Origin: Hyphomicrobiales bacterium
Lineage (GTDB): Bacteria; Pseudomonadota; Alphaproteobacteria; Rhizobiales; Rhizobiaceae
Direction of reading: 5' to 3'
DNA: 64,000 nucleotides
Assembly: GCA_900465685.1 (NCBI GenBank)
Contig: UEGR01000026.1
Coordinates: forward strand, 1-64,000
Of the stretch, positions 1-64,000 are shown in pieces (within the stretch, counting starts at the first letter, position 1; every line of letters begins with the position of its first letter). Under the pieces are notes generated by a model, which was not told the DNA's origin, searched no databases, and saw only the letters and a list, made by a program, of their open reading frames with translations. A program made the translations under genes and the position numbers.

Positions 1-23
1 ACAACCCCTGCCCCGAACCTACC

Positions 24-59
24 AAACAGGTGACCTGCGCAAACGTAGGTCACCTGTTT
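24..59. terminator. Intrinsic terminator hairpin
   Basis: A perfect 13-bp inverted repeat (arms 24-36 and 47-59, 10-base loop) is followed on the + strand by TTTTCGTTTT. The T-rich tail points to a terminator for a rightward gene entering from the left edge. It also lies just past the stop of the leftward cytochrome b561 gene and may stop that transcript as well. Confidence 0.75.
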
Positions 60-105
60 TCGTTTTGGAGGCATGCCCCGCTTTCTTCCACTGCTGCGAA
101 TGGCT

Positions 106-681
106 TTAAAGGAGCTTCCTTGAGAAGTACGGAAGCTTGATCATTCTTCGCAGTGTTTCATCTCGCCGGATGAAATGATGATAAAGCGCTGCCCCTGCAT
201 GCAGTGCAACTAGTCCTATAATGCCGTATACGCATATTGCATGTAGCCAGGACCAGAGTGCTTCATCGGCATCTGACACGGGCAGCGGCATATTGGGCAT
301 GACGAAAAGGTCAAAGACATAGCTGGGGATACCAAGCGGCGAAGTCGACACAATTGCCCAGCCGGTAACGGGCACCAAGATTGTCATTGTCAGCAGAAGC
401 CTGTGAACAGCTTTGGCAACACGCCATTCAAGCTGATTGACGCCGGGACTGGGGGAAGGATGGATACTCGCGGCAAACCAAACCATCCGGATCAGAGCTA
501 GACCTAGGATTAAAAACCCGAGCGATTTATGCCATTGGTAAAGCGAAAACTGGATCAACGGATTATTCGCCATAGTCTGCGTGAGGAACCCGAGACCGAT
601 CTGCCCGGCGATCAACAGAGCGATCAACCAGTGCAGTATCCGTGTGACGTAGCCATAAGCGGTCTGTGTGTTGCGCCACAT
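106..681 (-). CDS. Cytochrome b561 family protein (membrane diheme b-type cytochrome)
   Basis: A 191-residue four-helix membrane protein of the bacterial cytochrome b561 (CybB) family, expected to carry b hemes and move electrons between quinol and a partner in the inner membrane. Predicted helices lie at about 14-34, 50-70, 92-112 and 145-168. Histidines available as heme ligands are H17, H51, H147 and H161. It is the last gene of a leftward set with an ECF sigma/anti-sigma pair, a small secreted protein and YceI; YceI and b561 are often neighbours, which suggests redox or isoprenoid-linked envelope stress. The gap to the upstream anti-sigma gene is 27 bases. The function within the family is inferred. 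Confidence 0.9.
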   Translation of the reverse strand: MWRNTQTAYGYVTRILHWLIALLIAGQIGLGFLTQTMANNPLIQFSLYQWHKSLGFLILGLALIRMVWFAASIHPSPSPGVNQLEWRVAKAVHRLLLTMTILVPVTGWAIVSTSPLGIPSYVFDLFVMPNMPLPVSDADEALWSWLHAICVYGIIGLVALHAGAALYHHFIRRDETLRRMIKLPYFSRKLL

Positions 682-708
682 AACACCCTCCCGGAACCAG
701 CTCCCTCG

Positions 709-1476
709 TCACTCAAACTGCTTGTAGGCGCTCATGGCAATTTCCTGAAGGCGAGAGCGCGGCAAGTCGCCAACAAGTGCACAATCGAGAGCATTATCGC
801 TCCAGATGAGCGCCTCCAGATTGCCCTGCGTCAGATAACGCAACGATGTTTCCTTTTTCTCGTCAGATGGAACAATAAAAAGGGTCACGCGCTTGCCGCT
901 CGTGTCTTCATACATCAATTGCGCCGCTGGCACGCCATTGGCTGGTAACAGTCGCCCACCAACCAATGAAAGCCCTTCCGTCCGCAGATCAGGGATGACC
1001 AGAGTGCGCTCCAGTCGTTTGGAAAGCCAAGCCGACAAATGTTGCTCCTGCTCCGCTTTCACCTCAACCGGGTGCACGACTTCACTCGTATAAAGGTTAT
1101 GGGCAGCCATTGCCTCCGTTACGATTGGCATTGAATACGGTGGTGTGGTCTCAAGAACACCGCGGCCAAACCATCCGGCCCCTGCTCCTACAGCGATCAA
1201 CACCACTGCCGCGGCGGCCATACGCCACGCACCCAGTCGTGCCGAGCGAGTTTCGCTATTGATGGCCATCGGGTTCAGTCGTGCTGGCACGGGCTCCTCA
1301 GCGACATGGCCATAGAGCGCTTGCAAAGTTTCATTCTGTCGCTGCCAGGCTGCCATCTCGGAGGCTAGTTGAGGATTAGCGGACAGCTCTGCCTCTATCA
1401 CCTGGCGGCGTTCGTCCGAAAGCAGCCCATCGACATAGGCCTGCAACTCAGCGTCACTGATCAACCTGCTTTTCAT
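709..1476 (-). CDS. Anti-sigma factor, membrane-bound
   Basis: A 255-residue single-pass membrane protein. The N-terminal cytoplasmic part (1-80) opens with the ISDAELQAYVDGLL pattern typical of anti-sigma domains that hold ECF sigma factors. No HxxxCxxC zinc motif is present, so it is a non-zinc member. One transmembrane helix lies at about 84-105; residues 110-255 would be periplasmic and could sense the stress signal. Its start overlaps the stop of the upstream sigma gene by four bases (ATGA, 1473-1476), the usual coupling of a sigma factor to its inhibitor. Cognate pairing is inferred from this overlap. Confidence 0.88.
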   Translation of the reverse strand: MKSRLISDAELQAYVDGLLSDERRQVIEAELSANPQLASEMAAWQRQNETLQALYGHVAEEPVPARLNPMAINSETRSARLGAWRMAAAAVVLIAVGAGAGWFGRGVLETTPPYSMPIVTEAMAAHNLYTSEVVHPVEVKAEQEQHLSAWLSKRLERTLVIPDLRTEGLSLVGGRLLPANGVPAAQLMYEDTSGKRVTLFIVPSDEKKETSLRYLTQGNLEALIWSDNALDCALVGDLPRSRLQEIAMSAYKQFE

Positions 1477-1979
1477 TTCAAGGCCCTCAAATGCGAACCG
1501 TTCTCCTCTGTAAGACTGCGCAATGTCGCGCGAGCTCGCCCCAGACGTGACATCAAAGTACCCAGCGGAACTTCCAGCACTGAAGCTGCATCGGTGTAAC
1601 TCATACCTTCAACGGCGACCAATAAAAGCGCCTCGCGCTGTTCGGACGGCAGTGTTTGTATCGCGCGGGCGGTTTCAGCGAATGCAAGCCGGGATGGAGA
1701 TGCACTTGGAACCTGTGGCTCGACCATGACGCTCGATAATGGCGCATTGTCCGGAGCCCGGCGCCTGTGACGCAACTCGTTGCGCCACAGGTTTACGAGG
1801 ATGCGGAAAAGCCATGCGCGCAATGGACCAGACGGCTTCCACAAACTGCTTTTGCGAATTGCGCGCTCCAGACAATCCTGCACCAGATCGTCGGCCCAAT
1901 CGATGTCATGTGTCAGTGCTCGGGCATAACGCCTGAGCGCTGGAACACATTCCTCCATTTCCTCCAAAAAGCGCGACAT
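1473..1979 (-). CDS. RNA polymerase sigma factor, ECF subfamily
   Basis: A 168-residue protein with only sigma region 2 (about 10-75, including WADDLVQDCLERA and the aromatic WLFRILVNLWRN segment) and region 4 (about 110-160, TLPSEQREALLL followed by the helix-turn-helix GMSYTDAASVLEVPLGTLMSR). This is the standard ECF arrangement. It is translationally coupled to the anti-sigma gene after it and lies 19 bases after a small secreted protein gene. It probably controls its own operon (YceI, secreted repeat protein, b561), but I could not identify a matching promoter signature with confidence. No PhyR or NepR gene lies nearby, so it is not obviously the general stress sigma EcfG. Confidence 0.92.
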   Translation of the reverse strand: MSRFLEEMEECVPALRRYARALTHDIDWADDLVQDCLERAIRKSSLWKPSGPLRAWLFRILVNLWRNELRHRRRAPDNAPLSSVMVEPQVPSASPSRLAFAETARAIQTLPSEQREALLLVAVEGMSYTDAASVLEVPLGTLMSRLGRARATLRSLTEENGSHLRALK

Positions 1980-1998
1980 TCCCGAACCGTTCCTGCAC

Positions 1999-2394
1999 TC
2001 AATCCTTGGCTACGTGCCAGACACCGCCGACTCCGTCACCAGACATATCGCCGGGCTTTTTGTCGCCCTGCCAAAGGTATAGCGGCTTTTCTTTATGTGC
2101 CCACTGTTTCGTGCCATCCTTGCGCGTGACAGGACTGAACTCGGAATCCATTTTTGCATCCTTGGAAGCCTCCAGAGGCGGCCATTTCTTCGCGCAGTCA
2201 TCGTAACAATTGGATGCCCCCTTGTTGTCCTTGTCAAACACATAAAGGGTCATTCCCTTGGCGTCGGTCAGAACTTCGCCCTTCGCTGTTTTCATCGTCT
2301 TGACGGCACCAGAAGCATAATCTTCGCTATGGGCAGCCAATGGCATGCTGATGACAAGAGCGGCGGTTGTCAAAAACGCTGTCACTTTAATCAT
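1999..2394 (-). CDS. Small secreted protein with COG4315-type repeats
   Basis: A 131-residue protein with a cleavable signal peptide (about 1-23, ending AHSED). The mature part holds two copies of the unit found in COG4315 secreted repeat proteins: GMTLYVFDKD followed by a CYDDCAKKWPP segment, and KPLYLWQGDKKPGD ending in GGVWHV. The two close cysteines could form a periplasmic disulfide. A strong ribosome site (gaggagg) precedes the ATG. The biochemical role of this family is unknown; neighbours suggest a part in redox or envelope stress controlled by the ECF sigma factor. Confidence 0.85.
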   Translation of the reverse strand: MIKVTAFLTTAALVISMPLAAHSEDYASGAVKTMKTAKGEVLTDAKGMTLYVFDKDNKGASNCYDDCAKKWPPLEASKDAKMDSEFSPVTRKDGTKQWAHKEKPLYLWQGDKKPGDMSGDGVGGVWHVAKD

Positions 2395-2475
2395 GATAGT
2401 CCTCCTCTACGGGTTGGTCTTAGTCTCCGTCTTGAAGAACACCGCAGGAGTGAATTTAATCCCTATCACCCCACA

Positions 2476-3039
2476 TTATTTTGTACCCAGCAGGTTCATG
2501 TCGAAATCGACCACATTGGAATAGATCGGTGTGCCGACATCCATGCCATAGGGTGATCGCAAAACTTTGCCGATTACATGAAAGGTAACGGTCTTCTCAT
2601 CGTGTCCAACCATCGACGCAAAAAATGTTTCGTCATGTGACTTGCCGCGGGCGGTCAGAACACCATCGATCCGAGCGTTCAGAGGCCCGGTCTGTGTGAT
2701 CTTTGTCGATCGAAATGCGAGAACCGGATAATGCTCAATATCAAAGACCGCTGAAGATCTGAGAAAATCGCTGATGCGGGTCTGTTTCGCGTCGACACTC
2801 GCGGGCTTGAGCGTAAAGGACACGGACGACTTTGCCAGATTTTGAGCATTGAGATTAAAGTCACCGGCAAATTCGGCAAAGGAACCCGCCAACCCGCCAC
2901 CGCCAACCTGACCGACACGAAAACCGATCACCGATGAATGCTGGATCGTATAATGTCCGTTGACGGCTTCCAGACTGTCGGCCAACGACGATACCGGCGA
3001 AAGGAAGAGTAGTATTGAAATAGAGAGTGCGCGGATCAT
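2476..3039 (-). CDS. YceI family periplasmic protein
   Basis: A 187-residue exported lipocalin-like protein of the YceI family, known to bind polyisoprenoid chains in the periplasm. The signal peptide covers about 1-21 (IRALSISILLFLSPVSSLADS). The mature part shows the family pattern YTIQHSSVIGFRV, a stretch around SVDAKQTRISDFLRS with FDIEHYPVLAFRSTKI, and the closing VDFDMNLLG. The start is the ATG at 3039, which has GGGAGG eight bases upstream; a longer in-frame start at 3063 lacks such a site. A TATAAT-like box on the - strand (3062-3067) could be its -10. It is probably the first gene of the sigma-factor operon. Confidence 0.88.
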   Translation of the reverse strand: MIRALSISILLFLSPVSSLADSLEAVNGHYTIQHSSVIGFRVGQVGGGGLAGSFAEFAGDFNLNAQNLAKSSVSFTLKPASVDAKQTRISDFLRSSAVFDIEHYPVLAFRSTKITQTGPLNARIDGVLTARGKSHDETFFASMVGHDEKTVTFHVIGKVLRSPYGMDVGTPIYSNVVDFDMNLLGTK

Positions 3040-3133
3040 GACGACCTCCCATGTCTGCTGCATTATAGCATCAACACCCGGTCCAGCCTTTTAATCCGTC
3101 GCTTGTCGCATTCTTTGCAAGTAAATCTTGTTG

Positions 3134-3162
3134 CCGCCGGTCGCGATAATGGCGACCGGCGG
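3134..3162. terminator. GC-rich hairpin, probable terminator
   Basis: An 11-bp perfect stem (3134-3144 and 3152-3162) with a 7-base loop lies directly after the stop of the leftward lyase gene and before the YceI promoter region. There is no good T-run on the - strand, so it may act as a weak terminator or as an RNA-stabilising 3' end. Confidence 0.5.
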
Positions 3163-3181
3163 GAAAATCTCTGGACCTTGA

Positions 3182-4063
3182 TTACTTATGTTCAGGCCAG
3201 CCGTAGCGGTCGTCCAGAGCGTCGTAGTCGGCTAGTCCCGTCACCGCGCTGAATTCCCCATATGTCACCATGGCATCTGCACGGCTATGCGGAGTGCCTT
3301 CCGCCTTCAACACATCAAGCGTGTCCCGAACAGCCTTTACCGCTGAGAAAAGTGCAGAAAGCGCATAGAAGGCAACATTGAAGCCAAGCTCTTCCAGGTC
3401 TTTTGCCGTCAGCGCGGTGGTCTCGTTGCCGTCGACGATGCTGACGACTTTCGGACCCTGAACGCCCCTGGAAACCGCCTCAACGTCGGCAATCTTCTTG
3501 ATGCCGTCGACAAACACGAGGTCAGCGCCTGCGTCCTGATAGAGCTTTGCACGACGAATGGCCTCATCGATGCCCTCGCTCTGGATCGCATCCGTCCGTG
3601 CAATCAACAGCATTGGGTGCTGACCACGCGCTTCGACAGCACAGCGCAGGCGGCGAATGTTTTCCTCCGCAGGGATAACGCGTACGCCTGAGCGCTGGCC
3701 GCATCGCTTCGGTAATTGCTGATCTTCAAGATGAATTGCGGCAACACCAGCCTGGATATACTCCTCGACCGTTCGCCAGATATTGGCGGGGCCACCGTAA
3801 CCGGTATCAGCGTCGGCAATAACCGGGATATCAACCGCCCGAACCATGTCCCGCGCATGCGTTGTCATTTCGGTTTGCGACAGCAAACCAATATCCGGCA
3901 AGCCCAACCGCGAGGCCGTCGCTCCGAAACCGGTCATGTAAATGGCGGGAAATTGCGCCATCTCGACCAGTCGTGCCGTCAATGCATCAGCGGCGCCGGG
4001 TGCCTGAAGCAAACGACCGGACTCAATGCCAGCTCTCAGTTTTTCAGCTGTATTTTTCATCAT
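3182..4063 (-). CDS. Isocitrate lyase/PEP mutase superfamily C-C lyase
   Basis: A 293-residue TIM-barrel enzyme of the isocitrate lyase/PEP mutase superfamily, which cleaves or rearranges 2-oxo or 2-hydroxy acids with Mg2+. The Mg-binding motif is at D84-x-D86-TGYGG and the active-site loop at PKRC121-GQ. The usual sequence there is KRCGH or KKCGH; here Cys is kept but His is Gln (Q123), so it is unlikely to be a plain isocitrate or 2-methylisocitrate lyase. Relatives with changed loops include oxaloacetate decarboxylase, dimethylmalate lyase and carboxyPEP mutase. The start at 4063 has GGGAGAG upstream; a 26-residue longer frame would overlap the SDR gene and is rejected. It forms an operon with the SDR gene, 11 bases apart. 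Confidence 0.82.
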   Translation of the reverse strand: MMKNTAEKLRAGIESGRLLQAPGAADALTARLVEMAQFPAIYMTGFGATASRLGLPDIGLLSQTEMTTHARDMVRAVDIPVIADADTGYGGPANIWRTVEEYIQAGVAAIHLEDQQLPKRCGQRSGVRVIPAEENIRRLRCAVEARGQHPMLLIARTDAIQSEGIDEAIRRAKLYQDAGADLVFVDGIKKIADVEAVSRGVQGPKVVSIVDGNETTALTAKDLEELGFNVAFYALSALFSAVKAVRDTLDVLKAEGTPHSRADAMVTYGEFSAVTGLADYDALDDRYGWPEHK

Positions 4064-4074
4064 GCTCTCCCTGT

Positions 4075-4842
4075 TCAGCGACCGCCAGAAACATCCACAA
4101 CGACACCGGTGATATAGGACGCCTCTCCGGAGAGGAGCCAAACAGCAGCATCAGCAACTTCAGCCGCAGTGCCAAGCCTCTTCAGCGGGATCATGTTGGC
4201 CATCGCTTCGATATTGGCCGGATCAGCAAAAACATCCTGCTGAATTTCCGTATTGATGACACCGGGAGCCAGCGCATTAACACGCGCCTTCGGTGCAAGT
4301 TCCTTGGCAAGTGCGACCGTGAAAGACGCAATTGCGCCTTTGGTCGTTGCATAGACGATATTGCCGACCATGCCACCCGTGCGCGCAGCAATCGAAGACA
4401 AATTGACAACGGAGCGGTCATCATGACTGGAAGGAGCGCGAATGAACGCGCTGGAAACATAAAAAGCGCTCTTCAGATTGACACCGAGAACACGGTCAAG
4501 TTCCGGCTCGTTCATATCCTCGACAGTCATGCGCTGTCCGATGATACCGGCATTGTTCAAAAGGTGATCAATGCCGCCAAACGACATTACAAGCGCTTCC
4601 ATGGCAGCTTCAACCGACGACTGTTCTGCAACATTGACCGTTGCGGTCAATACACGGTCGCCATGAATGGCCTGACATTCAGCGAGTCGCTCGGCATTGA
4701 TGTCCCACACCGCAACTTTCGCACCAAGCCCCACCAGCTTGTCGGTAACGGCACGTCCGATCCCCGAAGCGCCTCCAGTGACAAGAACGGTCCGGTCAAC
4801 GAAATAGCCCGAGCTGGCGATTGCCGATTGAGATTGCTGCAC
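4075..4842 (-). CDS. Short-chain dehydrogenase/reductase (SDR)
   Basis: A 255-residue classical SDR. The cofactor-binding GGASGIG sits at 23-29, NNAG at 96-99, and the catalytic set is N122, S150, Y164 and K168 (YATTK). An Asp at the end of the second beta strand (VWD47) favours NAD over NADP. It probably oxidises a hydroxy acid before the lyase encoded just downstream acts on the product. The gene is the first of a two-gene leftward operon divergent from an MFS organic-acid carrier, sharing a 180-base promoter region. The substrate cannot be read from the sequence. Confidence 0.85.
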   Translation of the reverse strand: MQQSQSAIASSGYFVDRTVLVTGGASGIGRAVTDKLVGLGAKVAVWDINAERLAECQAIHGDRVLTATVNVAEQSSVEAAMEALVMSFGGIDHLLNNAGIIGQRMTVEDMNEPELDRVLGVNLKSAFYVSSAFIRAPSSHDDRSVVNLSSIAARTGGMVGNIVYATTKGAIASFTVALAKELAPKARVNALAPGVINTEIQQDVFADPANIEAMANMIPLKRLGTAAEVADAAVWLLSGEASYITGVVVDVSGGR

Positions 4843-4909
4843 TTTAATCCTCCCGCCACAAATGGCGTCATGTTTCAGTCGGCGGCAAGAATGACCAGAT
4901 CAATCCGAT

Positions 4910-4929
4910 TGTCAACTAGGGTTCTAGTT
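4910..4929. promoter_or_regulatory. Palindromic operator in the divergent SDR/MFS promoter
   Basis: AACTAG-GGTT-CTAGTT (4914-4929) is a perfect 6-bp inverted repeat with a 4-base spacer. It overlaps a TTGACA hexamer on the - strand (4910-4915) that could be the -35 of the SDR-lyase operon. The GntR gene at 6397 is the obvious candidate to bind here and control both directions. Inferred from position and symmetry only. Confidence 0.5.
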
Positions 4930-5023
4930 TATGTATGCCACTTGTGCGTACTTCCTTTCCGGTCTATAGGTGCGCGACGAAAGGTGTCGCGGAGGGCGAC
5001 ATCAAAGCTTAGGGAGGAATGTC

Positions 5024-6331
5024 ATGGCGGATGCAATCCGTGCTGACGGCGCTCATTTGAATACAAGTCTACGCGACCGAACGATCCGCAAACTCAATAT
5101 GCGCATCGTCCTTTTCTGCTTCATCTGCTTCATCGTGAACTATCTGGATCGCGTGAATATCGGCTTCGCCGCACTGCACATGAATGACGACATCGGCCTG
5201 ACCCCATACATGTTCGGTCTTGGTGCAGGGATTTTCTTCATCGGCTATCTGGCTTTTGAAATCCCCAGCAACATGATCCTGCACAAAGTCGGTCCGCGGA
5301 TATGGATCGCCCGTATCATGGTCACCTGGGGCATCGTCTCCTGTGCTATGGCCTTCGTGCAGGGACCAACCTCCTTCTATATCCTGCGTTTTCTGCTCGG
5401 CGTTGCCGAAGCGGGCTTTGCGCCAGGCGTACTCCTCTATCTGACCTACTGGTTTCCTGCCAAAGAACGTGGCCGCGCAACGGCTCTCTTCATGGCTGCA
5501 ACCGTGCTGTCGATTGTTATCGGAGCCCCGATTTCCGGCTGGCTGATCGATGCAGGCGAAGGCCTATTCGGCCTGCATGGCTGGCAAGCAATGTTCATTC
5601 TTGAAGGACTTCCTGCCATCGTTCTTGGTGTCATCACCTTCTTCTATCTCGTCGATTCACCGCAAAAGGACAGCAAATGGCTGGCAGCGGACGAGCGTGC
5701 CTGGCTTCTTGAACAGCTTGCTGAAGACGAGAAGAACACCCAGCCCGACACGCGACACAGCCTGCGCGAAATCTTCAGCGATTTCCGGGTATGGCTTCTT
5801 ACGCTGGTTTACATGTTCAACGGTATCGCGGTTTATGGTGTGATCATGTGGCTGCCGCAGATCGTGAAGACCTTCGGTCTGACGACCCTGCAGTCTGGCT
5901 TCGTCTCGGCCGTGCCATTCATTTTTGCAGCATTCGGACTCGTCTTCATTTCGCGCAGTTCCGACCGCACGGGTGAACGCAAGATTCACACGGCTATCTC
6001 AGGCCTGTTCGGCGGTCTCTTTCTGGCAGCCAGTGCGCTTGCGCCCAACCCTTATCTGGGCCTGCTGCTTCTCTGCATCTGCGCTTTCTTCCTCTGGTCG
6101 TATCTTGGCGTTTTCTGGACCTTGCCAACGCAGTTCCTCACTGGCGCCGCAGCGGCTGGTGGATTGGCTGCTATCAATGGCTTTGCCCAGATCGGCGGTT
6201 TTACTGGTCCCTATATTGTGGGCTGGGTCAAAACTGCGACCGATAGTTTTTCGATCTCGCTTCTGGTACTTGCAATATTTCCGATCATTAGCTTCTTCCT
6301 CTGCATGAGCTTGAAAGCTAAACGCGACTAG
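5024..6331 (+). CDS. MFS transporter, anion:cation symporter (ACS) type
   Basis: A 435-residue, twelve-helix major facilitator. The N-terminal NYLDRVNIGFAALHMN segment and the loop GVGPRIWIARI-type region are hallmarks of the ACS group, which imports organic anions such as tartrate, hexuronates, phthalate or 4-hydroxyphenylacetate with protons. The ATG at 5024 is chosen because AGGGAGGA lies eight bases upstream; a longer frame from 4970 has no ribosome site. It diverges from the SDR-lyase operon and is followed after a hairpin by a GntR regulator, so it probably brings in the acid those enzymes degrade. Confidence 0.88.
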   Translation: MADAIRADGAHLNTSLRDRTIRKLNMRIVLFCFICFIVNYLDRVNIGFAALHMNDDIGLTPYMFGLGAGIFFIGYLAFEIPSNMILHKVGPRIWIARIMVTWGIVSCAMAFVQGPTSFYILRFLLGVAEAGFAPGVLLYLTYWFPAKERGRATALFMAATVLSIVIGAPISGWLIDAGEGLFGLHGWQAMFILEGLPAIVLGVITFFYLVDSPQKDSKWLAADERAWLLEQLAEDEKNTQPDTRHSLREIFSDFRVWLLTLVYMFNGIAVYGVIMWLPQIVKTFGLTTLQSGFVSAVPFIFAAFGLVFISRSSDRTGERKIHTAISGLFGGLFLAASALAPNPYLGLLLLCICAFFLWSYLGVFWTLPTQFLTGAAAAGGLAAINGFAQIGGFTGPYIVGWVKTATDSFSISLLVLAIFPIISFFLCMSLKAKRD

Positions 6332-6340
6332 ACCACATTA

Positions 6341-6368
6341 CCGGCAGCGATCAAAAATTCGCTGCCGG
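6341..6368. terminator. Hairpin between MFS and GntR genes
   Basis: A 10-bp perfect stem (CCGGCAGCGA, 6341-6350, and its complement 6359-6368) with an 8-base loop follows the MFS stop. The tail AAATTCTTT is only weakly T-rich, so partial termination with read-through into the GntR gene is likely. Confidence 0.55.
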
Positions 6369-6396
6369 AAATTCTTTGAGGAGACCGTGTACTGGC

Positions 6397-7122
6397 ATGA
6401 CAAAGCCGAAAACGCCCCCCCGCAAGAGTCTTGTCCCGACGATCGCTGATAAAATTCGTGCGGCCATTGTCGACGCCGAGCTTGATTTCGGGGAAAACCT
6501 CTCCGAAGATACTTTGGCCTCGGCATTTGAAGTCAGCCGGACACCTGTTCGCGAAGCGCTCAATCTGTTGCAGATGGAGGGGCTGGTAATCATTGTCCCG
6601 AAATCCGGCACCTATGTCTTCACACCGACGCTCGAAGACATTGCCGAACTTTGCGACTATCGCGTTGGGCTGGAAAAGCAGGCTATTGCACTAACGCCGC
6701 AACAATCGCTGCCATTGGCGGTCAGTGAGCTGCAGAAACAGTTGCAGGCAATGACCGAGGCCATTGAAAGCAGCGATATGCAGGCTTATGGCCGCGCTGA
6801 TACGGCATTTCACCTCGCTTTCTTCCATCATTGCGGCAATCGCTATCTGAAAAACGCCTATGACCTTATTCTAGGCCGCGTGGCGTCGTTGAGAACACAT
6901 CTCGCCATTCGGGCAGAAGGTGAACCGGACCGGTCCTATAAGGACCATGCGCATATGATCAGCCTTTTTGCCGATAATAAGCGCGACCAGCTCTCAACGA
7001 TACTGACGGCGCATATTCTTCGCACCAAGGATAATTATCTCGACGCATTTCAGAAGCTGTCGGCAAACGTCAATGGCGGCAGAGCAGCGCGACTTCGCCG
7101 ACGTCTGGCACTGACCGAATAA
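6397..7122 (+). CDS. GntR family regulator, FCD (FadR-type) domain
   Basis: A 241-residue repressor-type protein. Residues about 10-75 form the GntR winged helix (LSEDTLASAFEVSRTPVREALNLL is its recognition region) and 85-220 the helical FCD effector domain, with the acidic/histidine pocket seen in D.., H.. pairs (FHLAFFHHCGN and DHAHMI). FCD domains bind carboxylic acids. The ATG at 6397 is preferred because GAGGAGA precedes it; an in-frame TTG at 6376 would swallow that site. Its neighbours make it the likely regulator of the MFS, SDR and lyase genes through the palindrome at 4914-4929. Confidence 0.87.
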   Translation: MTKPKTPPRKSLVPTIADKIRAAIVDAELDFGENLSEDTLASAFEVSRTPVREALNLLQMEGLVIIVPKSGTYVFTPTLEDIAELCDYRVGLEKQAIALTPQQSLPLAVSELQKQLQAMTEAIESSDMQAYGRADTAFHLAFFHHCGNRYLKNAYDLILGRVASLRTHLAIRAEGEPDRSYKDHAHMISLFADNKRDQLSTILTAHILRTKDNYLDAFQKLSANVNGGRAARLRRRLALTE

Positions 7123-7136
7123 TCCAGAACCACATC

Positions 7137-7182
7137 GCCCGTTATCGGGCTGGTTTTTAGTGGCGCCACGGCGCCATTTTTA
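7137..7182 (+). terminator. Tandem terminator hairpins after GntR gene
   Basis: Two hairpins in a row: GCCCG-TTAT-CGGGC (7137-7150) followed by TGGTTTTT, then TGGCGCC-AC-GGCGCCA (7161-7176) followed by TTTTTATTTT. Both have T-rich tails on the + strand. They separate the organic-acid module from the sugar-acid locus. Confidence 0.8.
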
Positions 7183-7282
7183 TTTTCAACATAATCAGAC
7201 CTCTAACAATTCACTGCTTGTCCGTGCAGCGGATGGCACGCCAGCGTGCATGATAATGGCTAATCATTCGCAGTCATTTAAA

Positions 7283-7329
7283 ATCTGATACATCAGATAT
7301 TGACATATCACGAAGTAAGCAGCTATTCC
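7283..7329 (+). promoter_or_regulatory. Promoter and operator of the sugar-acid locus
   Basis: ATCTGAT-AC-ATCAGAT (7283-7298) is a perfect 7-bp inverted repeat. Immediately after it come TTGACA (7300-7305), an 18-base spacer and TATTCC (7324-7329), a plausible sigma-70 type promoter 33 bases before the TTG start at 7362. The spacing and symmetry fit an operator for the GntR/FCD protein encoded next, giving autoregulation. Not tested. Confidence 0.6.
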
Positions 7330-7361
7330 TTTCGCCGAGGAGTTTCAGGGAGATTTGAACT

Positions 7362-8027
7362 TTGGATTCGGAGGCGTTAGCTCTCAAGCCGATTAAGCTG
7401 AGAAATCTCAGAGATCATGTGCATGACAGTTTGCGGGAAGCGATTATTTCCGGCCGTCTGAAATCCGGTGAAAAACTGAACGAACGCCAGCTAGCTGCCG
7501 ATCTGGGCATCAGCACCAGCCCGCTCAAGGAAGCGCTAAGGCAGCTTGAGGGCGAAGGTCTGGTCAGGACTGAATCGCGTCGTGGCACGTTTGTCTGCTT
7601 CAACGAACGACAGGCGGAAGAAATGATGCTGGCGCGCGCCGCGTTGGAAAGCATCATTGCGCGACAGGCTGCAAAACACGGAAGCGAGGAAGCTTTTGAA
7701 TTCCTTCGCGCCACCATTGAGGAAATGCGCGCGGCGGTGGAAACCGGCGATGTCGACGAACTGATTGAACTGAACGAGAAATTCCACGACGGCATCCATG
7801 AAGCATCCGGTTGTGAATATCTGCGCCGGCTGCAAAACGCGCAACGCATGTATGACCACGCGGCCCGCGTGACCGTGCTGTCACGCGACGATGTTCGCCG
7901 TCAGTCTTTCGGCGAGCATGAGGCCATCATGCTGGCAATAACCAAAAGAAATGGGGATTTGGCCGAACGATTGATGCGCGAGCACATCGTGAAGGCAGGG
8001 GAGACGCATATCGAACTGGTCTTCTGA
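7362..8027 (+). CDS. GntR family regulator, FCD domain, of the sugar-acid locus
   Basis: A 221-residue FadR-subfamily regulator. The winged helix covers about 10-80 (AADLGISTSPLKEALRQLEGEG is the recognition part) and the FCD domain 90-215, with the ligand and metal pocket residues in FHDGIHEASG and EHEAIMLAI. It begins at a TTG codon with CAGGGAGA in front; no ATG or GTG fits better. It is the first gene of a rightward run of sugar-acid genes and sits 34 bases after a promoter flanked by a palindrome, so it most likely represses the run until the acid inducer binds. Confidence 0.85.
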   Translation: MDSEALALKPIKLRNLRDHVHDSLREAIISGRLKSGEKLNERQLAADLGISTSPLKEALRQLEGEGLVRTESRRGTFVCFNERQAEEMMLARAALESIIARQAAKHGSEEAFEFLRATIEEMRAAVETGDVDELIELNEKFHDGIHEASGCEYLRRLQNAQRMYDHAARVTVLSRDDVRRQSFGEHEAIMLAITKRNGDLAERLMREHIVKAGETHIELVF

Positions 8028-8048
8028 CCAGTCTATTGGGAGGAAACA

Positions 8049-8960
8049 ATGGATCTAGCAGGCTACCGCCAGGTGCTTCGCGGCATTTCGGGCGTGCATG
8101 CAACCGCTTATAACGCGCAGGGCGAAATCGACCCGGCGCTGACGGCAAAAATTGTCTCGCGCATCGCTGATGCCGGCGTTCATAACATTGTCAGTGGCGG
8201 CAACACCGGAGAGTTCTATAGCCTGACCGAAGACGAAGTCATTCGCTTGCAGGCTTTGGCAATTGAGGCCGTTGCCGGAAAGGCAGCCGTCACCGCCGCT
8301 GCAGGACGTTCGGTGCGTGAAGCCATAAAAGTAGCAAAAGCGGCAGGCAGTGCCGGTGCGGACGGCGTGATGATCCATCACCCGCTCGATCCCTTTGCAG
8401 CTCCGCACGCTCAGGTGGATTATTTTATCGCGATTGCAGAAGCGATTGAACTGCCCATCGTCGCCTATATCCGTTCTGATCTGATACCGCTTGATGAAAT
8501 GGTTCGGCTTGCCACCCATCCGAAAGTCGCCGGGGTCAAGTTCGCATCCCAAAACACAATGCTGTTCTTTGAATGCTGCCGAGCAACAAAAGGAATGGAT
8601 GCCACCTGGATTTGCGGCCTTGCGGAAAGTTGGGCCCTGCCCTTCTATGCGCTCGGTGGACGCGGCTTCACATCCGGGCTGGTCAATGTTGCGCCCAAGC
8701 GTTCGCTCGCCGTGTGGAATGCACTGGAAGCAGGTGATTACAACCGCGCGCGTTCGCTCGTTGAGAGCATCGCCGAATTCGAAACCATGCGCACAAAATA
8801 CCGCAATGGCGCCAATGTGACGGTCGTCAAGGAAGCTTTGCAAATCCAGGGGCTAGCCGTTGGCAAGGTCCGGCTTCCGGGGCTGCCGCAACTTGAAAAG
8901 CATGACCGCGAAACGCTTCAGCAGATCGTCGCGGGTTGGGAGACAGATGGCTTAGTCTGA
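8049..8960 (+). CDS. DapA family dehydratase/aldolase for 2-keto-3-deoxy sugar acid
   Basis: A 303-residue class I aldolase-fold enzyme of the dihydrodipicolinate synthase family. The Schiff-base lysine is K164 (GVK), the partner tyrosine Y140 (VAY), and the family glycine-rich entry SGGNTGEFYSLT lies at 49-60. It is not the lysine-pathway DapA: it stands in a sugar-acid operon with a uronate dehydrogenase and lactonase, where relatives (KdgD) convert 5-keto-4-deoxyglucarate to 2-oxoglutarate semialdehyde and CO2, and others cleave 2-keto-3-deoxy-aldonates. I cannot choose between dehydratase-decarboxylase and aldolase. A gene for the semialdehyde dehydrogenase is not seen nearby. Confidence 0.8.
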   Translation: MDLAGYRQVLRGISGVHATAYNAQGEIDPALTAKIVSRIADAGVHNIVSGGNTGEFYSLTEDEVIRLQALAIEAVAGKAAVTAAAGRSVREAIKVAKAAGSAGADGVMIHHPLDPFAAPHAQVDYFIAIAEAIELPIVAYIRSDLIPLDEMVRLATHPKVAGVKFASQNTMLFFECCRATKGMDATWICGLAESWALPFYALGGRGFTSGLVNVAPKRSLAVWNALEAGDYNRARSLVESIAEFETMRTKYRNGANVTVVKEALQIQGLAVGKVRLPGLPQLEKHDRETLQQIVAGWETDGLV

Positions 8961-9027
8961 CAGATGAAATCAGGGCGTCCTGACAGGGAGAAGACGGACG
9001 CACCGCAGAACCAAAATGGAGGAGAAC

Positions 9028-10212
9028 ATGAATAAGGGAATTTCACGCCGTACATTCATGGCGGGGGCCGGGCTTGCAACGGGCATGGGCGTCATGCTGC
9101 CGAAAGGTGTTTGGGCACAGTCGGCAAAGCTGCCGTCGTCACCCGTAGCATTGAACGTTATCGATGCTGCCGGCAATCTTGCCCTGACCCAACCGATATT
9201 TGATAATTTTGCATCCGAACAAAAAGCGCTTGTTTCGCGTTTTACTTTCAACAAAGCGCCAGCGCCTGAACTTCCGGGAAAGATCAAGGCTCAACAACGC
9301 GCCAACCGCGTCGATATCGATCTGGTCATTGTCGGCCCAGACGCACTGTCGGCAGGACTTGCGGACGATATCTGGACCGATATCATTGCTCTACCGGAAA
9401 ACGGCCTGCCCAAGCTTCAGGACATCTATCTAGAGCCAGCATGGCGCATGCAGGAAATGTCCAAGGGCAAAGGTGTCGTGGTTTCTTATTACCCGTCGGG
9501 CCCACTTCTTGAATTCCATCCGGACAAGGTCAGGACCGCGCCTAAAAACGCTGAGGAACTTCTGGCCTGGACCAAGGAGAACCCGAAGAAGTTCATTTAT
9601 GCACGTCCCGCCAATTCCGGTCCCGGTCGCACATTCCTGATGGGCCTGCCCTATCTTCTCGGCGACAGCAATCCGAAAGATCCTATCAATGGCTGGGAAA
9701 AAACCTGGGCCTATCTGAAGGAATTGCACAAGAACATCGAATATTATCCAGCTGGTACCGGCGCCCTGATGAAGGAACTGGGCGAAGGCACTCGTGATAT
9801 GACGGTGACCACCACGGGCTGGGACATCAATCCGCGTGCGCTCGGCGTCGTGCCGAAGGAGATGGGTGTCAGCAAGCTTGAGGGTTTCCATTGGGTTTGC
9901 GATGCGCATTATTTTGCAATTCCAAAGGGTGTTTCGGAAGAAAAGATCGCCGTTTTGATGGAGTTCATCAAATTCGCATTGAAGCCGGATCAGCAGGCTT
10001 ATTCTTACGATGCCGGTTATTTCTATCCAGGCCCTGCGGTCAAGGACGTTACGATTGAGATGGCACCAAAGGAGAGCCAGAACATCATCACTGAATTCGG
10101 ACGCCCCGAATATGCGGAGTGGATCGCCAACAATCCGATTGAGCTGCCGCTTGAACCGGAGGCGCTTGTAGCCGCTTTCCGGCGCTGGGATGAAGAGGTC
10201 GCGGCCAGCTAA
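9028..10212 (+). CDS. ABC transporter substrate-binding protein, Tat-exported
   Basis: A 394-residue periplasmic binding protein. The N-terminus carries a twin-arginine signal (S-RR-TFMAGAG, R7-R8) and a cleavage site after about residue 31 (VWAQ). The fold resembles the polyamine/iron type (PotD/AfuA-like) rather than the classic sugar binders. The start at 9028 follows GGAGGA; an ATG four codons earlier would consume that site. It begins an ABC operon with a PotA-type ATPase and two permeases. Given the surrounding enzymes the ligand is probably a uronate, aldarate or their lactone, which would be unusual for this binder type. Confidence 0.83.
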   Translation: MNKGISRRTFMAGAGLATGMGVMLPKGVWAQSAKLPSSPVALNVIDAAGNLALTQPIFDNFASEQKALVSRFTFNKAPAPELPGKIKAQQRANRVDIDLVIVGPDALSAGLADDIWTDIIALPENGLPKLQDIYLEPAWRMQEMSKGKGVVVSYYPSGPLLEFHPDKVRTAPKNAEELLAWTKENPKKFIYARPANSGPGRTFLMGLPYLLGDSNPKDPINGWEKTWAYLKELHKNIEYYPAGTGALMKELGEGTRDMTVTTTGWDINPRALGVVPKEMGVSKLEGFHWVCDAHYFAIPKGVSEEKIAVLMEFIKFALKPDQQAYSYDAGYFYPGPAVKDVTIEMAPKESQNIITEFGRPEYAEWIANNPIELPLEPEALVAAFRRWDEEVAAS

Positions 10213-10228
10213 GCTCTTAAACGGGCAT

Positions 10229-10259
10229 TTCCGGGCGAGCTGCATCGGCCCGCCCGGAA
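10229..10259 (+). terminator. Intercistronic hairpin after the binding-protein gene
   Basis: A 9-bp perfect stem (TTCCGGGCG 10229-10237, complement 10251-10259) with a 13-base loop lies 17 bases after the binding-protein stop. It has no T-run. Such hairpins often protect the abundant binding-protein mRNA. The distal arm contains the GGAAG that would serve as ribosome site for the ATPase gene, so folding could also lower its translation. Confidence 0.6.
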
Positions 10260-10265
10260 GGGTCC

Positions 10266-11357
10266 ATGATCGTCAAACCAATCATGGTGTTTGCGTCAAT
10301 GTCCTTTCAAGAACTCCGGCTAGACCGGATGAGCCGATCATTCGGAACTTTCAATGCGCTGAGGGAAATCAACCTCACCATCCGGAAAGGCGAGTTTATC
10401 GCACTTCTCGGCCCTTCCGGTTGCGGAAAATCAACCGCTCTCAATTGCATTGCCGGTCTTCTCGGCACGACGGGTGGCGGCATTTATATCGATAACCGTC
10501 GCGTCGACCAGCTAAAGCCGGAGGATCGTGGCTTTGGCATGGTTTTCCAGAACTATGCGCTGTTTCCGCATATGAACGTCCTGCAGAATGTTGGCTTCGG
10601 CCTTAAAATGCGCGGGCTGGCCAAAAGCGAAATAGAAAAGCGCTCACGTGCTGCGCTCGCTCTGGTGCGCTTGCAAGGACAGGAAGAAAAGCTCCCCGGA
10701 CAACTCTCTGGCGGCCAACAACAGCGTGTAGCCATTGCCCGTGCTATTGTGATCGAGCCTCCTCTCGTTTTGATGGACGAACCGCTTTCCAATCTCGACG
10801 CCAAGCTTCGCCTTGAGATGCGCGCCGAAATCCGTCGCATTCATAATCAGCTTGGTTCCACCACAATCTACGTTACGCACGATCAGGATGAAGCCCTGTC
10901 ACTTGCAGATCGCATCGTGGTGTTGCGTGATGGTGAGATCCGTCAGGTTGGCAAACCCAACGAGCTTTATGAAGCGCCTCTTTACAGAGACGTTGCCGCA
11001 TTCATGGGATTCCGAAACGCCCTACCCGGTAAGATCACCCGTATAGAAAACGGACAAGCGACGATAGCGGTCGCTGGCAGTGAACTGACCGGGCGGGCGG
11101 CCGATACGTTGAAAGTCGGAGACGAAGCCATTTTGATGGCGCGCGGCGACGATGTCGTTTCAGGCTCAGCCCATCAGAACACCCTACAGGCAACTGTCGA
11201 AACCATCGAGTATCGTGGCCGTGAATATGTGGGCACAGCACGCACGCAAACGGGTCTGGAATTGATCTTTCACGGTCCCAAAGGCGTAGAGCCCGGCAGC
11301 CAGATTGAACTTGGCATTGATGCCGCCAATGCGCTTGTCTTTCCGGCGGAGGGCTGA
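10266..11357 (+). CDS. ABC transporter ATP-binding protein (PotA/MalK type)
   Basis: A 363-residue ATPase. Walker A is GPSGCGKST (about 55-63), the Q-loop follows in MVFQNYALFPHM, the signature is LSGGQQQR, Walker B is VLMDEP and the switch is in THDQDEA. A C-terminal TOBE-like region (about 250-355) marks it as the importer type for polyamines, sugars or iron. The ATG at 10266 has GGAAGGG just upstream; a second ATG at 10299 lacks a site. It would power the two permeases encoded next. Confidence 0.9.
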   Translation: MIVKPIMVFASMSFQELRLDRMSRSFGTFNALREINLTIRKGEFIALLGPSGCGKSTALNCIAGLLGTTGGGIYIDNRRVDQLKPEDRGFGMVFQNYALFPHMNVLQNVGFGLKMRGLAKSEIEKRSRAALALVRLQGQEEKLPGQLSGGQQQRVAIARAIVIEPPLVLMDEPLSNLDAKLRLEMRAEIRRIHNQLGSTTIYVTHDQDEALSLADRIVVLRDGEIRQVGKPNELYEAPLYRDVAAFMGFRNALPGKITRIENGQATIAVAGSELTGRAADTLKVGDEAILMARGDDVVSGSAHQNTLQATVETIEYRGREYVGTARTQTGLELIFHGPKGVEPGSQIELGIDAANALVFPAEG

Positions 11358-11360
11358 GAC

Positions 11361-12278
11361 ATGGCCGATATAGCTCAAGAGCGATATGCCGAAGCTCCAC
11401 TGACACCTGGGCTGCGACAAAGGCTGGCCAATCGTGGCTTTGACGGCGTGACGCTGCTGATCCTGCCCGCTCTGTTGTTTGTGATCGGCGTCTTCATTTA
11501 CCCGTTTCTCTATGGTCTGGTTCTGTCGTTCAATCCGTTGGATGGCGGTGGCGCATTCGCCAATTACGCAAAATTCTTCTCCGACCCGTTTCTCTATAAA
11601 ACCATCGGCGCCACCCTGTGGCTTGCCGTTCCGGTTACGATTATCAGTGTGTTGTTTGCGGTGCCGATCGCCCTGCGCGTTCGACTGATGCGTCGTCAGA
11701 GGCTGCTGACGACCATCCTTGTTCTGCCTATTACGCTTGGCACAGTTCTGATTGCGGAAGGCCTGCTCAATTATCTCGGTCCACAGGGCTGGTTCAGTCG
11801 CACACTGATTTTCATCGGCCTGATCGACAGTCCGCTGAAGCTGACCAACAATTACTGGGGTGTCTTCGCTTCGCTCGTCATAACCGTCTTTCCATTCACG
11901 TTTCTACTGACGCTCTCCTATATCACCGGCATCGACCCTGCATTGGAACGGGCGGCGGCCACACATGGAGCCAATAGCTGGCAGCGTTTTCGGTATGTCA
12001 TGCTGCCCTTGCTGGTGCCGGGACTGGTTGTCGCGGCCTGCCTTACCTTCGTTCAGGCTTTTGCCGTCTTTCCGTCCGCCGTGCTCTTGGGCGCTCCATC
12101 AGGCCCCACACGCGTCATATCCATTGCTGCAGCACAAGCTGCATTCGAGCAGTACGACGACTCCATGGCATCTTCGATCGCCATGATCATGGCAGCGGTA
12201 CAGTTGCTCGTCGTCGGCGCGCTTCTCGGCGTCCGCTCGCTTTTCTATCGTGGCTCGACAGCGGGCGGGAAGGGATAA
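11361..12278 (+). CDS. ABC transporter permease (PotB type)
   Basis: A 305-residue inner-membrane permease with about six helices. The EAA loop that docks on the ATPase is ERAAATHGANSWQRFRYVMLPLLVPG. It starts three bases after the ATPase stop and ends three bases before the second permease, so the three are translated together. It forms the channel of the sugar-acid locus importer with the next gene product. Confidence 0.9.
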   Translation: MADIAQERYAEAPLTPGLRQRLANRGFDGVTLLILPALLFVIGVFIYPFLYGLVLSFNPLDGGGAFANYAKFFSDPFLYKTIGATLWLAVPVTIISVLFAVPIALRVRLMRRQRLLTTILVLPITLGTVLIAEGLLNYLGPQGWFSRTLIFIGLIDSPLKLTNNYWGVFASLVITVFPFTFLLTLSYITGIDPALERAAATHGANSWQRFRYVMLPLLVPGLVVAACLTFVQAFAVFPSAVLLGAPSGPTRVISIAAAQAAFEQYDDSMASSIAMIMAAVQLLVVGALLGVRSLFYRGSTAGGKG

Positions 12279-12281
12279 ATC

Positions 12282-13124
12282 ATGGTTCGCGATACATCCC
12301 TTCTCTCTAAACTCTGGATCACGGTTGTCTGGCTTCTGACCGGCTTCTTCGTTCTCAATGTACTGGCGGTCATCACGGCTGTGGTCGTATCGAGTTTCGG
12401 CACGCGCTGGCTTGGCACCTGGTTGCCGGACGCTTTCACGACGCGTTGGTATGCGGCGGCTTGGGCCGAATTTCAGCTGGATCAGGTCTTGCTGGTAACG
12501 TTTCAGGTGGTCTTTGCCGTTGTTATTCTATCCGGCATTCTCGGCGTAACCGCTGCCTACGCGATGGCTCGACGCGATTTTCCCGGCAAGAAATTCGTGT
12601 TGCTGATTTTCCTTTTGCCCCTGCTCGTACCACCGATAACCTTCGGGATACCACTTGCAACCGTTCTCTATAAATTCGGTGTCGGTGGAACATTCTGGGG
12701 TGTCGTTCTTGCCAATCTCGTACCGACCGTACCTTTTGTCATTCTCGTTATGATCCCGTTCATCGAGCAGATCGACCCTAAGGTCGAAGCCGCAGCGCGT
12801 GTTTTTGGTGCCGGGACATTCAAACTCTTCATCCATGTGCTTCTGCCCATGCTTTTACCCGGAGTTCTGGCGGCCATGCTTCTGGTTCTGGTGCGAACTG
12901 TGGCCATGTTTGAACTGACCTTCCTGACAGCAGGTCCCACATCGCAAACACTTGTGGTGGCACTTTACTATTCGGTGTTCGCTGCCGGTGTTCGCTCCGT
13001 CCAATCCATCGATGCCATGGCCGTGATTTATATGGTCACTTCGCTGGTCTGGCTCCTTCTGGCCCTGCGCTTCGTCAATCCCACGCAAATTGTTGCGCGC
13101 AACCGTCAACCATCCGCGCATTAG
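12282..13124 (+). CDS. ABC transporter permease (PotC type)
   Basis: A 280-residue permease with about six helices. The EAA loop reads EAAARVFGAGTFKLFIHVLLP, with the usual glycine. It pairs with the preceding permease as the heterodimeric channel. The C-terminal ten residues are cytoplasmic and basic. The enolase-superfamily gene starts 26 bases downstream. Confidence 0.9.
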   Translation: MVRDTSLLSKLWITVVWLLTGFFVLNVLAVITAVVVSSFGTRWLGTWLPDAFTTRWYAAAWAEFQLDQVLLVTFQVVFAVVILSGILGVTAAYAMARRDFPGKKFVLLIFLLPLLVPPITFGIPLATVLYKFGVGGTFWGVVLANLVPTVPFVILVMIPFIEQIDPKVEAAARVFGAGTFKLFIHVLLPMLLPGVLAAMLLVLVRTVAMFELTFLTAGPTSQTLVVALYYSVFAAGVRSVQSIDAMAVIYMVTSLVWLLLALRFVNPTQIVARNRQPSAH

Positions 13125-13150
13125 CGTGCAAGACTGAACAGGAGCCTCTG

Positions 13151-14350
13151 ATGAAGATCACGGCTGTCGAAACGGTGCAGTTACCGCACCTGAACAACAT
13201 CTTGTGGGTTCAAATCCACACTGATGAAGGCATCGTGGGTCTGGGCGAGACATTTCGCGGCGCGAATGCCGTGGCTGCCTATATTCATAGTGATATTGCG
13301 CCGCAACTGATCGGCCAGAACCCGCTTGAGATCGACCGGATATCCAAACTGCTGTTGGAGCCCTATGTCGGCTTTCGATCTTCCGGTGTGGAAATCCGCG
13401 CCGCTTCTGCCATCGATATCGCACTTTGGGATATTTTTGGAAAGGTCACCGGACAGCCAATCCACCAACTGCTGGGTGGGCTGTCGCGGCAATCCATCCG
13501 TACTTACAATACCTGTGCAGGCTACACCTATAACAAGAGCGGCTCGCGGCGCTATATCGGCGATACGGACGAAGGCACGGAAGGGCCTTACGAAGACCAG
13601 CTTGCCTTTCATCGCGATGCGGGAGCGCTGGCCGAAAGCCTCCTTTCCGAAGGCATTACAGCCATGAAAATCTGGCCGTTCGATCCATTTGCTGTGGCGT
13701 CGGGAGGCAATTTCATCCATGCGCAGGATCTGGACAAGGCCCTCGTGCCATTTCGACAAATACGCGATACTGTCGGCGACAGGATGGAGGTCATGGTCGA
13801 ATTCCACTCCATGTGGGACCTCACTTCTGCGCTAACAATTGCACGGGAACTAAAAGCGTTCCGTCCATTCTGGTCGGAAGACCCGATCAAGATGATGAAC
13901 CCGCAAGCACTTGCGGTCTATGCGCAGAAATCCGGTATTTCGGTTTGCGCCAGCGAGACAATGGCAACCCGCGCGCAATTCCTTGACGTTCTGCGCGCCG
14001 ATGCTTCCGATTATGTCATGCTGGATATTTCATGGTGCGGCGGACTTTCCGAAGCGAAGAAAATCGCCACTATGGCCGAAGCTTTCCAGCGCCCCATTGC
14101 GCCACATGACTGCACGGGTCCTGTCGTTTTCGCAGCCTCGATTCATCTGTCGCTCAATGCGCCCAATGCCATCTATCAGGAGTCTGTTCGCGCCTATTAC
14201 ACCTCGTGGTATCGCGATCTGGTCACAGTGATGCCGCGCATCGAAAACGGGCTGATCTATCCTTTTGAAGGTGCCGGGCTCGGCCTTGCACTCTCTGAAT
14301 TTGTTCTCGAACACCCTGACGTTATCCGCAGAAAGACGAACGCATTATGA
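13151..14350 (+). CDS. Mandelate racemase/enolase superfamily acid-sugar dehydratase
   Basis: A 399-residue enolase-superfamily enzyme. Likely Mg ligands are E217, E243 and E269 (VEF, WSED, ASET), general base or acid residues are K173, H219 and the H319-D320 pair (APHD). The Lys/His/His-Asp arrangement is seen in dehydratases of aldonates and aldarates (galactonate, gluconate or related acid sugars) rather than in muconate lactonising enzymes. It could make a 2-keto-3-deoxy acid that the DapA-type or RraA-type enzyme then splits. The stop overlaps the lactonase start (ATGA, 14347-14350). The exact sugar acid cannot be assigned. Confidence 0.83.
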   Translation: MKITAVETVQLPHLNNILWVQIHTDEGIVGLGETFRGANAVAAYIHSDIAPQLIGQNPLEIDRISKLLLEPYVGFRSSGVEIRAASAIDIALWDIFGKVTGQPIHQLLGGLSRQSIRTYNTCAGYTYNKSGSRRYIGDTDEGTEGPYEDQLAFHRDAGALAESLLSEGITAMKIWPFDPFAVASGGNFIHAQDLDKALVPFRQIRDTVGDRMEVMVEFHSMWDLTSALTIARELKAFRPFWSEDPIKMMNPQALAVYAQKSGISVCASETMATRAQFLDVLRADASDYVMLDISWCGGLSEAKKIATMAEAFQRPIAPHDCTGPVVFAASIHLSLNAPNAIYQESVRAYYTSWYRDLVTVMPRIENGLIYPFEGAGLGLALSEFVLEHPDVIRRKTNAL

Positions 14351-15225
14351 TTGGACCGTTTCACTGCATTGCTGATCTGCGCGGGGAACTGATGGAAAGT
14401 CCCGTCTGGGACGAGCGAAGGGCAACGCTCTTTGCGTGCGATATCAATGGGCGCAAGGTTTACGAAATTGACCTCGAAAAGGGTCCCGTGCGTGAGTGGA
14501 CTTTTGAAAGCGAAGTTCCCTGTGTGGCTCTTGCAGAGAGTGGCAAGCTGATTGTGGCTCTGGCCCGAGAAGTTATTCTGTTCGACCCGGATAGCTGTGA
14601 CAGACAGACACTCTGGAACGGCTATGACGAGCCTGACACGTCACGTCTGAATGACGGTAAGATTGGTCCCGATGGGGCGCTATGGATTGGCAGTATGGAT
14701 TGTCGTCCAACACGGCAGCCCATTGCAAAGCTCTACCGGATAACCGCCAACGGGCATGCCCAGATTATGGCAGGCGATATTGAAGTTTCGAATGGTCTCG
14801 CCTGGACACCAGACGGAACCACCATGTTCCACACGGATTCTCGTGGTCCATGGATCGACCGCTATGAGTTCAACCCGGCCACGGGCCATCTGGGTGACCG
14901 CAAACGCATTCGTAATCTCGACGAAGAAACCGGCAGGCCGGACGGTGGCGCTTGCGATGCTGACGGCACCTACTGGAGCGCTGGCGTATCCGCTGGCGTC
15001 TTGAACCGCTTCGACGCGGATGGAACTCTGCTTGCCAGTTTTCCCGTCCCGGTTCCCTCTCCGACAATGCCTTGTTTCTGCGGTCCCGATCTGAAGCAGA
15101 TTGCGCTGACGTCGCACCGCCTTGGATCGGCCGATAAATTGGCATCAGCCCCCCATTCCGGCGGCGTGCATCTCGCAACCATCGCAGTTGCCGGGGCAAA
15201 AGTGGCCCGTATGAAGGGAATTTGA
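14347..15225 (+). CDS. SMP-30/gluconolactonase family sugar lactonase
   Basis: A 292-residue six-bladed propeller of the SMP-30 family. Divalent-metal ligands are visible: E17 in MESPVW, Asn in RLNDGK, Asn in VSNGLAW and Asp in TDSRG. These enzymes open aldono- or aldarolactones in the cytoplasm. Its gene is fused by overlap to a dehydratase and lies five bases before a uronate dehydrogenase, whose product is an aldarolactone, so it most likely hydrolyses that lactone to the open acid. Confidence 0.88.
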   Translation: MIGPFHCIADLRGELMESPVWDERRATLFACDINGRKVYEIDLEKGPVREWTFESEVPCVALAESGKLIVALAREVILFDPDSCDRQTLWNGYDEPDTSRLNDGKIGPDGALWIGSMDCRPTRQPIAKLYRITANGHAQIMAGDIEVSNGLAWTPDGTTMFHTDSRGPWIDRYEFNPATGHLGDRKRIRNLDEETGRPDGGACDADGTYWSAGVSAGVLNRFDADGTLLASFPVPVPSPTMPCFCGPDLKQIALTSHRLGSADKLASAPHSGGVHLATIAVAGAKVARMKGI

Positions 15226-15229
15226 CCCA

Positions 15230-16009
15230 ATGAAACACCTCCTTTTGACCGGCGCCTCAGGTAATCTTGGCCGCATGCTGACCCGGAAACTTTCGCATGC
15301 CGGATACCGCCTGCGCCTGACCGATATTGAGCCTTTTCCCGACGCATTGCCCGAAGACGCAGAATTCATTCAGGCGGATTTGAGCAACGCCGATGCGGTT
15401 GCCGAGCTGGTTCGCGGAACCGATGCGATATTGCATTTTGGCGGCATCAGTATCGAAAAACCCTATGAACTGATCGCCCGTGCCAACCTTCTCGGCGTCA
15501 CACATATTTTCGAGGCGGCGCGTGCGGAAAAACAACGGGTGATTTTCGCCAGCTCCAATCACACGATCGGTTTCTACGAACGCGACGTTGTTCTGAACAG
15601 CGATCATCCTTTCAAACCCGATGGCTATTACGGGCTGTCCAAGGCTTATGGCGAGCTGCTCGGTCAGATGATGTTCGAGAAGCATGGCGTTGAAAGCGTT
15701 CATGTGCGGATTGGTTCATGCCTTCCGGAACCTACGGAAGCGCGGCATCTGGCCACCTGGCTGTCACAGGATGATCTGGTGCGGATTTTGATCGGAGCGG
15801 TCGAAGCGCGCGAAACCGGCTGTGCCGTTGTCTGGGGAATTTCCGCCAACGCTGGTCGCTGGTGGGAAAAAGACGATGCCAGTCGCATCGGATATGTGCC
15901 GCAGGACGACGCCTCACGTTTCGGCAATCTGGCCGAAACTGGCGATCCGATCACACGGCGGTATCAGGGCGGCGCGTTTACAGCAAAAGATTACACACGC
16001 GATGACTAG
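15230..16009 (+). CDS. udh: Uronate dehydrogenase (NAD-dependent)
   Basis: A 259-residue extended-SDR type enzyme closely patterned on Agrobacterium uronate dehydrogenase. The NAD motif is GASGNLG (8-14), followed by HFGGISIEKPYE, the ASSNHTIGFY segment with catalytic S109, and Y134-GLSK138. The GSCLPEPTEARHLATWLSQDD stretch also matches that enzyme in pattern. It oxidises D-galacturonate or D-glucuronate to the aldaro-1,5-lactone. The lactonase encoded just upstream and the dehydratases around it supply the next steps. Assignment is from memory of the family; specificity between the two uronates is open. Confidence 0.85.
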   Translation: MKHLLLTGASGNLGRMLTRKLSHAGYRLRLTDIEPFPDALPEDAEFIQADLSNADAVAELVRGTDAILHFGGISIEKPYELIARANLLGVTHIFEAARAEKQRVIFASSNHTIGFYERDVVLNSDHPFKPDGYYGLSKAYGELLGQMMFEKHGVESVHVRIGSCLPEPTEARHLATWLSQDDLVRILIGAVEARETGCAVVWGISANAGRWWEKDDASRIGYVPQDDASRFGNLAETGDPITRRYQGGAFTAKDYTRDD

Positions 16010-16101
16010 CTTCCGTGGACCAACTCATAGTGTTGCAATCACATCTAAAATTGGCTCGCGGATTATAAGCCGAGCCGGACAATTTTCGGGGAGAACTTGA
16101 A

Positions 16102-17835
16102 ATGCCCAGAAAGCAATATGCCGATCTGCGTTCTGCACGCTGGATGTTGCCGGATGATCAGCGCTCTTCGGGTCATCGTTCCAGAACCATGCAGATGGGC
16201 TATGACCCGGTGGACTGGGAGGGCAAGCCGATCATCGCGATCATCAACACGTGGTCGGATGCACAGCCATGCCATGCCCATTTCAAAGACCGTGTGGAAT
16301 GGGTCAAACGCGGCATCTTGCAGGCCGGCGGCTTCCCCCTCGAACTGCCCGCACTGTCCCTGTCGGAAAGCTATGTCAAACCCACAACCATGCTCTATCG
16401 CAATATGCTAGCGATGGAGACCGAAGAACTGCTGCGCTCTCATCCGGTCGATGGCGCTGTTCTGATGGGCGGATGCGACAAGACCACACCAGCACTCATC
16501 ATGGGTGCCACGAGCGCCGCCCTGCCCTTTATCTTCCTGCCTGCAGGCCCGATGCTTCGCGGCAATTATGCCGGGAAGACGCTGGGTTCGGGCACCGACA
16601 TGTTCAAATTCTGGGATGAACGCCGCGCTGGCACTATCGGCAAGGAAGAATGGCAAGGCATCGAAGGCGGCATTGCTCGCAGCTATGGTCACTGCATGAC
16701 GATGGGCACGGCCTCAACAATGACAGTGATCGCCGAAGCAATGGGGCTCTCCCTTCCCGGCGCATCATCCATTCCAGCTGCCGATGCCAACCACCAACGC
16801 ATGTCTACCCAATGCGGACGCCGCATTGTCGAGATGGTCTGGGAAGATTTGAAGCCTGATCAGATCATAACGCCTGCTGCGGTTAGGAATGCGGTTATCG
16901 TTGCAATGGCGACCGGATGCTCGACCAATGCAATCATTCACCTGATTGCCATGGCGCGTCGCGCAGGCATTCCGTTGGAACTTGACGATCTTGACCGTAT
17001 CGGGCGCACGACGCCAGTGATTGCCAATATTCGACCATCAGGAACCACATATCTGATGGAAGATTTTTATTATGCTGGTGGCATTCGCGCATTGATGAAG
17101 CAACTCGCCGGCAAGCTAGACCCCACCGCGAGAACCGTCACGGGTGAAGCACTGGTGGAAGGGTTGGATAAGGTACAAGTCTGGAATGACGATGTTATCC
17201 GTCCGCTGTCCAATCCCGTTTATCACGAAGGCTCGCTGGCCGTTTTGAAGGGCAACCTGTGCCCCGATGGAGCCGTCATCAAGCCCGCGGCCTGCGATCC
17301 GAAATTCCATCGTCATAAAGGCCCGGCATTGGTTGCAGACAGCTACCCCGAGCTGAAAAAGATCATTGATGATCCCGATTATCCGCTGGCACCGGACACG
17401 GTGCTTGTATTACGGAACGCCGGGCCGCAAGGCGGTCCGGGCATGCCGGAATGGGGCATGATCCCGATGCCGAAGGCGCTTTTGAAGCTCGGTCTGCGCG
17501 ATATGGTGCGCATTTCCGATGCCCGCATGTCAGGAACCAGTTTTGGCGCCTGTGTTCTTCATGTAGCCCCTGAATCCTTCATCGGAGGGCCGCTCGCTCT
17601 GCTGAAGACAGGCGATATGGTGGAACTCGATATTCCCGCCCGCAGCCTCAACATGCTTGTTCCAGACGAAGAACTGGCTGAACGCCGCGCCGCCTGGAGA
17701 ACACCTGAGCCCAAATATGAACGCGGCTATGGCTTTGTCTTTTCCAAACATGTGGAACAGGCAGACAAGGGCTGCGACTTCGATTTTCTGAAAACCGACT
17801 TTGGCCGTCCGGTTGATGAACCGGTGATCTATTAA
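16102..17835 (+). CDS. IlvD/EDD family Fe-S sugar-acid dehydratase
   Basis: A 577-residue dehydratase of the IlvD/EDD family, in the pentonate/hexonate branch. The three cysteines that bind the 2Fe-2S cluster are in place: C57 (SDAQPCHAH), C125 (GGCDKTTP) and C198 (YGHCMTMGTAS). Mg and substrate motifs include SGTTYLMEDFYYAGG and DARMSGTSFG. The family dehydrates aldonates such as L-arabinonate, D-xylonate, D-fuconate or gluconate to 2-keto-3-deoxy acids. The gene follows udh after 92 bases and precedes an RraA-type aldolase by ten bases. The length and motifs exclude dihydroxyacid dehydratase of branched-chain synthesis as the best match. Confidence 0.87.
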   Translation: MPRKQYADLRSARWMLPDDQRSSGHRSRTMQMGYDPVDWEGKPIIAIINTWSDAQPCHAHFKDRVEWVKRGILQAGGFPLELPALSLSESYVKPTTMLYRNMLAMETEELLRSHPVDGAVLMGGCDKTTPALIMGATSAALPFIFLPAGPMLRGNYAGKTLGSGTDMFKFWDERRAGTIGKEEWQGIEGGIARSYGHCMTMGTASTMTVIAEAMGLSLPGASSIPAADANHQRMSTQCGRRIVEMVWEDLKPDQIITPAAVRNAVIVAMATGCSTNAIIHLIAMARRAGIPLELDDLDRIGRTTPVIANIRPSGTTYLMEDFYYAGGIRALMKQLAGKLDPTARTVTGEALVEGLDKVQVWNDDVIRPLSNPVYHEGSLAVLKGNLCPDGAVIKPAACDPKFHRHKGPALVADSYPELKKIIDDPDYPLAPDTVLVLRNAGPQGGPGMPEWGMIPMPKALLKLGLRDMVRISDARMSGTSFGACVLHVAPESFIGGPLALLKTGDMVELDIPARSLNMLVPDEELAERRAAWRTPEPKYERGYGFVFSKHVEQADKGCDFDFLKTDFGRPVDEPVIY

Positions 17836-17845
17836 GAGGCAGACG

Positions 17846-18571
17846 ATGAGCGAATATGTTCTCTCCGACGAAACCCGCGCCAAGCTGAAGAAGGTCTCCA
17901 CGGCCTCAGTCGCTACCGCGCTTTACAAACGTGGCCTGCGCAATCAGTTCATTCAAGGCTCGCATCAGGTAGCGCGCAAGCCAGAAAACATGGTCGGGCA
18001 GGCCTTCACCTTGCGTTATATCCCCGCGCGCGAAGACCGAAACCCTATCACGGTCTTCCGCAACCCGGATCACAAGCAGCGTGTCGCCATAGAAACCTGT
18101 CCGCCCGGATGGGTTCTGGTTATGGATGCGCGAAAGGATGCGCGCGCAGCAACAGCAGGGTCGATACTGGTGACCCGGCTTGCATTGCGCGGTGCGGCAG
18201 GCATTGTCTCGGACGGCGGTTTTCGCGACGTAACAGGAATTGGTGAATTGCCCATGCCCGCTTATTGCGCAAAGGCATCAGCGCCAACCAATCTGACCTT
18301 GCATGAAGCGATCGACATCAATGTGCCAATTTCCTGCGGCGACGCAGCAGTGTTCCCCGGTGACGTGCTGGTGGGCGATGCCGATGGCGTCATGGTTATT
18401 CCCGCGCATCTTTGCGAGGAAATCGCCGAGGAATGTGTCGGTATGGAAACCTACGAAGATTTCGTGTTGGAAGAGGTGAAAAACGGCGAGGCTATCATTG
18501 GACTTTACCCCTGTACCAAAGAGGAATTCGAACGGAAATTCCAGACATGGCGGCGCGACCATAATCGATAG
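17846..18571 (+). CDS. RraA/HMG-CHA aldolase family protein, likely class II pyruvate aldolase
   Basis: A 241-residue protein of the RraA fold. It keeps the aldolase motif GSILVTRLALRGAAGIVSDGGFRDV spread over about 112-136, including the Arg and the Asp that bind the substrate carboxylate and divalent metal, and GDADGVMVIP near 175. Relatives cleave 4-hydroxy-4-methyl-2-oxoglutarate or act as oxaloacetate decarboxylases. Ten bases after the IlvD/EDD dehydratase, it probably cleaves the 2-keto-3-deoxy acid made there. It is the last gene of the rightward sugar-acid run. A role as RNase E inhibitor is unlikely in this setting. Confidence 0.8.
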   Translation: MSEYVLSDETRAKLKKVSTASVATALYKRGLRNQFIQGSHQVARKPENMVGQAFTLRYIPAREDRNPITVFRNPDHKQRVAIETCPPGWVLVMDARKDARAATAGSILVTRLALRGAAGIVSDGGFRDVTGIGELPMPAYCAKASAPTNLTLHEAIDINVPISCGDAAVFPGDVLVGDADGVMVIPAHLCEEIAEECVGMETYEDFVLEEVKNGEAIIGLYPCTKEEFERKFQTWRRDHNR

Positions 18572-18586
18572 CGAGATCAGCAGTCT

Positions 18587-18628
18587 TGAACGACATGCCA
18601 GATTCTTACGACAACCATTTGTCGTTCA
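18587..18628. other. Inverted repeat between convergent genes
   Basis: TGAACGACA (18587-18595) is repeated in inverse at 18620-18628 with a 24-base loop, overlapping the stop of the leftward aminopeptidase. It sits at the meeting point of two convergent transcripts and could help end either one, though there is no T-run. Confidence 0.3.
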
Positions 18629-19414
18629 CACTGCGTGTTTTACAGTTGCCAGCATTTTCGTTTCGTCGGGACGCAGAGTCAGAACACGTACACCATTGCT
18701 GGTGACTGCAACCGTGTGCTCGAACTGTGCCGACAGCTTCCCGTCGCGTGTAACCACCGTCCAGCCATCCTTTTCGGTTTTCACCTTGGCAGTCCCCTGA
18801 TTGAGCATCGGCTCGATGGTGAAAACCATACCTTCGCGCAAGCGTTCTCCGGTGCCCGGTTTACCGAAATGGAGAACCTGCGGTTCCTCGTGCATTTGCG
18901 TACCGATACCATGCCCGCAATATTCGCGCACAACGCTGTAGTCATGCCGCTTGGTATGGCGCTCGATGGCATAACCAATATCGCCCAGCGTCGCGCCGGG
19001 ACGCACCGCCGCAATGCCTTTCCACAGCGCCTCATAAGTCACGCGTACCAGACGGGATGCAAAAGGCGCAACGTCGCCAATCATGTAAGTCTTGCTGGAA
19101 TCCGCAATATAGCCGCCCCTTTCAAGGGTGATATCGAAGTTGATGATCTCGCCATTCGCAATGACGTCATCATCGGACGGCATGCCGTGGCAAACAACAT
19201 CGTTTTTTGAGGCGTTCAGGACGAATGGATAGTCATACTGCCCTTTACTGGCAGGCCGCGCCTGTAGTTCGCCGGTAATGAACTCCTCGACCAGATCATT
19301 GACCTGCATCGTTGTCATCCCAGCAAGCGGCGTGCGATCCAGAAGCGAAAACACAGAAGCCAGCAATGCTCCAGATATCGCCATCTGCTCAACTTCGGCA
19401 GGCGTTTTCGTCAT
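18626..19414 (-). CDS. map: Type I methionine aminopeptidase, coupled to a ParD-like gene
   Basis: A 262-residue methionine aminopeptidase that trims initiator Met from nascent proteins. All expected metal and catalytic residues are visible: H76, D94, D105, H168, E201 and E232. It lacks the N-terminal zinc-finger of eukaryotic forms. The ATG at 19414 overlaps the stop of the upstream ParD-like gene (ATGA). This is unlikely to be the housekeeping copy, which normally lies elsewhere in alphaproteobacteria; as an accessory copy coupled to an antitoxin-like DNA binder it may be regulated or act in a toxin-antitoxin-like pair. The accessory status is inferred. Confidence 0.9.
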   Translation of the reverse strand: MTKTPAEVEQMAISGALLASVFSLLDRTPLAGMTTMQVNDLVEEFITGELQARPASKGQYDYPFVLNASKNDVVCHGMPSDDDVIANGEIINFDITLERGGYIADSSKTYMIGDVAPFASRLVRVTYEALWKGIAAVRPGATLGDIGYAIERHTKRHDYSVVREYCGHGIGTQMHEEPQVLHFGKPGTGERLREGMVFTIEPMLNQGTAKVKTEKDGWTVVTRDGKLSAQFEHTVAVTSNGVRVLTLRPDETKMLATVKHAV

Positions 19415-19623
19415 GATGGCCGAACGACCATAACGGGGATTTCTACCTGTGCCGCACGCAGCTGCATCTGCACAATTTCGTTGAACGACATATCGGGATT
19501 GGCCTGCGCCAGCATTCCGATCTTCATCCAATATTCAGCCTGCGCATTGATCGAGCGGCACATGACGTCGCTCGCCTTACGCAATTCTTCATGCAGGTCG
19601 TCACCGATCTTCACGATACCCAT
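19411..19623 (-). CDS. ParD-like family protein (antitoxin-like)
   Basis: A 70-residue protein matching the ParD-like family in pattern: MGIVKIGDDLHEELRKAS is a ribbon-helix-helix-like opening, followed by SINAQAEYWMKIGMLAQ, as in ParD/RHH antitoxins, and a short tail. The ATG at 19623 has GGAG six bases upstream, better than the in-frame TTG before it. No ParE or other small toxin gene adjoins; the coupled gene is a methionine aminopeptidase. A pair of AT-rich palindromic sites lies just upstream, as expected for an autoregulating RHH protein. Confidence 0.75.
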   Translation of the reverse strand: MGIVKIGDDLHEELRKASDVMCRSINAQAEYWMKIGMLAQANPDMSFNEIVQMQLRAAQVEIPVMVVRPS

Positions 19624-19648
19624 CAATGTCTCCTAGTTCAATGCCATT

Positions 19649-19680
19649 ATATGAATCATATACGTTTCATATATCATATG
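19649..19680 (-). promoter_or_regulatory. AT-rich palindromic sites before the ParD-like gene
   Basis: ATATGA-A-TCATAT (19649-19661) is a perfect palindrome, and the half-site (A/T)ATCATAT recurs at 19654-19661 and 19672-19679, 18 bases apart, close to two helical turns. The sites lie 25 bases from the ATG at 19623, a position expected for an autoregulatory operator of a ribbon-helix-helix protein. Confidence 0.5.
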
Positions 19681-19782
19681 CAATACGCCGAGCAGAGCCT
19701 TCTGCACGGCTGTGCATATTTCAATTTAAAACAGAACAATTGAACCATTTAACAAAAATTCGGAATGAATTTTACAAATGCG

Positions 19783-19813
19783 TTGACAGATCTGCGCAAA
19801 AAGCAAAGATTAT
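19783..19813 (+). promoter_or_regulatory. Candidate promoter of the AfuABC-like operon
   Basis: TTGACA (19783-19788) is followed after 17-19 bases by an AAGATTAT stretch (19806-19813) that could serve as -10. The coding start at 19868 follows a clear GGGAGGG site, giving a leader of about 50 bases. The -10 is imperfect. Confidence 0.4.
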
Positions 19814-19867
19814 GCACACGTTTGCAAAAACGTCGGCGTGGAGGCGCCGGACATTGGGAGGGAAACA

Positions 19868-20893
19868 ATGCGTTCGACATTTTTGATTGCGGCGCTCGCC
19901 GCTGGTATATCGTCAATAACTTTCGCAGCACATGCCGCTGGCAATCTCAATTTGATCTGTTCGGCTGACGTCGTGATCTGCGAGCAGATGAAGAACATGT
20001 TCGAAAAAGATAGCGGCATCAAAGTGAACATGGTTCGGCTTTCTTCCGGCGAAACCTATGCGAAGATTCGTGCCGAGGCACGCAACCCCAAGACCGATAT
20101 CTGGTGGGCGGGTACCGGCGACCCCCATTTGCAGGCTGCCTCTGAAGGGCTGACGCTGGAATATAAATCACCGATGCTCGATCAGTTGCAGGACTGGGCC
20201 AAGAAACAGGCGGAAAGCGCCAATTATCGCACTGTCGGCGTTTATGCGGGCGCGCTTGGCTGGGGCTACAACACCGACATTCTGGCCAAAAAGCAGCTGA
20301 AAGAACCCAAATGCTGGGCTGACTTGCTGGACGCGTCCTACAAGGGCGAAATTCAGATGGCCAACCCCAACTCTTCCGGCACTGCCTATACTGCGCTTGC
20401 AACGCTGGTGCAGATCATGGGTGAGGACAAGGCCTATGATTACCTGAAGAAACTCAACGAGAACGTTTCTCAATATACCAAATCTGGTTCAGCGCCCGTC
20501 AAATCGGCTGCGCGGGGAGAGACAGGCATTGGCATTGTTTTCATGCATGACGCTGTGTCGATGACTGCCGAAGGGTTCCCGGTCAAATCGATCGCTCCTT
20601 GCGAAGGAACAGGCTATGAAATCGGCTCCATGTCCATCGTCAAAGGTGCCAAGAACCTCGACAATGCGAAGAAGTGGTATGACTGGGCGCTCACGGCAGA
20701 TGTTCAATCTCATATGAAGGATGCCAAATCCTTCCAGCTTCCGTCGAACAAGTCCGCCGAAGTACCAAAAGAATCACCGCGCTTTGAGGATATCAAGCTC
20801 ATCGATTATGACTTCAAGACCTATGGTGATCCCGCCAAGCGCAAAGAGCTTCTGGAGCGATGGGACAAGGAAATTGGCGCGCACGCCAATTGA
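19868..20893 (+). CDS. ABC transporter substrate-binding protein, AfuA/FbpA-like
   Basis: A 341-residue periplasmic binding protein with a Sec signal (1-24, ending AHAAG). The mature start NLNLICSADVVICEQMKNMFEKDSGI and the DIWWAGTGDPHLQAA segment match the family first annotated as ferric-iron or 2-aminoethylphosphonate binders and later shown to include the hexose-phosphate binder AfuA. No pair of tyrosines arranged as in iron binders could be singled out. The partner genes are a fused double permease, an ATPase and an inositol-monophosphatase family enzyme, which favours a phosphorylated organic ligand. Confidence 0.85.
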   Translation: MRSTFLIAALAAGISSITFAAHAAGNLNLICSADVVICEQMKNMFEKDSGIKVNMVRLSSGETYAKIRAEARNPKTDIWWAGTGDPHLQAASEGLTLEYKSPMLDQLQDWAKKQAESANYRTVGVYAGALGWGYNTDILAKKQLKEPKCWADLLDASYKGEIQMANPNSSGTAYTALATLVQIMGEDKAYDYLKKLNENVSQYTKSGSAPVKSAARGETGIGIVFMHDAVSMTAEGFPVKSIAPCEGTGYEIGSMSIVKGAKNLDNAKKWYDWALTADVQSHMKDAKSFQLPSNKSAEVPKESPRFEDIKLIDYDFKTYGDPAKRKELLERWDKEIGAHAN

Positions 20894-20924
20894 TCCTGCT
20901 TTGAACTTTCTATCGTCGTTTGGA

Positions 20925-20948
20925 CGCGTTGCCGCTACTGGCAACGCG
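20925..20948 (+). terminator. Intercistronic hairpin after the AfuA-like gene
   Basis: A 9-bp perfect stem CGCGTTGCC/GGCAACGCG (20925-20933, 20940-20948) with a 6-base loop lies 32 bases after the binding-protein stop and before the permease gene, with no T-run. It probably stabilises the upstream message or reduces read-through. Confidence 0.6.
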
Positions 20949-21027
20949 CCTGCCCTGAATGGCTTTGCGGCGAAAACCTAAACCGGTCATCGCTGTAAAT
21001 CTGAAACACGAAGGGAAGCGGGCACCC

Positions 21028-23253
21028 ATGGTTCAGCAAAATCGCAGACTGGATATCGTCCTGGCGCTTGCACTGGTCGCCTTCGTTCTATTGCCATGGT
21101 ATCGCATAGAAGATGGCTTCTTGAGCTTCGGCTGGCTCGCGGACATGTTCAGCGAAAGTGCTACCGCACCCGGAATTTTGCAGATATTTGCCTTTTCTCG
21201 CCATTGGCTTGGCATACCCGTCGCTTTGATGCTCGTTTGTGCATTTGCCCGCATCGCATTGCCCGTGGGCAGTCGCAGTCCCATTCTGATCTGGGCAAGC
21301 CTAATTGGCCTTCTGTTCCTCGTCCTTCAAGGGCTGGCAATCGGCATTTCTGGTTGGAACTGGACAATCAGCGAAAATCTATTCGGTCCGCTCGTTGATG
21401 GGCAACCGGCCTTCGGTGCCGGCGCTCTTCTGATCTGCCTTAGTTTTCTACTGATTTTCTCGTTCGGTCTTGCAGAGCGCGGCGTCATGAAAGGCGATGC
21501 TTTTGTCGTCTCCTCGATCACCTTGCTCGTCGCTTTGGTAGGCGTGTTTGTATTCTATCCAGTGCTCAGTATGTTTGCTGGCTCCGTTCAGGATTTCGAT
21601 GGTTTGTTCAAACCGGAAGGTTTCATCGGGAACATACAAGACGCCTCGATCTGGAGTTTCGCCTGCATTGTTGGAGAAGGACGCTGCGGTGTCGCATGGC
21701 GCACATTGTGGCTTGCGTTGATGACAGCATCTGGCTCGACACTACTAGGCCTCGCTTTCGCGCTCGTTGCCACGCGAACCGCCTTCCCCTTCAAAAAGGG
21801 GCTTCGGCTTCTGACCATCCTTCCGATCATCACACCGCCATTCGTTGTCGGTCTCGCACTGACATTATTGTTCGGACGCGCAGGCGTGGTAACCGAACAG
21901 ATCTCTAACATATTCGGTGTCGAGCCGGGTCGCTGGCTCTATGGTCTCACCGGCATCTGGATCGCGCAGGTTCTGTCCTTCACGCCAATCTCCTTTCTGG
22001 TTCTCATCGGCGTTGTTGAAGGCGTGTCACCGTCAATGGAAGAAGCGTCGCAAACATTGCGAGCCGACCGTTGGCGCACATTCCGCAGAGTTTCGCTGCC
22101 TTTAATGGCGCCAGGTCTTGCCAATGCTTTTCTGATCGCATTCATCGAAAGCATGGCCGACTTCGGCAACCCCATGGTGCTGGGCGGTAGCAACGGAGTG
22201 TTGTCGACCGAAATCTTCTTCGTGGTGGTCGGCGCACAAAACGATCCATCGCGCGCAGCCGTGCTGGCCATGGTGCTTCTATGCTTCACGCTGAGTGCCT
22301 TCCTTATCCAGCGCCTTTGGCTGGCGGGCAAGAATTTTGCGACCGTTACCGGCAAGGGCGATTCAGGCGTGCACGCCGCCCTGCCGCGTGGATTGAAAAT
22401 CGGCGTCTATGCACTGGTCATTCCATGGATGATGTTCACCGTCATCGTTTATCTCATGATCCTCATTGGCGGCTTTGTGCGCCAGTGGGGGCTGGATAAC
22501 ACCCTGACGCTGGAGCACTATGCACGCGCTTTTTCCATTAGTTGGACCGAAAACGGCATCGCATGGACCGGCGTCGCTTGGAACTCGTTCTGGACCACGA
22601 TGGAAATCTCTCTGCTCTCAGCACCGCTTACAGCCGCCGTTGGCCTGCTCACTGCCTATCTGATTGTCCGCCAGCGTTTTGTTGGGCGTAATGTGTTCGA
22701 ATTTGCGCTGATGCTGAGCTTTGCAATTCCCGGCACCGTGATTGGCGTCAGCTACATTATGGCGTTTAATCTGCCGCCACTCGAAATGACGGGCACTGCG
22801 GCAATCCTTATCGCCTGCTTTGTCTTCCGTAACATGCCAGTAGGCGTTCGCGGAGGCGTCGCGGCAATGAGCCAGCTCGACAAAAGCCTCGACGAAGCAT
22901 CGCTGACTTTGCGGGCCAACAGTTTCCGGACCATTCGTAAAGTCATTCTGCCGCTTTTGCGCCCGGCCATTACCGCCGCATTGGTCTATTCATTTGTGCG
23001 CGCCATCACGTCAATCAGTGCTGTGATCTTTCTGGTCTCGGCCCAATACAATATGGCAACATCCTATATCGTTGGCCTTGTCGAAAATGGCGAATTCGGG
23101 GTCGCCATCGCTTACTCCTCAATGCTGATTGTTGTGATGATCGTCATCATCACTGGGTTCCAGATGCTTGTCGGCGAACGAAAACTCAGACGAGAAAACC
23201 GTGTTGCCGCAGTCACGCCCGTCAAAACCGTTAATCAGGAGAAAGTAGCATGA
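21028..23253 (+). CDS. ABC transporter permease, fused two-domain (AfuB/FbpB-like)
   Basis: A 741-residue permease made of two tandem channel domains in one chain, each with an EAA loop: MEEASQTLRADRWRTFRRVSLPL in the first half and LDEASLTLRANSFRTIRKVILPL in the second. About twelve to fourteen helices are predicted, with extra N-terminal helices (about 10-160). The ATG at 21028 follows GAAGGGA; an in-frame ATG at 20959 would add 23 charged residues without a site. The stop overlaps the ATPase start by four bases. Confidence 0.88.
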   Translation: MVQQNRRLDIVLALALVAFVLLPWYRIEDGFLSFGWLADMFSESATAPGILQIFAFSRHWLGIPVALMLVCAFARIALPVGSRSPILIWASLIGLLFLVLQGLAIGISGWNWTISENLFGPLVDGQPAFGAGALLICLSFLLIFSFGLAERGVMKGDAFVVSSITLLVALVGVFVFYPVLSMFAGSVQDFDGLFKPEGFIGNIQDASIWSFACIVGEGRCGVAWRTLWLALMTASGSTLLGLAFALVATRTAFPFKKGLRLLTILPIITPPFVVGLALTLLFGRAGVVTEQISNIFGVEPGRWLYGLTGIWIAQVLSFTPISFLVLIGVVEGVSPSMEEASQTLRADRWRTFRRVSLPLMAPGLANAFLIAFIESMADFGNPMVLGGSNGVLSTEIFFVVVGAQNDPSRAAVLAMVLLCFTLSAFLIQRLWLAGKNFATVTGKGDSGVHAALPRGLKIGVYALVIPWMMFTVIVYLMILIGGFVRQWGLDNTLTLEHYARAFSISWTENGIAWTGVAWNSFWTTMEISLLSAPLTAAVGLLTAYLIVRQRFVGRNVFEFALMLSFAIPGTVIGVSYIMAFNLPPLEMTGTAAILIACFVFRNMPVGVRGGVAAMSQLDKSLDEASLTLRANSFRTIRKVILPLLRPAITAALVYSFVRAITSISAVIFLVSAQYNMATSYIVGLVENGEFGVAIAYSSMLIVVMIVIITGFQMLVGERKLRRENRVAAVTPVKTVNQEKVA

Positions 23254-24311
23254 CTACGATCCGTCCCGGCTCCGTGACTTTCGAGAACGTCTCCAAAAAA
23301 TTTGGAAGCTTCACCGCCCTGCCTGACTTGTCCCTCATTGTTGAGCCGGGAACACTGGTCACCCTGCTGGGACCATCCGGCTGCGGTAAGACAACCACCC
23401 TGCGCCTGCTCGCCGGGCTGGAACACCCAACGTCGGGACGCATTCTGATCGGTGGAAAAGACGTCACAAATCTCCCTGCCAATGAACGCGACGTTTCCAT
23501 GGTGTTCCAGTCTTACGCGCTGTTTCCACATATGAGCTCGCTGGACAATGTTGCCTATGGCTTGGAATCTTCCGGCTTCAAGAAGGCAGAGGCGCGTGAA
23601 CGTGCGGAAGAAGGACTGAAGTTGGTTGGTCTGGCCGGTATGGGCCATCGCCTGCCTGCGGAACTTTCGGGCGGGCAACAGCAGCGTGTGGCTGTGGCTC
23701 GTGCTTTGGTACTGGAACCACAGGTTCTGCTTCTCGATGAGCCGCTTTCCAATCTTGATGCGCGACTGCGCCGACGCGTACGAACGGAAATCCGTGAGTT
23801 GCAACAACGCCTTGGATTTACGGCGGTCTATGTCACCCATGATCAGGACGAAGCGCTGGCTGTTTCAGATACCATCATCGTGATGAAGGAAGGCAATATT
23901 GCTCAGAAAGGCAGCCCGCGTGACCTTTATGAGTCACCGGCCTCCGCTTTCATCGCCGATTTTATGGGAGAGGCGAATGTGGTTCCCTGCGAAGTGATTT
24001 CCACCAAAAACAACGAAGCCGTTATCCGGATCGGCGCACTGACGCACCGTGTCGCTGCGCGCAATGCCAGAACTGGGCCTGCACAACTGGCGATCCGCCC
24101 GAACGCTGTCAATTTGCAGCCGATGGCTGGTGGTGATTTTCCGGGCCGTATCGCGCACGCCGCTTATCTGGGAGATCACATTGAATATGAGATCGAAACC
24201 GAACATGGCAAACTCTTCATAGTCGATCCAGAAGCGGAGCAGGCCTTGCCGCCACTCACCGACGTCTCGATACACTTCAAGACACGTGGACTCGCCCTTA
24301 TCAGTCAATAG
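23250..24311 (+). CDS. ABC transporter ATP-binding protein (AfuC/FbpC-like)
   Basis: A 353-residue ATPase with Walker A GPSGCGKTT (about 40-48), Q-loop in MVFQSYALFPHM, signature ELSGGQQQR, Walker B VLLLDEP and H-switch in THDQDEA. The C-terminal 110 residues form a TOBE region. It is translationally coupled (ATGA, 23250-23253) to the fused permease and lies 38 bases before the phosphatase gene. Confidence 0.9.
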   Translation: MTTIRPGSVTFENVSKKFGSFTALPDLSLIVEPGTLVTLLGPSGCGKTTTLRLLAGLEHPTSGRILIGGKDVTNLPANERDVSMVFQSYALFPHMSSLDNVAYGLESSGFKKAEARERAEEGLKLVGLAGMGHRLPAELSGGQQQRVAVARALVLEPQVLLLDEPLSNLDARLRRRVRTEIRELQQRLGFTAVYVTHDQDEALAVSDTIIVMKEGNIAQKGSPRDLYESPASAFIADFMGEANVVPCEVISTKNNEAVIRIGALTHRVAARNARTGPAQLAIRPNAVNLQPMAGGDFPGRIAHAAYLGDHIEYEIETEHGKLFIVDPEAEQALPPLTDVSIHFKTRGLALISQ

Positions 24312-24349
24312 ACCGTAGTAGCCATCTCTATTTCCGACGAAAGCAGAAA

Positions 24350-25150
24350 ATGACGAACCATAACAATCAGGAACTGGAAGCGCGACTGGCTCTTGCCAAA
24401 GACATTGCATTAGCCGCTGGCGCTAAGGCACTCGATTATTTCAACAATCGCGAGGCACTCACTATTGAATTCAAGCGCGATCCGCAAGATGTGGTCTCCA
24501 TCGCTGACCGTGATGTGGAACAGCTTATTCGCACGCTGGTTTCAGAAAAATTTTCAGACGATGGCTTTCTCGGCGAGGAATATGGGCTAGACGAAGGATC
24601 GTCTGGTTATACGTGGGTGGTGGATCCTATTGATGGAACCAGCCCCTTCGTCAATGGTATGCCGAACTGGTGCGTTTCGATTGCCGTTATGAAGGATGGT
24701 GAACCTGTCATTGGTGTTATCAAAGCGCCTTGTTTTGATGAGCTGTATGCTTCTGCAAAAGGTCTTGGTGCGACACTCAACGGCAAGGCACTGAAACTTG
24801 ATTCAACGAAGACCATTCAAAACGCTGTTACCGGCATCGGCGCAAATAACTACGTTACTCCACAAACCGTGGCCAAGATCGTGGAGAACCTTCTGGAAGC
24901 CGGCGGTACTTTCATTCGCAACGGTTCAGGCGCTTTGATGATTGCCTATGTCGCAGCAGGCAGGCTCGTGGGCTACTATGAACCATACATGCACGCTTGG
25001 GATTGCATGGCTGGATTTTGCCTCGTGCGCGAAGCAGGCGGTTATGCCCATCCATTCCCGGTCGATGGAGAAAACATTATGAAAGGCAGCCATGTATTTG
25101 CCTCAGCACCCGGAGCCATTGATGATTTAAAAAAGGTCGCGAACCTCTAA
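24350..25150 (+). CDS. Inositol monophosphatase family phosphatase
   Basis: A 266-residue Mg2+-dependent phosphatase. Metal ligands are E76 (GEE), D92 and D95 in DPIDGT, and D218 in WDCMAG, all intact. The family hydrolyses inositol-1-phosphate, histidinol phosphate, fructose-1,6-bisphosphate, 3'-phosphoadenosine compounds and other sugar phosphates. As the last gene of an AfuABC-like importer operon, it may remove phosphate from the imported ligand in the cytoplasm, releasing the sugar or polyol. That link is inference from gene order. Confidence 0.87.
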   Translation: MTNHNNQELEARLALAKDIALAAGAKALDYFNNREALTIEFKRDPQDVVSIADRDVEQLIRTLVSEKFSDDGFLGEEYGLDEGSSGYTWVVDPIDGTSPFVNGMPNWCVSIAVMKDGEPVIGVIKAPCFDELYASAKGLGATLNGKALKLDSTKTIQNAVTGIGANNYVTPQTVAKIVENLLEAGGTFIRNGSGALMIAYVAAGRLVGYYEPYMHAWDCMAGFCLVREAGGYAHPFPVDGENIMKGSHVFASAPGAIDDLKKVANL

Positions 25151-25227
25151 GACCTGTCGTCTTGTTGCGCTCATGTTTTGACTTTGCAAAGCTTGTCGAA
25201 GCACACAGTGTTCCAGCATCTAAGACA

Positions 25228-26085
25228 CTATTTAACGGTTTGGGGGAACAGGAAAGTAACGCCAGCCTTTATACCCCATTTGGGGCCTTCCTCTGGACCC
25301 TCGAGCCAGTATTTGGCCCCCAGCGACAGGCTCATGGTCTGATCGTCAACCTTTACGATCTTTGAGAACGAGCCCGAAACAGGAACAGTCCATTGATCGG
25401 CTGTCCAGTCATAGTCGGCATCTAGATTGGCCGATATCGTCCTGCCTTTACCGATATGCCACGCGATAAACGGTTGCAACTCTGTCTGATTTACGTCCGC
25501 CCTACTACCGGCACCGAGTACCGACCAAATATGATTTGCCGACATACCGGTCGTGACCGAACTGGTTTGATAAAGCAGCAAGCCCGATGGGCCGAGAGAG
25601 AACTTACCGGACCCCAGCAGATCATCTGTAGCCGTTGGAAAAGAAAACTGCGGTCCAATTGCCCAGATTAGCGGGCCATGAGCCGCCGGGGTGAATGAGA
25701 AAGTTTGTGTGATATCGCCTAGCCCGTAAGTGCTACCGCCCTCGCCAAACGGGTTGGTATAGACGAGAGGAATGTCTGTATGAGAAATGACATTCCAACG
25801 ATCATTAAATCGCATTGGTATCACCGGCTCGATATCCAGAGAGAAGCCGCGCACCTTTCCGGTTCGCCGGCCGAAATCGAGATCAGAATGCACCGGCACG
25901 CTGATCATGAATGAAGCCGGATTGGAGACTTTTCGGGCCAACTCATCGACATCGTCATTTGAAGACTGAGCAAGGGACGGCGACGTTATCAATAGGATAG
26001 AAACCACACCGCCTAAAATAAGCTGCCCGACTTTTCCACCAATTCTCGTTCGGATGATCAAATCTGTGGTCACGCGGTTTCCCAT
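25228..26085 (-). CDS. Outer-membrane beta-barrel type protein (putative transporter)
   Basis: A 285-residue exported protein. The signal peptide lies at about 15-40 (a hydrophobic VSILLITSPSLAQS core preceded by basic residues). The mature part is rich in alternating beta segments such as SGSFSKIVKVDDQTMSLSLG and ends in VTFLFPQTVK, with family patterns like GLGDITQTFSFTP and WAIGPQFSFPTAT, known from neuromedin U-like/transporter-type barrel proteins often found with outer-membrane channels. It follows a 219-residue periplasmic protein gene by 57 bases and is the third gene of a leftward operon. Substrate unknown. Confidence 0.72.
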   Translation of the reverse strand: MGNRVTTDLIIRTRIGGKVGQLILGGVVSILLITSPSLAQSSNDDVDELARKVSNPASFMISVPVHSDLDFGRRTGKVRGFSLDIEPVIPMRFNDRWNVISHTDIPLVYTNPFGEGGSTYGLGDITQTFSFTPAAHGPLIWAIGPQFSFPTATDDLLGSGKFSLGPSGLLLYQTSSVTTGMSANHIWSVLGAGSRADVNQTELQPFIAWHIGKGRTISANLDADYDWTADQWTVPVSGSFSKIVKVDDQTMSLSLGAKYWLEGPEEGPKWGIKAGVTFLFPQTVK

Positions 26086-26142
26086 CAGCGGCCTCTACAC
26101 CTGCGTCCAATTCAAACCAAAACATGTTTGAAAATAAAATCT

Positions 26143-26802
26143 TTATTGTGCCGTGGCCTGTGAGAACGCCACCCCGGTAATCCGGTCGCCATCAAGGCGA
26201 TAAACAAGCGATTGCTCCACCGTCTCGCCTGAAACTTTATGCTCGTTTGAATAGCGTGCAAATTGCTTGGCTTTTACCTTGCCCAGGCGTTTTTCCAGAG
26301 CACGTTTGTCATCTTTCAAAGCTGGAATTGGCAGTTCGAGGTTCGACAGATCGATACTGGGCTGCCCACATTTGGCTGACTTATCCGTTATAACTTCAGC
26401 TGCGATCAGATTAAGAATGGCGCCATCGCCCTTCTTCTTGTTCAAACCGTCCGATATAAACCAGATGCGACGGGGTAAATTATCACCGGTTATCTCGTAA
26501 CAAAGCCAAGCGGTTTTACCCGATGACGTGCTATGGCCCTGAACGGCGCCTCCAGCGAGTGCTTGAATTTCATCGAGTTTTGTTTTTCCAAGCGATACAT
26601 CCTTGTCGGCCAATCTGATAAGATTATCAAAAGGAACGCTAAATTGAACGATAGTCGCTTTGGCTGTCTGCCCGCCCAGCACCATGGCCGGAAACCCACT
26701 TAACTTATCGTTCTGCGCATTCGCCGACGAGCAAGTCAGGACCGCAAATATCATCCCGACCACGCCCACCAATCCGGCGGGATTGAATGATCTGATATGC
26801 AT
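26143..26802 (-). CDS. Exported protein of unknown function
   Basis: A 219-residue protein I do not recognise. It has a signal peptide (about 1-30, hydrophobic GLVGVVGMIFAVLTCSSANAQ). The mature part has two conserved-looking cysteines (WLCYEI and SAKCGQP) that may pair, a KGDGAILNLIAAEV segment and a lysine-rich stretch KDDKRALEKRLGKVKAKQ. The ATG at 26802 is chosen because GGAG lies six bases upstream; two upstream ATGs would precede it. It stands between two outer-membrane barrel genes, so a periplasmic helper role is possible but unproven. Confidence 0.65.
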   Translation of the reverse strand: MHIRSFNPAGLVGVVGMIFAVLTCSSANAQNDKLSGFPAMVLGGQTAKATIVQFSVPFDNLIRLADKDVSLGKTKLDEIQALAGGAVQGHSTSSGKTAWLCYEITGDNLPRRIWFISDGLNKKKGDGAILNLIAAEVITDKSAKCGQPSIDLSNLELPIPALKDDKRALEKRLGKVKAKQFARYSNEHKVSGETVEQSLVYRLDGDRITGVAFSQATAQ

Positions 26803-26892
26803 AGCCATCTCCCACATCATGCCATGGTGAAACCTGTGGTTTGTAGAATGCCTTCGAAAGAAACGCACATGGCCCGTTTAAATTGCTTTTCT

Positions 26893-27876
26893 TCAATCTG
26901 CTGAAGCCATTGGCTTTTTGATCGATAACGGCATCGACAATGTCAGGATAACTGCATCACCTTCCGCTCGGTTTTCAGCCGCGAATTCATGGAAATATTT
27001 AACGCGGGCAGAAAGCGGGGTTTCCCCCAGCTCAAAGTTCCAGCCAGCTGTCGCTCCTATGGCCGCCACACGGCCCTTGAAAGGGGCGGCGGCCCCATCT
27101 CCACTATCGCCAGAGAGCTGCTGATAGTAATAGCCAATCAATCCCGCATCGAATTTGGCATTGAAGTGTTTTACCGCTGCCCATTCAAAATGGAACTCGT
27201 TACCAGTTCTATAATCCGTAGCAGGATTTTCCGCATTGAATGTTATACCGACCACACCGGAGAGATCCCAACCGATAGCAGGGTCCAACCAGGTTCCGGC
27301 GGCAAATATGTCTGCGCCCCAATGGTGGAAAGCGATATTTGAAATCTCGGCATCCTGATAGTCGCCAATAGGTACATTGACCAATGTACCGACCTGATAG
27401 TGGAAGTTACCGGTCTGCCACCCAAGGAACCCACTGACGATGGGGTCACCAATGGTAAACACCGTATCCCGTACGCCCCTCGAAACCTCGCCGACGCGCG
27501 GACCATTCAAAACGACATCGGCTTCGGTCTTCTTCCATCCAAATGGCAGCGATGCGCCCAAACCGAGAGAGCCTCCCGCAATGGTTTCCGGTAAGACCCA
27601 CATCACGGTCGGAATCTCGATGGCTGCCGTGCCCGTTACACCGACGGCCAGTTTGCCGCCTGTCGGAAGGCTTTTATTTCCGCCAAGATCTCCCCGATAA
27701 TAATAAAAGTCGTTCTGAAAATAGACGCCCGGAGGAGGTGTTATGCCCGCTGCGGGACCCTTCGATCCCAACAGGTAGAAACCCGCCCCTCCTTCCGCAC
27801 TCATCGCAACAGACGGAACAAGAAGCGATCCCGCAAGTGCCCCCAGTGCCAGCATATGCAGAGAAATTCGACCCAT
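26893..27876 (-). CDS. Outer-membrane protein, phenol-degradation MetA/SphA-like family
   Basis: A 327-residue predicted beta-barrel. The signal peptide covers 1-26 (LGALAGSLLVPSVAMSAEG). The mature start AGFYLLGSKGPAAGITPPPGVYFQNDFYYYRGD is characteristic in pattern of the MetA-pathway phenol-degradation family of outer-membrane proteins, as are IAAFTW-type glycine and aromatic alternations and the closing LTLSMPLSIKK. Start at the ATG 27876, which follows GAGGGGA. A copy of the 19-base motif lies 105 bases upstream. It is the first gene of a leftward three-gene envelope operon directly downstream of the membrane regulator. Confidence 0.78.
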   Translation of the reverse strand: MGRISLHMLALGALAGSLLVPSVAMSAEGGAGFYLLGSKGPAAGITPPPGVYFQNDFYYYRGDLGGNKSLPTGGKLAVGVTGTAAIEIPTVMWVLPETIAGGSLGLGASLPFGWKKTEADVVLNGPRVGEVSRGVRDTVFTIGDPIVSGFLGWQTGNFHYQVGTLVNVPIGDYQDAEISNIAFHHWGADIFAAGTWLDPAIGWDLSGVVGITFNAENPATDYRTGNEFHFEWAAVKHFNAKFDAGLIGYYYQQLSGDSGDGAAAPFKGRVAAIGATAGWNFELGETPLSARVKYFHEFAAENRAEGDAVILTLSMPLSIKKPMASAD

Positions 27877-27981
27877 GACATCCCCTCGACCACGAGCAAC
27901 ATGCTCAGTATTCTTTACGAATCTGCGCATACTAATTTTTAGCAATACTCGTTTCTTTTCGCTTTTCACGCAATGTTTATT

Positions 27982-28000
27982 AAGTACGTTACGGTAAATC
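27982..28000 (-). promoter_or_regulatory. 19-base regulon motif, copy A
   Basis: On the - strand this reads GATTTACCGTAACGTACTT, identical to copy D. It points toward the outer-membrane protein gene starting at 27876, 105 bases away. A GAGTAT hexamer begins 32 bases past it and could be a -10. It lies in the gap after the membrane regulator gene, so it serves the barrel operon only. Confidence 0.7.
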
Positions 28001-28086
28001 CCCACCGACGAAGGTCTTCGTATTTCAACTTTTAAAAACAATGGCTCGACGCGACGATCATCCAACGGCTTAGACAAGCTCGATAC

Positions 28087-29778
28087 TTAATTCCGCACAG
28101 TCGGCTCGGGCAGCTCGGCCCTCGTCTGCCCAATCTGGATTTGATCCATAATGACATTCGCAACCATACGTGGAACGCTCATTCCTTCCAGCTCGTTGCC
28201 GACAGCCTGATGCAGACCGGGATTAGACTGCGTCACATCCTTCAACTCCGCTGTCGCTTCAGTCGGCCTCAACTGAACGAGCGCCGCCAAGCGAAATCCA
28301 ACTGCCAGATCATTCTGCGGCGGCAATTGATTGGCAAACAACAATACATCATGCCAGTTACCACGCCGGGCAGCATCAAGCGCGAGAACTGTACGCGCTT
28401 TCAATGCCATATTACGCTTCTGCTGTTCGCTTTCGTTAATCAAAGCAATAGCTTGATCCCAGTTCTGGTTAGCAAACAAGGCAAGTGCCAGGGTCGCCTT
28501 TACCTCCAGATTATTGGGATTAAGAGCTACGGCGCGCTTTCCAGCCTCCAGCGCATCCTCTATCCTGCCTTTGCGAAAATTGGCTTCCATCAGGGCAAAT
28601 TCGGCTCGATCTGACCATGGTGCGATAGAGACAGCGTCCTGAGCAAGTTCCAGGCTACGGTCGAGCACATCTTTGGCGATAACCGACCCGCTGGAATTGA
28701 CAAGAAGGCGGGAAAGAGCGGCCATCGCGTCCGTCTGTCGCGGATCATACTTCAGCGTCCGTTCAAGACAATTTTGGGCGTCTGATTGTACCTGACCTTT
28801 CGCCAACGATATTTCTGCTTTCAGAACACAGACATTGCCAAAGAACTGGCTCTTCACATCCGAAGCGATCCGGTTATTGATTACGCCCGTTGAGGCGGCC
28901 AACTTTTGTGAAAGCCCGGACGACAGTTCCGCCCGCACCTGCTCCGCGGTCAATCCTGATCCCGGCACCTCTTCCACACCTGAACTCACAATGACGTTCT
29001 TGACCTCGTCATTGACCTGCCACCAGATGCTTCTGGTTTGGTCTTCAACCCGATACCGCATGCGTACCGTATAGGCGGGAAGTCGCATCTGAGGATCAAT
29101 GGACCCGGTATCGTTGGAACGAAGTGCTAGTGTGTGAAAATTGCCAAGCGCGATCAGCAATGAATCGCGAACACTTTCAGCCTCTCGATCAAAGGCAGGG
29201 TTCTCGGGGCTAAAATCGATTGCAACCGTCGGCTTGACTGTATCCGTCGAACGATTGGTCAGAAAATAAACAAGTGCCAAAGAGATTAACAATGCGAAAC
29301 TGGCAACTGCCAGATCGAGATATTTAAAACGACGCCTTAATGTTGCGGGCGGTATTGACGGAGGCGGGATCGGGGCTTGCCCCACAAGAGGATCCGAAGT
29401 TGCCTCTTCGGCATCGGCACGACGGTTGAACGCCAATGCATACTTGCCTTTTGGCAACTCTATCTCAATCGGCTTTTCTCTGCCGAAAGCCTCATAATAC
29501 TGTACCAGAGCAGCGCGCAAACGGCTGACTTCGATACGGACAATCGGATCGGTAGAAGGATCGAAGCTCTCTGGCCGCCCAAGGACATCAATCGCTATTG
29601 AATATCCTTTCACTCCGTCGTCACAGCCCGCGAAATGAAGGTCCGCAATGTAGTTGAGTATGGCTTTGCCTCGATCCGTGGCACGAAACCGCTTGTCCGC
29701 AGTCAGGTCAGCCAGCGCAGATTTAATTTCCTCATCTGATATTTCTCGGTCATCAAACGCATTACTATTCCGTGCCAT
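28087..29778 (-). CDS. Membrane-anchored winged-helix regulator with periplasmic TPR region (CadC-like)
   Basis: A 563-residue one-component regulator. Residues about 13-118 form a winged-helix DNA-binding domain of the kind found in rhizobial adenylate-cyclase-like/TPR regulators (DPIVRIEVSRLRAALVQYYEAFG and PKGKYALAF). A proline-rich linker (132-146) leads to one transmembrane helix (about 153-174); the remaining 390 residues are periplasmic, with TPR-like helices at about 340-500 (RIEDALEAGKRAVALNPNNLEV is a clear unit). It would sense a periplasmic signal and act directly on DNA, like CadC or ToxR. It is flanked by four copies of a 19-base motif and has its own promoter overlapped by a palindrome. 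Binding to the motif is inferred. Confidence 0.82.
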   Translation of the reverse strand: MARNSNAFDDREISDEEIKSALADLTADKRFRATDRGKAILNYIADLHFAGCDDGVKGYSIAIDVLGRPESFDPSTDPIVRIEVSRLRAALVQYYEAFGREKPIEIELPKGKYALAFNRRADAEEATSDPLVGQAPIPPPSIPPATLRRRFKYLDLAVASFALLISLALVYFLTNRSTDTVKPTVAIDFSPENPAFDREAESVRDSLLIALGNFHTLALRSNDTGSIDPQMRLPAYTVRMRYRVEDQTRSIWWQVNDEVKNVIVSSGVEEVPGSGLTAEQVRAELSSGLSQKLAASTGVINNRIASDVKSQFFGNVCVLKAEISLAKGQVQSDAQNCLERTLKYDPRQTDAMAALSRLLVNSSGSVIAKDVLDRSLELAQDAVSIAPWSDRAEFALMEANFRKGRIEDALEAGKRAVALNPNNLEVKATLALALFANQNWDQAIALINESEQQKRNMALKARTVLALDAARRGNWHDVLLFANQLPPQNDLAVGFRLAALVQLRPTEATAELKDVTQSNPGLHQAVGNELEGMSVPRMVANVIMDQIQIGQTRAELPEPTVRN

Positions 29779-29826
29779 ACCACCCCTCGCGGACCCGACA
29801 TGAGAATAAATTAGCTGTTTGGAATT

Positions 29827-29859
29827 AAAATAAGCCTCAGACGAATATTGTCAATATTC
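29827..29859 (-). promoter_or_regulatory. Promoter of the membrane regulator with overlapping palindrome
   Basis: GAATATTG-T-CAATATTC (29843-29859) is a perfect 8-bp inverted repeat. On the - strand it contains TTGACA (29849-29854), with TATTTT (29827-29832) 16 bases on, a plausible -35/-10 pair about 50 bases before the regulator start at 29778. The overlap suggests that a repressor bound here would block the regulator gene. Confidence 0.55.
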
Positions 29860-29872
29860 CCGGATAATTAAA

Positions 29873-29883
29873 GAACAATGTTC
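29873..29883. promoter_or_regulatory. Second small palindrome before the regulator gene
   Basis: GAACA-A-TGTTC is a perfect 5-bp inverted repeat 27 bases upstream of the larger palindrome and 17 bases after the stop of the small leftward gene. On the - strand it is followed by TTTAATT, so it may instead be a weak terminator for that gene. Confidence 0.3.
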
Positions 29884-29899
29884 CATTTCGGGGCATGAA

Positions 29900-30175
29900 C
29901 TAGCGATGTGATAAGCAATACTCCAAGACATCGTCTTCTATTTCCTTGCATATTGTCTCATATTCCAAGGAAAGTGGAGTGATTTCAACTTCATCCCGCC
30001 TCAACCTCTCCAACATATTGCTAGCTTCGTCATAAGCCTCGAAAAGACCGATCAGCGGCTCCCCGGAGAATTGCTTCAGCTCCGAGCGGACAGATGGAAG
30101 CTTTAACATGAGTTTGCTAAGTCCGCTTCTCGATGCAGAGCTGGCGTTGCGGCGGACTGGTCTATCCTGGTTCAC
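29900..30175 (-). CDS. Small protein of unknown function
   Basis: A protein of about 91 residues that I do not recognise. It is helical and acidic in its second half (EPLIGLFEAYDEASNMLERLRRDE, read in parts) and basic at its N-terminus, with no signal peptide or membrane helix. The start is uncertain: a GTG at 30175 has GGGGAG upstream, a TTG at 30196 is possible, and the first in-frame ATG is at 30109. A regulon motif (copy B) with a TACAAC box lies just upstream, which supports a real gene and the later start. It may be cotranscribed with the membrane regulator. Confidence 0.5.
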   Translation of the reverse strand: MNQDRPVRRNASSASRSGLSKLMLKLPSVRSELKQFSGEPLIGLFEAYDEASNMLERLRRDEVEITPLSLEYETICKEIEDDVLEYCLSHR

Positions 30176-30237
30176 TGTCCACGGATCTCCCCTCAACGGA
30201 TTTGGTTGTAAAGCATGACACCAATTTGTGCGCGTGG

Positions 30238-30256
30238 CAGTACGTTACGGTAAATC
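30238..30256 (-). promoter_or_regulatory. 19-base regulon motif, copy B
   Basis: On the - strand this reads GATTTACCGTAACGTACTG, one base different from copies A and D. It points toward the small gene and the membrane regulator behind it. TACAAC (30205-30210) begins 27 bases past it and could be a -10. Confidence 0.68.
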
Positions 30257-30329
30257 TACCTGTGTCACCGGGGGCCTCTCGATCTCTGCCAGCGAAATGG
30301 TGTCAACAGTAATCGAACCTGCACAAGAG

Positions 30330-30348
30330 TATTTACTGTAACGTACTT
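30330..30348 (+). promoter_or_regulatory. 19-base regulon motif, copy C
   Basis: TATTTACTGTAACGTACTT on the + strand, two bases different from copy A, 124 bases before the sulfatase start. It lies 73 bases from copy B in the opposite orientation, so the two make a divergent control region. Confidence 0.68.
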
Positions 30349-30472
30349 ACGAGCGCCCCAGAATTATTCGAGCTTCTTCAAGTTGCCATCGATATGAGCA
30401 TCGACGACATCCCAATTTGCCTCGCGAACAGGAGCACGGAATGTTGATACAATCCATTTTGAGGAGGGCGCT

Positions 30473-32089
30473 ATGAAGAAGCCCGTCATCCGCCGACTAC
30501 TTTCGGCGACCGCCGCGCTCGTCATGACAATGACGTCTGTGACGGTTGTAACACCCGTTCATGCGCAGCAAAATGCGCCTGCAGAACCCGCGGCAAAGCC
30601 GAACATCCTCGTCATCTTCGGTGACGATATCGGCCAGACGAACATCAGCGCCTATTCGTTCGGTGTCATGGGATATCGTACACCGAATATCGACCGGATC
30701 GCGCATGAGGGACTGATGTTCACGGACTATTATGCCGAGAACAGCTGTACCGCTGGACGCTCATCCTTCATCACCGGACAAACCCCGAAACGCACCGGCT
30801 TGTCGAAAGTCGGTGTGCCAGGGGCAACCGTTGGCCTGCAAGCGCGCGACGTCACCCTCGCTCAGGCGCTTAAACCTCTAGGTTATGCAACCGGGCAGTT
30901 TGGTAAGAACCACTTGGGCGACCGTGACGAATATCTGCCAACCAATCATGGGTTCGACGAATTCTACGGCAATCTTTATCACCTGAATGCCGAAGAAGAG
31001 CCTGAAAATCCAAACTGGCCGAAGGATGACGAAGCCTTCACCAAGATGAACTCGCCGCGCGGCGTGCTCAAGGCAAGCGCTGACGGAAAAATCGAGGATA
31101 CCGGCGCGCTGACAAAAAAGCGCATGGAAACCATCGATGACGAAACAACGGACGCTGCAATCGACTTCATAAAACGTCAGGTCGACCAGAAGAAACCGTT
31201 CTTTACCTGGATGAACACAACACGCATGCATCTGTTCACCCATGTTCGCCCTTCAATGATCGGGCAGAGCGGCATGACCGGCAATGAGTATGCCGACGGC
31301 ATGATCGAGCATGACGGTGATGTCGGAAAACTCCTGAAGACGCTGGATGATCTTGGCATCGCGGACAACACCATCGTCGTCTATACGACCGATAATGGAC
31401 CGAACCGCTTCACCTGGCCGGATGCTGCAAACTCGCCATTCCGCAACGAAAAGGATTCCAATTTCGAAGGTGCCTTCCGTGTACCGGCAATGGTGCGGTG
31501 GCCCGGACATATCAAGCCCGGTCAGGTGTCCACCGACATGTTCTCCGGTCTAGACTGGTTCCCGACTTTGATGGCTGTTGCGGGTGATACCGATATCAAG
31601 GATCGTCTTCTGAAGGGTACAAGCATTGGCGGCAAGCAGTTCAAGGTACACCTGGACGGCTACAACCAGTTGCCATACCTTACAGGGCAAGAATCCAAGA
31701 GCGCTCGCAATGATTTCGCCTATTTCAACGATGACGGCGTTCTCGTTGCATATCGCCTTGGCGACTGGAAAGCGGTCTTCGTTGAGATGCAGCACCCGGG
31801 CGGCTTTGCAGTTTGGCAGCAGCCCTTCACGCCGCTGCGTATCCCCAAGCTCTACAATCTGCGCATGGATCCCTATGAGCGCGCCGATATCGTTTCGGAC
31901 CAGTACTTCGACTGGCTGACAAGAAACGACTTCAAGCTGGCACAGATGACGATGCATGCCGCAGAGTTCCTTCAGACCTTCGTTGAATATCCACCTAGTC
32001 AGGAACCAGCAAGCTTCTCGATTGACCAGATCTCTCGCGATGTAGAGGCCAAGATCAAAGAGAACGCCGCAAAGGCCAAAGCGAACTGA
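30473..32089 (+). CDS. Arylsulfatase, cysteine type, exported
   Basis: A 538-residue type I sulfatase. The signal peptide covers about 1-31 (ending VHAQQ). The formylglycine consensus is C92-T-A-G-R96, a cysteine-type site (C-x-A/P-x-R) that needs a formylglycine-generating enzyme; one is encoded at 38451. Metal ligands start with D51-D52 (FGDD), and KNHLGD and TTDNGPN supply further catalytic residues. It would hydrolyse sulfate esters in the periplasm. A strong hairpin follows the gene and separates it from the Bat-type genes; regulon motif C precedes it. The substrate (aryl, choline-like or carbohydrate sulfate) cannot be told. Confidence 0.9.
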   Translation: MKKPVIRRLLSATAALVMTMTSVTVVTPVHAQQNAPAEPAAKPNILVIFGDDIGQTNISAYSFGVMGYRTPNIDRIAHEGLMFTDYYAENSCTAGRSSFITGQTPKRTGLSKVGVPGATVGLQARDVTLAQALKPLGYATGQFGKNHLGDRDEYLPTNHGFDEFYGNLYHLNAEEEPENPNWPKDDEAFTKMNSPRGVLKASADGKIEDTGALTKKRMETIDDETTDAAIDFIKRQVDQKKPFFTWMNTTRMHLFTHVRPSMIGQSGMTGNEYADGMIEHDGDVGKLLKTLDDLGIADNTIVVYTTDNGPNRFTWPDAANSPFRNEKDSNFEGAFRVPAMVRWPGHIKPGQVSTDMFSGLDWFPTLMAVAGDTDIKDRLLKGTSIGGKQFKVHLDGYNQLPYLTGQESKSARNDFAYFNDDGVLVAYRLGDWKAVFVEMQHPGGFAVWQQPFTPLRIPKLYNLRMDPYERADIVSDQYFDWLTRNDFKLAQMTMHAAEFLQTFVEYPPSQEPASFSIDQISRDVEAKIKENAAKAKAN

Positions 32090-32100
32090 CATTCGAAACA

Positions 32101-32131
32101 ACGGCACGCGCCTCCGCGCGTGCCGTTTCTT
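32101..32131 (+). terminator. Strong hairpin with T-tail between sulfatase and MoxR genes
   Basis: An 11-bp perfect GC-rich stem (ACGGCACGCGC 32101-32111, complement 32116-32126) with a 4-base loop is followed by TTTCTT. It looks like a partial terminator that would leave the sulfatase transcript much more abundant than the downstream ATPase genes, which have no other obvious promoter. Confidence 0.7.
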
Positions 32132-32149
32132 CGTCGACAGGAGCAAAGC

Positions 32150-33130
32150 ATGACTGCACGCGATGATATTCTGAAACTCGGCGACCGCGTGGGCCAATCT
32201 GTCATCGGGCAGGAGCAAATGGTCGAGCGCCTATTGCTGGGCGTGATTTCAAATGGTCACATATTGGTCGAGGGGCTTCCGGGACTCGCCAAAACCCGTG
32301 CAATCAAAAGCCTGGCGAAAAATCTCGAATCCGAACTTTCCCGCATCCAGTTCACGCCCGATCTACTGCCCGCCGATGTCACCGGCTCTGAAATCTATAT
32401 TTCAGACGGCACAAAGAGTGCCTTCCAGTTTCAACAAGGCCCGATCTTCGCCAATCTCATTCTTGCCGATGAAATCAACCGCGCGCCCGCCAAAGTTCAA
32501 TCGGCTTTGCTGGAAGCGATGGAAGAACGGCAGGTAACTGTCGGCGGAAAGAGTTATCGATTGCCGGACCTGTTCATGGTCATGGCGACGCAAAACCCGA
32601 TTGAGCAGGAAGGGACCTACCCTCTGCCCGAAGCGCAACTGGATCGTTTTCTGCTGCATATCCGGGTCGACTATCCCGATGAAAAATCCGAAGCCGCGAT
32701 CATGCGTCTTAACCGGAGCGAGGAACAGGAAGCCCACGACAAGGCTCCCGCAAAAGAAAAAACGGCCCGCCTATCGGCGCAGAGCATCTTTGATGCGCGC
32801 AAGGAAATCGGCAAGATCACAGTGTCCGAGCCGGTCGAAAAATACATGGTCGCACTCGTTTTCGCGACGCGTTATCCGGATCGCTATAATGCCGATCTCG
32901 CCAAGTTGTTGCAGGTCGGTGTGAGCCCGCGCGGTGTGATCGGCCTTGATCGTATGTCGCGCTCCTACGCCTGGCTGAGGGGACGCGATTTTGTCACCCC
33001 GGATGACGTCAAAGCGATTGTGCACGATGTTTTCCGACACCGGCTGCTATTGTCCTATGAGGCACATGCGTCAAACACCACGCCCGATCAGATCATTGAT
33101 CGCATCACAGAACTGGTGGCCGTGTCATGA
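32150..33130 (+). CDS. MoxR family AAA+ ATPase
   Basis: A 326-residue MoxR-type AAA+ ATPase. The P-loop is GLPGLAKT (42-49), Walker B is in LILADEINR, and sensor residues follow in MATQNPIEQEGTYPLPEAQLDRF (read in parts). MoxR proteins act as chaperone-like ATPases with VWA partners to insert metals or mature complexes. The ATG at 32150 has CAGGAG upstream; a longer frame from 32120 runs through the terminator hairpin. It starts a tightly overlapping six-gene set. No methanol dehydrogenase genes are present, so the name MoxR is historical only. Confidence 0.9.
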   Translation: MTARDDILKLGDRVGQSVIGQEQMVERLLLGVISNGHILVEGLPGLAKTRAIKSLAKNLESELSRIQFTPDLLPADVTGSEIYISDGTKSAFQFQQGPIFANLILADEINRAPAKVQSALLEAMEERQVTVGGKSYRLPDLFMVMATQNPIEQEGTYPLPEAQLDRFLLHIRVDYPDEKSEAAIMRLNRSEEQEAHDKAPAKEKTARLSAQSIFDARKEIGKITVSEPVEKYMVALVFATRYPDRYNADLAKLLQVGVSPRGVIGLDRMSRSYAWLRGRDFVTPDDVKAIVHDVFRHRLLLSYEAHASNTTPDQIIDRITELVAVS

Positions 33131-34080
33131 GCGCAGGCTTGAGCGACGACACTGGTGTTTATGTGGATACCACTGCGCTCGTTGCACTTGAGGCCCAAGC
33201 GCGTGATCTCAGCTTCGTCCAAAAGTCGCCCAGCCACCGTCAGCTTGCGGGCCGGATGCGCTCGGCAGTACGTGGTCGCGGTCTCTCCTTCGAGGAGCTG
33301 CGCGAGTATCTGCCTGGCGATGACATCCGCTCCATAGACTGGCGGGTTACCGCGCGGACGATGAAGCCGGTCGTGCGGGTCTATAGCGAAGAGAAAGAAC
33401 GTCCTGCCCTCCTTATCGTTGATCAACGCATCAATATGTTTTTCGGCAGCAAACGCGCCATGAAATCCGTATGTGCAGCGGAATGCGCAATGCTGTGCGC
33501 CTGGCGTATTCTGGGATCGGGTGACCGTGTTGGTGGCATCGTGTTCGGCGACACGGATACCGCGCAGATCAAACCGCAGCGCAGCCGCAATGCGGTCATC
33601 GGCCTCGCCAGCCAGATTGCGAAGAAAAACGCCGCGCTCAAAGCCAGCTACACGCTTGATCCCGCTCCATCCATGTTGAATGACATTTTGCATCACGTCA
33701 GCGCCATAGCCTATCACGACTATCTCGTGATCGTGGTCAGCGACTTCGATGGCCATGACGATACGACACGCGATTACCTGCTCCAGATTTCGAGCCGCAA
33801 TGATGTGATCTGCCTGTTGGTCTATGATCCATTTCTGCTTGATCTGCCGAAGAGTGGCGAACTGGTCGTCAGTGGCGGCACCACACAGGCCGAATTGACC
33901 TTTGGCAAAGGGTCGATGCGCAATTCCATCGATAGCTTCGCGCGTAACCGCGGGCGCGAGTTCCGCTCCTGGCAACGCGAGCTCGGGCTTCCCATGCTCC
34001 CTATCTCTGCGGCAGAAGAAACCGCACCACAATTACGCAACCTCCTTGAGAAGTCCATGTGGCGCCAAAGGAGGCGATAG
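33127..34080 (+). CDS. DUF58 domain protein of the Bat operon
   Basis: A 317-residue protein with the DUF58 core GRGLSFEELREYLPGDDIRSIDWRVTART (spread over about 54-82) followed by a VWA-like fold around LLIVDQRINMFFGS. The metal site is degenerate. DUF58 proteins regularly sit between MoxR and VWA membrane genes. It overlaps MoxR by four bases (ATGA). The cytoplasmic location is inferred from the lack of a signal or transmembrane segment. Confidence 0.88.
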   Translation: MSAGLSDDTGVYVDTTALVALEAQARDLSFVQKSPSHRQLAGRMRSAVRGRGLSFEELREYLPGDDIRSIDWRVTARTMKPVVRVYSEEKERPALLIVDQRINMFFGSKRAMKSVCAAECAMLCAWRILGSGDRVGGIVFGDTDTAQIKPQRSRNAVIGLASQIAKKNAALKASYTLDPAPSMLNDILHHVSAIAYHDYLVIVVSDFDGHDDTTRDYLLQISSRNDVICLLVYDPFLLDLPKSGELVVSGGTTQAELTFGKGSMRNSIDSFARNRGREFRSWQRELGLPMLPISAAEETAPQLRNLLEKSMWRQRRR

Positions 34081-34550
34081 TGGATCAAGCAACAGAGACC
34101 GCTCTTAGGTCGCTCCACGACATTGCTATTCCACCGCCAATTTCATGGCTGCCGCAAACATGGGGATGGGGACTACTGGCGGCCCTGCTCTTCTTGGCAA
34201 TTGCCATTTTCATCGTTCGATGGTTCGTCCGCTATCGACGCAACGCATATCGGCGTGAAGCACTCCATGCTCTCGAGATCATTTCCAACAATACACTCTC
34301 AGCACGGTCACCGGCGATAGAAGTTGCCGAACTGCTGAAGCGCACGACACTATCCGCATGGCCTCGCATCGACGTCGCAACTCTATCTGGCAGTCGCTGG
34401 GTTGGTTTCCTCGAGCAACACAGTTCAGAGCCGCTCGGAGCTGATCTGAAGGCACTCCTGACGGGTCAGGAATATGAGCCGGGACCGACAAAGGGCTTGT
34501 CTGCGATCGTCGGTCAGGCACGTCTATGGATCGAGAGGCATCATGTATGA
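34080..34550 (+). CDS. DUF4381 membrane protein of the Bat operon
   Basis: A 156-residue protein with one membrane helix (about 24-46, GWGLLAALLFLAIAIFIVRWFV) after the ALRSLHDIAIPPPISWLPQTWG opening typical of DUF4381, and a basic cytoplasmic tail. The preferred start is the GTG at 34080, five bases after AGGAGG and overlapping the previous stop as TAGTG. An in-frame GTG at 34059 would consume that site. It overlaps the next VWA gene by eight bases. Role in the complex unknown. Confidence 0.82.
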   Translation: MDQATETALRSLHDIAIPPPISWLPQTWGWGLLAALLFLAIAIFIVRWFVRYRRNAYRREALHALEIISNNTLSARSPAIEVAELLKRTTLSAWPRIDVATLSGSRWVGFLEQHSSEPLGADLKALLTGQEYEPGPTKGLSAIVGQARLWIERHHV

Positions 34551-35532
34551 ACTCGATCATCCGTGGCTTCTGCTTCTATTGCCAGTACCGCCGCTTCTCT
34601 GGTGGCTTCTGCCAAGCCATCGGGTATCGACCGCTTCAATCAGACTGCCCTTCTTCAAAGATGTCGCACGAGCAGCAGGTGTTGAACCAACGGAGGGATC
34701 GATTATTCCGCGGCGAAGCTGGTGGCAGATCGTCCTTGATTTACTCGCTTGGGGCTTGCTGGTTCTGGCACTGGCCCGGCCGCAACTCATCGAACCGCCG
34801 ATTACAAAATCGATACCGCAGCGCGATATATTGCTGGCTCTCGATCTTTCTCAATCGATGGACACACGCGATTTTGCGACGCCAAGCGGTGCGCTGGACA
34901 CGCGGATCAACGCCGTCAAAACAGTGGTAGCGGACTTTGTTGCAAGGCGGACAAACGACCGGCTGGGGTTGATTGCCTTTGGCGACGCCCCCTATCCGCT
35001 AGCGCCGTTCACGATGGACCACGATTTAATACGGACAATGATCGGCTCTCTCGTGCCAGGCGAGGCCGGCCCCAGAACCGCAATGGGCGACTCCATCGGC
35101 CTTGCTATTCGCATGTTCGAGAAATCGAATGTGCCCGAGAAAGTGCTTATCCTGCTCTCCGATGGCAATGATACTGCGAGCAAGATGCCGCCTCTAAAAG
35201 CCGCAGAAATCGCCAAAGACAACCACATCGTTATTCACACTGTCGCAATCGGTGACCCAAACGCCACCGGCGAGGATAAGGTCGACACACAGACATTACA
35301 GGCCATCGCCACGCAAACGGATGGGCGCTATTCCTTCGGTCAGGATCAGCCTAGTCTGGCCGCCATCTACGATATGCTGGACAGTATAACGCCACAGGAA
35401 CAAAAAGAGTTGTCATGGCGACCGCGACGGGAACTGTTCCAGTATCCGGCAGCACTTTCATTGATGATATTGATCTTTTCTCTTTGCCTTAGTGTTGCAC
35501 AGGCACGAATGGTGTGGAGAACAGCGGCATGA
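34543..35532 (+). CDS. VWA domain membrane protein (BatA-like)
   Basis: A 329-residue protein. N-terminal helices lie at about 6-23 and 61-79, the VWA domain at 92-290 with intact MIDAS D101-x-S103-x-S105 (DLSQS), a threonine in RTAMGDS and the aspartate of LLSDGNDT, and a C-terminal helix lies at about 308-326. The VWA domain would bind Mg2+ and a partner protein. It matches BatA. It overlaps the genes on both sides. Confidence 0.88.
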   Translation: MYELDHPWLLLLLPVPPLLWWLLPSHRVSTASIRLPFFKDVARAAGVEPTEGSIIPRRSWWQIVLDLLAWGLLVLALARPQLIEPPITKSIPQRDILLALDLSQSMDTRDFATPSGALDTRINAVKTVVADFVARRTNDRLGLIAFGDAPYPLAPFTMDHDLIRTMIGSLVPGEAGPRTAMGDSIGLAIRMFEKSNVPEKVLILLSDGNDTASKMPPLKAAEIAKDNHIVIHTVAIGDPNATGEDKVDTQTLQAIATQTDGRYSFGQDQPSLAAIYDMLDSITPQEQKELSWRPRRELFQYPAALSLMILIFSLCLSVAQARMVWRTAA

Positions 35533-37085
35533 CCTCCGACTTTCACTTCCTCCGCCCGGCCTGGCTAATTTTATTGATACTGCCGCTTGTCTTGGTTTGG
35601 CTTGCCGCGCGGTCTTCAAACGTCAGGCAGAAGTGGAAGAACATGATTGCTCCACATCTGCTTGAGCGACTGGTTATCGAAGGAGACAGCGAGCGACGTT
35701 TTCAGCCAGCGACACTTCTGGCGCTCATTATGGTCATCATGATCCTCGCAATCGCCGGTCCAAGCTGGGATAAGGAAACACCCCCTTTCGTGCATGACAC
35801 GGCATCACTGGTGATCGCGGTCGATCTTTCACAAACAATGGATGCCATTGACGTCAGCCCCAGCCGCATCGAAAGGGCCAAGCTCAAAATCCACGATATT
35901 CTGGCAAGTCGCGCTGGGGCTAGAACGGCCGTGATTGCTTACGCAGGCACAGCACATCTGGTGTTGCCCCTCACCGATGACGCCGATCTGATTGAATCCT
36001 ATACCGATGCGCTTTCAACGAGCATCATGCCGCGTCCCGGAAAGGATACGGGCGCAGCACTTATCCGCGCAGCCGCACTACTGAAAGAAGACGGTTCTTC
36101 CGGAACAATATTGTTCATGACAGACGGAGTAGAAACCTCAGCCATCAAATCGCTGGGCGATGAACGGGATAATGGCGTTGTGGTGTTGATCATCAGTACG
36201 GCGGATGGTGGGCCGATCAAGACCGGCGACGGTGGCTTTCTTTCATCAGACAGTGGTACGCGCCTCGTTACCAAACTCGATGCTGAAAGCATGGCACAAC
36301 TGCGCGCCTCAAACACTATTGCAGTCACAACCGTCACTGACGACGATGCCGATGTTCGATGGATTACGGCACAGATACAGGGAAACTTTGCACAACAGCA
36401 ATCGGATAAGGAAAGCCGATGGCGCGACAGCGGATGGTGGTTTCTCATCCCGGCGGCGCTGCTGTTTGCCCTCACGTTCCGACGCGGCTGGGTTGTCAGA
36501 CTTGGCGGCATGATCATTGCCATTCATTTAATCGGAAACGATCCGGCAAGCGCTGGTTCATTCGAAGATATGTGGCTGACGCAGGACCAGCAGGGACGAA
36601 TTGCTTTTCAAAACAAAGATTTTTCCAAAGCCGCGAAGTTGTTTCGCAATCCCATGTGGCGTGGTGTCGCCGAATACCGGGCCGGGAATTATCAGGGAGC
36701 CATCAATGCATTTGCCATCATCGACAGCCCGCAGAGCTGGTACAACCAAGGCAATGCGCTGATGCATCTGAAGAAATTCGCTGAAGCTGTTTCCGCATAC
36801 GAGAAAGCACTTCAGGCAAACCCAAAGTCGGAAGATGTTCAGGCCAATCTCGCGACGGCAAAACGTCTCCTGCAAGCACAGCAGAATGAGGAGCAGGATC
36901 AGACAGAAGATCCCGATTTGAAGCCTGACAGCGTCCAGTTTGATGACAAGGGCAAAGAAGGCAAAGATGTTGAAATTGCCATGTCTGAACAAACTTCTCA
37001 GATGTGGATCAAAAACATTGCTGTCAGCCCGGCCGCCATGCTGGCACGCCGGTTTTCGATTGAAGCAGAAGGCGGTACCAAATGA
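35529..37085 (+). CDS. VWA-TPR membrane protein (BatB-BatC fusion-like)
   Basis: A 518-residue protein combining a BatB-like VWA half and a BatC-like TPR half. Helices lie at about 10-27 and 61-77; the MIDAS reads D99-L-S101-Q-T103, with Thr in place of the last Ser. Further membrane segments at about 300-335 precede a periplasmic TPR region (YNQGNALMHLKKFAEAVSAYEKALQANP, read in parts, near 400-430) and a charged low-complexity tail. The ATG at 35529 overlaps the BatA stop. The fusion is also known in other proteobacteria. Confidence 0.85.
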   Translation: MTSDFHFLRPAWLILLILPLVLVWLAARSSNVRQKWKNMIAPHLLERLVIEGDSERRFQPATLLALIMVIMILAIAGPSWDKETPPFVHDTASLVIAVDLSQTMDAIDVSPSRIERAKLKIHDILASRAGARTAVIAYAGTAHLVLPLTDDADLIESYTDALSTSIMPRPGKDTGAALIRAAALLKEDGSSGTILFMTDGVETSAIKSLGDERDNGVVVLIISTADGGPIKTGDGGFLSSDSGTRLVTKLDAESMAQLRASNTIAVTTVTDDDADVRWITAQIQGNFAQQQSDKESRWRDSGWWFLIPAALLFALTFRRGWVVRLGGMIIAIHLIGNDPASAGSFEDMWLTQDQQGRIAFQNKDFSKAAKLFRNPMWRGVAEYRAGNYQGAINAFAIIDSPQSWYNQGNALMHLKKFAEAVSAYEKALQANPKSEDVQANLATAKRLLQAQQNEEQDQTEDPDLKPDSVQFDDKGKEGKDVEIAMSEQTSQMWIKNIAVSPAAMLARRFSIEAEGGTK

Positions 37086-38368
37086 GGATTTTGTTTCGCC
37101 TCATCGGTTTCGGCCTTCTTCTGACAACCCAATTTCTCGTCAGTGATGCCTCAGCGCAGGAACCTATCATACGTGCCAAGATCGAAGAAACCGGCACAAT
37201 CGTGCCGGGCCAACAAGTTCATCTCGTGCTGAATGTGCTTGCTCCGGGTTTTTTCACCTCGCCTCCACAATTCCCCCTGTTCGCGCTGCCGCACGCTCTG
37301 GTGACATTGCCTGATGAACGATCCCAGAACGTCACAGACACCATAAATGGCGTTCAATTCAGCGGCATTCAAAAGCGCTATTCTATTATACCCCAAGTCA
37401 GCGGGAGTTATAGCATTCCCGCAATCGAGATTTCGTTCGACTATCTTGAGGATGGAAATCGCAAGCACACAACAGCGACGAGCGCACCGATGTCCTTCAG
37501 CGTCGACGCTGCCCAACAGGATGGACAGCCTGAATTTGCTGCCGGGTCTCTGGAACTGACACAAAGTTTCGATAGGCCTCCGGATAAATTACAGACCGGA
37601 GACGCTCTGGTCAGAACACTTACTATTACCGCAACGGATACGGTGGCGATCACCATTCCGCCTGTCAATGTTGGCACCTCACAAGGCCTGGACCAGTATG
37701 TAAAGCCGGCCACTGTGGCGGACAATGTTCCAGCGGGGCGACAAACAGCAAGTCGTCGCGTCGAAACCATCGTCTACACGGCTTCCAAGCCTGGCACTTT
37801 CACGCTACCGGCGGTTTCCTATCACTGGTTTGATGTGCAATCACAGCAAGTTCAGATCGCAACTTTACCGGTGACAACCGTTACGGTCGCTCCAAATACA
37901 GCGAAATCTGCGACACCCGTTGAACCCGCAGACAAGAACATGCCAAGTCGGCAGGTGCTTTGGATATTGGCGTTAGCCGTGCTTCTGGTCGCTGTCGTTC
38001 TGGCCGTCGCTTTGCGATATCGGGCGCGGCTTTCGAAGCTTCTGCACAAATGGAATGAGCGGCGGCGAAACTCGATCGGTAGGCAAAAAAGACAGACACT
38101 TCGCATTATCAAAACGGCGAATTATCCACAAATCAACGCTGCGCTGGAAGCCTGGACGCGTCGCAAGGGATACGCCTCCCTTGAAGATTGGGCGCGGGCA
38201 GCAGGTGACACGTCACTGGCCACGCAAGTCAAGATCCTACAACGACAGCTTTATGGAAATAGCGCCCCGGAAGAGATTGATCGCCGTATCCTGGCTCGCG
38301 GCGTTGAGAACCGTATATCGCGTAAAAGCACCACAAAGCCACCTGCCCTTGTCGCGCTGAACCCCTGA
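37082..38368 (+). CDS. BatD family exported membrane protein
   Basis: A 428-residue protein. The signal peptide is 1-26 (ending DASAQ). The large periplasmic part (27-285) has the BatD pattern of immunoglobulin-like strands, for example VPGQQVHLVLNVLAPG and TLTITATDTVAITIPPV. One C-terminal membrane helix lies at about 296-316, followed by a basic cytoplasmic tail. It overlaps the VWA-TPR gene by four bases and ends the overlapping set; the formylglycine enzyme gene follows behind its own motif. Confidence 0.82.
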   Translation: MRILFRLIGFGLLLTTQFLVSDASAQEPIIRAKIEETGTIVPGQQVHLVLNVLAPGFFTSPPQFPLFALPHALVTLPDERSQNVTDTINGVQFSGIQKRYSIIPQVSGSYSIPAIEISFDYLEDGNRKHTTATSAPMSFSVDAAQQDGQPEFAAGSLELTQSFDRPPDKLQTGDALVRTLTITATDTVAITIPPVNVGTSQGLDQYVKPATVADNVPAGRQTASRRVETIVYTASKPGTFTLPAVSYHWFDVQSQQVQIATLPVTTVTVAPNTAKSATPVEPADKNMPSRQVLWILALAVLLVAVVLAVALRYRARLSKLLHKWNERRRNSIGRQKRQTLRIIKTANYPQINAALEAWTRRKGYASLEDWARAAGDTSLATQVKILQRQLYGNSAPEEIDRRILARGVENRISRKSTTKPPALVALNP

Positions 38369-38379
38369 TACACTTTGCT

Positions 38380-38398
38380 GATTTACCGTAACGTACTT
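38380..38398 (+). promoter_or_regulatory. 19-base regulon motif, copy D
   Basis: GATTTACCGTAACGTACTT on the + strand, identical to copy A, 52 bases before the formylglycine-generating enzyme start. TACAAT (38429-38434) begins 30 bases past it and is the best -10 candidate of the four copies. Confidence 0.72.
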
Positions 38399-38450
38399 CC
38401 TGCCAGAACGACACCAAGGCAACCTTTGTACAATTTCGCGGAGGATGACG

Positions 38451-39416
38451 ATGGGTATGAACGCTTTGAGCAAACGTTATTCCGAGCAGGCTTCAGATGA
38501 AATGGCCTGGATTCCAGGCGGGACGTTTCAGATGGGGTCGGACAACCATTATCCCGAGGAAGCGCCGCGACACCCGGTGAAGGTGGACGGATTTTGGATC
38601 AGCACAACACCTGTCACCAATCGTCAGTTTTCCCGCTTCGTTGAAGAAACGGGGTATATCACGATGGCGGAGAAAGCACCCGATCCACGGGATTATCCCG
38701 GCGCTCTGCCCGAAATGCTGCGCGCAGGCTCACTTGTATTCACGTCGCCAAAGCGGGTCGAAGGTTGCGATATAGGCCAATGGTGGAAATTCAAATTCGG
38801 AGCAAACTGGCGCAAGCCATTGGGCGGGCTCAGCGATTTACGCGGTAAGCTCGATCATCCTGTCGTTCACGTGGCCCATTGTGATGCACTTGCCTATGCT
38901 CAGTGGGCGGGTCTTGATTTGCCAACCGAGGCAGAATTCGAGTTCGCAGCCAAAGGTGGGCACGAGGACGTGGAATATGCGTGGGGCGACGAACTGATGC
39001 CAGATGGCGTTGCCATGGCCAACACGTGGCAAGGCGTATTTCCCGTGAAAAGCACGAAACCAGCAGGGCGTGAGCGAACATCTCCAGTCCGGTCATTCCC
39101 CGCCAACGGTTATGGTGTTTACGACATGATCGGCAATGTCTGGGAATGGACCAATGATTACTGGACAACGCAACATGCGCAACCGGCTGCAAGTCCCTGC
39201 TGCATACCCAGCAACCCCCGTGGGGGCGAAGCATTGGCGAGTTTGGACCCACAGCAACCCGATATCCGCATCGCCAGACGTGTGCTGAAGGGCGGCTCTC
39301 ACCTCTGTTCGCCTGATTATTGCCGGCGCTATCGTCCGGCTGCGCGCCATGCAGAACCCGAAGACACATCCACAAGCCATGTCGGATTTCGGTGCGTGAA
39401 AAGACCAACGAACTAG
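38451..39416 (+). CDS. Formylglycine-generating enzyme (sulfatase activator)
   Basis: A 321-residue SUMF1/FGE-type enzyme without signal peptide. The catalytic cysteines C286 and C291 lie in GGSHLCSPDYCRRYR, with S283 before them, followed by the family ending STSHVGFRCVK. The N-terminal IPGGTFQMGS and SPCCIPSNPRG segments also fit. With copper and oxygen it converts the Cys of a C-x-A/P-x-R sulfatase site to formylglycine. The obvious target is the sulfatase at 30473. The ATG at 38451 lies six bases after GGAGG; an ATG at 38445 would abut that site. It starts a transcription unit behind motif D. Confidence 0.9.
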   Translation: MGMNALSKRYSEQASDEMAWIPGGTFQMGSDNHYPEEAPRHPVKVDGFWISTTPVTNRQFSRFVEETGYITMAEKAPDPRDYPGALPEMLRAGSLVFTSPKRVEGCDIGQWWKFKFGANWRKPLGGLSDLRGKLDHPVVHVAHCDALAYAQWAGLDLPTEAEFEFAAKGGHEDVEYAWGDELMPDGVAMANTWQGVFPVKSTKPAGRERTSPVRSFPANGYGVYDMIGNVWEWTNDYWTTQHAQPAASPCCIPSNPRGGEALASLDPQQPDIRIARRVLKGGSHLCSPDYCRRYRPAARHAEPEDTSTSHVGFRCVKRPTN

Positions 39417-39426
39417 GGAGAAGTTC

Positions 39427-40401
39427 ATGCGTTTGCTTACGCTGTTGGTGCTGATCGTCACATTGCAGATATCTACATCAGCATGGGCCGCAGAGCTTTC
39501 CAACTGGAATGACAGTAAATCCAGACAGCAGATCGTCGACTTCGTCGAGAAGGTAACGAAGGAAGGCAATAAAGATTATGTAGCACCTGTTGACCGAATT
39601 GCCGTGTTCGACAATGACGGCACACTCTGGACGGAGCAACCCTATTATTTTCAGTTGGCTTTCATGCTGGTTCGGGTCAAGGCACTGGCTCCCGATCATC
39701 CGGAATGGAACACCACGGAACCGTTCAAATCCATCCTCAACGGCGATCTGGCAGGTATCGCGAAAAGTGGCGAGAAGGGCGTGGTGGAGCTTGGCATGGC
39801 GACCCATGCCGGCATGACAACGGACGAGTTCAACAAGATCGTCACAGATTGGTACGCAACGGCGAAACACCCAAAGACAGGTAAGCCCTTTACGGAAATG
39901 ACATTCCTGCCTATGCGTGAGCTGCTTGATTATTTGCGCGCTCATGACTTCAAAACATTCATCGTGTCAGGCGGTGGCGTGGAATTCATGCGTCCCATGA
40001 CCGAAAAGGCCTATGGCATTCCTGCGGAGCAGGTGATCGGCAGCAGTATCAAAACCCAATATGCCGTCGAGAATGACCAGCCCGTCCTGAAACGCTTGCC
40101 GGAGGTCGATTTCATCGATGATGGTCCCGGCAAACCGGTGGGCATCAATCGCATCATCGGCAAGAAGCCGATTTTTATCGCTGGCAACTCCGATGGTGAT
40201 TACGAAATGCTGCGTTGGGGCACCACCTCTCCCAACAGCCTCGGTATCATCATCCATCACACCGACGGAGACCGGGAATATGCCTATGACCGGCAGTCGT
40301 CATTCGGCAAGCTGGACAAAGCTCTGACCGAAGCGCCGAAACGAAATTGGGTCATCGTCGACATGAAGAATGATTGGAAGAAGGTCTATGCCTTCGAATG
40401 A
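39427..40401 (+). CDS. Exported HAD family phosphatase-like hydrolase
   Basis: A 324-residue HAD-superfamily protein with a signal peptide (about 1-22, ending AWAAE). Motif I is FDNDGT, motif II is in FIVSGGG and motif III/IV is GNSDGDYEM, all intact, so it should be an active Mg2+ hydrolase resembling phosphoserine phosphatase, placed in the periplasm. It starts ten bases after the formylglycine-enzyme stop. The substrate is unknown; phosphorylated or sulfated organics handled by this locus are candidates. Confidence 0.83.
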   Translation: MRLLTLLVLIVTLQISTSAWAAELSNWNDSKSRQQIVDFVEKVTKEGNKDYVAPVDRIAVFDNDGTLWTEQPYYFQLAFMLVRVKALAPDHPEWNTTEPFKSILNGDLAGIAKSGEKGVVELGMATHAGMTTDEFNKIVTDWYATAKHPKTGKPFTEMTFLPMRELLDYLRAHDFKTFIVSGGGVEFMRPMTEKAYGIPAEQVIGSSIKTQYAVENDQPVLKRLPEVDFIDDGPGKPVGINRIIGKKPIFIAGNSDGDYEMLRWGTTSPNSLGIIIHHTDGDREYAYDRQSSFGKLDKALTEAPKRNWVIVDMKNDWKKVYAFE

Positions 40402-40456
40402 CCTTTCATTCCACGTGCCATTATCCGCAGTCCATAAACACTCAAGGAGGACTCCA

Positions 40457-41227
40457 ATGCCGATCAACAGGCGCATTCTCCGATGTACAGTCAGCGGGCT
40501 ATTCTTGCTCGGCATGATTACCATATCTGCCGCACAAGACGGCAAGGCTGCTTCCGACAGGATCGAACCCGCTTCGATTCAAGCCTTAGAGAATATGGGG
40601 AAGCATTTGCAATCCTTGCAGAAATTTTCCCTCGAATCTCAAACGATTGTGGACGCCGTTCTGGATACCGACCAGAAACTGGAGATTGGCGGCGAGATTA
40701 CCTATGAGGTTGAAAGACCGAACAAACTCCGTATCGATCTGAAAACTGATGTGGTGCAGGGTGAGTTCATTTATAACGGAACGACGTTCACCTACGTTTC
40801 GCCAAACAGCAATACTTATGCTCAGGCTCCAGCACCCGCGACGATCAAGGAAACGCTTGAAGAAGCCGCTCAGAAATATCATCTGACTTTCCCATTGGCG
40901 GATTTATTTGCTTGGGGCACACCAGACGCGCCTATCAAAGAGATTGTCGAAGGCTTTCACGCTGGTAATGCAACGGTGAATGGCAAGCCAACGGATCATT
41001 GGGCTTACCGCACCAGTGATCAGGATTTCGAAGTCTGGATTGCTTCAGACGGCCCACCTTTGCCCCTCAAGGTCTCGCTTGTGGATCGTGACGATCAGAC
41101 CCGCCCGCGTATGACAGCTGTTCTCAATTGGAACGAAACGCCCGATATTCAGGCGAGTGTTTTTGAATTCACGCCACCGCCCAACGCGCAAAAGCTCCGC
41201 TTCCTGGAAGAGGGGAATCCGCAATGA
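40457..41227 (+). CDS. DUF2092 family exported protein
   Basis: A 256-residue exported protein with a signal peptide (about 1-25, ending ISAAQ). It matches DUF2092 in pattern: ALENMGKHLQSLQKFSLESQ, then YEVERPNKLRIDLKTD, FIYNGTTFTYVSPNSNTYAQ and a C-terminal LNWNETPDIQASVFEFTPP. The fold is thought to resemble LolA, a lipoprotein carrier, so lipid or hydrophobic ligand binding is possible. The ATG at 40457 follows GGAGGA. It overlaps the next gene by four bases. Confidence 0.78.
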   Translation: MPINRRILRCTVSGLFLLGMITISAAQDGKAASDRIEPASIQALENMGKHLQSLQKFSLESQTIVDAVLDTDQKLEIGGEITYEVERPNKLRIDLKTDVVQGEFIYNGTTFTYVSPNSNTYAQAPAPATIKETLEEAAQKYHLTFPLADLFAWGTPDAPIKEIVEGFHAGNATVNGKPTDHWAYRTSDQDFEVWIASDGPPLPLKVSLVDRDDQTRPRMTAVLNWNETPDIQASVFEFTPPPNAQKLRFLEEGNPQ

Positions 41228-41889
41228 AACTATTTCGTATCACGATAGGACTTTTGTTCGCCACGGCTATGATTGCCCCCCAGATTGCCGAGGCTCGTGG
41301 AGCCTTTGGCGGGCGCATGCCGCGCATGAATTTGGGCGGCGGCGGAATGCATGGCTTCGGTGGTGGCGGAGGCTTTCATGGTCCCCGGATGGGCGGCTTT
41401 AACGGGCCAGCACATTTTGAGCCCCGCTTCAATCCATCGGTGCCGCGCCCTCGCGGTGGCAATGTTCCGCATGCAAGAACGGCGCCGGGCCTGCATCCAG
41501 CGCATCATCCGGTGCCGGCTCCACATCCCGGCCCCAATCCAAAACCTCATCCGGCACCGAAACCACATCCCGGGCCGGGTCCTGCTCCACACCCGGGTCC
41601 CGGGCCAGTTCCGCCCAGACCTGGACCACATCCTTTGCCGCCGCCTCCTCCCCCACCGCCAGGTCCATATTGGCCGGGTTATTGGAATGGAGGTTGGGAT
41701 CCGGCAGCCGCGGCCATAGTTGGCACCGCCGCAGCCGTCGCTATTGGCACGGTCATCGCCAATGTTCCGCCAGACTGTACCAATGTTGCTGTCAACGGCA
41801 TAAACTACAAGGATTGTAACGGAAACTGGTTCGAGCCGAAGTATAACGGACATTCCGTCGTCTATGTTGCAGTGGCTCCGCCAAAGTAG
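41224..41889 (+). CDS. Exported Gly-rich, Pro/His-rich protein
   Basis: A 221-residue protein with a signal peptide (1-23, ending AEARG). Residues 24-60 are glycine-rich with Phe, Met and Arg; residues about 90-152 are an uneven repeat of PHPGP/PKPHPAP units ending in a run of prolines; a hydrophobic stretch (AAAAIVGTAAAVAIGTVIA) follows; the tail has a C-x14-C pair and the closing GHSVVYVAVAPP seen in small exported proteins of sulfatase neighbourhoods. A histidine-rich tract could bind metal ions. Coupled to DUF2092 by ATGA. Confidence 0.72.
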   Translation: MKLFRITIGLLFATAMIAPQIAEARGAFGGRMPRMNLGGGGMHGFGGGGGFHGPRMGGFNGPAHFEPRFNPSVPRPRGGNVPHARTAPGLHPAHHPVPAPHPGPNPKPHPAPKPHPGPGPAPHPGPGPVPPRPGPHPLPPPPPPPPGPYWPGYWNGGWDPAAAAIVGTAAAVAIGTVIANVPPDCTNVAVNGINYKDCNGNWFEPKYNGHSVVYVAVAPPK

Positions 41890-42087
41890 CTAGAACTGGT
41901 TACCCGCTTCATCACTACAGACGGAGCGGGCAACCTGCCAATGCCTTTAACCAGTTCGTCAGAGATGTGGAAAGGCAACCTTACCGCAGAAAACTCCTCG
42001 TGGATTGCCTATCCATTTGTGGTAGACTGCAAGGAATTAAGGTCCGATGCAGATTTGTGACGGCTTGGCGTAAGGAGTTTCAGGCCG

Positions 42088-42918
42088 ATGAGGCAGATCA
42101 ATCGTTGTGTGTACAGAGGGGCAGCATTGGCCTGCCTGTTTGTGACCTCCAATGTCATGGCTGCCGATCAATCAACTTCGTCCGCTCCGCTAGAACCGCG
42201 CGGCTGGATCATTACGCTTGGCGCTGGCACCGAGTATGGCCCGTCTTACGAGGGCGCGCACGATAAGTCGTTCAGCTTTGTGCCCTCTTTCGATATCCGT
42301 CGCCTTGGTGAAGCAGCAGACCTTAGCGCTCCCGACGACAATATCGACTATTCGCTGTTTGAATTGGGTGGCGTCGAGATCGGACCGGTTGTCAGTCTTC
42401 GCGGCAATCGCAAGCCCTCTGACGACCCAAGCCTGCAAGGGTTGCACGAAATCCGCTGGAGCGTGGATGCAGGCGCGTTCGCACAATATTGGGCCATTCA
42501 GGACAAACTGCGCTTTCGTGTCGAAGCCCGACAGGGATTACGGCATGATGACGGCTTTGTAGCCGATCTGGGGGCCGATTGGTTTCAACGCGCAGGCAAG
42601 GATTTGATTTTCTCAGTGGGCCCTCGCCTTTCCTTTGCCAACGCAACCTATATGCAAAACAATTTCGGCGTGAGCGCTAATGAAGTGGCAAATGGGGCTC
42701 TATTGCCCGCCTATGATGCACGCGGAGGTGTGAAATCGGTTGGCGTTGTGGCGAGCGTCACTTACCAGCTAACCGATACTATGAGCATTCAGGCTTATGA
42801 CAAGTTTGAACGGCTGGTGAGCGACGCCGCCGACAGTCCAATTGTCACGCAAGGCGGATCACCCAATCAAAATTCCATCGGCATCATATTGAGCCGGTCA
42901 TTTGAGCTCCGGTTCTGA
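42088..42918 (+). CDS. MipA/OmpV family outer-membrane protein
   Basis: A 276-residue outer-membrane protein with a signal peptide (about 1-25, ending VMAAD). The mature start GWIITLGAGTEYGPSYEGA and the closing IGIILSRSFELRF with terminal Phe are typical of MipA/OmpV barrels. AAGGAG precedes the ATG. About 200 bases separate it from the previous gene, so it may have its own promoter, but it continues the envelope theme of the region. Its 3' end overlaps the stop of the convergent EamA-like gene by 21 bases. Confidence 0.85.
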   Translation: MRQINRCVYRGAALACLFVTSNVMAADQSTSSAPLEPRGWIITLGAGTEYGPSYEGAHDKSFSFVPSFDIRRLGEAADLSAPDDNIDYSLFELGGVEIGPVVSLRGNRKPSDDPSLQGLHEIRWSVDAGAFAQYWAIQDKLRFRVEARQGLRHDDGFVADLGADWFQRAGKDLIFSVGPRLSFANATYMQNNFGVSANEVANGALLPAYDARGGVKSVGVVASVTYQLTDTMSIQAYDKFERLVSDAADSPIVTQGGSPNQNSIGIILSRSFELRF

Positions 42919-43296
42919 TAATTCTTCTTCAACCTGTTCGGCGGTGGAGACCAACCAGACCCCTGACAGAATGAGGATGCTTCCCGCTATCTGCAAAAGA
43001 TAGGTTGGTTCCTGAAACCAAAGCCAGCTGACGGCCAGCACCGCCACATAGCTGATGGCTGAAATCGGAAAAGCCTTGCTGAGATCGAAATCAGCAAGCA
43101 CTTTCATCCAGAAGAAGAAGCACGCAATTTCCACCGCCACGGCCGCCAGCATCCATGGCGAAGTTGCCGCAGCGATTACCCACCCAAAGCCTGCCGTTGT
43201 GATCTGGTCCAGATGTTCAGCTGCAAACTTCACAAAAATCTGCGCCAATGTGTTGAAGACCGGAATGGCGATCCAGAGCGCGACGTGACTTTTCAC
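42898..43296 (-). CDS. Small EamA/SMR-type membrane transporter subunit (ArnF-like)
   Basis: A 132-residue protein with four predicted helices, the size and layout of small multidrug resistance and ArnE/ArnF subunits. It resembles EamA half-transporters (WLWFQEPTYLLQIAGSILILSGVWLV). A second such gene (45284) lies in the same operon; ArnE and ArnF form such a pair that flips undecaprenyl-linked aminoarabinose. It starts at a GTG overlapping the upstream stop (GTGA). The C-terminus is acidic. The flippase role is inferred. Confidence 0.78.
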   Translation of the reverse strand: MKSHVALWIAIPVFNTLAQIFVKFAAEHLDQITTAGFGWVIAAATSPWMLAAVAVEIACFFFWMKVLADFDLSKAFPISAISYVAVLAVSWLWFQEPTYLLQIAGSILILSGVWLVSTAEQVEEELSEPELK

Positions 43297-44471
43297 GACT
43301 TCGCCTCCAGTGTTTCATCGACTGCAAACATCGGTGAAACCAGTTTCAACACGGCCTGAATTATGGGATTGCGGTGCCGGAAAAACATCGCATTGCGCGT
43401 CAGACGACTGCCAAGCCTGACCTTGTTCTCATAGTATGCCTGCCCGCTTTGATAGCGGCGCATACCGTGCTTGAGGCAGTATTCGAGATTGTTGAACCAG
43501 CTGAGATAATAGAGATTGTATTTGCGTCCAGCCTCAGCATCCATGCAGAAGAATTTGTCGATCAGCACCTGTTCATCGCAAACGAAAATGTTCGCTGCTA
43601 GAATTTGCTCTTCAACCTTGTAGACGGTACAGAAAGACCGTCCGCGCATCTGCCGTAATATTCCCGTGAAATAGGCGCTAGTGAGCGCTTCAAACTGCCA
43701 TTCGCTTCGTTCACGCGTATGATTATAAAGCTCCATGAAGCGTGGCAAAAAATCGGCAATATCCGAGTGATACTCAACAGTCACTGCATCACGGCTGCGC
43801 AACTTGCGGCGCATATCCTTGCGTGTTCCAGGTGAAAGCCGCGCCAGATAGTCTTCGATCGAAGCAAAGTCTATGTCCAGCCATGCGGTTGCCAGACCGG
43901 GCATGACGGCATAACCACCCGCTGCAAACACATTTTGCAAGACGTCGGGAAGTGTTTCAGGCACATCCTTGATGCCACGAAGGGCGCAGCCTTCAGCATC
44001 GGCCATTCGGTTAAAGCCTTCAAGGAGTTGCTTTAGCAAAACCGGCTGCATCTCCGGCGCGACGGACATATGAAATCCGGGGGTTCCAATTTCGGTGCAG
44101 GGCGATCCTAGACAGGCGAGACGCAATGTGAGAAAGCTCGACCAATACCGCCGGACGCCGCGCACCAGCCGGCGCATACGCCCCTCCTCCAATGTCGTAT
44201 CAAGTTGATACTCCGTCAGAAAAGCGGGCATTGCGGCAACAATGCGCTCGTTTTGAACAATCGTGACATATCGCCAGTGAAAACCCTCAATACCAGCCTG
44301 TTCGACTGCTAGCAGATAATCATAGTTTTCGATTTCGTTGGGAAAACAGTCGTTCCAGGCCTCGCGACCGATATGGGCTATGGAGGCGACAACGCGCGTT
44401 TCAGCAAGCGCCGTCTTGCCGATGAGTACAGGCGTGCACGCTGGCAGTCCGTCAAACAAGCTCGCAAGCAT
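43293..44471 (-). CDS. GNAT/FemAB-like acyltransferase (BioF2/CelD-like)
   Basis: A 392-residue protein with a double GNAT-like fold of the Acetyltransf_6 (BioF2-like, CelD/FemAB-related) type. Typical parts are YLARLSPGTRKDMRRKLRS (about 205-223), the YNHTRERSEWQFE segment, and KYNLYYLSWFNNLEYCLKHGMRRYQSG. These enzymes transfer acyl or aminoacyl groups to amines in envelope or lipid precursors. The ATG at 44471 overlaps the hydrolase gene by 20 bases; a longer frame is less likely. It is coupled to the small transporter by GTGA. Confidence 0.77.
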   Translation of the reverse strand: MLASLFDGLPACTPVLIGKTALAETRVVASIAHIGREAWNDCFPNEIENYDYLLAVEQAGIEGFHWRYVTIVQNERIVAAMPAFLTEYQLDTTLEEGRMRRLVRGVRRYWSSFLTLRLACLGSPCTEIGTPGFHMSVAPEMQPVLLKQLLEGFNRMADAEGCALRGIKDVPETLPDVLQNVFAAGGYAVMPGLATAWLDIDFASIEDYLARLSPGTRKDMRRKLRSRDAVTVEYHSDIADFLPRFMELYNHTRERSEWQFEALTSAYFTGILRQMRGRSFCTVYKVEEQILAANIFVCDEQVLIDKFFCMDAEAGRKYNLYYLSWFNNLEYCLKHGMRRYQSGQAYYENKVRLGSRLTRNAMFFRHRNPIIQAVLKLVSPMFAVDETLEAKS

Positions 44472-45270
44472 TCTGCCCCTCGAAATAGCTGGCGGTGAAA
44501 TCCGCGACTGAACGATGCTGCCGATCCACATGAATCATGTGATAGCTGTCCTCAATCCAGTGCAGGCTGCTTGGTGCTCCCAGATGTCGGGCGATATATT
44601 CTGCCTGTCTTGGATTGCTCAGATCATCTTCACGCGCGTGGAGAATGAGTGTTGGGATTCGAATGGCAGGAAGCTGCTGTCGAAATGCCTGTCCCAGACG
44701 ATACATTTCAATAATCCCGGTCCCGGGGAAATGTTCCAGCACACCTTCTGCCGACATGCCTGTCATGAGGCGGCGCAACCGATCATCCTTGATGCCCATT
44801 GCCGGAGTTTCGGAAAAATTCAGGCGATTGAGAAAGGGTACATGCGCCAGCCAGCCGATTTGCCGGGATAGAAATGGATAAAAGAAAGGTACCCCCCAGC
44901 CATCATAATGAAAGCACGGAGAATAAAGTGCGACAGCCTTTATGGAACCTGGATTGCGATGCGCGGACAAAAGCGCCAGCTTTCCCCCCACACAGATACC
45001 AGCTGCATAGGTGGTGTCCGCATAGGCTTTCAGCTTTTCCGTCGCTTCTTCGACACTATCAAGCCAGTCGCGCCAGTGGCTTTTGCGAAATGACGCTTCG
45101 CTTTCTCCGTGTCCAGCAAGAAGAGGCGCATAGACCGTAAAGCCCCGTCGATTGAGAAGTCGCCCGACCAGGCGCATCTCCGCCGGAGCACCCGTCATGC
45201 CGTGAACCAGTAACACGGCCTGTCCGTTGGTTCCCGGCATAAAGAATGAAAACGGATCGGAGAGATTCAT
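44452..45270 (-). CDS. Alpha/beta hydrolase with Cys at the nucleophile elbow
   Basis: A 272-residue alpha/beta hydrolase resembling carboxylesterase Est30-type enzymes: LLVHGMTGAPAEM at the oxyanion site, LAGHGES, aspartate in HAREDD and histidine in DSYHMIHVDRQ. The nucleophile elbow reads GIC93VGG instead of GxSxG, as in dienelactone hydrolase. The change might make it an acyltransferase or a lactone hydrolase, or may lower activity. Thirteen bases separate it from the preceding small transporter gene. Confidence 0.83.
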   Translation of the reverse strand: MNLSDPFSFFMPGTNGQAVLLVHGMTGAPAEMRLVGRLLNRRGFTVYAPLLAGHGESEASFRKSHWRDWLDSVEEATEKLKAYADTTYAAGICVGGKLALLSAHRNPGSIKAVALYSPCFHYDGWGVPFFYPFLSRQIGWLAHVPFLNRLNFSETPAMGIKDDRLRRLMTGMSAEGVLEHFPGTGIIEMYRLGQAFRQQLPAIRIPTLILHAREDDLSNPRQAEYIARHLGAPSSLHWIEDSYHMIHVDRQHRSVADFTASYFEGQNACELV

Positions 45271-45283
45271 GAATTCTACTTTC

Positions 45284-45640
45284 TCAAAGCCCTGTCAGGC
45301 CGACGCAAACGACGCCAATCGTGATCAATGAAACTCCGAAGGCGTGACGCTGATTGATCTTTTCGGAAAAGAATAAGGACCCGGCGGCGACCATCGCCGC
45401 GTAACTCAACGCCATCAAGGGAAAGGCGATTGACAGAGGAACCTGTTCCAGCACCAGCATCCAGCAGAACAATTCCACCGCCCAGAAAACCACACCCAGC
45501 CACGTGACCGGCAGCAAAAGGGTTCGCCACATGTCGGGCGCGCGATCCGCCGCAAACTTGAAGCAGACTTCGCGCCCCACTTCCGTAAGGATGCAGAAAA
45601 TCACCAGTGCCAGCATCGACAAGGAAAGCGTTCCGGTCAT
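45284..45640 (-). CDS. Small EamA/SMR-type membrane transporter subunit (ArnE-like)
   Basis: A 118-residue, four-helix protein of the SMR/EamA half-size type. WLGVVFWAVELFCWMLVLEQVPLSIAFPLMALSYAAMVAAG (read in parts) and INQRHAFGVSLITIGVV carry the Pro and Gly pattern of such subunits. It is coupled to the arginase-fold gene by ATGA (45637-45640). Together with the 132-residue protein at 42898 it could form a heterodimer. Confidence 0.8.
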   Translation of the reverse strand: MTGTLSLSMLALVIFCILTEVGREVCFKFAADRAPDMWRTLLLPVTWLGVVFWAVELFCWMLVLEQVPLSIAFPLMALSYAAMVAAGSLFFSEKINQRHAFGVSLITIGVVCVGLTGL

Positions 45641-46593
45641 TGCACCATCATCCCGCTCAATGCATGCAGAAGTTGGTGATTGAGCGCGCTGTTGACCGCG
45701 ATTGTGTGCTCCATGGCATCAGGTCCGGCGGGCTGATCAAGCATGACCTCGATATTTTTCACGATCCGGCGGGTGAACGGTCCACGATAAATGGGTCGCG
45801 AATAATCACCGATCACATCAGCCCCGACGATGCGATGACGTCCGCTGATTACCCGCAGAGCCTCCAACAGAAACGGCAACCGCATCTGCCCCTGATCCCA
45901 GTTCGTAACGGCCTCGTCGCGGGCCAGAACATCCTTGTCTATGGTGATGTAAACAGCTTCGGTACCAATACGGGAGATCAGACGTGATACGAAATCTGCC
46001 TCTCCACAATCGGCAATCGTTCGCCAATCAATGTAACCCCTTCTGTGGGAATGGCTCGCTCCAGCACCATAACTGCACCAGACACGGCTGGGTGCGTGGT
46101 CGTAGGGATAGAGTTCGAGCCGCTCGTCCCTCAAAAGTGACAGATTGGCACCTTTCCATTCGGGAAGGTTCAGGTCGCTGCTGCACACACCGAGAGTAAT
46201 GATCTTCTTCACCAGAGGATTTGCAGCGGCCCGATTGACCCAGGACCCGCAATGCACACCATTTTTGAAATGAACCCAATCGGGGTGATTGTCGAAATGG
46301 ATCAGTGTGATCGGCTGACGCGACTGTTCCAGCGCAAGTTCAAGCAACAGAGATGTGATGTGATGAAAGTCACCAGAGCCCATGAAGAACAGGGAAGCCT
46401 CTCCAGCCCTCTTTGAAAAAGCATCCGATAGCTGCTTCTTCAACTTGGTCAATTCATCCGGGCGAGCCCAAAGGCGAAGCAAGTCGCCTTCAGCCTTGGC
46501 CATAATTTCGGACGCGCCAGCATCGCGGCACGTCCTCATAAAGTCGGACTGCAGCTCCAGCGCGTCATCGAGATGAAGAAGATGGAGCTGCAT
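45637..46593 (-). CDS. Arginase/deacetylase-fold (UPF0489-like) protein
   Basis: A 318-residue protein with motifs of the ureohydrolase superfamily: GSGDFHH (72-78), HFD101-N-H103-P-D105 and TID219-K-D221-VL, which line up with the GGDHS, DAHxD and SxDxD metal motifs of arginases. The substitution of Ala by Asn in DxHxD is characteristic of the UPF0489 group. It could be a Mn2+ hydrolase acting on a guanidino or amide group. It begins five bases after the aminotransferase stop. Confidence 0.78.
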   Translation of the reverse strand: MQLHLLHLDDALELQSDFMRTCRDAGASEIMAKAEGDLLRLWARPDELTKLKKQLSDAFSKRAGEASLFFMGSGDFHHITSLLLELALEQSRQPITLIHFDNHPDWVHFKNGVHCGSWVNRAAANPLVKKIITLGVCSSDLNLPEWKGANLSLLRDERLELYPYDHAPSRVWCSYGAGASHSHRRGYIDWRTIADCGEADFVSRLISRIGTEAVYITIDKDVLARDEAVTNWDQGQMRLPFLLEALRVISGRHRIVGADVIGDYSRPIYRGPFTRRIVKNIEVMLDQPAGPDAMEHTIAVNSALNHQLLHALSGMMVQ

Positions 46594-46598
46594 TTTTG

Positions 46599-48023
46599 TT
46601 ACCGCTTTGCTGCGCGCACGAAGAGCTGGTCGAGCAGTGTCAGCGCTAGATCGATCTCTTCGTGGGAAATCAGCAAGTTGGGAGCCAACGTGATGACATT
46701 CTTGTGGTAGCCGCCAACGTCGAGCACGAGACCATAATTCTTGCCATTAACAGCAAGGTCTCCCTTCATGCCTTCATCGCACATCCAGTCAAGCGTGGCT
46801 TTGTCTGGCGTGTAACTGTCTTCCTGACAAACTTCCAACCGGAGCGCGAGGCCGAGACCATCGACTTCGCCGATTGTCTTGTGTTTTGCCTGAAGCTGCT
46901 TCAGTCCATCGAGGAAGTAGGCGCCTTTCTCCATGATCGTCGCGCCATAGTCTTTCTCTTCTTCCAGCATCCGCAACGTCTCAAGCGCAATAGCCGTGCC
47001 CATGGGGTTGCTTGCAAATGTGGAATGGGTCGAACCGGGAGGGAAAACACCCGGATGGATCATGTCTTCACGCGCCCAGATACCTGACAACGGGTTGAGG
47101 CCATTGGTGATTGCCTTGCCGAACACCAAGACATCCGGATTGACACCAAAATGCTCAATCGACCACAGTTTACCGGTGCGATAGACCCCCATCTGAATTT
47201 CATCGACCACCAGCAAGATGCCGTGTTCATCGAGAACCTTCTTCAGTTCCTTGAAGAAGTTCATTGGCGGAATAACATAGCCACCAGTGCCCTGAATCGG
47301 CTCCACATAGAAGGCAGCGAATTCCGACTTGCCAGCCTTCGGATCCCAAACACCGTTATACTCGCTTTCAAACAAACGAGCGAATTTCTGAACGCAATAA
47401 TGCCCGTACTCTTCCTTGCTCATGCCCTTGGGGCCACGGAAATGATACGGAAACTCGATGAACTGCGCGCGATCAGAGAAATGGCCGTAGCGACGGCGAT
47501 AACGATAGCTCGATGTGATCGACGATGCACCCAGCGTACGTCCATGATAGCCGCCTTCAAAGGCAAACATCAGGCTCTTGCCGCCGCTGAAGTTGCGCAC
47601 CAGCTTGAGTGAATCCTCGACAGCCTGCGATCCGCCGACATTGAAATGAACGCGGCCTTTTGTGCCGAACTTGCGTTGCGCGTCCTGCGCAATCAGGGCC
47701 GCGAGTTCCACCTTCTCGCGGTGGAGATACTGTGAGGCGACCTGCGGCAGCGTATCAAGCTGGCGATGTGCAGCTGCATTCAAACGCGGGTTGCGATAGC
47801 CGAAGTTGACCGCCGAATACCACATCTGCAAATCGAGAAATGGCGTCTCTTGCTCGTTGAACAGAAATGATCCTTCGCAACCGGTGAAAAACGCGGGATT
47901 TTCCGAGTAATGGACCGTGTCACCATGCGAGCAATAAAGCTCTTCAAGCAGACGCAGATCGCTTTCAGTTTCGGCAACAACCGAATAGGGTTGGGACGAA
48001 TTGGAAGTCACAGTCTTGTTCAT
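46599..48023 (-). CDS. Class III PLP-dependent aminotransferase
   Basis: A 474-residue aminotransferase. The PLP lysine is K303 (FGKAITNG), the pyridine-binding aspartate D274 in VVDEIQMG, with the cofactor phosphate site in NVGGSQAVEDSLK and GGYHGRT. Pattern and length recall omega-aminotransferases such as lysine 6-, diaminobutyrate or 4-aminobutyrate aminotransferases. The ATG at 48023 is chosen over one 16 codons earlier for family length. It is the first gene of a leftward set of six closely packed genes. The amine donor cannot be assigned. Confidence 0.87.
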   Translation of the reverse strand: MNKTVTSNSSQPYSVVAETESDLRLLEELYCSHGDTVHYSENPAFFTGCEGSFLFNEQETPFLDLQMWYSAVNFGYRNPRLNAAAHRQLDTLPQVASQYLHREKVELAALIAQDAQRKFGTKGRVHFNVGGSQAVEDSLKLVRNFSGGKSLMFAFEGGYHGRTLGASSITSSYRYRRRYGHFSDRAQFIEFPYHFRGPKGMSKEEYGHYCVQKFARLFESEYNGVWDPKAGKSEFAAFYVEPIQGTGGYVIPPMNFFKELKKVLDEHGILLVVDEIQMGVYRTGKLWSIEHFGVNPDVLVFGKAITNGLNPLSGIWAREDMIHPGVFPPGSTHSTFASNPMGTAIALETLRMLEEEKDYGATIMEKGAYFLDGLKQLQAKHKTIGEVDGLGLALRLEVCQEDSYTPDKATLDWMCDEGMKGDLAVNGKNYGLVLDVGGYHKNVITLAPNLLISHEEIDLALTLLDQLFVRAAKR

Positions 48024-48161
48024 GGATGTGCTTTCTGGGAATGATAGTGATTGTCTTTGCAACAGGCGCATTTCGAGCGTCGACTTGCTGCTTGTGAGCA
48101 GATTTGCCGTTACGAAGGTTGGGACTTATAGATTTGGGAGTTCAGCGAGACCGGTGATTAC

Positions 48162-48842
48162 TCAAGCAGCGGCAAACCTCTGGGGAAACTCTTCTTCCCG
48201 CAATGCAGGTAACAGGCCGCGCAGACTTCGCGTGACATCATGAAAGCCGTCATAGGCTATGAACGGGATATTCTGGTTACGACAATGATCCGCCAGGGCT
48301 TTCTTGGCGAAGATTAGTTCTGGTCGGTCGGACACGCAGAAGTCCGACCGACCATCGCCAACGTAGACGCGAGGGACGGCAACATCGAGAACTCTGCATT
48401 TGCAGACGCCTGATGCAGCCCGACATCCACTGTCGGCGTAAGGAGAAAGGAGCGCGTAGCTATCGCGTCCGACATGTTCGGTTACCACAAAGCGGTTGGC
48501 GATCACCGGCAATGAGTCGAGGCCAATCCGCGAAAGAATGCGCCGGATAAAGTAGTCCACACCATCGCTGACAATGGTAACGGCTAAGTTTTCCGATTGG
48601 CAGAAGGCGACGAATGCAATGAAACCGGGATCGATCTCGATTTCATCCAGAACCGCGTCGAGTTCATCACGACGCGCATCGATCAGGGCAATCTGCTGGC
48701 GCATGCAGACACCGGAGTCGATCTCGCCCGCAGCCCACTGTGCCTCGATTTCTTCCCATGATGGATCGGCAAGACGAGACAGAACATAATCCGTTGCATC
48801 ATGCGTCGAAATCGTTCCGTCAAAGTCACAATATATATGCAT
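48162..48842 (-). CDS. MtnX-like HAD phosphatase
   Basis: A 226-residue HAD-IB phosphatase. Motif I is CD6FD8GT, motif II lies in VTIVSDGVD and motif III in VYVGDGRSDFC. It is similar to MtnX, the enol-phosphate phosphatase of methionine salvage, but no other methionine-salvage gene is nearby; the cluster around it suggests another phosphorylated substrate. It lies between the two-component system and the aminotransferase operon, 138 bases before the latter. Confidence 0.83.
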   Translation of the reverse strand: MHIYCDFDGTISTHDATDYVLSRLADPSWEEIEAQWAAGEIDSGVCMRQQIALIDARRDELDAVLDEIEIDPGFIAFVAFCQSENLAVTIVSDGVDYFIRRILSRIGLDSLPVIANRFVVTEHVGRDSYALLSPYADSGCRAASGVCKCRVLDVAVPRVYVGDGRSDFCVSDRPELIFAKKALADHCRNQNIPFIAYDGFHDVTRSLRGLLPALREEEFPQRFAAA

Positions 48843-48968
48843 CTAATCGGCCTCTGCTAATTGACAGGGCTTCTAGCAGCCGTAACTGAGGCGATGCTGA
48901 TGGGAAAATGAAGCGAAACTGAAATCTCGCCTGTTTTCTTAAAAAATCTGCATTTTATGCAAAGAAAG

Positions 48969-50369
48969 TCAGCGCCGGGACGAGACCGTAGCCGCTTTAC
49001 CAATAACGAGATCGACGCGCAAACCCCGGCCATTTGCAGGCACATCCAGCGACACTTTCACCGAAAGGCGCGCAGCAATATCCGCGACGATGGCGAGCCC
49101 TAGTCCCGTTCCTTCCTCCTGCGGGGAGCCAACACGGTAGAACCGTTGGAACACGGCTTCTCGTTGTTCCGATGGAATACCAGGTCCAGTATCACAGATC
49201 GTCAACAGCCATTCCGTTTCACTCGCTTCATGGAGCGAAACGTGAATATCGCCCTCCTCCGGCGTATATTTGGTGGCGTTTTCGATCAGGTTCTCAATAA
49301 GCAATCGTAACAGTGGTTCGTCGGTATCGACCCATGCATCTTCCATACCATCCAGGGTGATCTCGAGACGTTTCTGTCGAATGACCGGTCCCAGTTCGGC
49401 CAAAACGGACGCGGCCATGTCATAGAGATTGAACCGACTATACTGAACCTGTTGGTAGCTGACACGACCGGCCTGTAGAAGCTGTTCGATCAAACGCATT
49501 GCCTTCTCGTTGCTTTGCACGAGGCTGGCGACGATTGCCTTCCGCTCATCTTCATTATCCGATTGTTGCAACATCTGGAGCAACAACTTCAAACCCGCAT
49601 GAGGCGTTCGGAGCTGATGCGCAGCATGGTCAGCAAAACGCCGTTCGGCAGTCAGAGAGCGATCCAGCTTGCTCATCAGCTGGTTGACGGACCGTCCAAG
49701 AGGCGTGAGATCACGCGGTAATCCATCCGTTGGGATGAACGAGAGATCGTCCGATGAACGGCTGCGTATCTGATTGATGAGCCCGTAAATCGTCCGCAAT
49801 CCGCGCCGGATGCCGAACCACATCAACAATCCGATCAAGGGAACAAGGATCAGTAACGGGATGACGAGATTGAGCAAAATGTTGGAGACCAGTGTATTGC
49901 GCAGTTCGGTTTTCTCACCAACCTCAACGACAAACTGGTCCCCCGGTATCTGGAGCGTGTAAATCCGCCAGAGTTCCCCATCATAGACGACATCAGACAA
50001 ACCGCTTCCCGACAAGGGCTGTTCGGGACGAAACGCCGTTGTGGAATAGACAGCTACCCCCCCGTTCTTCCAGACCCGAAACATATGCGCATCGGCATAA
50101 TCGTCGACGTCTTCGTTCAGCGCCAGCTGATCCCCCATGGCAAAATCGAGATCCTTGAACTGACGCGCCTCATTGAAATTGTGCTTTTGCAGCGGCTTCT
50201 GCAGCAGATTCCACAGCACATTGGCATCGTTGATCAGCTGCGCATCATAGATATGATTGATTTCGCGCAGCGCGCTCTGGAAAGCGAACACGCCGATAAT
50301 AACCAGTGCGATCAGTATTGTCGGAACAACGCGGATGAACAGGCTCCACGTCAAAGTGGGCTGTTTCAT
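48969..50369 (-). CDS. Sensor histidine kinase (QseC/PmrB-like)
   Basis: A 466-residue membrane kinase. Helices lie at about 10-30 and 163-186, bounding a periplasmic sensor of about 130 residues; a HAMP-type linker follows. The phosphorylated histidine is H251 in HQLRTP, the N box is NATKYTPEEG, and G boxes are DTGPGIP and GTGLGLAI. It is coupled to the response regulator by ATGA (50366-50369). Location directly upstream of the ArnEF-like cluster suggests it senses an envelope signal and controls those genes. Confidence 0.9.
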   Translation of the reverse strand: MKQPTLTWSLFIRVVPTILIALVIIGVFAFQSALREINHIYDAQLINDANVLWNLLQKPLQKHNFNEARQFKDLDFAMGDQLALNEDVDDYADAHMFRVWKNGGVAVYSTTAFRPEQPLSGSGLSDVVYDGELWRIYTLQIPGDQFVVEVGEKTELRNTLVSNILLNLVIPLLILVPLIGLLMWFGIRRGLRTIYGLINQIRSRSSDDLSFIPTDGLPRDLTPLGRSVNQLMSKLDRSLTAERRFADHAAHQLRTPHAGLKLLLQMLQQSDNEDERKAIVASLVQSNEKAMRLIEQLLQAGRVSYQQVQYSRFNLYDMAASVLAELGPVIRQKRLEITLDGMEDAWVDTDEPLLRLLIENLIENATKYTPEEGDIHVSLHEASETEWLLTICDTGPGIPSEQREAVFQRFYRVGSPQEEGTGLGLAIVADIAARLSVKVSLDVPANGRGLRVDLVIGKAATVSSRR

Positions 50370-51022
50370 CGTTCAACCATATATCCGACACCGCGCATCG
50401 AGGTGATGAATTCCGATCCCAATTTCTTGCGCAGATTGTAGATAATCACCTCGGTCGTGTTGCTTTCAATCGCGCTTCCCGCACTGTAAAGCGCATATTC
50501 GATATCGCGCTTGGTCACATATTTACCTGCGCGTTCCATCAACAACTTCAGAAGCTGAAACTCTTTCGCGGTAACGGGAATTGGACCATCGCTTCCGCGA
50601 ACAACCATTGCCGCCGGATCAACTTCTATCGGGCCGCTTTTTAAAATACTGTCTGCACGACCATCGCGCCGTCGCATCACCGCACGCAAACGGGCGAGCA
50701 GTTCTTCCAGATCGAATGGTTTGGTGAGATAGTCGTCGGCGCCACTGTCTAACCCCTCGACCCGTTGCTGTGGCAGATCGCGAGCCGTCAATAAAAGGAT
50801 CGGTATGCTGTTGCCGGTTTGCCGGACTTTCCGCAGAACATCAATGCCACTCAGTTTCGGCAAATTAACATCGAGCACCACAATACTGTAGTCGAGCGTC
50901 GCCAAGGCCTCGACCGCCGCCTCGCCGTCCTGAACCCAATCGACGCCATAAGCATGTTTCTCAAGCACTTGAGAGAGAGAACGCCCTAATATAATGTCAT
51001 CTTCAACAAGTAAGACGCGCAA
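50366..51022 (-). CDS. Response regulator, OmpR/PhoB family
   Basis: A 218-residue regulator with a receiver domain (acidic pair in VEDD, phosphorylated D51 in VVLDVNLP, K in LTKPFD) and an OmpR-type winged helix (about 128-216, RDIEYALYSAGSAIESNTTEVIIYNLRKKLG, read in parts). It starts at a TTG codon, as no ATG or GTG is available in frame downstream of the preceding stop, with AAGG further upstream. It pairs with the kinase encoded next. A 16-base perfect palindrome lies 20 bases upstream. Confidence 0.9.
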   Translation of the reverse strand: MRVLLVEDDIILGRSLSQVLEKHAYGVDWVQDGEAAVEALATLDYSIVVLDVNLPKLSGIDVLRKVRQTGNSIPILLLTARDLPQQRVEGLDSGADDYLTKPFDLEELLARLRAVMRRRDGRADSILKSGPIEVDPAAMVVRGSDGPIPVTAKEFQLLKLLMERAGKYVTKRDIEYALYSAGSAIESNTTEVIIYNLRKKLGSEFITSMRGVGYMVER

Positions 51023-51042
51023 GATTTTAACCTTCAGCCATG

Positions 51043-51058
51043 AAGAATTCGAATTCTT
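51043..51058. promoter_or_regulatory. Perfect 16-base palindrome before the response regulator gene
   Basis: AAGAATTCGAATTCTT is fully self-complementary. It lies between the end of the peptide ABC operon (stop at 51129) and the TTG start at 51022. It could be an operator for the two-component operon or a weak terminator for the ABC genes; it is AT-rich and lacks a T-run, so an operator is more likely. Confidence 0.45.
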
Positions 51059-51128
51059 AGCCCGGCCATTCCGGCAATTTTACGACAGTTATAAGAGCTG
51101 CATTGCGAATTGGCGCGCAGTCATTAGC

Positions 51129-52107
51129 TTATCCCCTCTCAATAACGCGAATGTGCTGTCCACCGCCAATATCGATGAATTGCGTGGGCGGCGGCACCTC
51201 ATGAACATCATGTTTGCCGAAACTCTGCGGATAGAAAGCATAGCCTTCGGGTGCTTCGGGAGCGGTTCTGTCATCCAGAAGACGCCCTCCGGAAAGCTCG
51301 GTCATTGGGTCGGGAATGGCCGAAATCAATCGTCTTGTGTAAGGATGGGTTGGATTGGAGAAAATCCGATCCCAGGGACCACTTTCGACAATCTGCCCGA
51401 AATACATGACCGCCACACGGTCGCTCATATGTTCCACGACGCTCAGATCATGACTGATCATGATATAGGACAGGCCCAGCCTCTCCTTCAGCTCCAGCAA
51501 TAGATTGATGATCTGTGCACGAATGGAGACGTCGAGCGCAGAGACAGGTTCATCGAGAACAATTACCTTCGGATTGAGCAAAAGCGCCCGCGCAATCCCG
51601 ATGCGTTGACGCTGACCTCCGGAGAATTCATGCGGAAAACGTTTCGCATGCTCAGGCTTTAAACCGACGAGGCGCAAGATCTCCTCGATCCGCCCATCTA
51701 CCTCGCTGCGCGAGGCCACGCCATGAAGCCGCAACGGGGCGGCAACGGAGGTATATACCGTCTGACGCGGATTGAGCGATGCAAACGGATCCTGAAACAC
51801 CATTTGCGCCATTTGCGCGCGTTCAAGCCGCGATGGTTCGTTTCTGCCCGTGATCGGGCGACCTTCAAAGTAAATCTCGCCGCTGGTCGGTTTCTGTAAC
51901 CCCACGATCGAAAGCGCGAGGGTGGATTTACCGCAGCCGGATTCACCCACAATCGACAGGCACTCACCCTTGTTGAGCGTCAGGCTGAGATTGTTAACTG
52001 CGCGCAGCAGCTGTCTGGAACGGCTGAAGACGCCACCAGAAACAGGAAAGTAAACGCATATATCGTCAATGGTGACGAGCGGTTCCGTTGTTCGGGTCGA
52101 ATGCATG

Positions 52108-52115
<8 letters not shown>
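51129..52115 (-). CDS. Peptide ABC transporter ATP-binding protein (DppF/OppF type)
   Basis: A 328-residue ATPase: Walker A GESGCGKST, signature FSGGQRQRIGIARAL, Walker B VIVLDEP, switch in MISHDL. The C-terminal extension (about 255-328, including ALI-type oligopeptide motif SAIPDP) marks it as oligopeptide/dipeptide type. It is the last gene of the importer operon and overlaps the OppD-type gene by eight bases. Confidence 0.9.
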
Positions 52116-53084
<969 letters not shown>

Positions 53085-53088
<4 letters not shown>

Positions 53089-53906
53089 ACCTTGCGTGTC
53101 CTCATATGCGGGTCGAGCCAGTCGCGCAGGCCATCGCCGAAGAGATTGAGGCCAAGCACGGTGAGGAAGATCGCCACACCGGGGAAAATGGCTGCCCATG
53201 GCGCGTTGACGATAAGCTCGCGTGCGTCGGTCAGCATATTGCCCCAGCTTGGGTCAGGCGGACTGATGCCAAGCCCGAGATAGGAAAGTGCAGCCTCGGC
53301 GAGAATGGCGTCACCCATGCCAAGCGTACCAATGACAAGGATCGGGCCGATCATATTGGGCACGATCTGCGTGATCATGATGCGAATATCGCTATAGCCC
53401 AGCATTTTTGCAGCCTGCACATAACCCTGCTTCTTGAGTGAGAGCGTTGAGCTGCGGGCGATGCGGCATGTCCAGGACCAGTTCGTCAGACCAAGCGCCA
53501 GCAAGAGGCTGGGCAGGCCGGGACCGAGAACCGCCATGATGGCCAGCGCAAAGATCAGTGACGGGATTGCCAGCATCAGATTGGTCAAGCCGTTGACGAA
53601 ATCATCCCACCAGCCGCCGAAATAACCGGCCGAAATGCCGAAGCCAAGACCAATCACTGTGTTGATGCATTGCGAGACAATGCCGACTGTCAGCGACACC
53701 TGCGCGCCGTAAAGGATACGCGAGTAAACGTCGCGGCCTTGCGCGTCTGTCCCGAACCAGAACTGGGCGTCGGGCGGCAATTCGGCATTCATAAGATCGG
53801 CATCAAGAACCGGATGATAATGGGCCAGCAGCGGCGCAAAGACTGCCGCTGTCAGAATGATGATGCATACGAGCCCGCCGAATATGAGATTAAAACGCAG
53901 CTTCAT
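53085..53906 (-). CDS. Peptide ABC transporter permease (DppC/OppC type)
   Basis: A 273-residue permease with six helices and the family sequence FWFGTDAQGRDVYSRILYGAQ in the N-terminal periplasmic loop. The EAA loop is YVQAAKMLGYSDIRIMITQIVPN. The ATG at 53906 lies four bases after the stop of the partner permease. It forms a heterodimer with the DppB-type protein. Confidence 0.9.
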
Positions 53907-53910
53907 GGGC

Positions 53911-54846
53911 TTACTCGTGGCTGATGCGCGGGTCGATGACCGCGTAAAGAATGTCAACGATCGTGTTGATGACGAGGAACCATAAAACGATCACGAGAAT
54001 TGCGCCTTGTACAACAGGAATATCGCGCAGCGAAACGCTATCGATCAGCAAGGAGCCAAGGCCGGGCCAAGAGAAGAGCTTTTCAACGACGACGGCCTGC
54101 CCCATCATCGAGCCGAATTGCAGACCGATTGTCGTTATGATCAGCACAAGCGCGTTGCGCATCACGTGCCATTTTACGAGCCTGAAGCTATTCATGCCCT
54201 TTGAACGCGCCGTGCGAATGAAATCAGCGCCCATCACTTCCAGCACTGCAGCGCGCGTTGTTCGCGCCAGCAGAGCCAAGGGTGCTACACCCAAAGTCAG
54301 CGCGGGCAGAATGATATTACGTATGCCGCCGTCGCCATAACCGAAACTGGGCAACCAGCCGAGCGTTAGCGCAAACAGATACATCGCCAGCAGGCCAAGC
54401 CAGAATTGCGGCATTGAAAGCCCGGAAACCGCACCGATCATCGTCGTGCTATCAAGAATGCTTCCGGGCTTGAGTGCGGCGAGAAACCCCAGCGGCACGC
54501 CGATCAAAATCGCAAATCCCATTGCTGCGAAGGCAAGTTTCAAGGTCGGCCACATGCGCTCCTGAATGAGCGTAACGACCGGCTGTCTTGAGCGATAGGA
54601 CGTGCCGAGATCGAATTTAGCCAGCTGAACGAGATAGTTGCCGAAACGCACGTGAACGGGTTTGTCGAGGCCGAATTCCTGCGTGATCTTTTCGACCAGT
54701 TTCGGGTCGCTCATGCCTTTGCCGCTGGCAACAAGACCGGTCGCGATGCTGCCGGGAACAACGCTGAATATGACGAAAACCAGCAATGACACCGCCAGAA
54801 CTGTCGGGATCATCTGCAAGACGCGGCGCACAATGAAATAGAGCAC
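53911..54846 (-). CDS. Peptide ABC transporter permease (DppB/OppB type)
   Basis: A 311-residue permease with six helices. The N-terminal RVLQMIPTVLAVSLLVFVIF segment and the EAA loop DFIRTARSKGMNSFRLVKWHVMRN are typical of DppB. It follows the binding-protein gene after a hairpin and sits four bases before the DppC-type gene. Confidence 0.9.
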   Translation of the reverse strand: MLYFIVRRVLQMIPTVLAVSLLVFVIFSVVPGSIATGLVASGKGMSDPKLVEKITQEFGLDKPVHVRFGNYLVQLAKFDLGTSYRSRQPVVTLIQERMWPTLKLAFAAMGFAILIGVPLGFLAALKPGSILDSTTMIGAVSGLSMPQFWLGLLAMYLFALTLGWLPSFGYGDGGIRNIILPALTLGVAPLALLARTTRAAVLEVMGADFIRTARSKGMNSFRLVKWHVMRNALVLIITTIGLQFGSMMGQAVVVEKLFSWPGLGSLLIDSVSLRDIPVVQGAILVIVLWFLVINTIVDILYAVIDPRISHE

Positions 54847-54897
54847 GCAGTCCTCCTTTCGGATCAGCGACGAAACGCTGGAGCAAAGGGGATATGT

Positions 54898-54921
54898 GGC
54901 CCGCTCGTAAACGAGCGGGCC
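54898..54921 (-). terminator. Intercistronic hairpin after the peptide-binding protein gene
   Basis: A 10-bp perfect stem GGCCCGCTCG/CGAGCGGGCC (54898-54907, 54912-54921) with a 4-base loop lies 18 bases after the binding-protein stop on the - strand, before the permease gene. There is no T-run; it probably stabilises the binding-protein mRNA. Confidence 0.62.
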
Positions 54922-54939
54922 GATCCATGTGAACCGGAA

Positions 54940-56535
54940 TTAGCGACCGGACGGAACCGTGTCGTCGACCCACAGCTTTTCATATGACTGAACAGCAATT
55001 TCCGCCGCATTCGGTTGCAGACCATGCAGCCATGGCTGATGCGCAAGGACGGCCTTGTTGTAGTTGAAGAACCAGACCGGCGCTTCTTCCTGCAACAGAT
55101 TATTGGCCTTCTTCAGAAGTTCATTCTTCTCTTCTTCAGTCTTGGCGGCCTTCGCAGCATCGACAATCTTGTCGAATTCCGCATTGGAGAACTTCTGATA
55201 GTTACAGGCCGACTGCGGCGTCTTGGAATAGAAACACTGCATCGCGGTCAGTGCATCCGGGCCACTTTCCAGTGACCACATATAGGCCTGGAAATTACCC
55301 GCCGGGACGACATCTGCAAGCACCGATGCTTCGACAGGCTTTGCCTTCACCTTGATGCCAACTTTTGCCAGCATCGGGATGATTGCCTGAACAATGGTCA
55401 AACCCCAGCTTTCGTTTTGCGTTGCAGTCAGCTCGAACTCAAAACCATCCGGATAACCGGCCTCTGCGAGCAGGGCCTTGGCCTTTTCAGGGTCATAAGG
55501 ATAGGGCTTCGCATCCTTGTCAAATGCAGGCGACGAGTTCGGAAGCCAGCCGACGGCACGATAAGCCTTGTCCTTGACGAGACGCTTGATGATCAGATCG
55601 CTGTCAATGGCGTAGTTGATCGCCTGACGAACACGCTTATCCTGAAACGGCTTGAAATCGGGATTGAAGCCGACTGCGCGCGTATAGGCCTCGGCCACTT
55701 CCAGCATATTCTTCGCGAGTTCCGGGTCCGCGCGATAGGTGCTGTATTGTGCTGGTCCGAGCACCGCCACGTCGATTTCCTTGTTGCGGAAAGCAACGTC
55801 ACGTGCAGCCGCATCACCCATAATCATAATATTGATCTTGTCGGCATAGGGTTTACCCTTGTCGTAGTACTTATCCCACTTCTCAACCGTCAGGCGGGAT
55901 CCGGGGACATATTCAGCGAATTTGTAAGGTCCAAGCCCGATCGGGTGACGCTGAAACTCCTCGCTGTCGCCCTGTCCGGCCGGATAAATCGCCGTGTTGT
56001 TGTACATAAACTGATAGCCGGGATCGATTGGCTGCTTGAGCGTGATTTCCAGCGTATGATCGTCAATCTTTTTCAGGCCCGAGATTTCCTTGGCCTTGCC
56101 CTGCGCATATTCGTCCGCGCCCTTGATTTCAGCAATGTAACGCGCCGGAGGCATGGCCTTCTTCGGGTCCATCATCCGGGTATAGCTCCAGATGATATCG
56201 TCTGCCGTCAGCGGCTTGCCGTCATGGAAGAATGCATCCTGACGCAGCTTATAGGTATAGACGAGTTTATCGTCCGAAACGCTTACATCTGTTGCCAGGC
56301 CCAATACGGGTTTGTTCTGATTTGCATCCCAATCATAAAGTGAACGATGGATAGCTTTGGCGTAAAATTCATCCTGTGTTGCAGGCGAGGACTGGATATC
56401 CAGCGTCGAGAAACTGTCGCCATATGGCGCGACAAAGTTGATGACACCGCCAGAGCGCGGCGCGTCATCGGCAAAAGCCGCAGTTCCCGACAGCAATGCG
56501 ACGGACACCGCCGCAAGCAACGCAAATTTCCTCAT
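54940..56535 (-). CDS. ABC transporter substrate-binding protein, family 5 (peptide type)
   Basis: A 531-residue periplasmic binding protein with a Sec signal (1-22, ending AAFAD). It matches the DppA/OppA (SBP_bac_5) family: KLVYTYKLRQDAFFHDGKPLTADDI, then the RQAINYAID segment and a C-terminal EEAPVWFFNYN. The ATG at 56535 is chosen because GGGGAAG precedes it; the frame extends further upstream without a site. The neighbour is a YtcJ-like amidohydrolase, so the ligand may be a peptide-like or N-acylated compound. Confidence 0.88.
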   Translation of the reverse strand: MRKFALLAAVSVALLSGTAAFADDAPRSGGVINFVAPYGDSFSTLDIQSSPATQDEFYAKAIHRSLYDWDANQNKPVLGLATDVSVSDDKLVYTYKLRQDAFFHDGKPLTADDIIWSYTRMMDPKKAMPPARYIAEIKGADEYAQGKAKEISGLKKIDDHTLEITLKQPIDPGYQFMYNNTAIYPAGQGDSEEFQRHPIGLGPYKFAEYVPGSRLTVEKWDKYYDKGKPYADKINIMIMGDAAARDVAFRNKEIDVAVLGPAQYSTYRADPELAKNMLEVAEAYTRAVGFNPDFKPFQDKRVRQAINYAIDSDLIIKRLVKDKAYRAVGWLPNSSPAFDKDAKPYPYDPEKAKALLAEAGYPDGFEFELTATQNESWGLTIVQAIIPMLAKVGIKVKAKPVEASVLADVVPAGNFQAYMWSLESGPDALTAMQCFYSKTPQSACNYQKFSNAEFDKIVDAAKAAKTEEEKNELLKKANNLLQEEAPVWFFNYNKAVLAHQPWLHGLQPNAAEIAVQSYEKLWVDDTVPSGR

Positions 56536-56580
56536 GATCTTCCCCTTTTGTTTTTTGTAGACCCGATGAATGAACGTATT

Positions 56581-56610
56581 CAGGCAGCGCAACCGAAGCG
56601 TCGCTGCCTG
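56581..56610. other. Intercistronic hairpin after the amidohydrolase gene
   Basis: A 9-bp perfect stem (CAGGCAGCG 56581-56589, complement 56602-56610) with a 12-base loop lies six bases after the amidohydrolase stop, upstream of the binding-protein gene. No T-run; possible mRNA processing or partial termination site. Confidence 0.45.
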
Positions 56611-56616
56611 TTCTCC

Positions 56617-58248
56617 CTATGAACGTTCGAACACCACGTCGCCTTCGCGAATGGTGAGCATGCAATGCGTATCGTTGAGAATTTCCTCCGGCTTTGCCGT
56701 GAGCATGTTGCGCGAGAAAACCGCAATATCCGCCGCCTGTCCCGCAACCAGCTTGCCTTTGACGTTTTCAAGCTTCTGCGAAAAGGCGCCATATTCGGTG
56801 TAGACCTGAAGAGCCTCTTCAATGGTCACGCGTTCGCGTGCATCCATGACCGTGCCCTTACCCGTTTCGCGCGTTAGCATCGAATAGATGTTGGGATAAG
56901 GATTTGGATGGCAGACCGGCGCATCGCTTCCCGTCGCCGGTTTAAAGCCAAGGTCTTTCCACGTCTTGAGCGGGTAGCTTGAAAGCGCCCTCTCCTCACC
57001 CAGAACGGAAATATAGGCATCACCAAAATCATAGATGAAGACTTGCTGCGGGCATGGATAAATACCGGCTTTCTTCATACGCTCGTGCTGTTCTGGCGTC
57101 GAAAACCCGCAATGTTCAATACGATGACGGCGGTTCGGGTCGGGATAGGCGGCAAGCGCTTTCTCATAAGCGGTGATGAGCTGCCCGATAGCCGCATCGC
57201 CGATGGCGTGGCAGGCCAGCTGATATCCCTTCTTATGGGTATCCAGCACCAGTGCTTCCAATTCCGCAGTCGGCAAAATCTGCACGCCAATATTGTTGTC
57301 ATCACCGAGATAGGGCTTGCTCATCCAGGCGGTGCGACCGCCAGCAGAACCATCGAGGAATATCTTGACCGCGCCAACGGTCAACATGTCATTGCCGACA
57401 CCAGAGACCAGTCCGGCTTCGTAGCATTTTTCAACGATTGAAGAGCCCGGGTCACCCAGCAGAACCAGCCATGTGCGTACCGGCAGCCGCTTTTGCAGCT
57501 TTGCAATATTGTAGGCGCGAATTTCGTCAAAGCCTGCAACCTGACCGACCGCCGCATCCATGACGCTTGTAATGCCATAGGAAAGCAGCAGATTGCCTGC
57601 AGCCTCGATGGCTTCGATCATTTCTTCTGTGGTCGCAGTCGGGATGGCCTTGCGAACTGCGCCTTGTGCGTTTTCGGCAACCATACCGGTGAGAACACCG
57701 TTCTGCTGCTCAATCAGACCGCCGTCCGGCACAGGTGATTTTTCGTCGATACCGGCCAGCTCAAAAGCCTTCGAATTGAAGATCGACACGTGGCCACAGG
57801 CACGCACCAGCATGACAGGATGGTCTGGCGCAACCGCATCGAGTTCCGATTTATGGGGGTGGCGGCCAACATCAAGTTTGGTCTGATCGTAACCACGCGC
57901 CTTGATCCATGTGCCAGGGGGAACCGTCGCCGCCTTTTCACGGATTGCGCTGAGCAGGCTTTCAAGCGTGGGTGCGGCGTGGGCGGTTGCGTCAAGCCAT
58001 TTAAGCGTAAGCCCGACCGATATGAGATGGAGGTGAGAATCGTTCAATCCCGGTGTGGCGCAACGACCTTTCAGATCGATCAGCCGTGTCTTGTCGCCCT
58101 TAAGGCCCCAGAGCTGATCTTTAGTACCCGTGGCAAGCACCTTGCCTTGCCAGATTGCCAGGGCTTCAACTGTGCCCTCTTCATATCCACACCAGATCGT
58201 GCCGTTATAAATTATGGTATCAGCACGCATTTCGGGCATTACAGACAT
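56617..58248 (-). CDS. YtcJ-like metal-dependent amidohydrolase
   Basis: A 543-residue amidohydrolase of the YtcJ/N-substituted formamide deformylase group. The metal motif H-x-H lies in LNDSHLHLI, further ligands are the His of CHAIGDAAI, the His in RIEHCGF and the Asp of GSDAPVCHPNP; a carboxylated lysine is not obvious. The start at 58248 follows GGGAGGGG. It is the first gene of a leftward operon with a peptide-type importer, suggesting hydrolysis of an imported amide. Substrate unknown. Confidence 0.85.
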   Translation of the reverse strand: MSVMPEMRADTIIYNGTIWCGYEEGTVEALAIWQGKVLATGTKDQLWGLKGDKTRLIDLKGRCATPGLNDSHLHLISVGLTLKWLDATAHAAPTLESLLSAIREKAATVPPGTWIKARGYDQTKLDVGRHPHKSELDAVAPDHPVMLVRACGHVSIFNSKAFELAGIDEKSPVPDGGLIEQQNGVLTGMVAENAQGAVRKAIPTATTEEMIEAIEAAGNLLLSYGITSVMDAAVGQVAGFDEIRAYNIAKLQKRLPVRTWLVLLGDPGSSIVEKCYEAGLVSGVGNDMLTVGAVKIFLDGSAGGRTAWMSKPYLGDDNNIGVQILPTAELEALVLDTHKKGYQLACHAIGDAAIGQLITAYEKALAAYPDPNRRHRIEHCGFSTPEQHERMKKAGIYPCPQQVFIYDFGDAYISVLGEERALSSYPLKTWKDLGFKPATGSDAPVCHPNPYPNIYSMLTRETGKGTVMDARERVTIEEALQVYTEYGAFSQKLENVKGKLVAGQAADIAVFSRNMLTAKPEEILNDTHCMLTIREGDVVFERS

Positions 58249-58565
58249 TCAGCGATCCCCTCCCTAAGTTACCGCTTTCATAGAACTATTGAGCAGAGTT
58301 CCACTGATGTATCAACCGTTCAAGCCGTGGATTTGACAAATTTTTTGGGAGCAACTTGAGCAAAGTGACGAACTTGCCGACGGTTTGCCGAAACCGACGA
58401 TAAGCGCAATTGTCCAGCCCGGCGAGACTGAAAGCCGGCTAAGAGCGATACACAATTTGAACGGGAATAACGACTGCGCTTCAAGAGCAATAGCGGCCGC
58501 GGATCATCAGACGCGCTGAATAGTTGAAGGCGGAGCCATATGGCCCCGCCGTCTTTTTATAAGGA
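58249..58565. other. Intergenic region between amidohydrolase and gdhA
   Basis: This 317-base gap holds the promoter side of the leftward amidohydrolase operon, with TTGAAC-like and TTGACA-like hexamers but no convincing -10, and at its right end the gdhA terminator hairpin. The middle (about 58340-58510) shows no coding frame, repeat or RNA structure that I can support. Confidence 0.5.
58529..58550. terminator. Terminator hairpin downstream of gdhA
   Basis: GGCGGAGCCA-TA-TGGCCCCGCC forms a 10-bp stem with a single A-C mismatch. It lies 15 bases past the gdhA stop on the - strand. The T-run (GTCTTTTTAT) is on the + strand side, so it may be bidirectional. Confidence 0.55.
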
Positions 58566-59960
<1,395 letters not shown>

Positions 59961-60073
59961 CTAGAATAAAATTTGACCAATTTGAATAAGTATTAAGCAT
60001 TAATTGTGCGAAAGGAACGGAAACGCTCACTTTTAAAGCACGGCCGTCCCGAAATGGTATCGTCAGACAACGT

Positions 60074-60085
60074 ATAGCGCGCTAT
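60074..60085. other. Small palindrome upstream of gdhA
   Basis: ATAGCGCGCTAT is a perfect 12-base palindrome about 125 bases upstream of the gdhA start, in the 279-base gap between gdhA and the LysR gene. It could be an operator, but a single short site has little weight. Confidence 0.25.
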
Positions 60086-60227
60086 CGATCAAGATCACGA
60101 TACCTAAAATTGCAATATTTCCTGAGGCTTGATTAAAAAATAGCCAGCTGAATAATGCCGAAGGGATTATTTCAGTATCGTGGAAGCGAGACCAAGCTCC
60201 CTCCATCAGCAGGATGCATGACTGGGC

Positions 60228-61088
60228 CTAGCGTCCACTGCCGAGACTCGTCGTGATATGATGCATGAATGCCTGCGTTGCGGCTGACACTTCAGAACTT
60301 GGGAGAGCCAGTTTCATTCCAAGCAGTGGCAATGAAGGCATCGGTTCGCGCACGATATGCAAATCCGGTGGCACCGCATTCTTGGTCATCACACTTATGG
60401 CAAGCCCCGAGCGCGTCACCGCGATCAGGCCGGCAATACTGTTACTGGCGTAAGAGATACTATATTGCAGCCCGGCTTTCGTCATGGCGTCACAGGCAGC
60501 GCGGTGATCCATCGCGTTGGAAGCTGGTAGTGCAAGCGGTATTCTGTCACCAAACTCATGCTCTTCAAGCGTCGCTTTAGCGCCTACCCAGACCATCGCC
60601 TCGGTTCGTATGATATCTTGGGCGTCATTCGGGTTGAGTGTCGAGATCAAAGCAAGATCGACTTGCCCTGAATGCAGCAAGCCACGCAATTCGACTGTCG
60701 GGGCAGCGACAACCTTGATGTCGACATTGCCGTGATTGGTGCCAAAACTTCTGAAAATCTTTGGAAAAAAAGCCAGCAGATAGTCTTCCGGGCAGCCAAA
60801 GACGATGGACCCCTTCAGACCATGATCCGAGAAAGCCGCTAGCGCTTCATCATGTGCTTTCAGAATACGCTCGGCATAGGTGAGAAACTTTTCGCCAGCG
60901 CTCGTCAACCGAACACCACTTCCGCTGCGGTGCATAAGCGTTTGCCCAAGCGCCTCTTCAAGCCGCTGCATCTGCATGGTCACAGCCGATTGTGTACGCC
61001 CAACCTGAAGTGCGGTCGTGCTGAGTGAGCCGGTTTGTGCGGCGCGAACAAATGTCTGCAACAAACGAGGGTCCAAGGACGCCTGCAT
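60228..61088 (-). CDS. dgdR: LysR family regulator, DgdR-like
   Basis: A 286-residue LysR-type regulator. The N-terminal helix-turn-helix is at about 4-62 (LLQTFVRAAQTGSLSTTALQVGRTQSAVTMQMQRLEEALG, read in parts) and the effector domain at 90-285. It is divergent from dialkylglycine decarboxylase with a 94-base spacer, the arrangement of dgdR and dgdA, where DgdR represses dgdA until its substrate amino acid is present. Named by position as well as family; the effector is not proven. Confidence 0.8.
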   Translation of the reverse strand: MQASLDPRLLQTFVRAAQTGSLSTTALQVGRTQSAVTMQMQRLEEALGQTLMHRSGSGVRLTSAGEKFLTYAERILKAHDEALAAFSDHGLKGSIVFGCPEDYLLAFFPKIFRSFGTNHGNVDIKVVAAPTVELRGLLHSGQVDLALISTLNPNDAQDIIRTEAMVWVGAKATLEEHEFGDRIPLALPASNAMDHRAACDAMTKAGLQYSISYASNSIAGLIAVTRSGLAISVMTKNAVPPDLHIVREPMPSLPLLGMKLALPSSEVSAATQAFMHHITTSLGSGR

Positions 61089-61158
61089 ATCAATTTTCCT
61101 TATAACTTAACGGCATTATTATCAAATTTACTTCGAACTATCCAGCTGCAATGGTTGA

Positions 61159-62950
<1,792 letters not shown>

Positions 62951-62954
<4 letters not shown>

Positions 62955-63946
62955 CAGCAGTCGCTCAAGCCACCACACGAACGAAAGCCGCCTACAAACC
63001 ATCGCAGGAATTCGTCGCCGATGTGCTTGCCGGAGACATTCTGGCTATCGCCCGGATGATTTCGCGGGCCGAGACAGGGATTGCCGAAGCAAGTACTGCA
63101 TTGGCGGATATCTACCGGCATGCGGGTAAGGCCCATATCATCGGCATCACCGGTGTACCGGGTGCTGGAAAATCGACACTCGTTTCGGCACTCATCAAGG
63201 CATTTGCCGCTGACGGTCACAAAGTCGGTGTGGTTGCTGTCGATCCCAGCAGTCCCTATTCGGGCGGCGCGATCCTTGGTGATCGCGTGCGCATGAGCGA
63301 CAATGCGCAGGCGAACAACGCATTTGTCCGCAGCATGGCGACACGCGGCCATCTGGGCGGCCTTGCACCCGCCACCTTGCAGGCTGTCGATGTGCTCGAC
63401 GCCGCAGGCTATTCACCGATCATCATCGAGACCGTCGGTGTCGGTCAGGATGAAGTCGAGGTCGTTTCAGCGGCGCATACGGTTGTAGTGCTTTCCGCAC
63501 CGGGTCTTGGCGATGACGTTCAGGCGATCAAGGCCGGCATTCTGGAAATTGCCGATATCCATACGGTTAGCAAGGCCGACAAGCCTGAGGCAGCCGCGAC
63601 ACTTGCGGCACTGAAAGCCATGATGACCCTAGGGGGACCGGCGGAACAGACAACCTGGACTGTTCCCGTTTTCGCGGTCAGCCCGGTAACGGGTGACAAG
63701 GTGAGCAATCTCAAAGAACTGATCCAGCAGCACTGGGTCCATCTCAATAACACCGGCGAGCTTGCGGCCCGCCAACGAAAAATCTGCATGACACGAATAT
63801 TGGGTGCCGCCCGTCGCTTGTTTCACAAGCGTTTCGTAACCGGTGCAACCGAGATCGAAAACCTGCTGCAATCGGTGTTGGAGCGGCGAGACGATCCGGA
63901 GACGGCTGCACGCACCCTTCTCAGCCGCAGAGAGGCTTTGAAATGA
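62951..63946 (+). CDS. meaB: MeaB family GTPase, mutase chaperone
   Basis: A 331-residue G3E-type GTPase. Walker A is GVPGAGKST (68-76), the switch residues lie in [18 protein letters not shown], and the helical C-terminal region is typical of MeaB/ArgK. MeaB protects and reactivates B12-dependent mutases. Lying between the small and large mutase subunits, it probably serves this mutase. Start and stop overlap its neighbours (ATGA). Confidence 0.9.
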
Positions 63947-64000
63947 CAAAACTATATCGGGAAGAAGCAATCGGAAGCATCAGTGCGGCACAGGCCACAT
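63943..64000 (+). CDS. Mutase large subunit, 5' part only
   Basis: The first 19 codons of a gene that runs off the right edge, starting at an ATG that overlaps the meaB stop (ATGA). The residues [15 protein letters not shown] fit no motif by themselves. Position after a free B12 subunit and MeaB makes a methylmalonyl-CoA mutase-type catalytic subunit (isobutyryl-CoA or 2-hydroxyisobutyryl-CoA mutase) the best guess. This is inference only. Confidence 0.55.
   Translation, partial: MTKLYREEAIGSISAAQAT

What the first reader, a model, noticed from the sequence alone, without database searches (positions are those of the whole stretch)
27982..38398. Four oriented copies of a 19-base motif define an undescribed regulon
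GATTTACCGTAACGTACTT occurs exactly at 27982-28000 (- strand) and 38380-38398 (+), with one change at 30238-30256 (-) and two at 30330-30348 (+). All four lie in promoter gaps and point toward a gene start 41-124 bases away: outer-membrane operon, small gene plus regulator, sulfatase plus Bat genes, and formylglycine enzyme. I know no described operator with this sequence. In three copies a -10-like hexamer begins 27-32 bases past it, as for an activator site. The membrane-anchored winged-helix regulator in the middle is the best candidate to bind it.
Basis: partly seen in the sequence, partly recalled or inferred. Interest (0 to 1): 0.85.

Follow-up and report, generated by a model that had tools for sequence, protein, structure and literature searches.

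The report
Sulfatase regulon of a membrane-anchored regulator
A short DNA motif that marks the promoters of sulfate-ester-cleaving enzymes and their helpers is shared, together with one membrane-anchored regulator, by many rhizobia and their relatives, and appears to be the so far undescribed switch for those genes.

Summary
In detail: all four 19-base copies are where stated, none is expected by chance, and within 3 mismatches the genome has no others.

The core is KTWACNGTWACGTACTT. In 394 genomes of the family it occurs in only 31, but up to 20 times per genome. Of 101 exact sites fetched, 99 are intergenic and 93 point at a gene. A -10 signal sits 20-22 bp downstream, so the motif overlaps the -35 box, as for a class II activator site. 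All 23 genomes with two or more sites carry a relative of the window's regulator at 200 bits or more; none of 20 motif-free congeners does. In one regulator clade the recognition helix and the operator changed together, and one genome carries both regulator-operator pairs. Targets are mostly formylglycine sulfatases, formylglycine-generating enzyme, DUF1254/DUF1214 proteins, MoxR-Bat genes and outer-membrane proteins. A fifth, DUF1254-linked site lies outside the window.

Best explanation: an autoregulated, CadC/ToxR-like regulator activating a sulfatase regulon. Binding, sign and signal are inferred. My searches found no description in print.

The parts
27982..28000 (-). operator copy 1, upstream of the outer-membrane (Phenol_MetA_deg) operon; no A....T at the family -10 position
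30238..30256 (-). operator copy 2, upstream of the small gene and the regulator (autoregulation); ends ACTG, as regulator-promoter sites more often end C or G
30330..30348 (+). operator copy 3, upstream of sulfatase + MoxR-Bat operon
38380..38398 (+). operator copy 4, in the BatD-FGE gap, upstream of FGE-HAD-DUF2092
   Evidence: same place in other species
38420..38425 (+). -10-like hexamer CAACCT, 21 bp past operator 4
30370..30375 (+). -10-like hexamer GAGCTT, 21 bp past operator 3
30212..30217 (-). -10-like hexamer CATGCT, 20 bp past operator 2
29900..30109 (-). small ORF, 69 aa from its ATG, between operator 2 and regulator; a small ORF (73-96 aa in the cases seen) stands at this place in several relatives
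   Evidence: no Pfam family over its cut-off
28087..29778 (-). regulator, 563 aa: winged helix, one transmembrane helix, periplasmic alpha/beta domain and TPRs
29476..29544 (-). regulator residues 79-101, long helix taken as the recognition helix (RLR-A-AL; E at position 89 in the clade with the variant operator)
29257..29328 (-). regulator residues 151-174, predicted transmembrane helix
   Evidence: hydrophobic sequence
26893..27876 (-). Phenol_MetA_deg outer-membrane protein
26143..26820 (-). exported protein, no Pfam family, second in the operon
25228..26085 (-). outer-membrane-like protein, no Pfam family; homologues follow operators in other genera
30473..32089 (+). secreted sulfatase with C-T-A-G-R core (residue 92)
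32120..33130 (+). MoxR-type AAA ATPase
33127..34080 (+). DUF58 protein
34059..34550 (+). DUF4381 protein
34474..35532 (+). VWA (BatA-like) protein
35514..37085 (+). VWA-TPR (BatB/C-like) protein
37082..38368 (+). BatD protein
38445..39416 (+). formylglycine-generating enzyme family protein
39427..40401 (+). exported HAD-type hydrolase
40370..41227 (+). DUF2092 periplasmic protein

Best explanation
The motif is the operator of the regulator at 28087-29778, an inner-membrane one-component transcription factor with a cytoplasmic OmpR/PhoB-like winged helix and a periplasmic TPR-containing sensor. The regulator binds KTWACNGTWACGTACTT, which overlaps the -35 box, and recruits RNA polymerase as a class II activator at promoters whose -10 lies 20-22 bp downstream. 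It controls itself and the small gene before it, a secreted formylglycine sulfatase with a MoxR-Bat operon, the enzyme that matures sulfatases (FGE) with companions, an outer-membrane operon, and a DUF1254 gene elsewhere in the genome. In relatives the same regulator runs up to about 20 sites, many at further sulfatases and DUF1254/DUF1214 proteins. Shown by computation: motif, position, promoter geometry, matching with the regulator across genomes, joint change of helix and operator, target families. Inferred: direct binding, activation rather than repression, and the signal (most likely sulfate esters or sulfate shortage read in the periplasm).
For: Matching: in the 199 genomes given to both searches, those with two or more sites and those with a strong regulator (225 bits or more) are the same 9; of the other 190, 4 have one site and none a strong regulator. 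In the 394-genome set 23 of 23 genomes with two or more sites have the regulator at 200 bits or more, and 0 of 20 motif-free genomes of six motif-bearing genera do (best 117 bits; the 21st such genome, G074, had no match). Position: of 101 exact fetched sites (27 genomes), 99 intergenic, 93 co-directional with the next called gene; A....T at +20 to +22 in 61 of 92 non-redundant sites against 14.5 +/- 3.4 in 2000 rotated controls, largest 27. Pairing: regulators with E at helix position 89 have GTAACAGTAACATYCTT-type operators instead. That variant occurs in 5 of 5 such genomes or records searched and 0 of 4 others; the usual motif is in 0 of the 4 for which I know only the variant regulator. 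Endobacterium cereale has both paralogues, each beside its own operator type. Autoregulation: in 48 of 81 loci a site lies 476-811 bp before the regulator match. Targets. Fold.
Confidence: 0.85

Rival explanations
1. The same regulator binds the same operator but as a repressor: it sits on the -35 box and blocks RNA polymerase until a signal releases it.
For: The motif overlaps the -35 position, where a repressor would also work. Regulator-promoter sites more often end C or G (18 of 48 against 10 of 108), which could mean weaker repression of its own gene.
Against: The bases at the -35 position (TT[CG]C..) are not a good -35 hexamer (consensus recalled), as expected where an activator replaces it. 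Orientation relative to the promoter is fixed, and TTACG half-sites recur upstream on one DNA face (41 of 189 60-base upstream stretches against 5 of 218 stretches 200-260 bp upstream, these not made non-redundant; peaks near -12, -22, -32), as in PhoB/OmpR-type activator sites (recalled).
Confidence: 0.12
2. Another transcription factor, such as an ECF sigma factor or a factor involving the small ORF, reads the motif, and the membrane protein is only one of its targets.
For: The regulator is itself downstream of the motif, and a small ORF stands beside it in several relatives.
Against: Joint change of the winged helix and the operator, and two paralogues in one genome each beside its own operator form. 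A -10 at a fixed distance is what an ordinary sigma-70-type promoter with an activator shows.
Confidence: 0.07
3. Chance or a dispersed repeat element.
For: Four near-identical 19-mers within 10.4 kb could come from a local duplication.
Against: No match in 100 shuffles. Family-wide only the 17-base core is kept while flanks differ. 171 sites in 31 of 394 genomes against 14 for the reversed pattern, by my sums of the table; outside the family 1 site in 376 genomes against 18 for the reversed pattern.
Confidence: 0.01

Closest known systems
CadC / ToxR-type membrane-integrated one-component regulators
   Different: No Pfam Trans_reg_C match; a different operator, and targets here are sulfatases and helpers, not lysine decarboxylase or virulence genes (recalled); a small ORF often precedes it; found here in Rhizobiaceae.
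PhoB / pho box and other OmpR-family class II activators
   Same: The operator overlaps -35 with a fixed -10 spacing, half-sites recur upstream at about 10-11 bp, and OmpR-family DNA-binding domains head the structural rows.
   Different: No receiver domain or phosphorylation site; membrane anchored; different recognition sequence (pho box recalled).
Sulfur-starvation control of arylsulfatase (cys regulon, Pseudomonas; cited in PMC4267179, passages seen)
   Same: Controls sulfatase genes for organic sulfate esters.
   Different: CysB is a soluble LysR-type protein (recalled); here a membrane-anchored regulator and a dedicated operator shared with FGE, MoxR-Bat and DUF1254/1214 genes.
BetI control of choline sulfatase in Sinorhizobium (recalled)
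   Same: Regulates a sulfatase in a rhizobium.
   Different: A single TetR-controlled bet operon, a different operator and one substrate (recalled).

Membership tests
CadC/ToxR-type membrane-integrated regulators | N-terminal winged-helix DNA-binding domain of OmpR/PhoB fold | tested here: inconclusive
CadC/ToxR-type membrane-integrated regulators | Sequence match to Pfam Trans_reg_C (PF00486) | tested here: not met
   (E up to 10) list TPR families and other unrelated ones, not PF00486
CadC/ToxR-type membrane-integrated regulators | One transmembrane helix between DNA-binding and periplasmic domains | tested here: met
   helix 151-174 of hydrophobic sequence between the two folded parts of the model; no dedicated topology program was run
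CadC/ToxR-type membrane-integrated regulators | Periplasmic domain like CadC's | tested here: inconclusive
CadC/ToxR-type membrane-integrated regulators | Direct operator binding without phosphorylation | not testable with these tools
   needs purified protein
Class II activator operator | Site overlaps -35 with -10 at a fixed distance | tested here: met
   61 of 92 sites with A....T at +20 to +22 against 14.5 +/- 3.4; activation itself not tested
Regulon (operator plus cognate regulator) | Operator and regulator found together across genomes | tested here: met
Formylglycine sulfatase system | Sulfatase with C-x-P/A-x-R core plus FGE | tested here: met
   37 of 37 sulfatases longer than 400 aa in operator-headed gene runs that match the window's sulfatase; FGE downstream of operators
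CysB sulfur-starvation regulon | CysB site and sulfate repression | not tested
   no CysB site search and no expression data

The most novel reading that the evidence does not exclude
A family-wide sulfate-ester regulon run by a new class of membrane-integrated activator that reads the periplasmic state through its TPR domain and two invariant cysteines (317 and 337, in 60 of 60 aligned sequences), and in which the co-regulated MoxR-Bat proteins act as an assembly machine for formylglycine sulfatases and the DUF1254/DUF1214 proteins are envelope partners of sulfate-ester use. Gain or loss of the whole unit, and a switch of operator sequence in one clade, keep parallel copies from cross-talking.
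Probability: 0.3. Interest if true: 0.8.

Novelty: new variant of a known kind. Interest (0 to 1): 0.7.

Why it matters
It gives soil and root bacteria a candidate dedicated switch for releasing sulfate from sulfate esters, which with sulfonates are the major organic sulfur forms of soils (PMC4267179, abstract start as shown). It suggests a role for a regulator annotated as hypothetical protein in the plasmid records seen. It ties proteins of unknown role (DUF1254, DUF1214, DUF2092, MoxR-Bat) to sulfatases through shared control, so their roles become testable. The helix-operator pairs, two of them in one genome, are a natural specificity switch for an OmpR-like DNA-binding domain.

Tried and rejected
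Duplication or repeat element: rejected, only the 17-base core is conserved. Motif as a general promoter element: rejected, it is absent from 363 of 394 family genomes and at or below chance in the rest of the order (1 site in 376 genomes, reversed pattern 18). Motif letters in print: (a core fragment, its reverse complement, and two related strings) returned 4 and 12 papers, which from title and abstract start look unrelated; topic searches showed no description in the titles and abstract starts listed. I saw passages of one paper only (PMC4267179). Many subscription papers and all preprints are missing from that library, so a description may exist.

Exceptions: G230's single orphan site lies where 6.5 kb of the Pseudochrobactrum XF203 locus (most of FGE, arylsulfatase, transporter, regulator, transporter) is missing, so it looks like a leftover of losing the whole unit. 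G121 and G191: their single sites precede a small ORF next to a divergent, more distant regulator paralogue. G088, G128, G238 and G378 stay unexplained. Structural searches of the whole model are filled by TPR proteins. The small ORF was not aligned formally (one search failed); its conservation is judged by eye, and in Pseudochrobactrum no such gene is annotated.

Rows dropped or capped: the 101 exact sites are those in fetched stretches (27 of 31 genomes), not all 171. The Pfam tally used 97 of 100 first downstream genes of exact and one-mismatch sites (two regulators and one further gene left out) from 18 genomes that I chose, and shows 25 of 35 families. The structure alignment used 59 of those 80 (two loci whose regulator reads broken, L200 and L269, and redundant or distant ones left out). 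One search kept only sites exact or differing in the last base. One search kept 92 of 98. In one search at most 10 sites per genome were listed, so its link counts are lower bounds. Gene calls in fetched loci come from a simple codon-usage script of mine; at least the antisense calls at window 30333 and its B. haematophila counterpart are artefacts that lower the co-directional count.
Full report
WHAT WAS CHECKED. In the whole 5.14-Mb assembly the 19-mer has no further copy within three mismatches.

THE MOTIF IN RELATIVES. A first scan of 199 family genomes showed that genomes with a strong relative of the window's regulator tend to hold near copies. From these I took the core TWACNGTWACGTACTT. 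An exact scan of 394 family genomes found 171 sites (my sum of the table) in 31 genomes; the reversed pattern gave 14 hits, at most 2 per genome. Sites per genome range from 1 to 20. In the order, 1 of 376 genomes outside the family had one site, the reversed pattern 18.

POSITION AND PROMOTER. In the fetched regions (27 of the 31 genomes), 99 of 101 exact sites are intergenic and 93 point at a co-directional called gene. Aligned sites conserve G/T-T-W-A-C-N-G-T-W-A-C-G-T-A-C-T-T and, further on, A and T spaced as in a -10 hexamer. The A....T signature is at +20 to +22 in 61 of 92 non-redundant sites, against 14.5 +/- 3.4 in 2000 rotated controls with a maximum of 27. With a 17-bp spacer the -35 hexamer begins at the last bases of the motif. 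TTACG half-sites recur upstream near -12, -22 and -32 (41 of 189 upstream stretches against 5 of 218 control stretches), as for tandem binding on one face of the helix. The geometry fits class II activation; the sign is not shown.

REGULATOR AND MOTIF TRAVEL TOGETHER. In the 199 genomes given to both searches, the 9 genomes with two or more sites are the 9 with a regulator at 225 bits or more; of the other 190, 4 have one site and none a strong regulator (Fisher p 9e-16, not corrected for kinship). Over the larger set, 23 of 23 genomes with two or more sites have it at 200 bits or more and 1 of 8 single-site genomes does. In the window's own genus 4 of 8 sampled genomes have both and 4 have neither. 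Of 20 motif-free genomes taken from six motif-bearing genera none has it, best 117 bits. Of 80 named regulator loci, 58 hold an exact site within the fetched flanks (at most 8 kb), 3 more a one-mismatch site only, 5 the variant form or a one-mismatch relative of it, and 14 neither; the reversed control of the usual form gave 0. In 48 of the 81 loci a site lies 476-811 bp before the regulator match; in several relatives a small ORF lies between. These sites end in C or G in 18 of 48 cases against 10 of 108 elsewhere.

HELIX AND OPERATOR CHANGE TOGETHER. In Rhizobium johnstonii, R. sullae, R. leguminosarum WSM1325, Agrobacterium bohemicum and one Endobacterium paralogue the helix reads RLRE, where most others have A, S or T after RLR (50 of 60 rows, E in 4), and the operator reads GTAACAGTAACATYCTT or close to it. 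Genome scans bear this out: the variant is in 5 of 5 such genomes or records and 0 of 4 others; the usual form is in 0 of the 4 for which I know only the variant regulator and in 5 of 5 others. Endobacterium cereale has both paralogues: its three variant sites lie on the variant regulator's contig, and usual sites flank the other paralogue. The variant sites stand in the same places (BatD-FGE gap, outer-membrane gene after the regulator, regulator promoter with a changed last base, a DUF1254/1214 gene). The variant rows form one clade, so this may be one event.

TARGETS. Among 97 first downstream genes: sulfatase 26, DUF1254 and DUF1214 16 each, FGE 8, Phenol_MetA_deg 4, DUF2092 3, HAD 3, MoxR (AAA_3) 2, alkyl sulfatase 1. 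All 37 sulfatases longer than 400 aa in operator-headed gene runs that match the window's sulfatase carry C-x-A/P-x-R. In six genomes 19 of 62 sulfatase-domain genes have a listed co-directional site within 2.5 kb, against about 0.1 expected; the rest do not. In the window's genome 1 of 4 sulfatase-domain genes is linked. A fifth site there, GTTACCGTAACGTGCTT at C17:125331, is conserved in B. haematophila and precedes a DUF1254 gene.

WHAT IT MOST LIKELY IS. An autoregulated membrane-integrated activator and its sulfatase regulon. Shown: motif, promoter geometry, matching with the regulator, target families. Inferred: binding, activation, signal. Novelty: an operator and regulon that I did not find described, under a regulator that works like CadC/ToxR with OmpR-like operator use; formal membership is left open (Trans_reg_C not met, fold inconclusive). 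The searches behind this are named in Tried and rejected.

Noticed in passing
L200 (Ochrobactrum teleogrylli), 8001-9660; G246:C42:200574-202239: The regulator aligns in two frames there while the operators and target genes remain, as if the regulator gene were broken; described only.
   Followed up: no
L190 against L193: In a close relative of Pseudochrobactrum XF203 about 6.5 kb holding most of FGE, sulfatase, transporters and regulator is missing and one orphan operator remains, as if the whole unit was lost at once.
   Followed up: yes
L265 581, 8452 and 9409 (contig named Mycobacterium sp. KBS0706): Three copies of GTAACCGTTACGTACCC surround a distant regulator, perhaps a third operator form; the organism name looks doubtful for this protein family.
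   Followed up: no
L220 (contig of an Acidobacteriaceae MAG): A regulator with three exact operators of the rhizobial form; probably a misbinned rhizobial contig.
   Followed up: no
H60-H62 (NZ_CP092434.1, NC_007762.1, NZ_CP104157.1): Regulator matches on three Rhizobium plasmids come in three pieces at 32% identity, as in decayed genes.
   Followed up: no
window:29900-30109 (-) and relatives: A small ORF (69 aa here, 73-96 aa in relatives seen) precedes the regulator under the same operator, with no Pfam family over its cut-off; it could be a partner or anti-activator.
   Followed up: partly
L213, L216, L218, L228 and others: Several rhizobia use TTGC instead of TWAC in the second half of the motif (TTACCGTTGCGTACTT), a milder operator variant.
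   Followed up: partly
window:28087-29778, residues 317 and 337: Two cysteines invariant in 60 of 60 regulator sequences in the predicted periplasmic TPR part, a possible redox-sensitive disulfide.
   Followed up: partly
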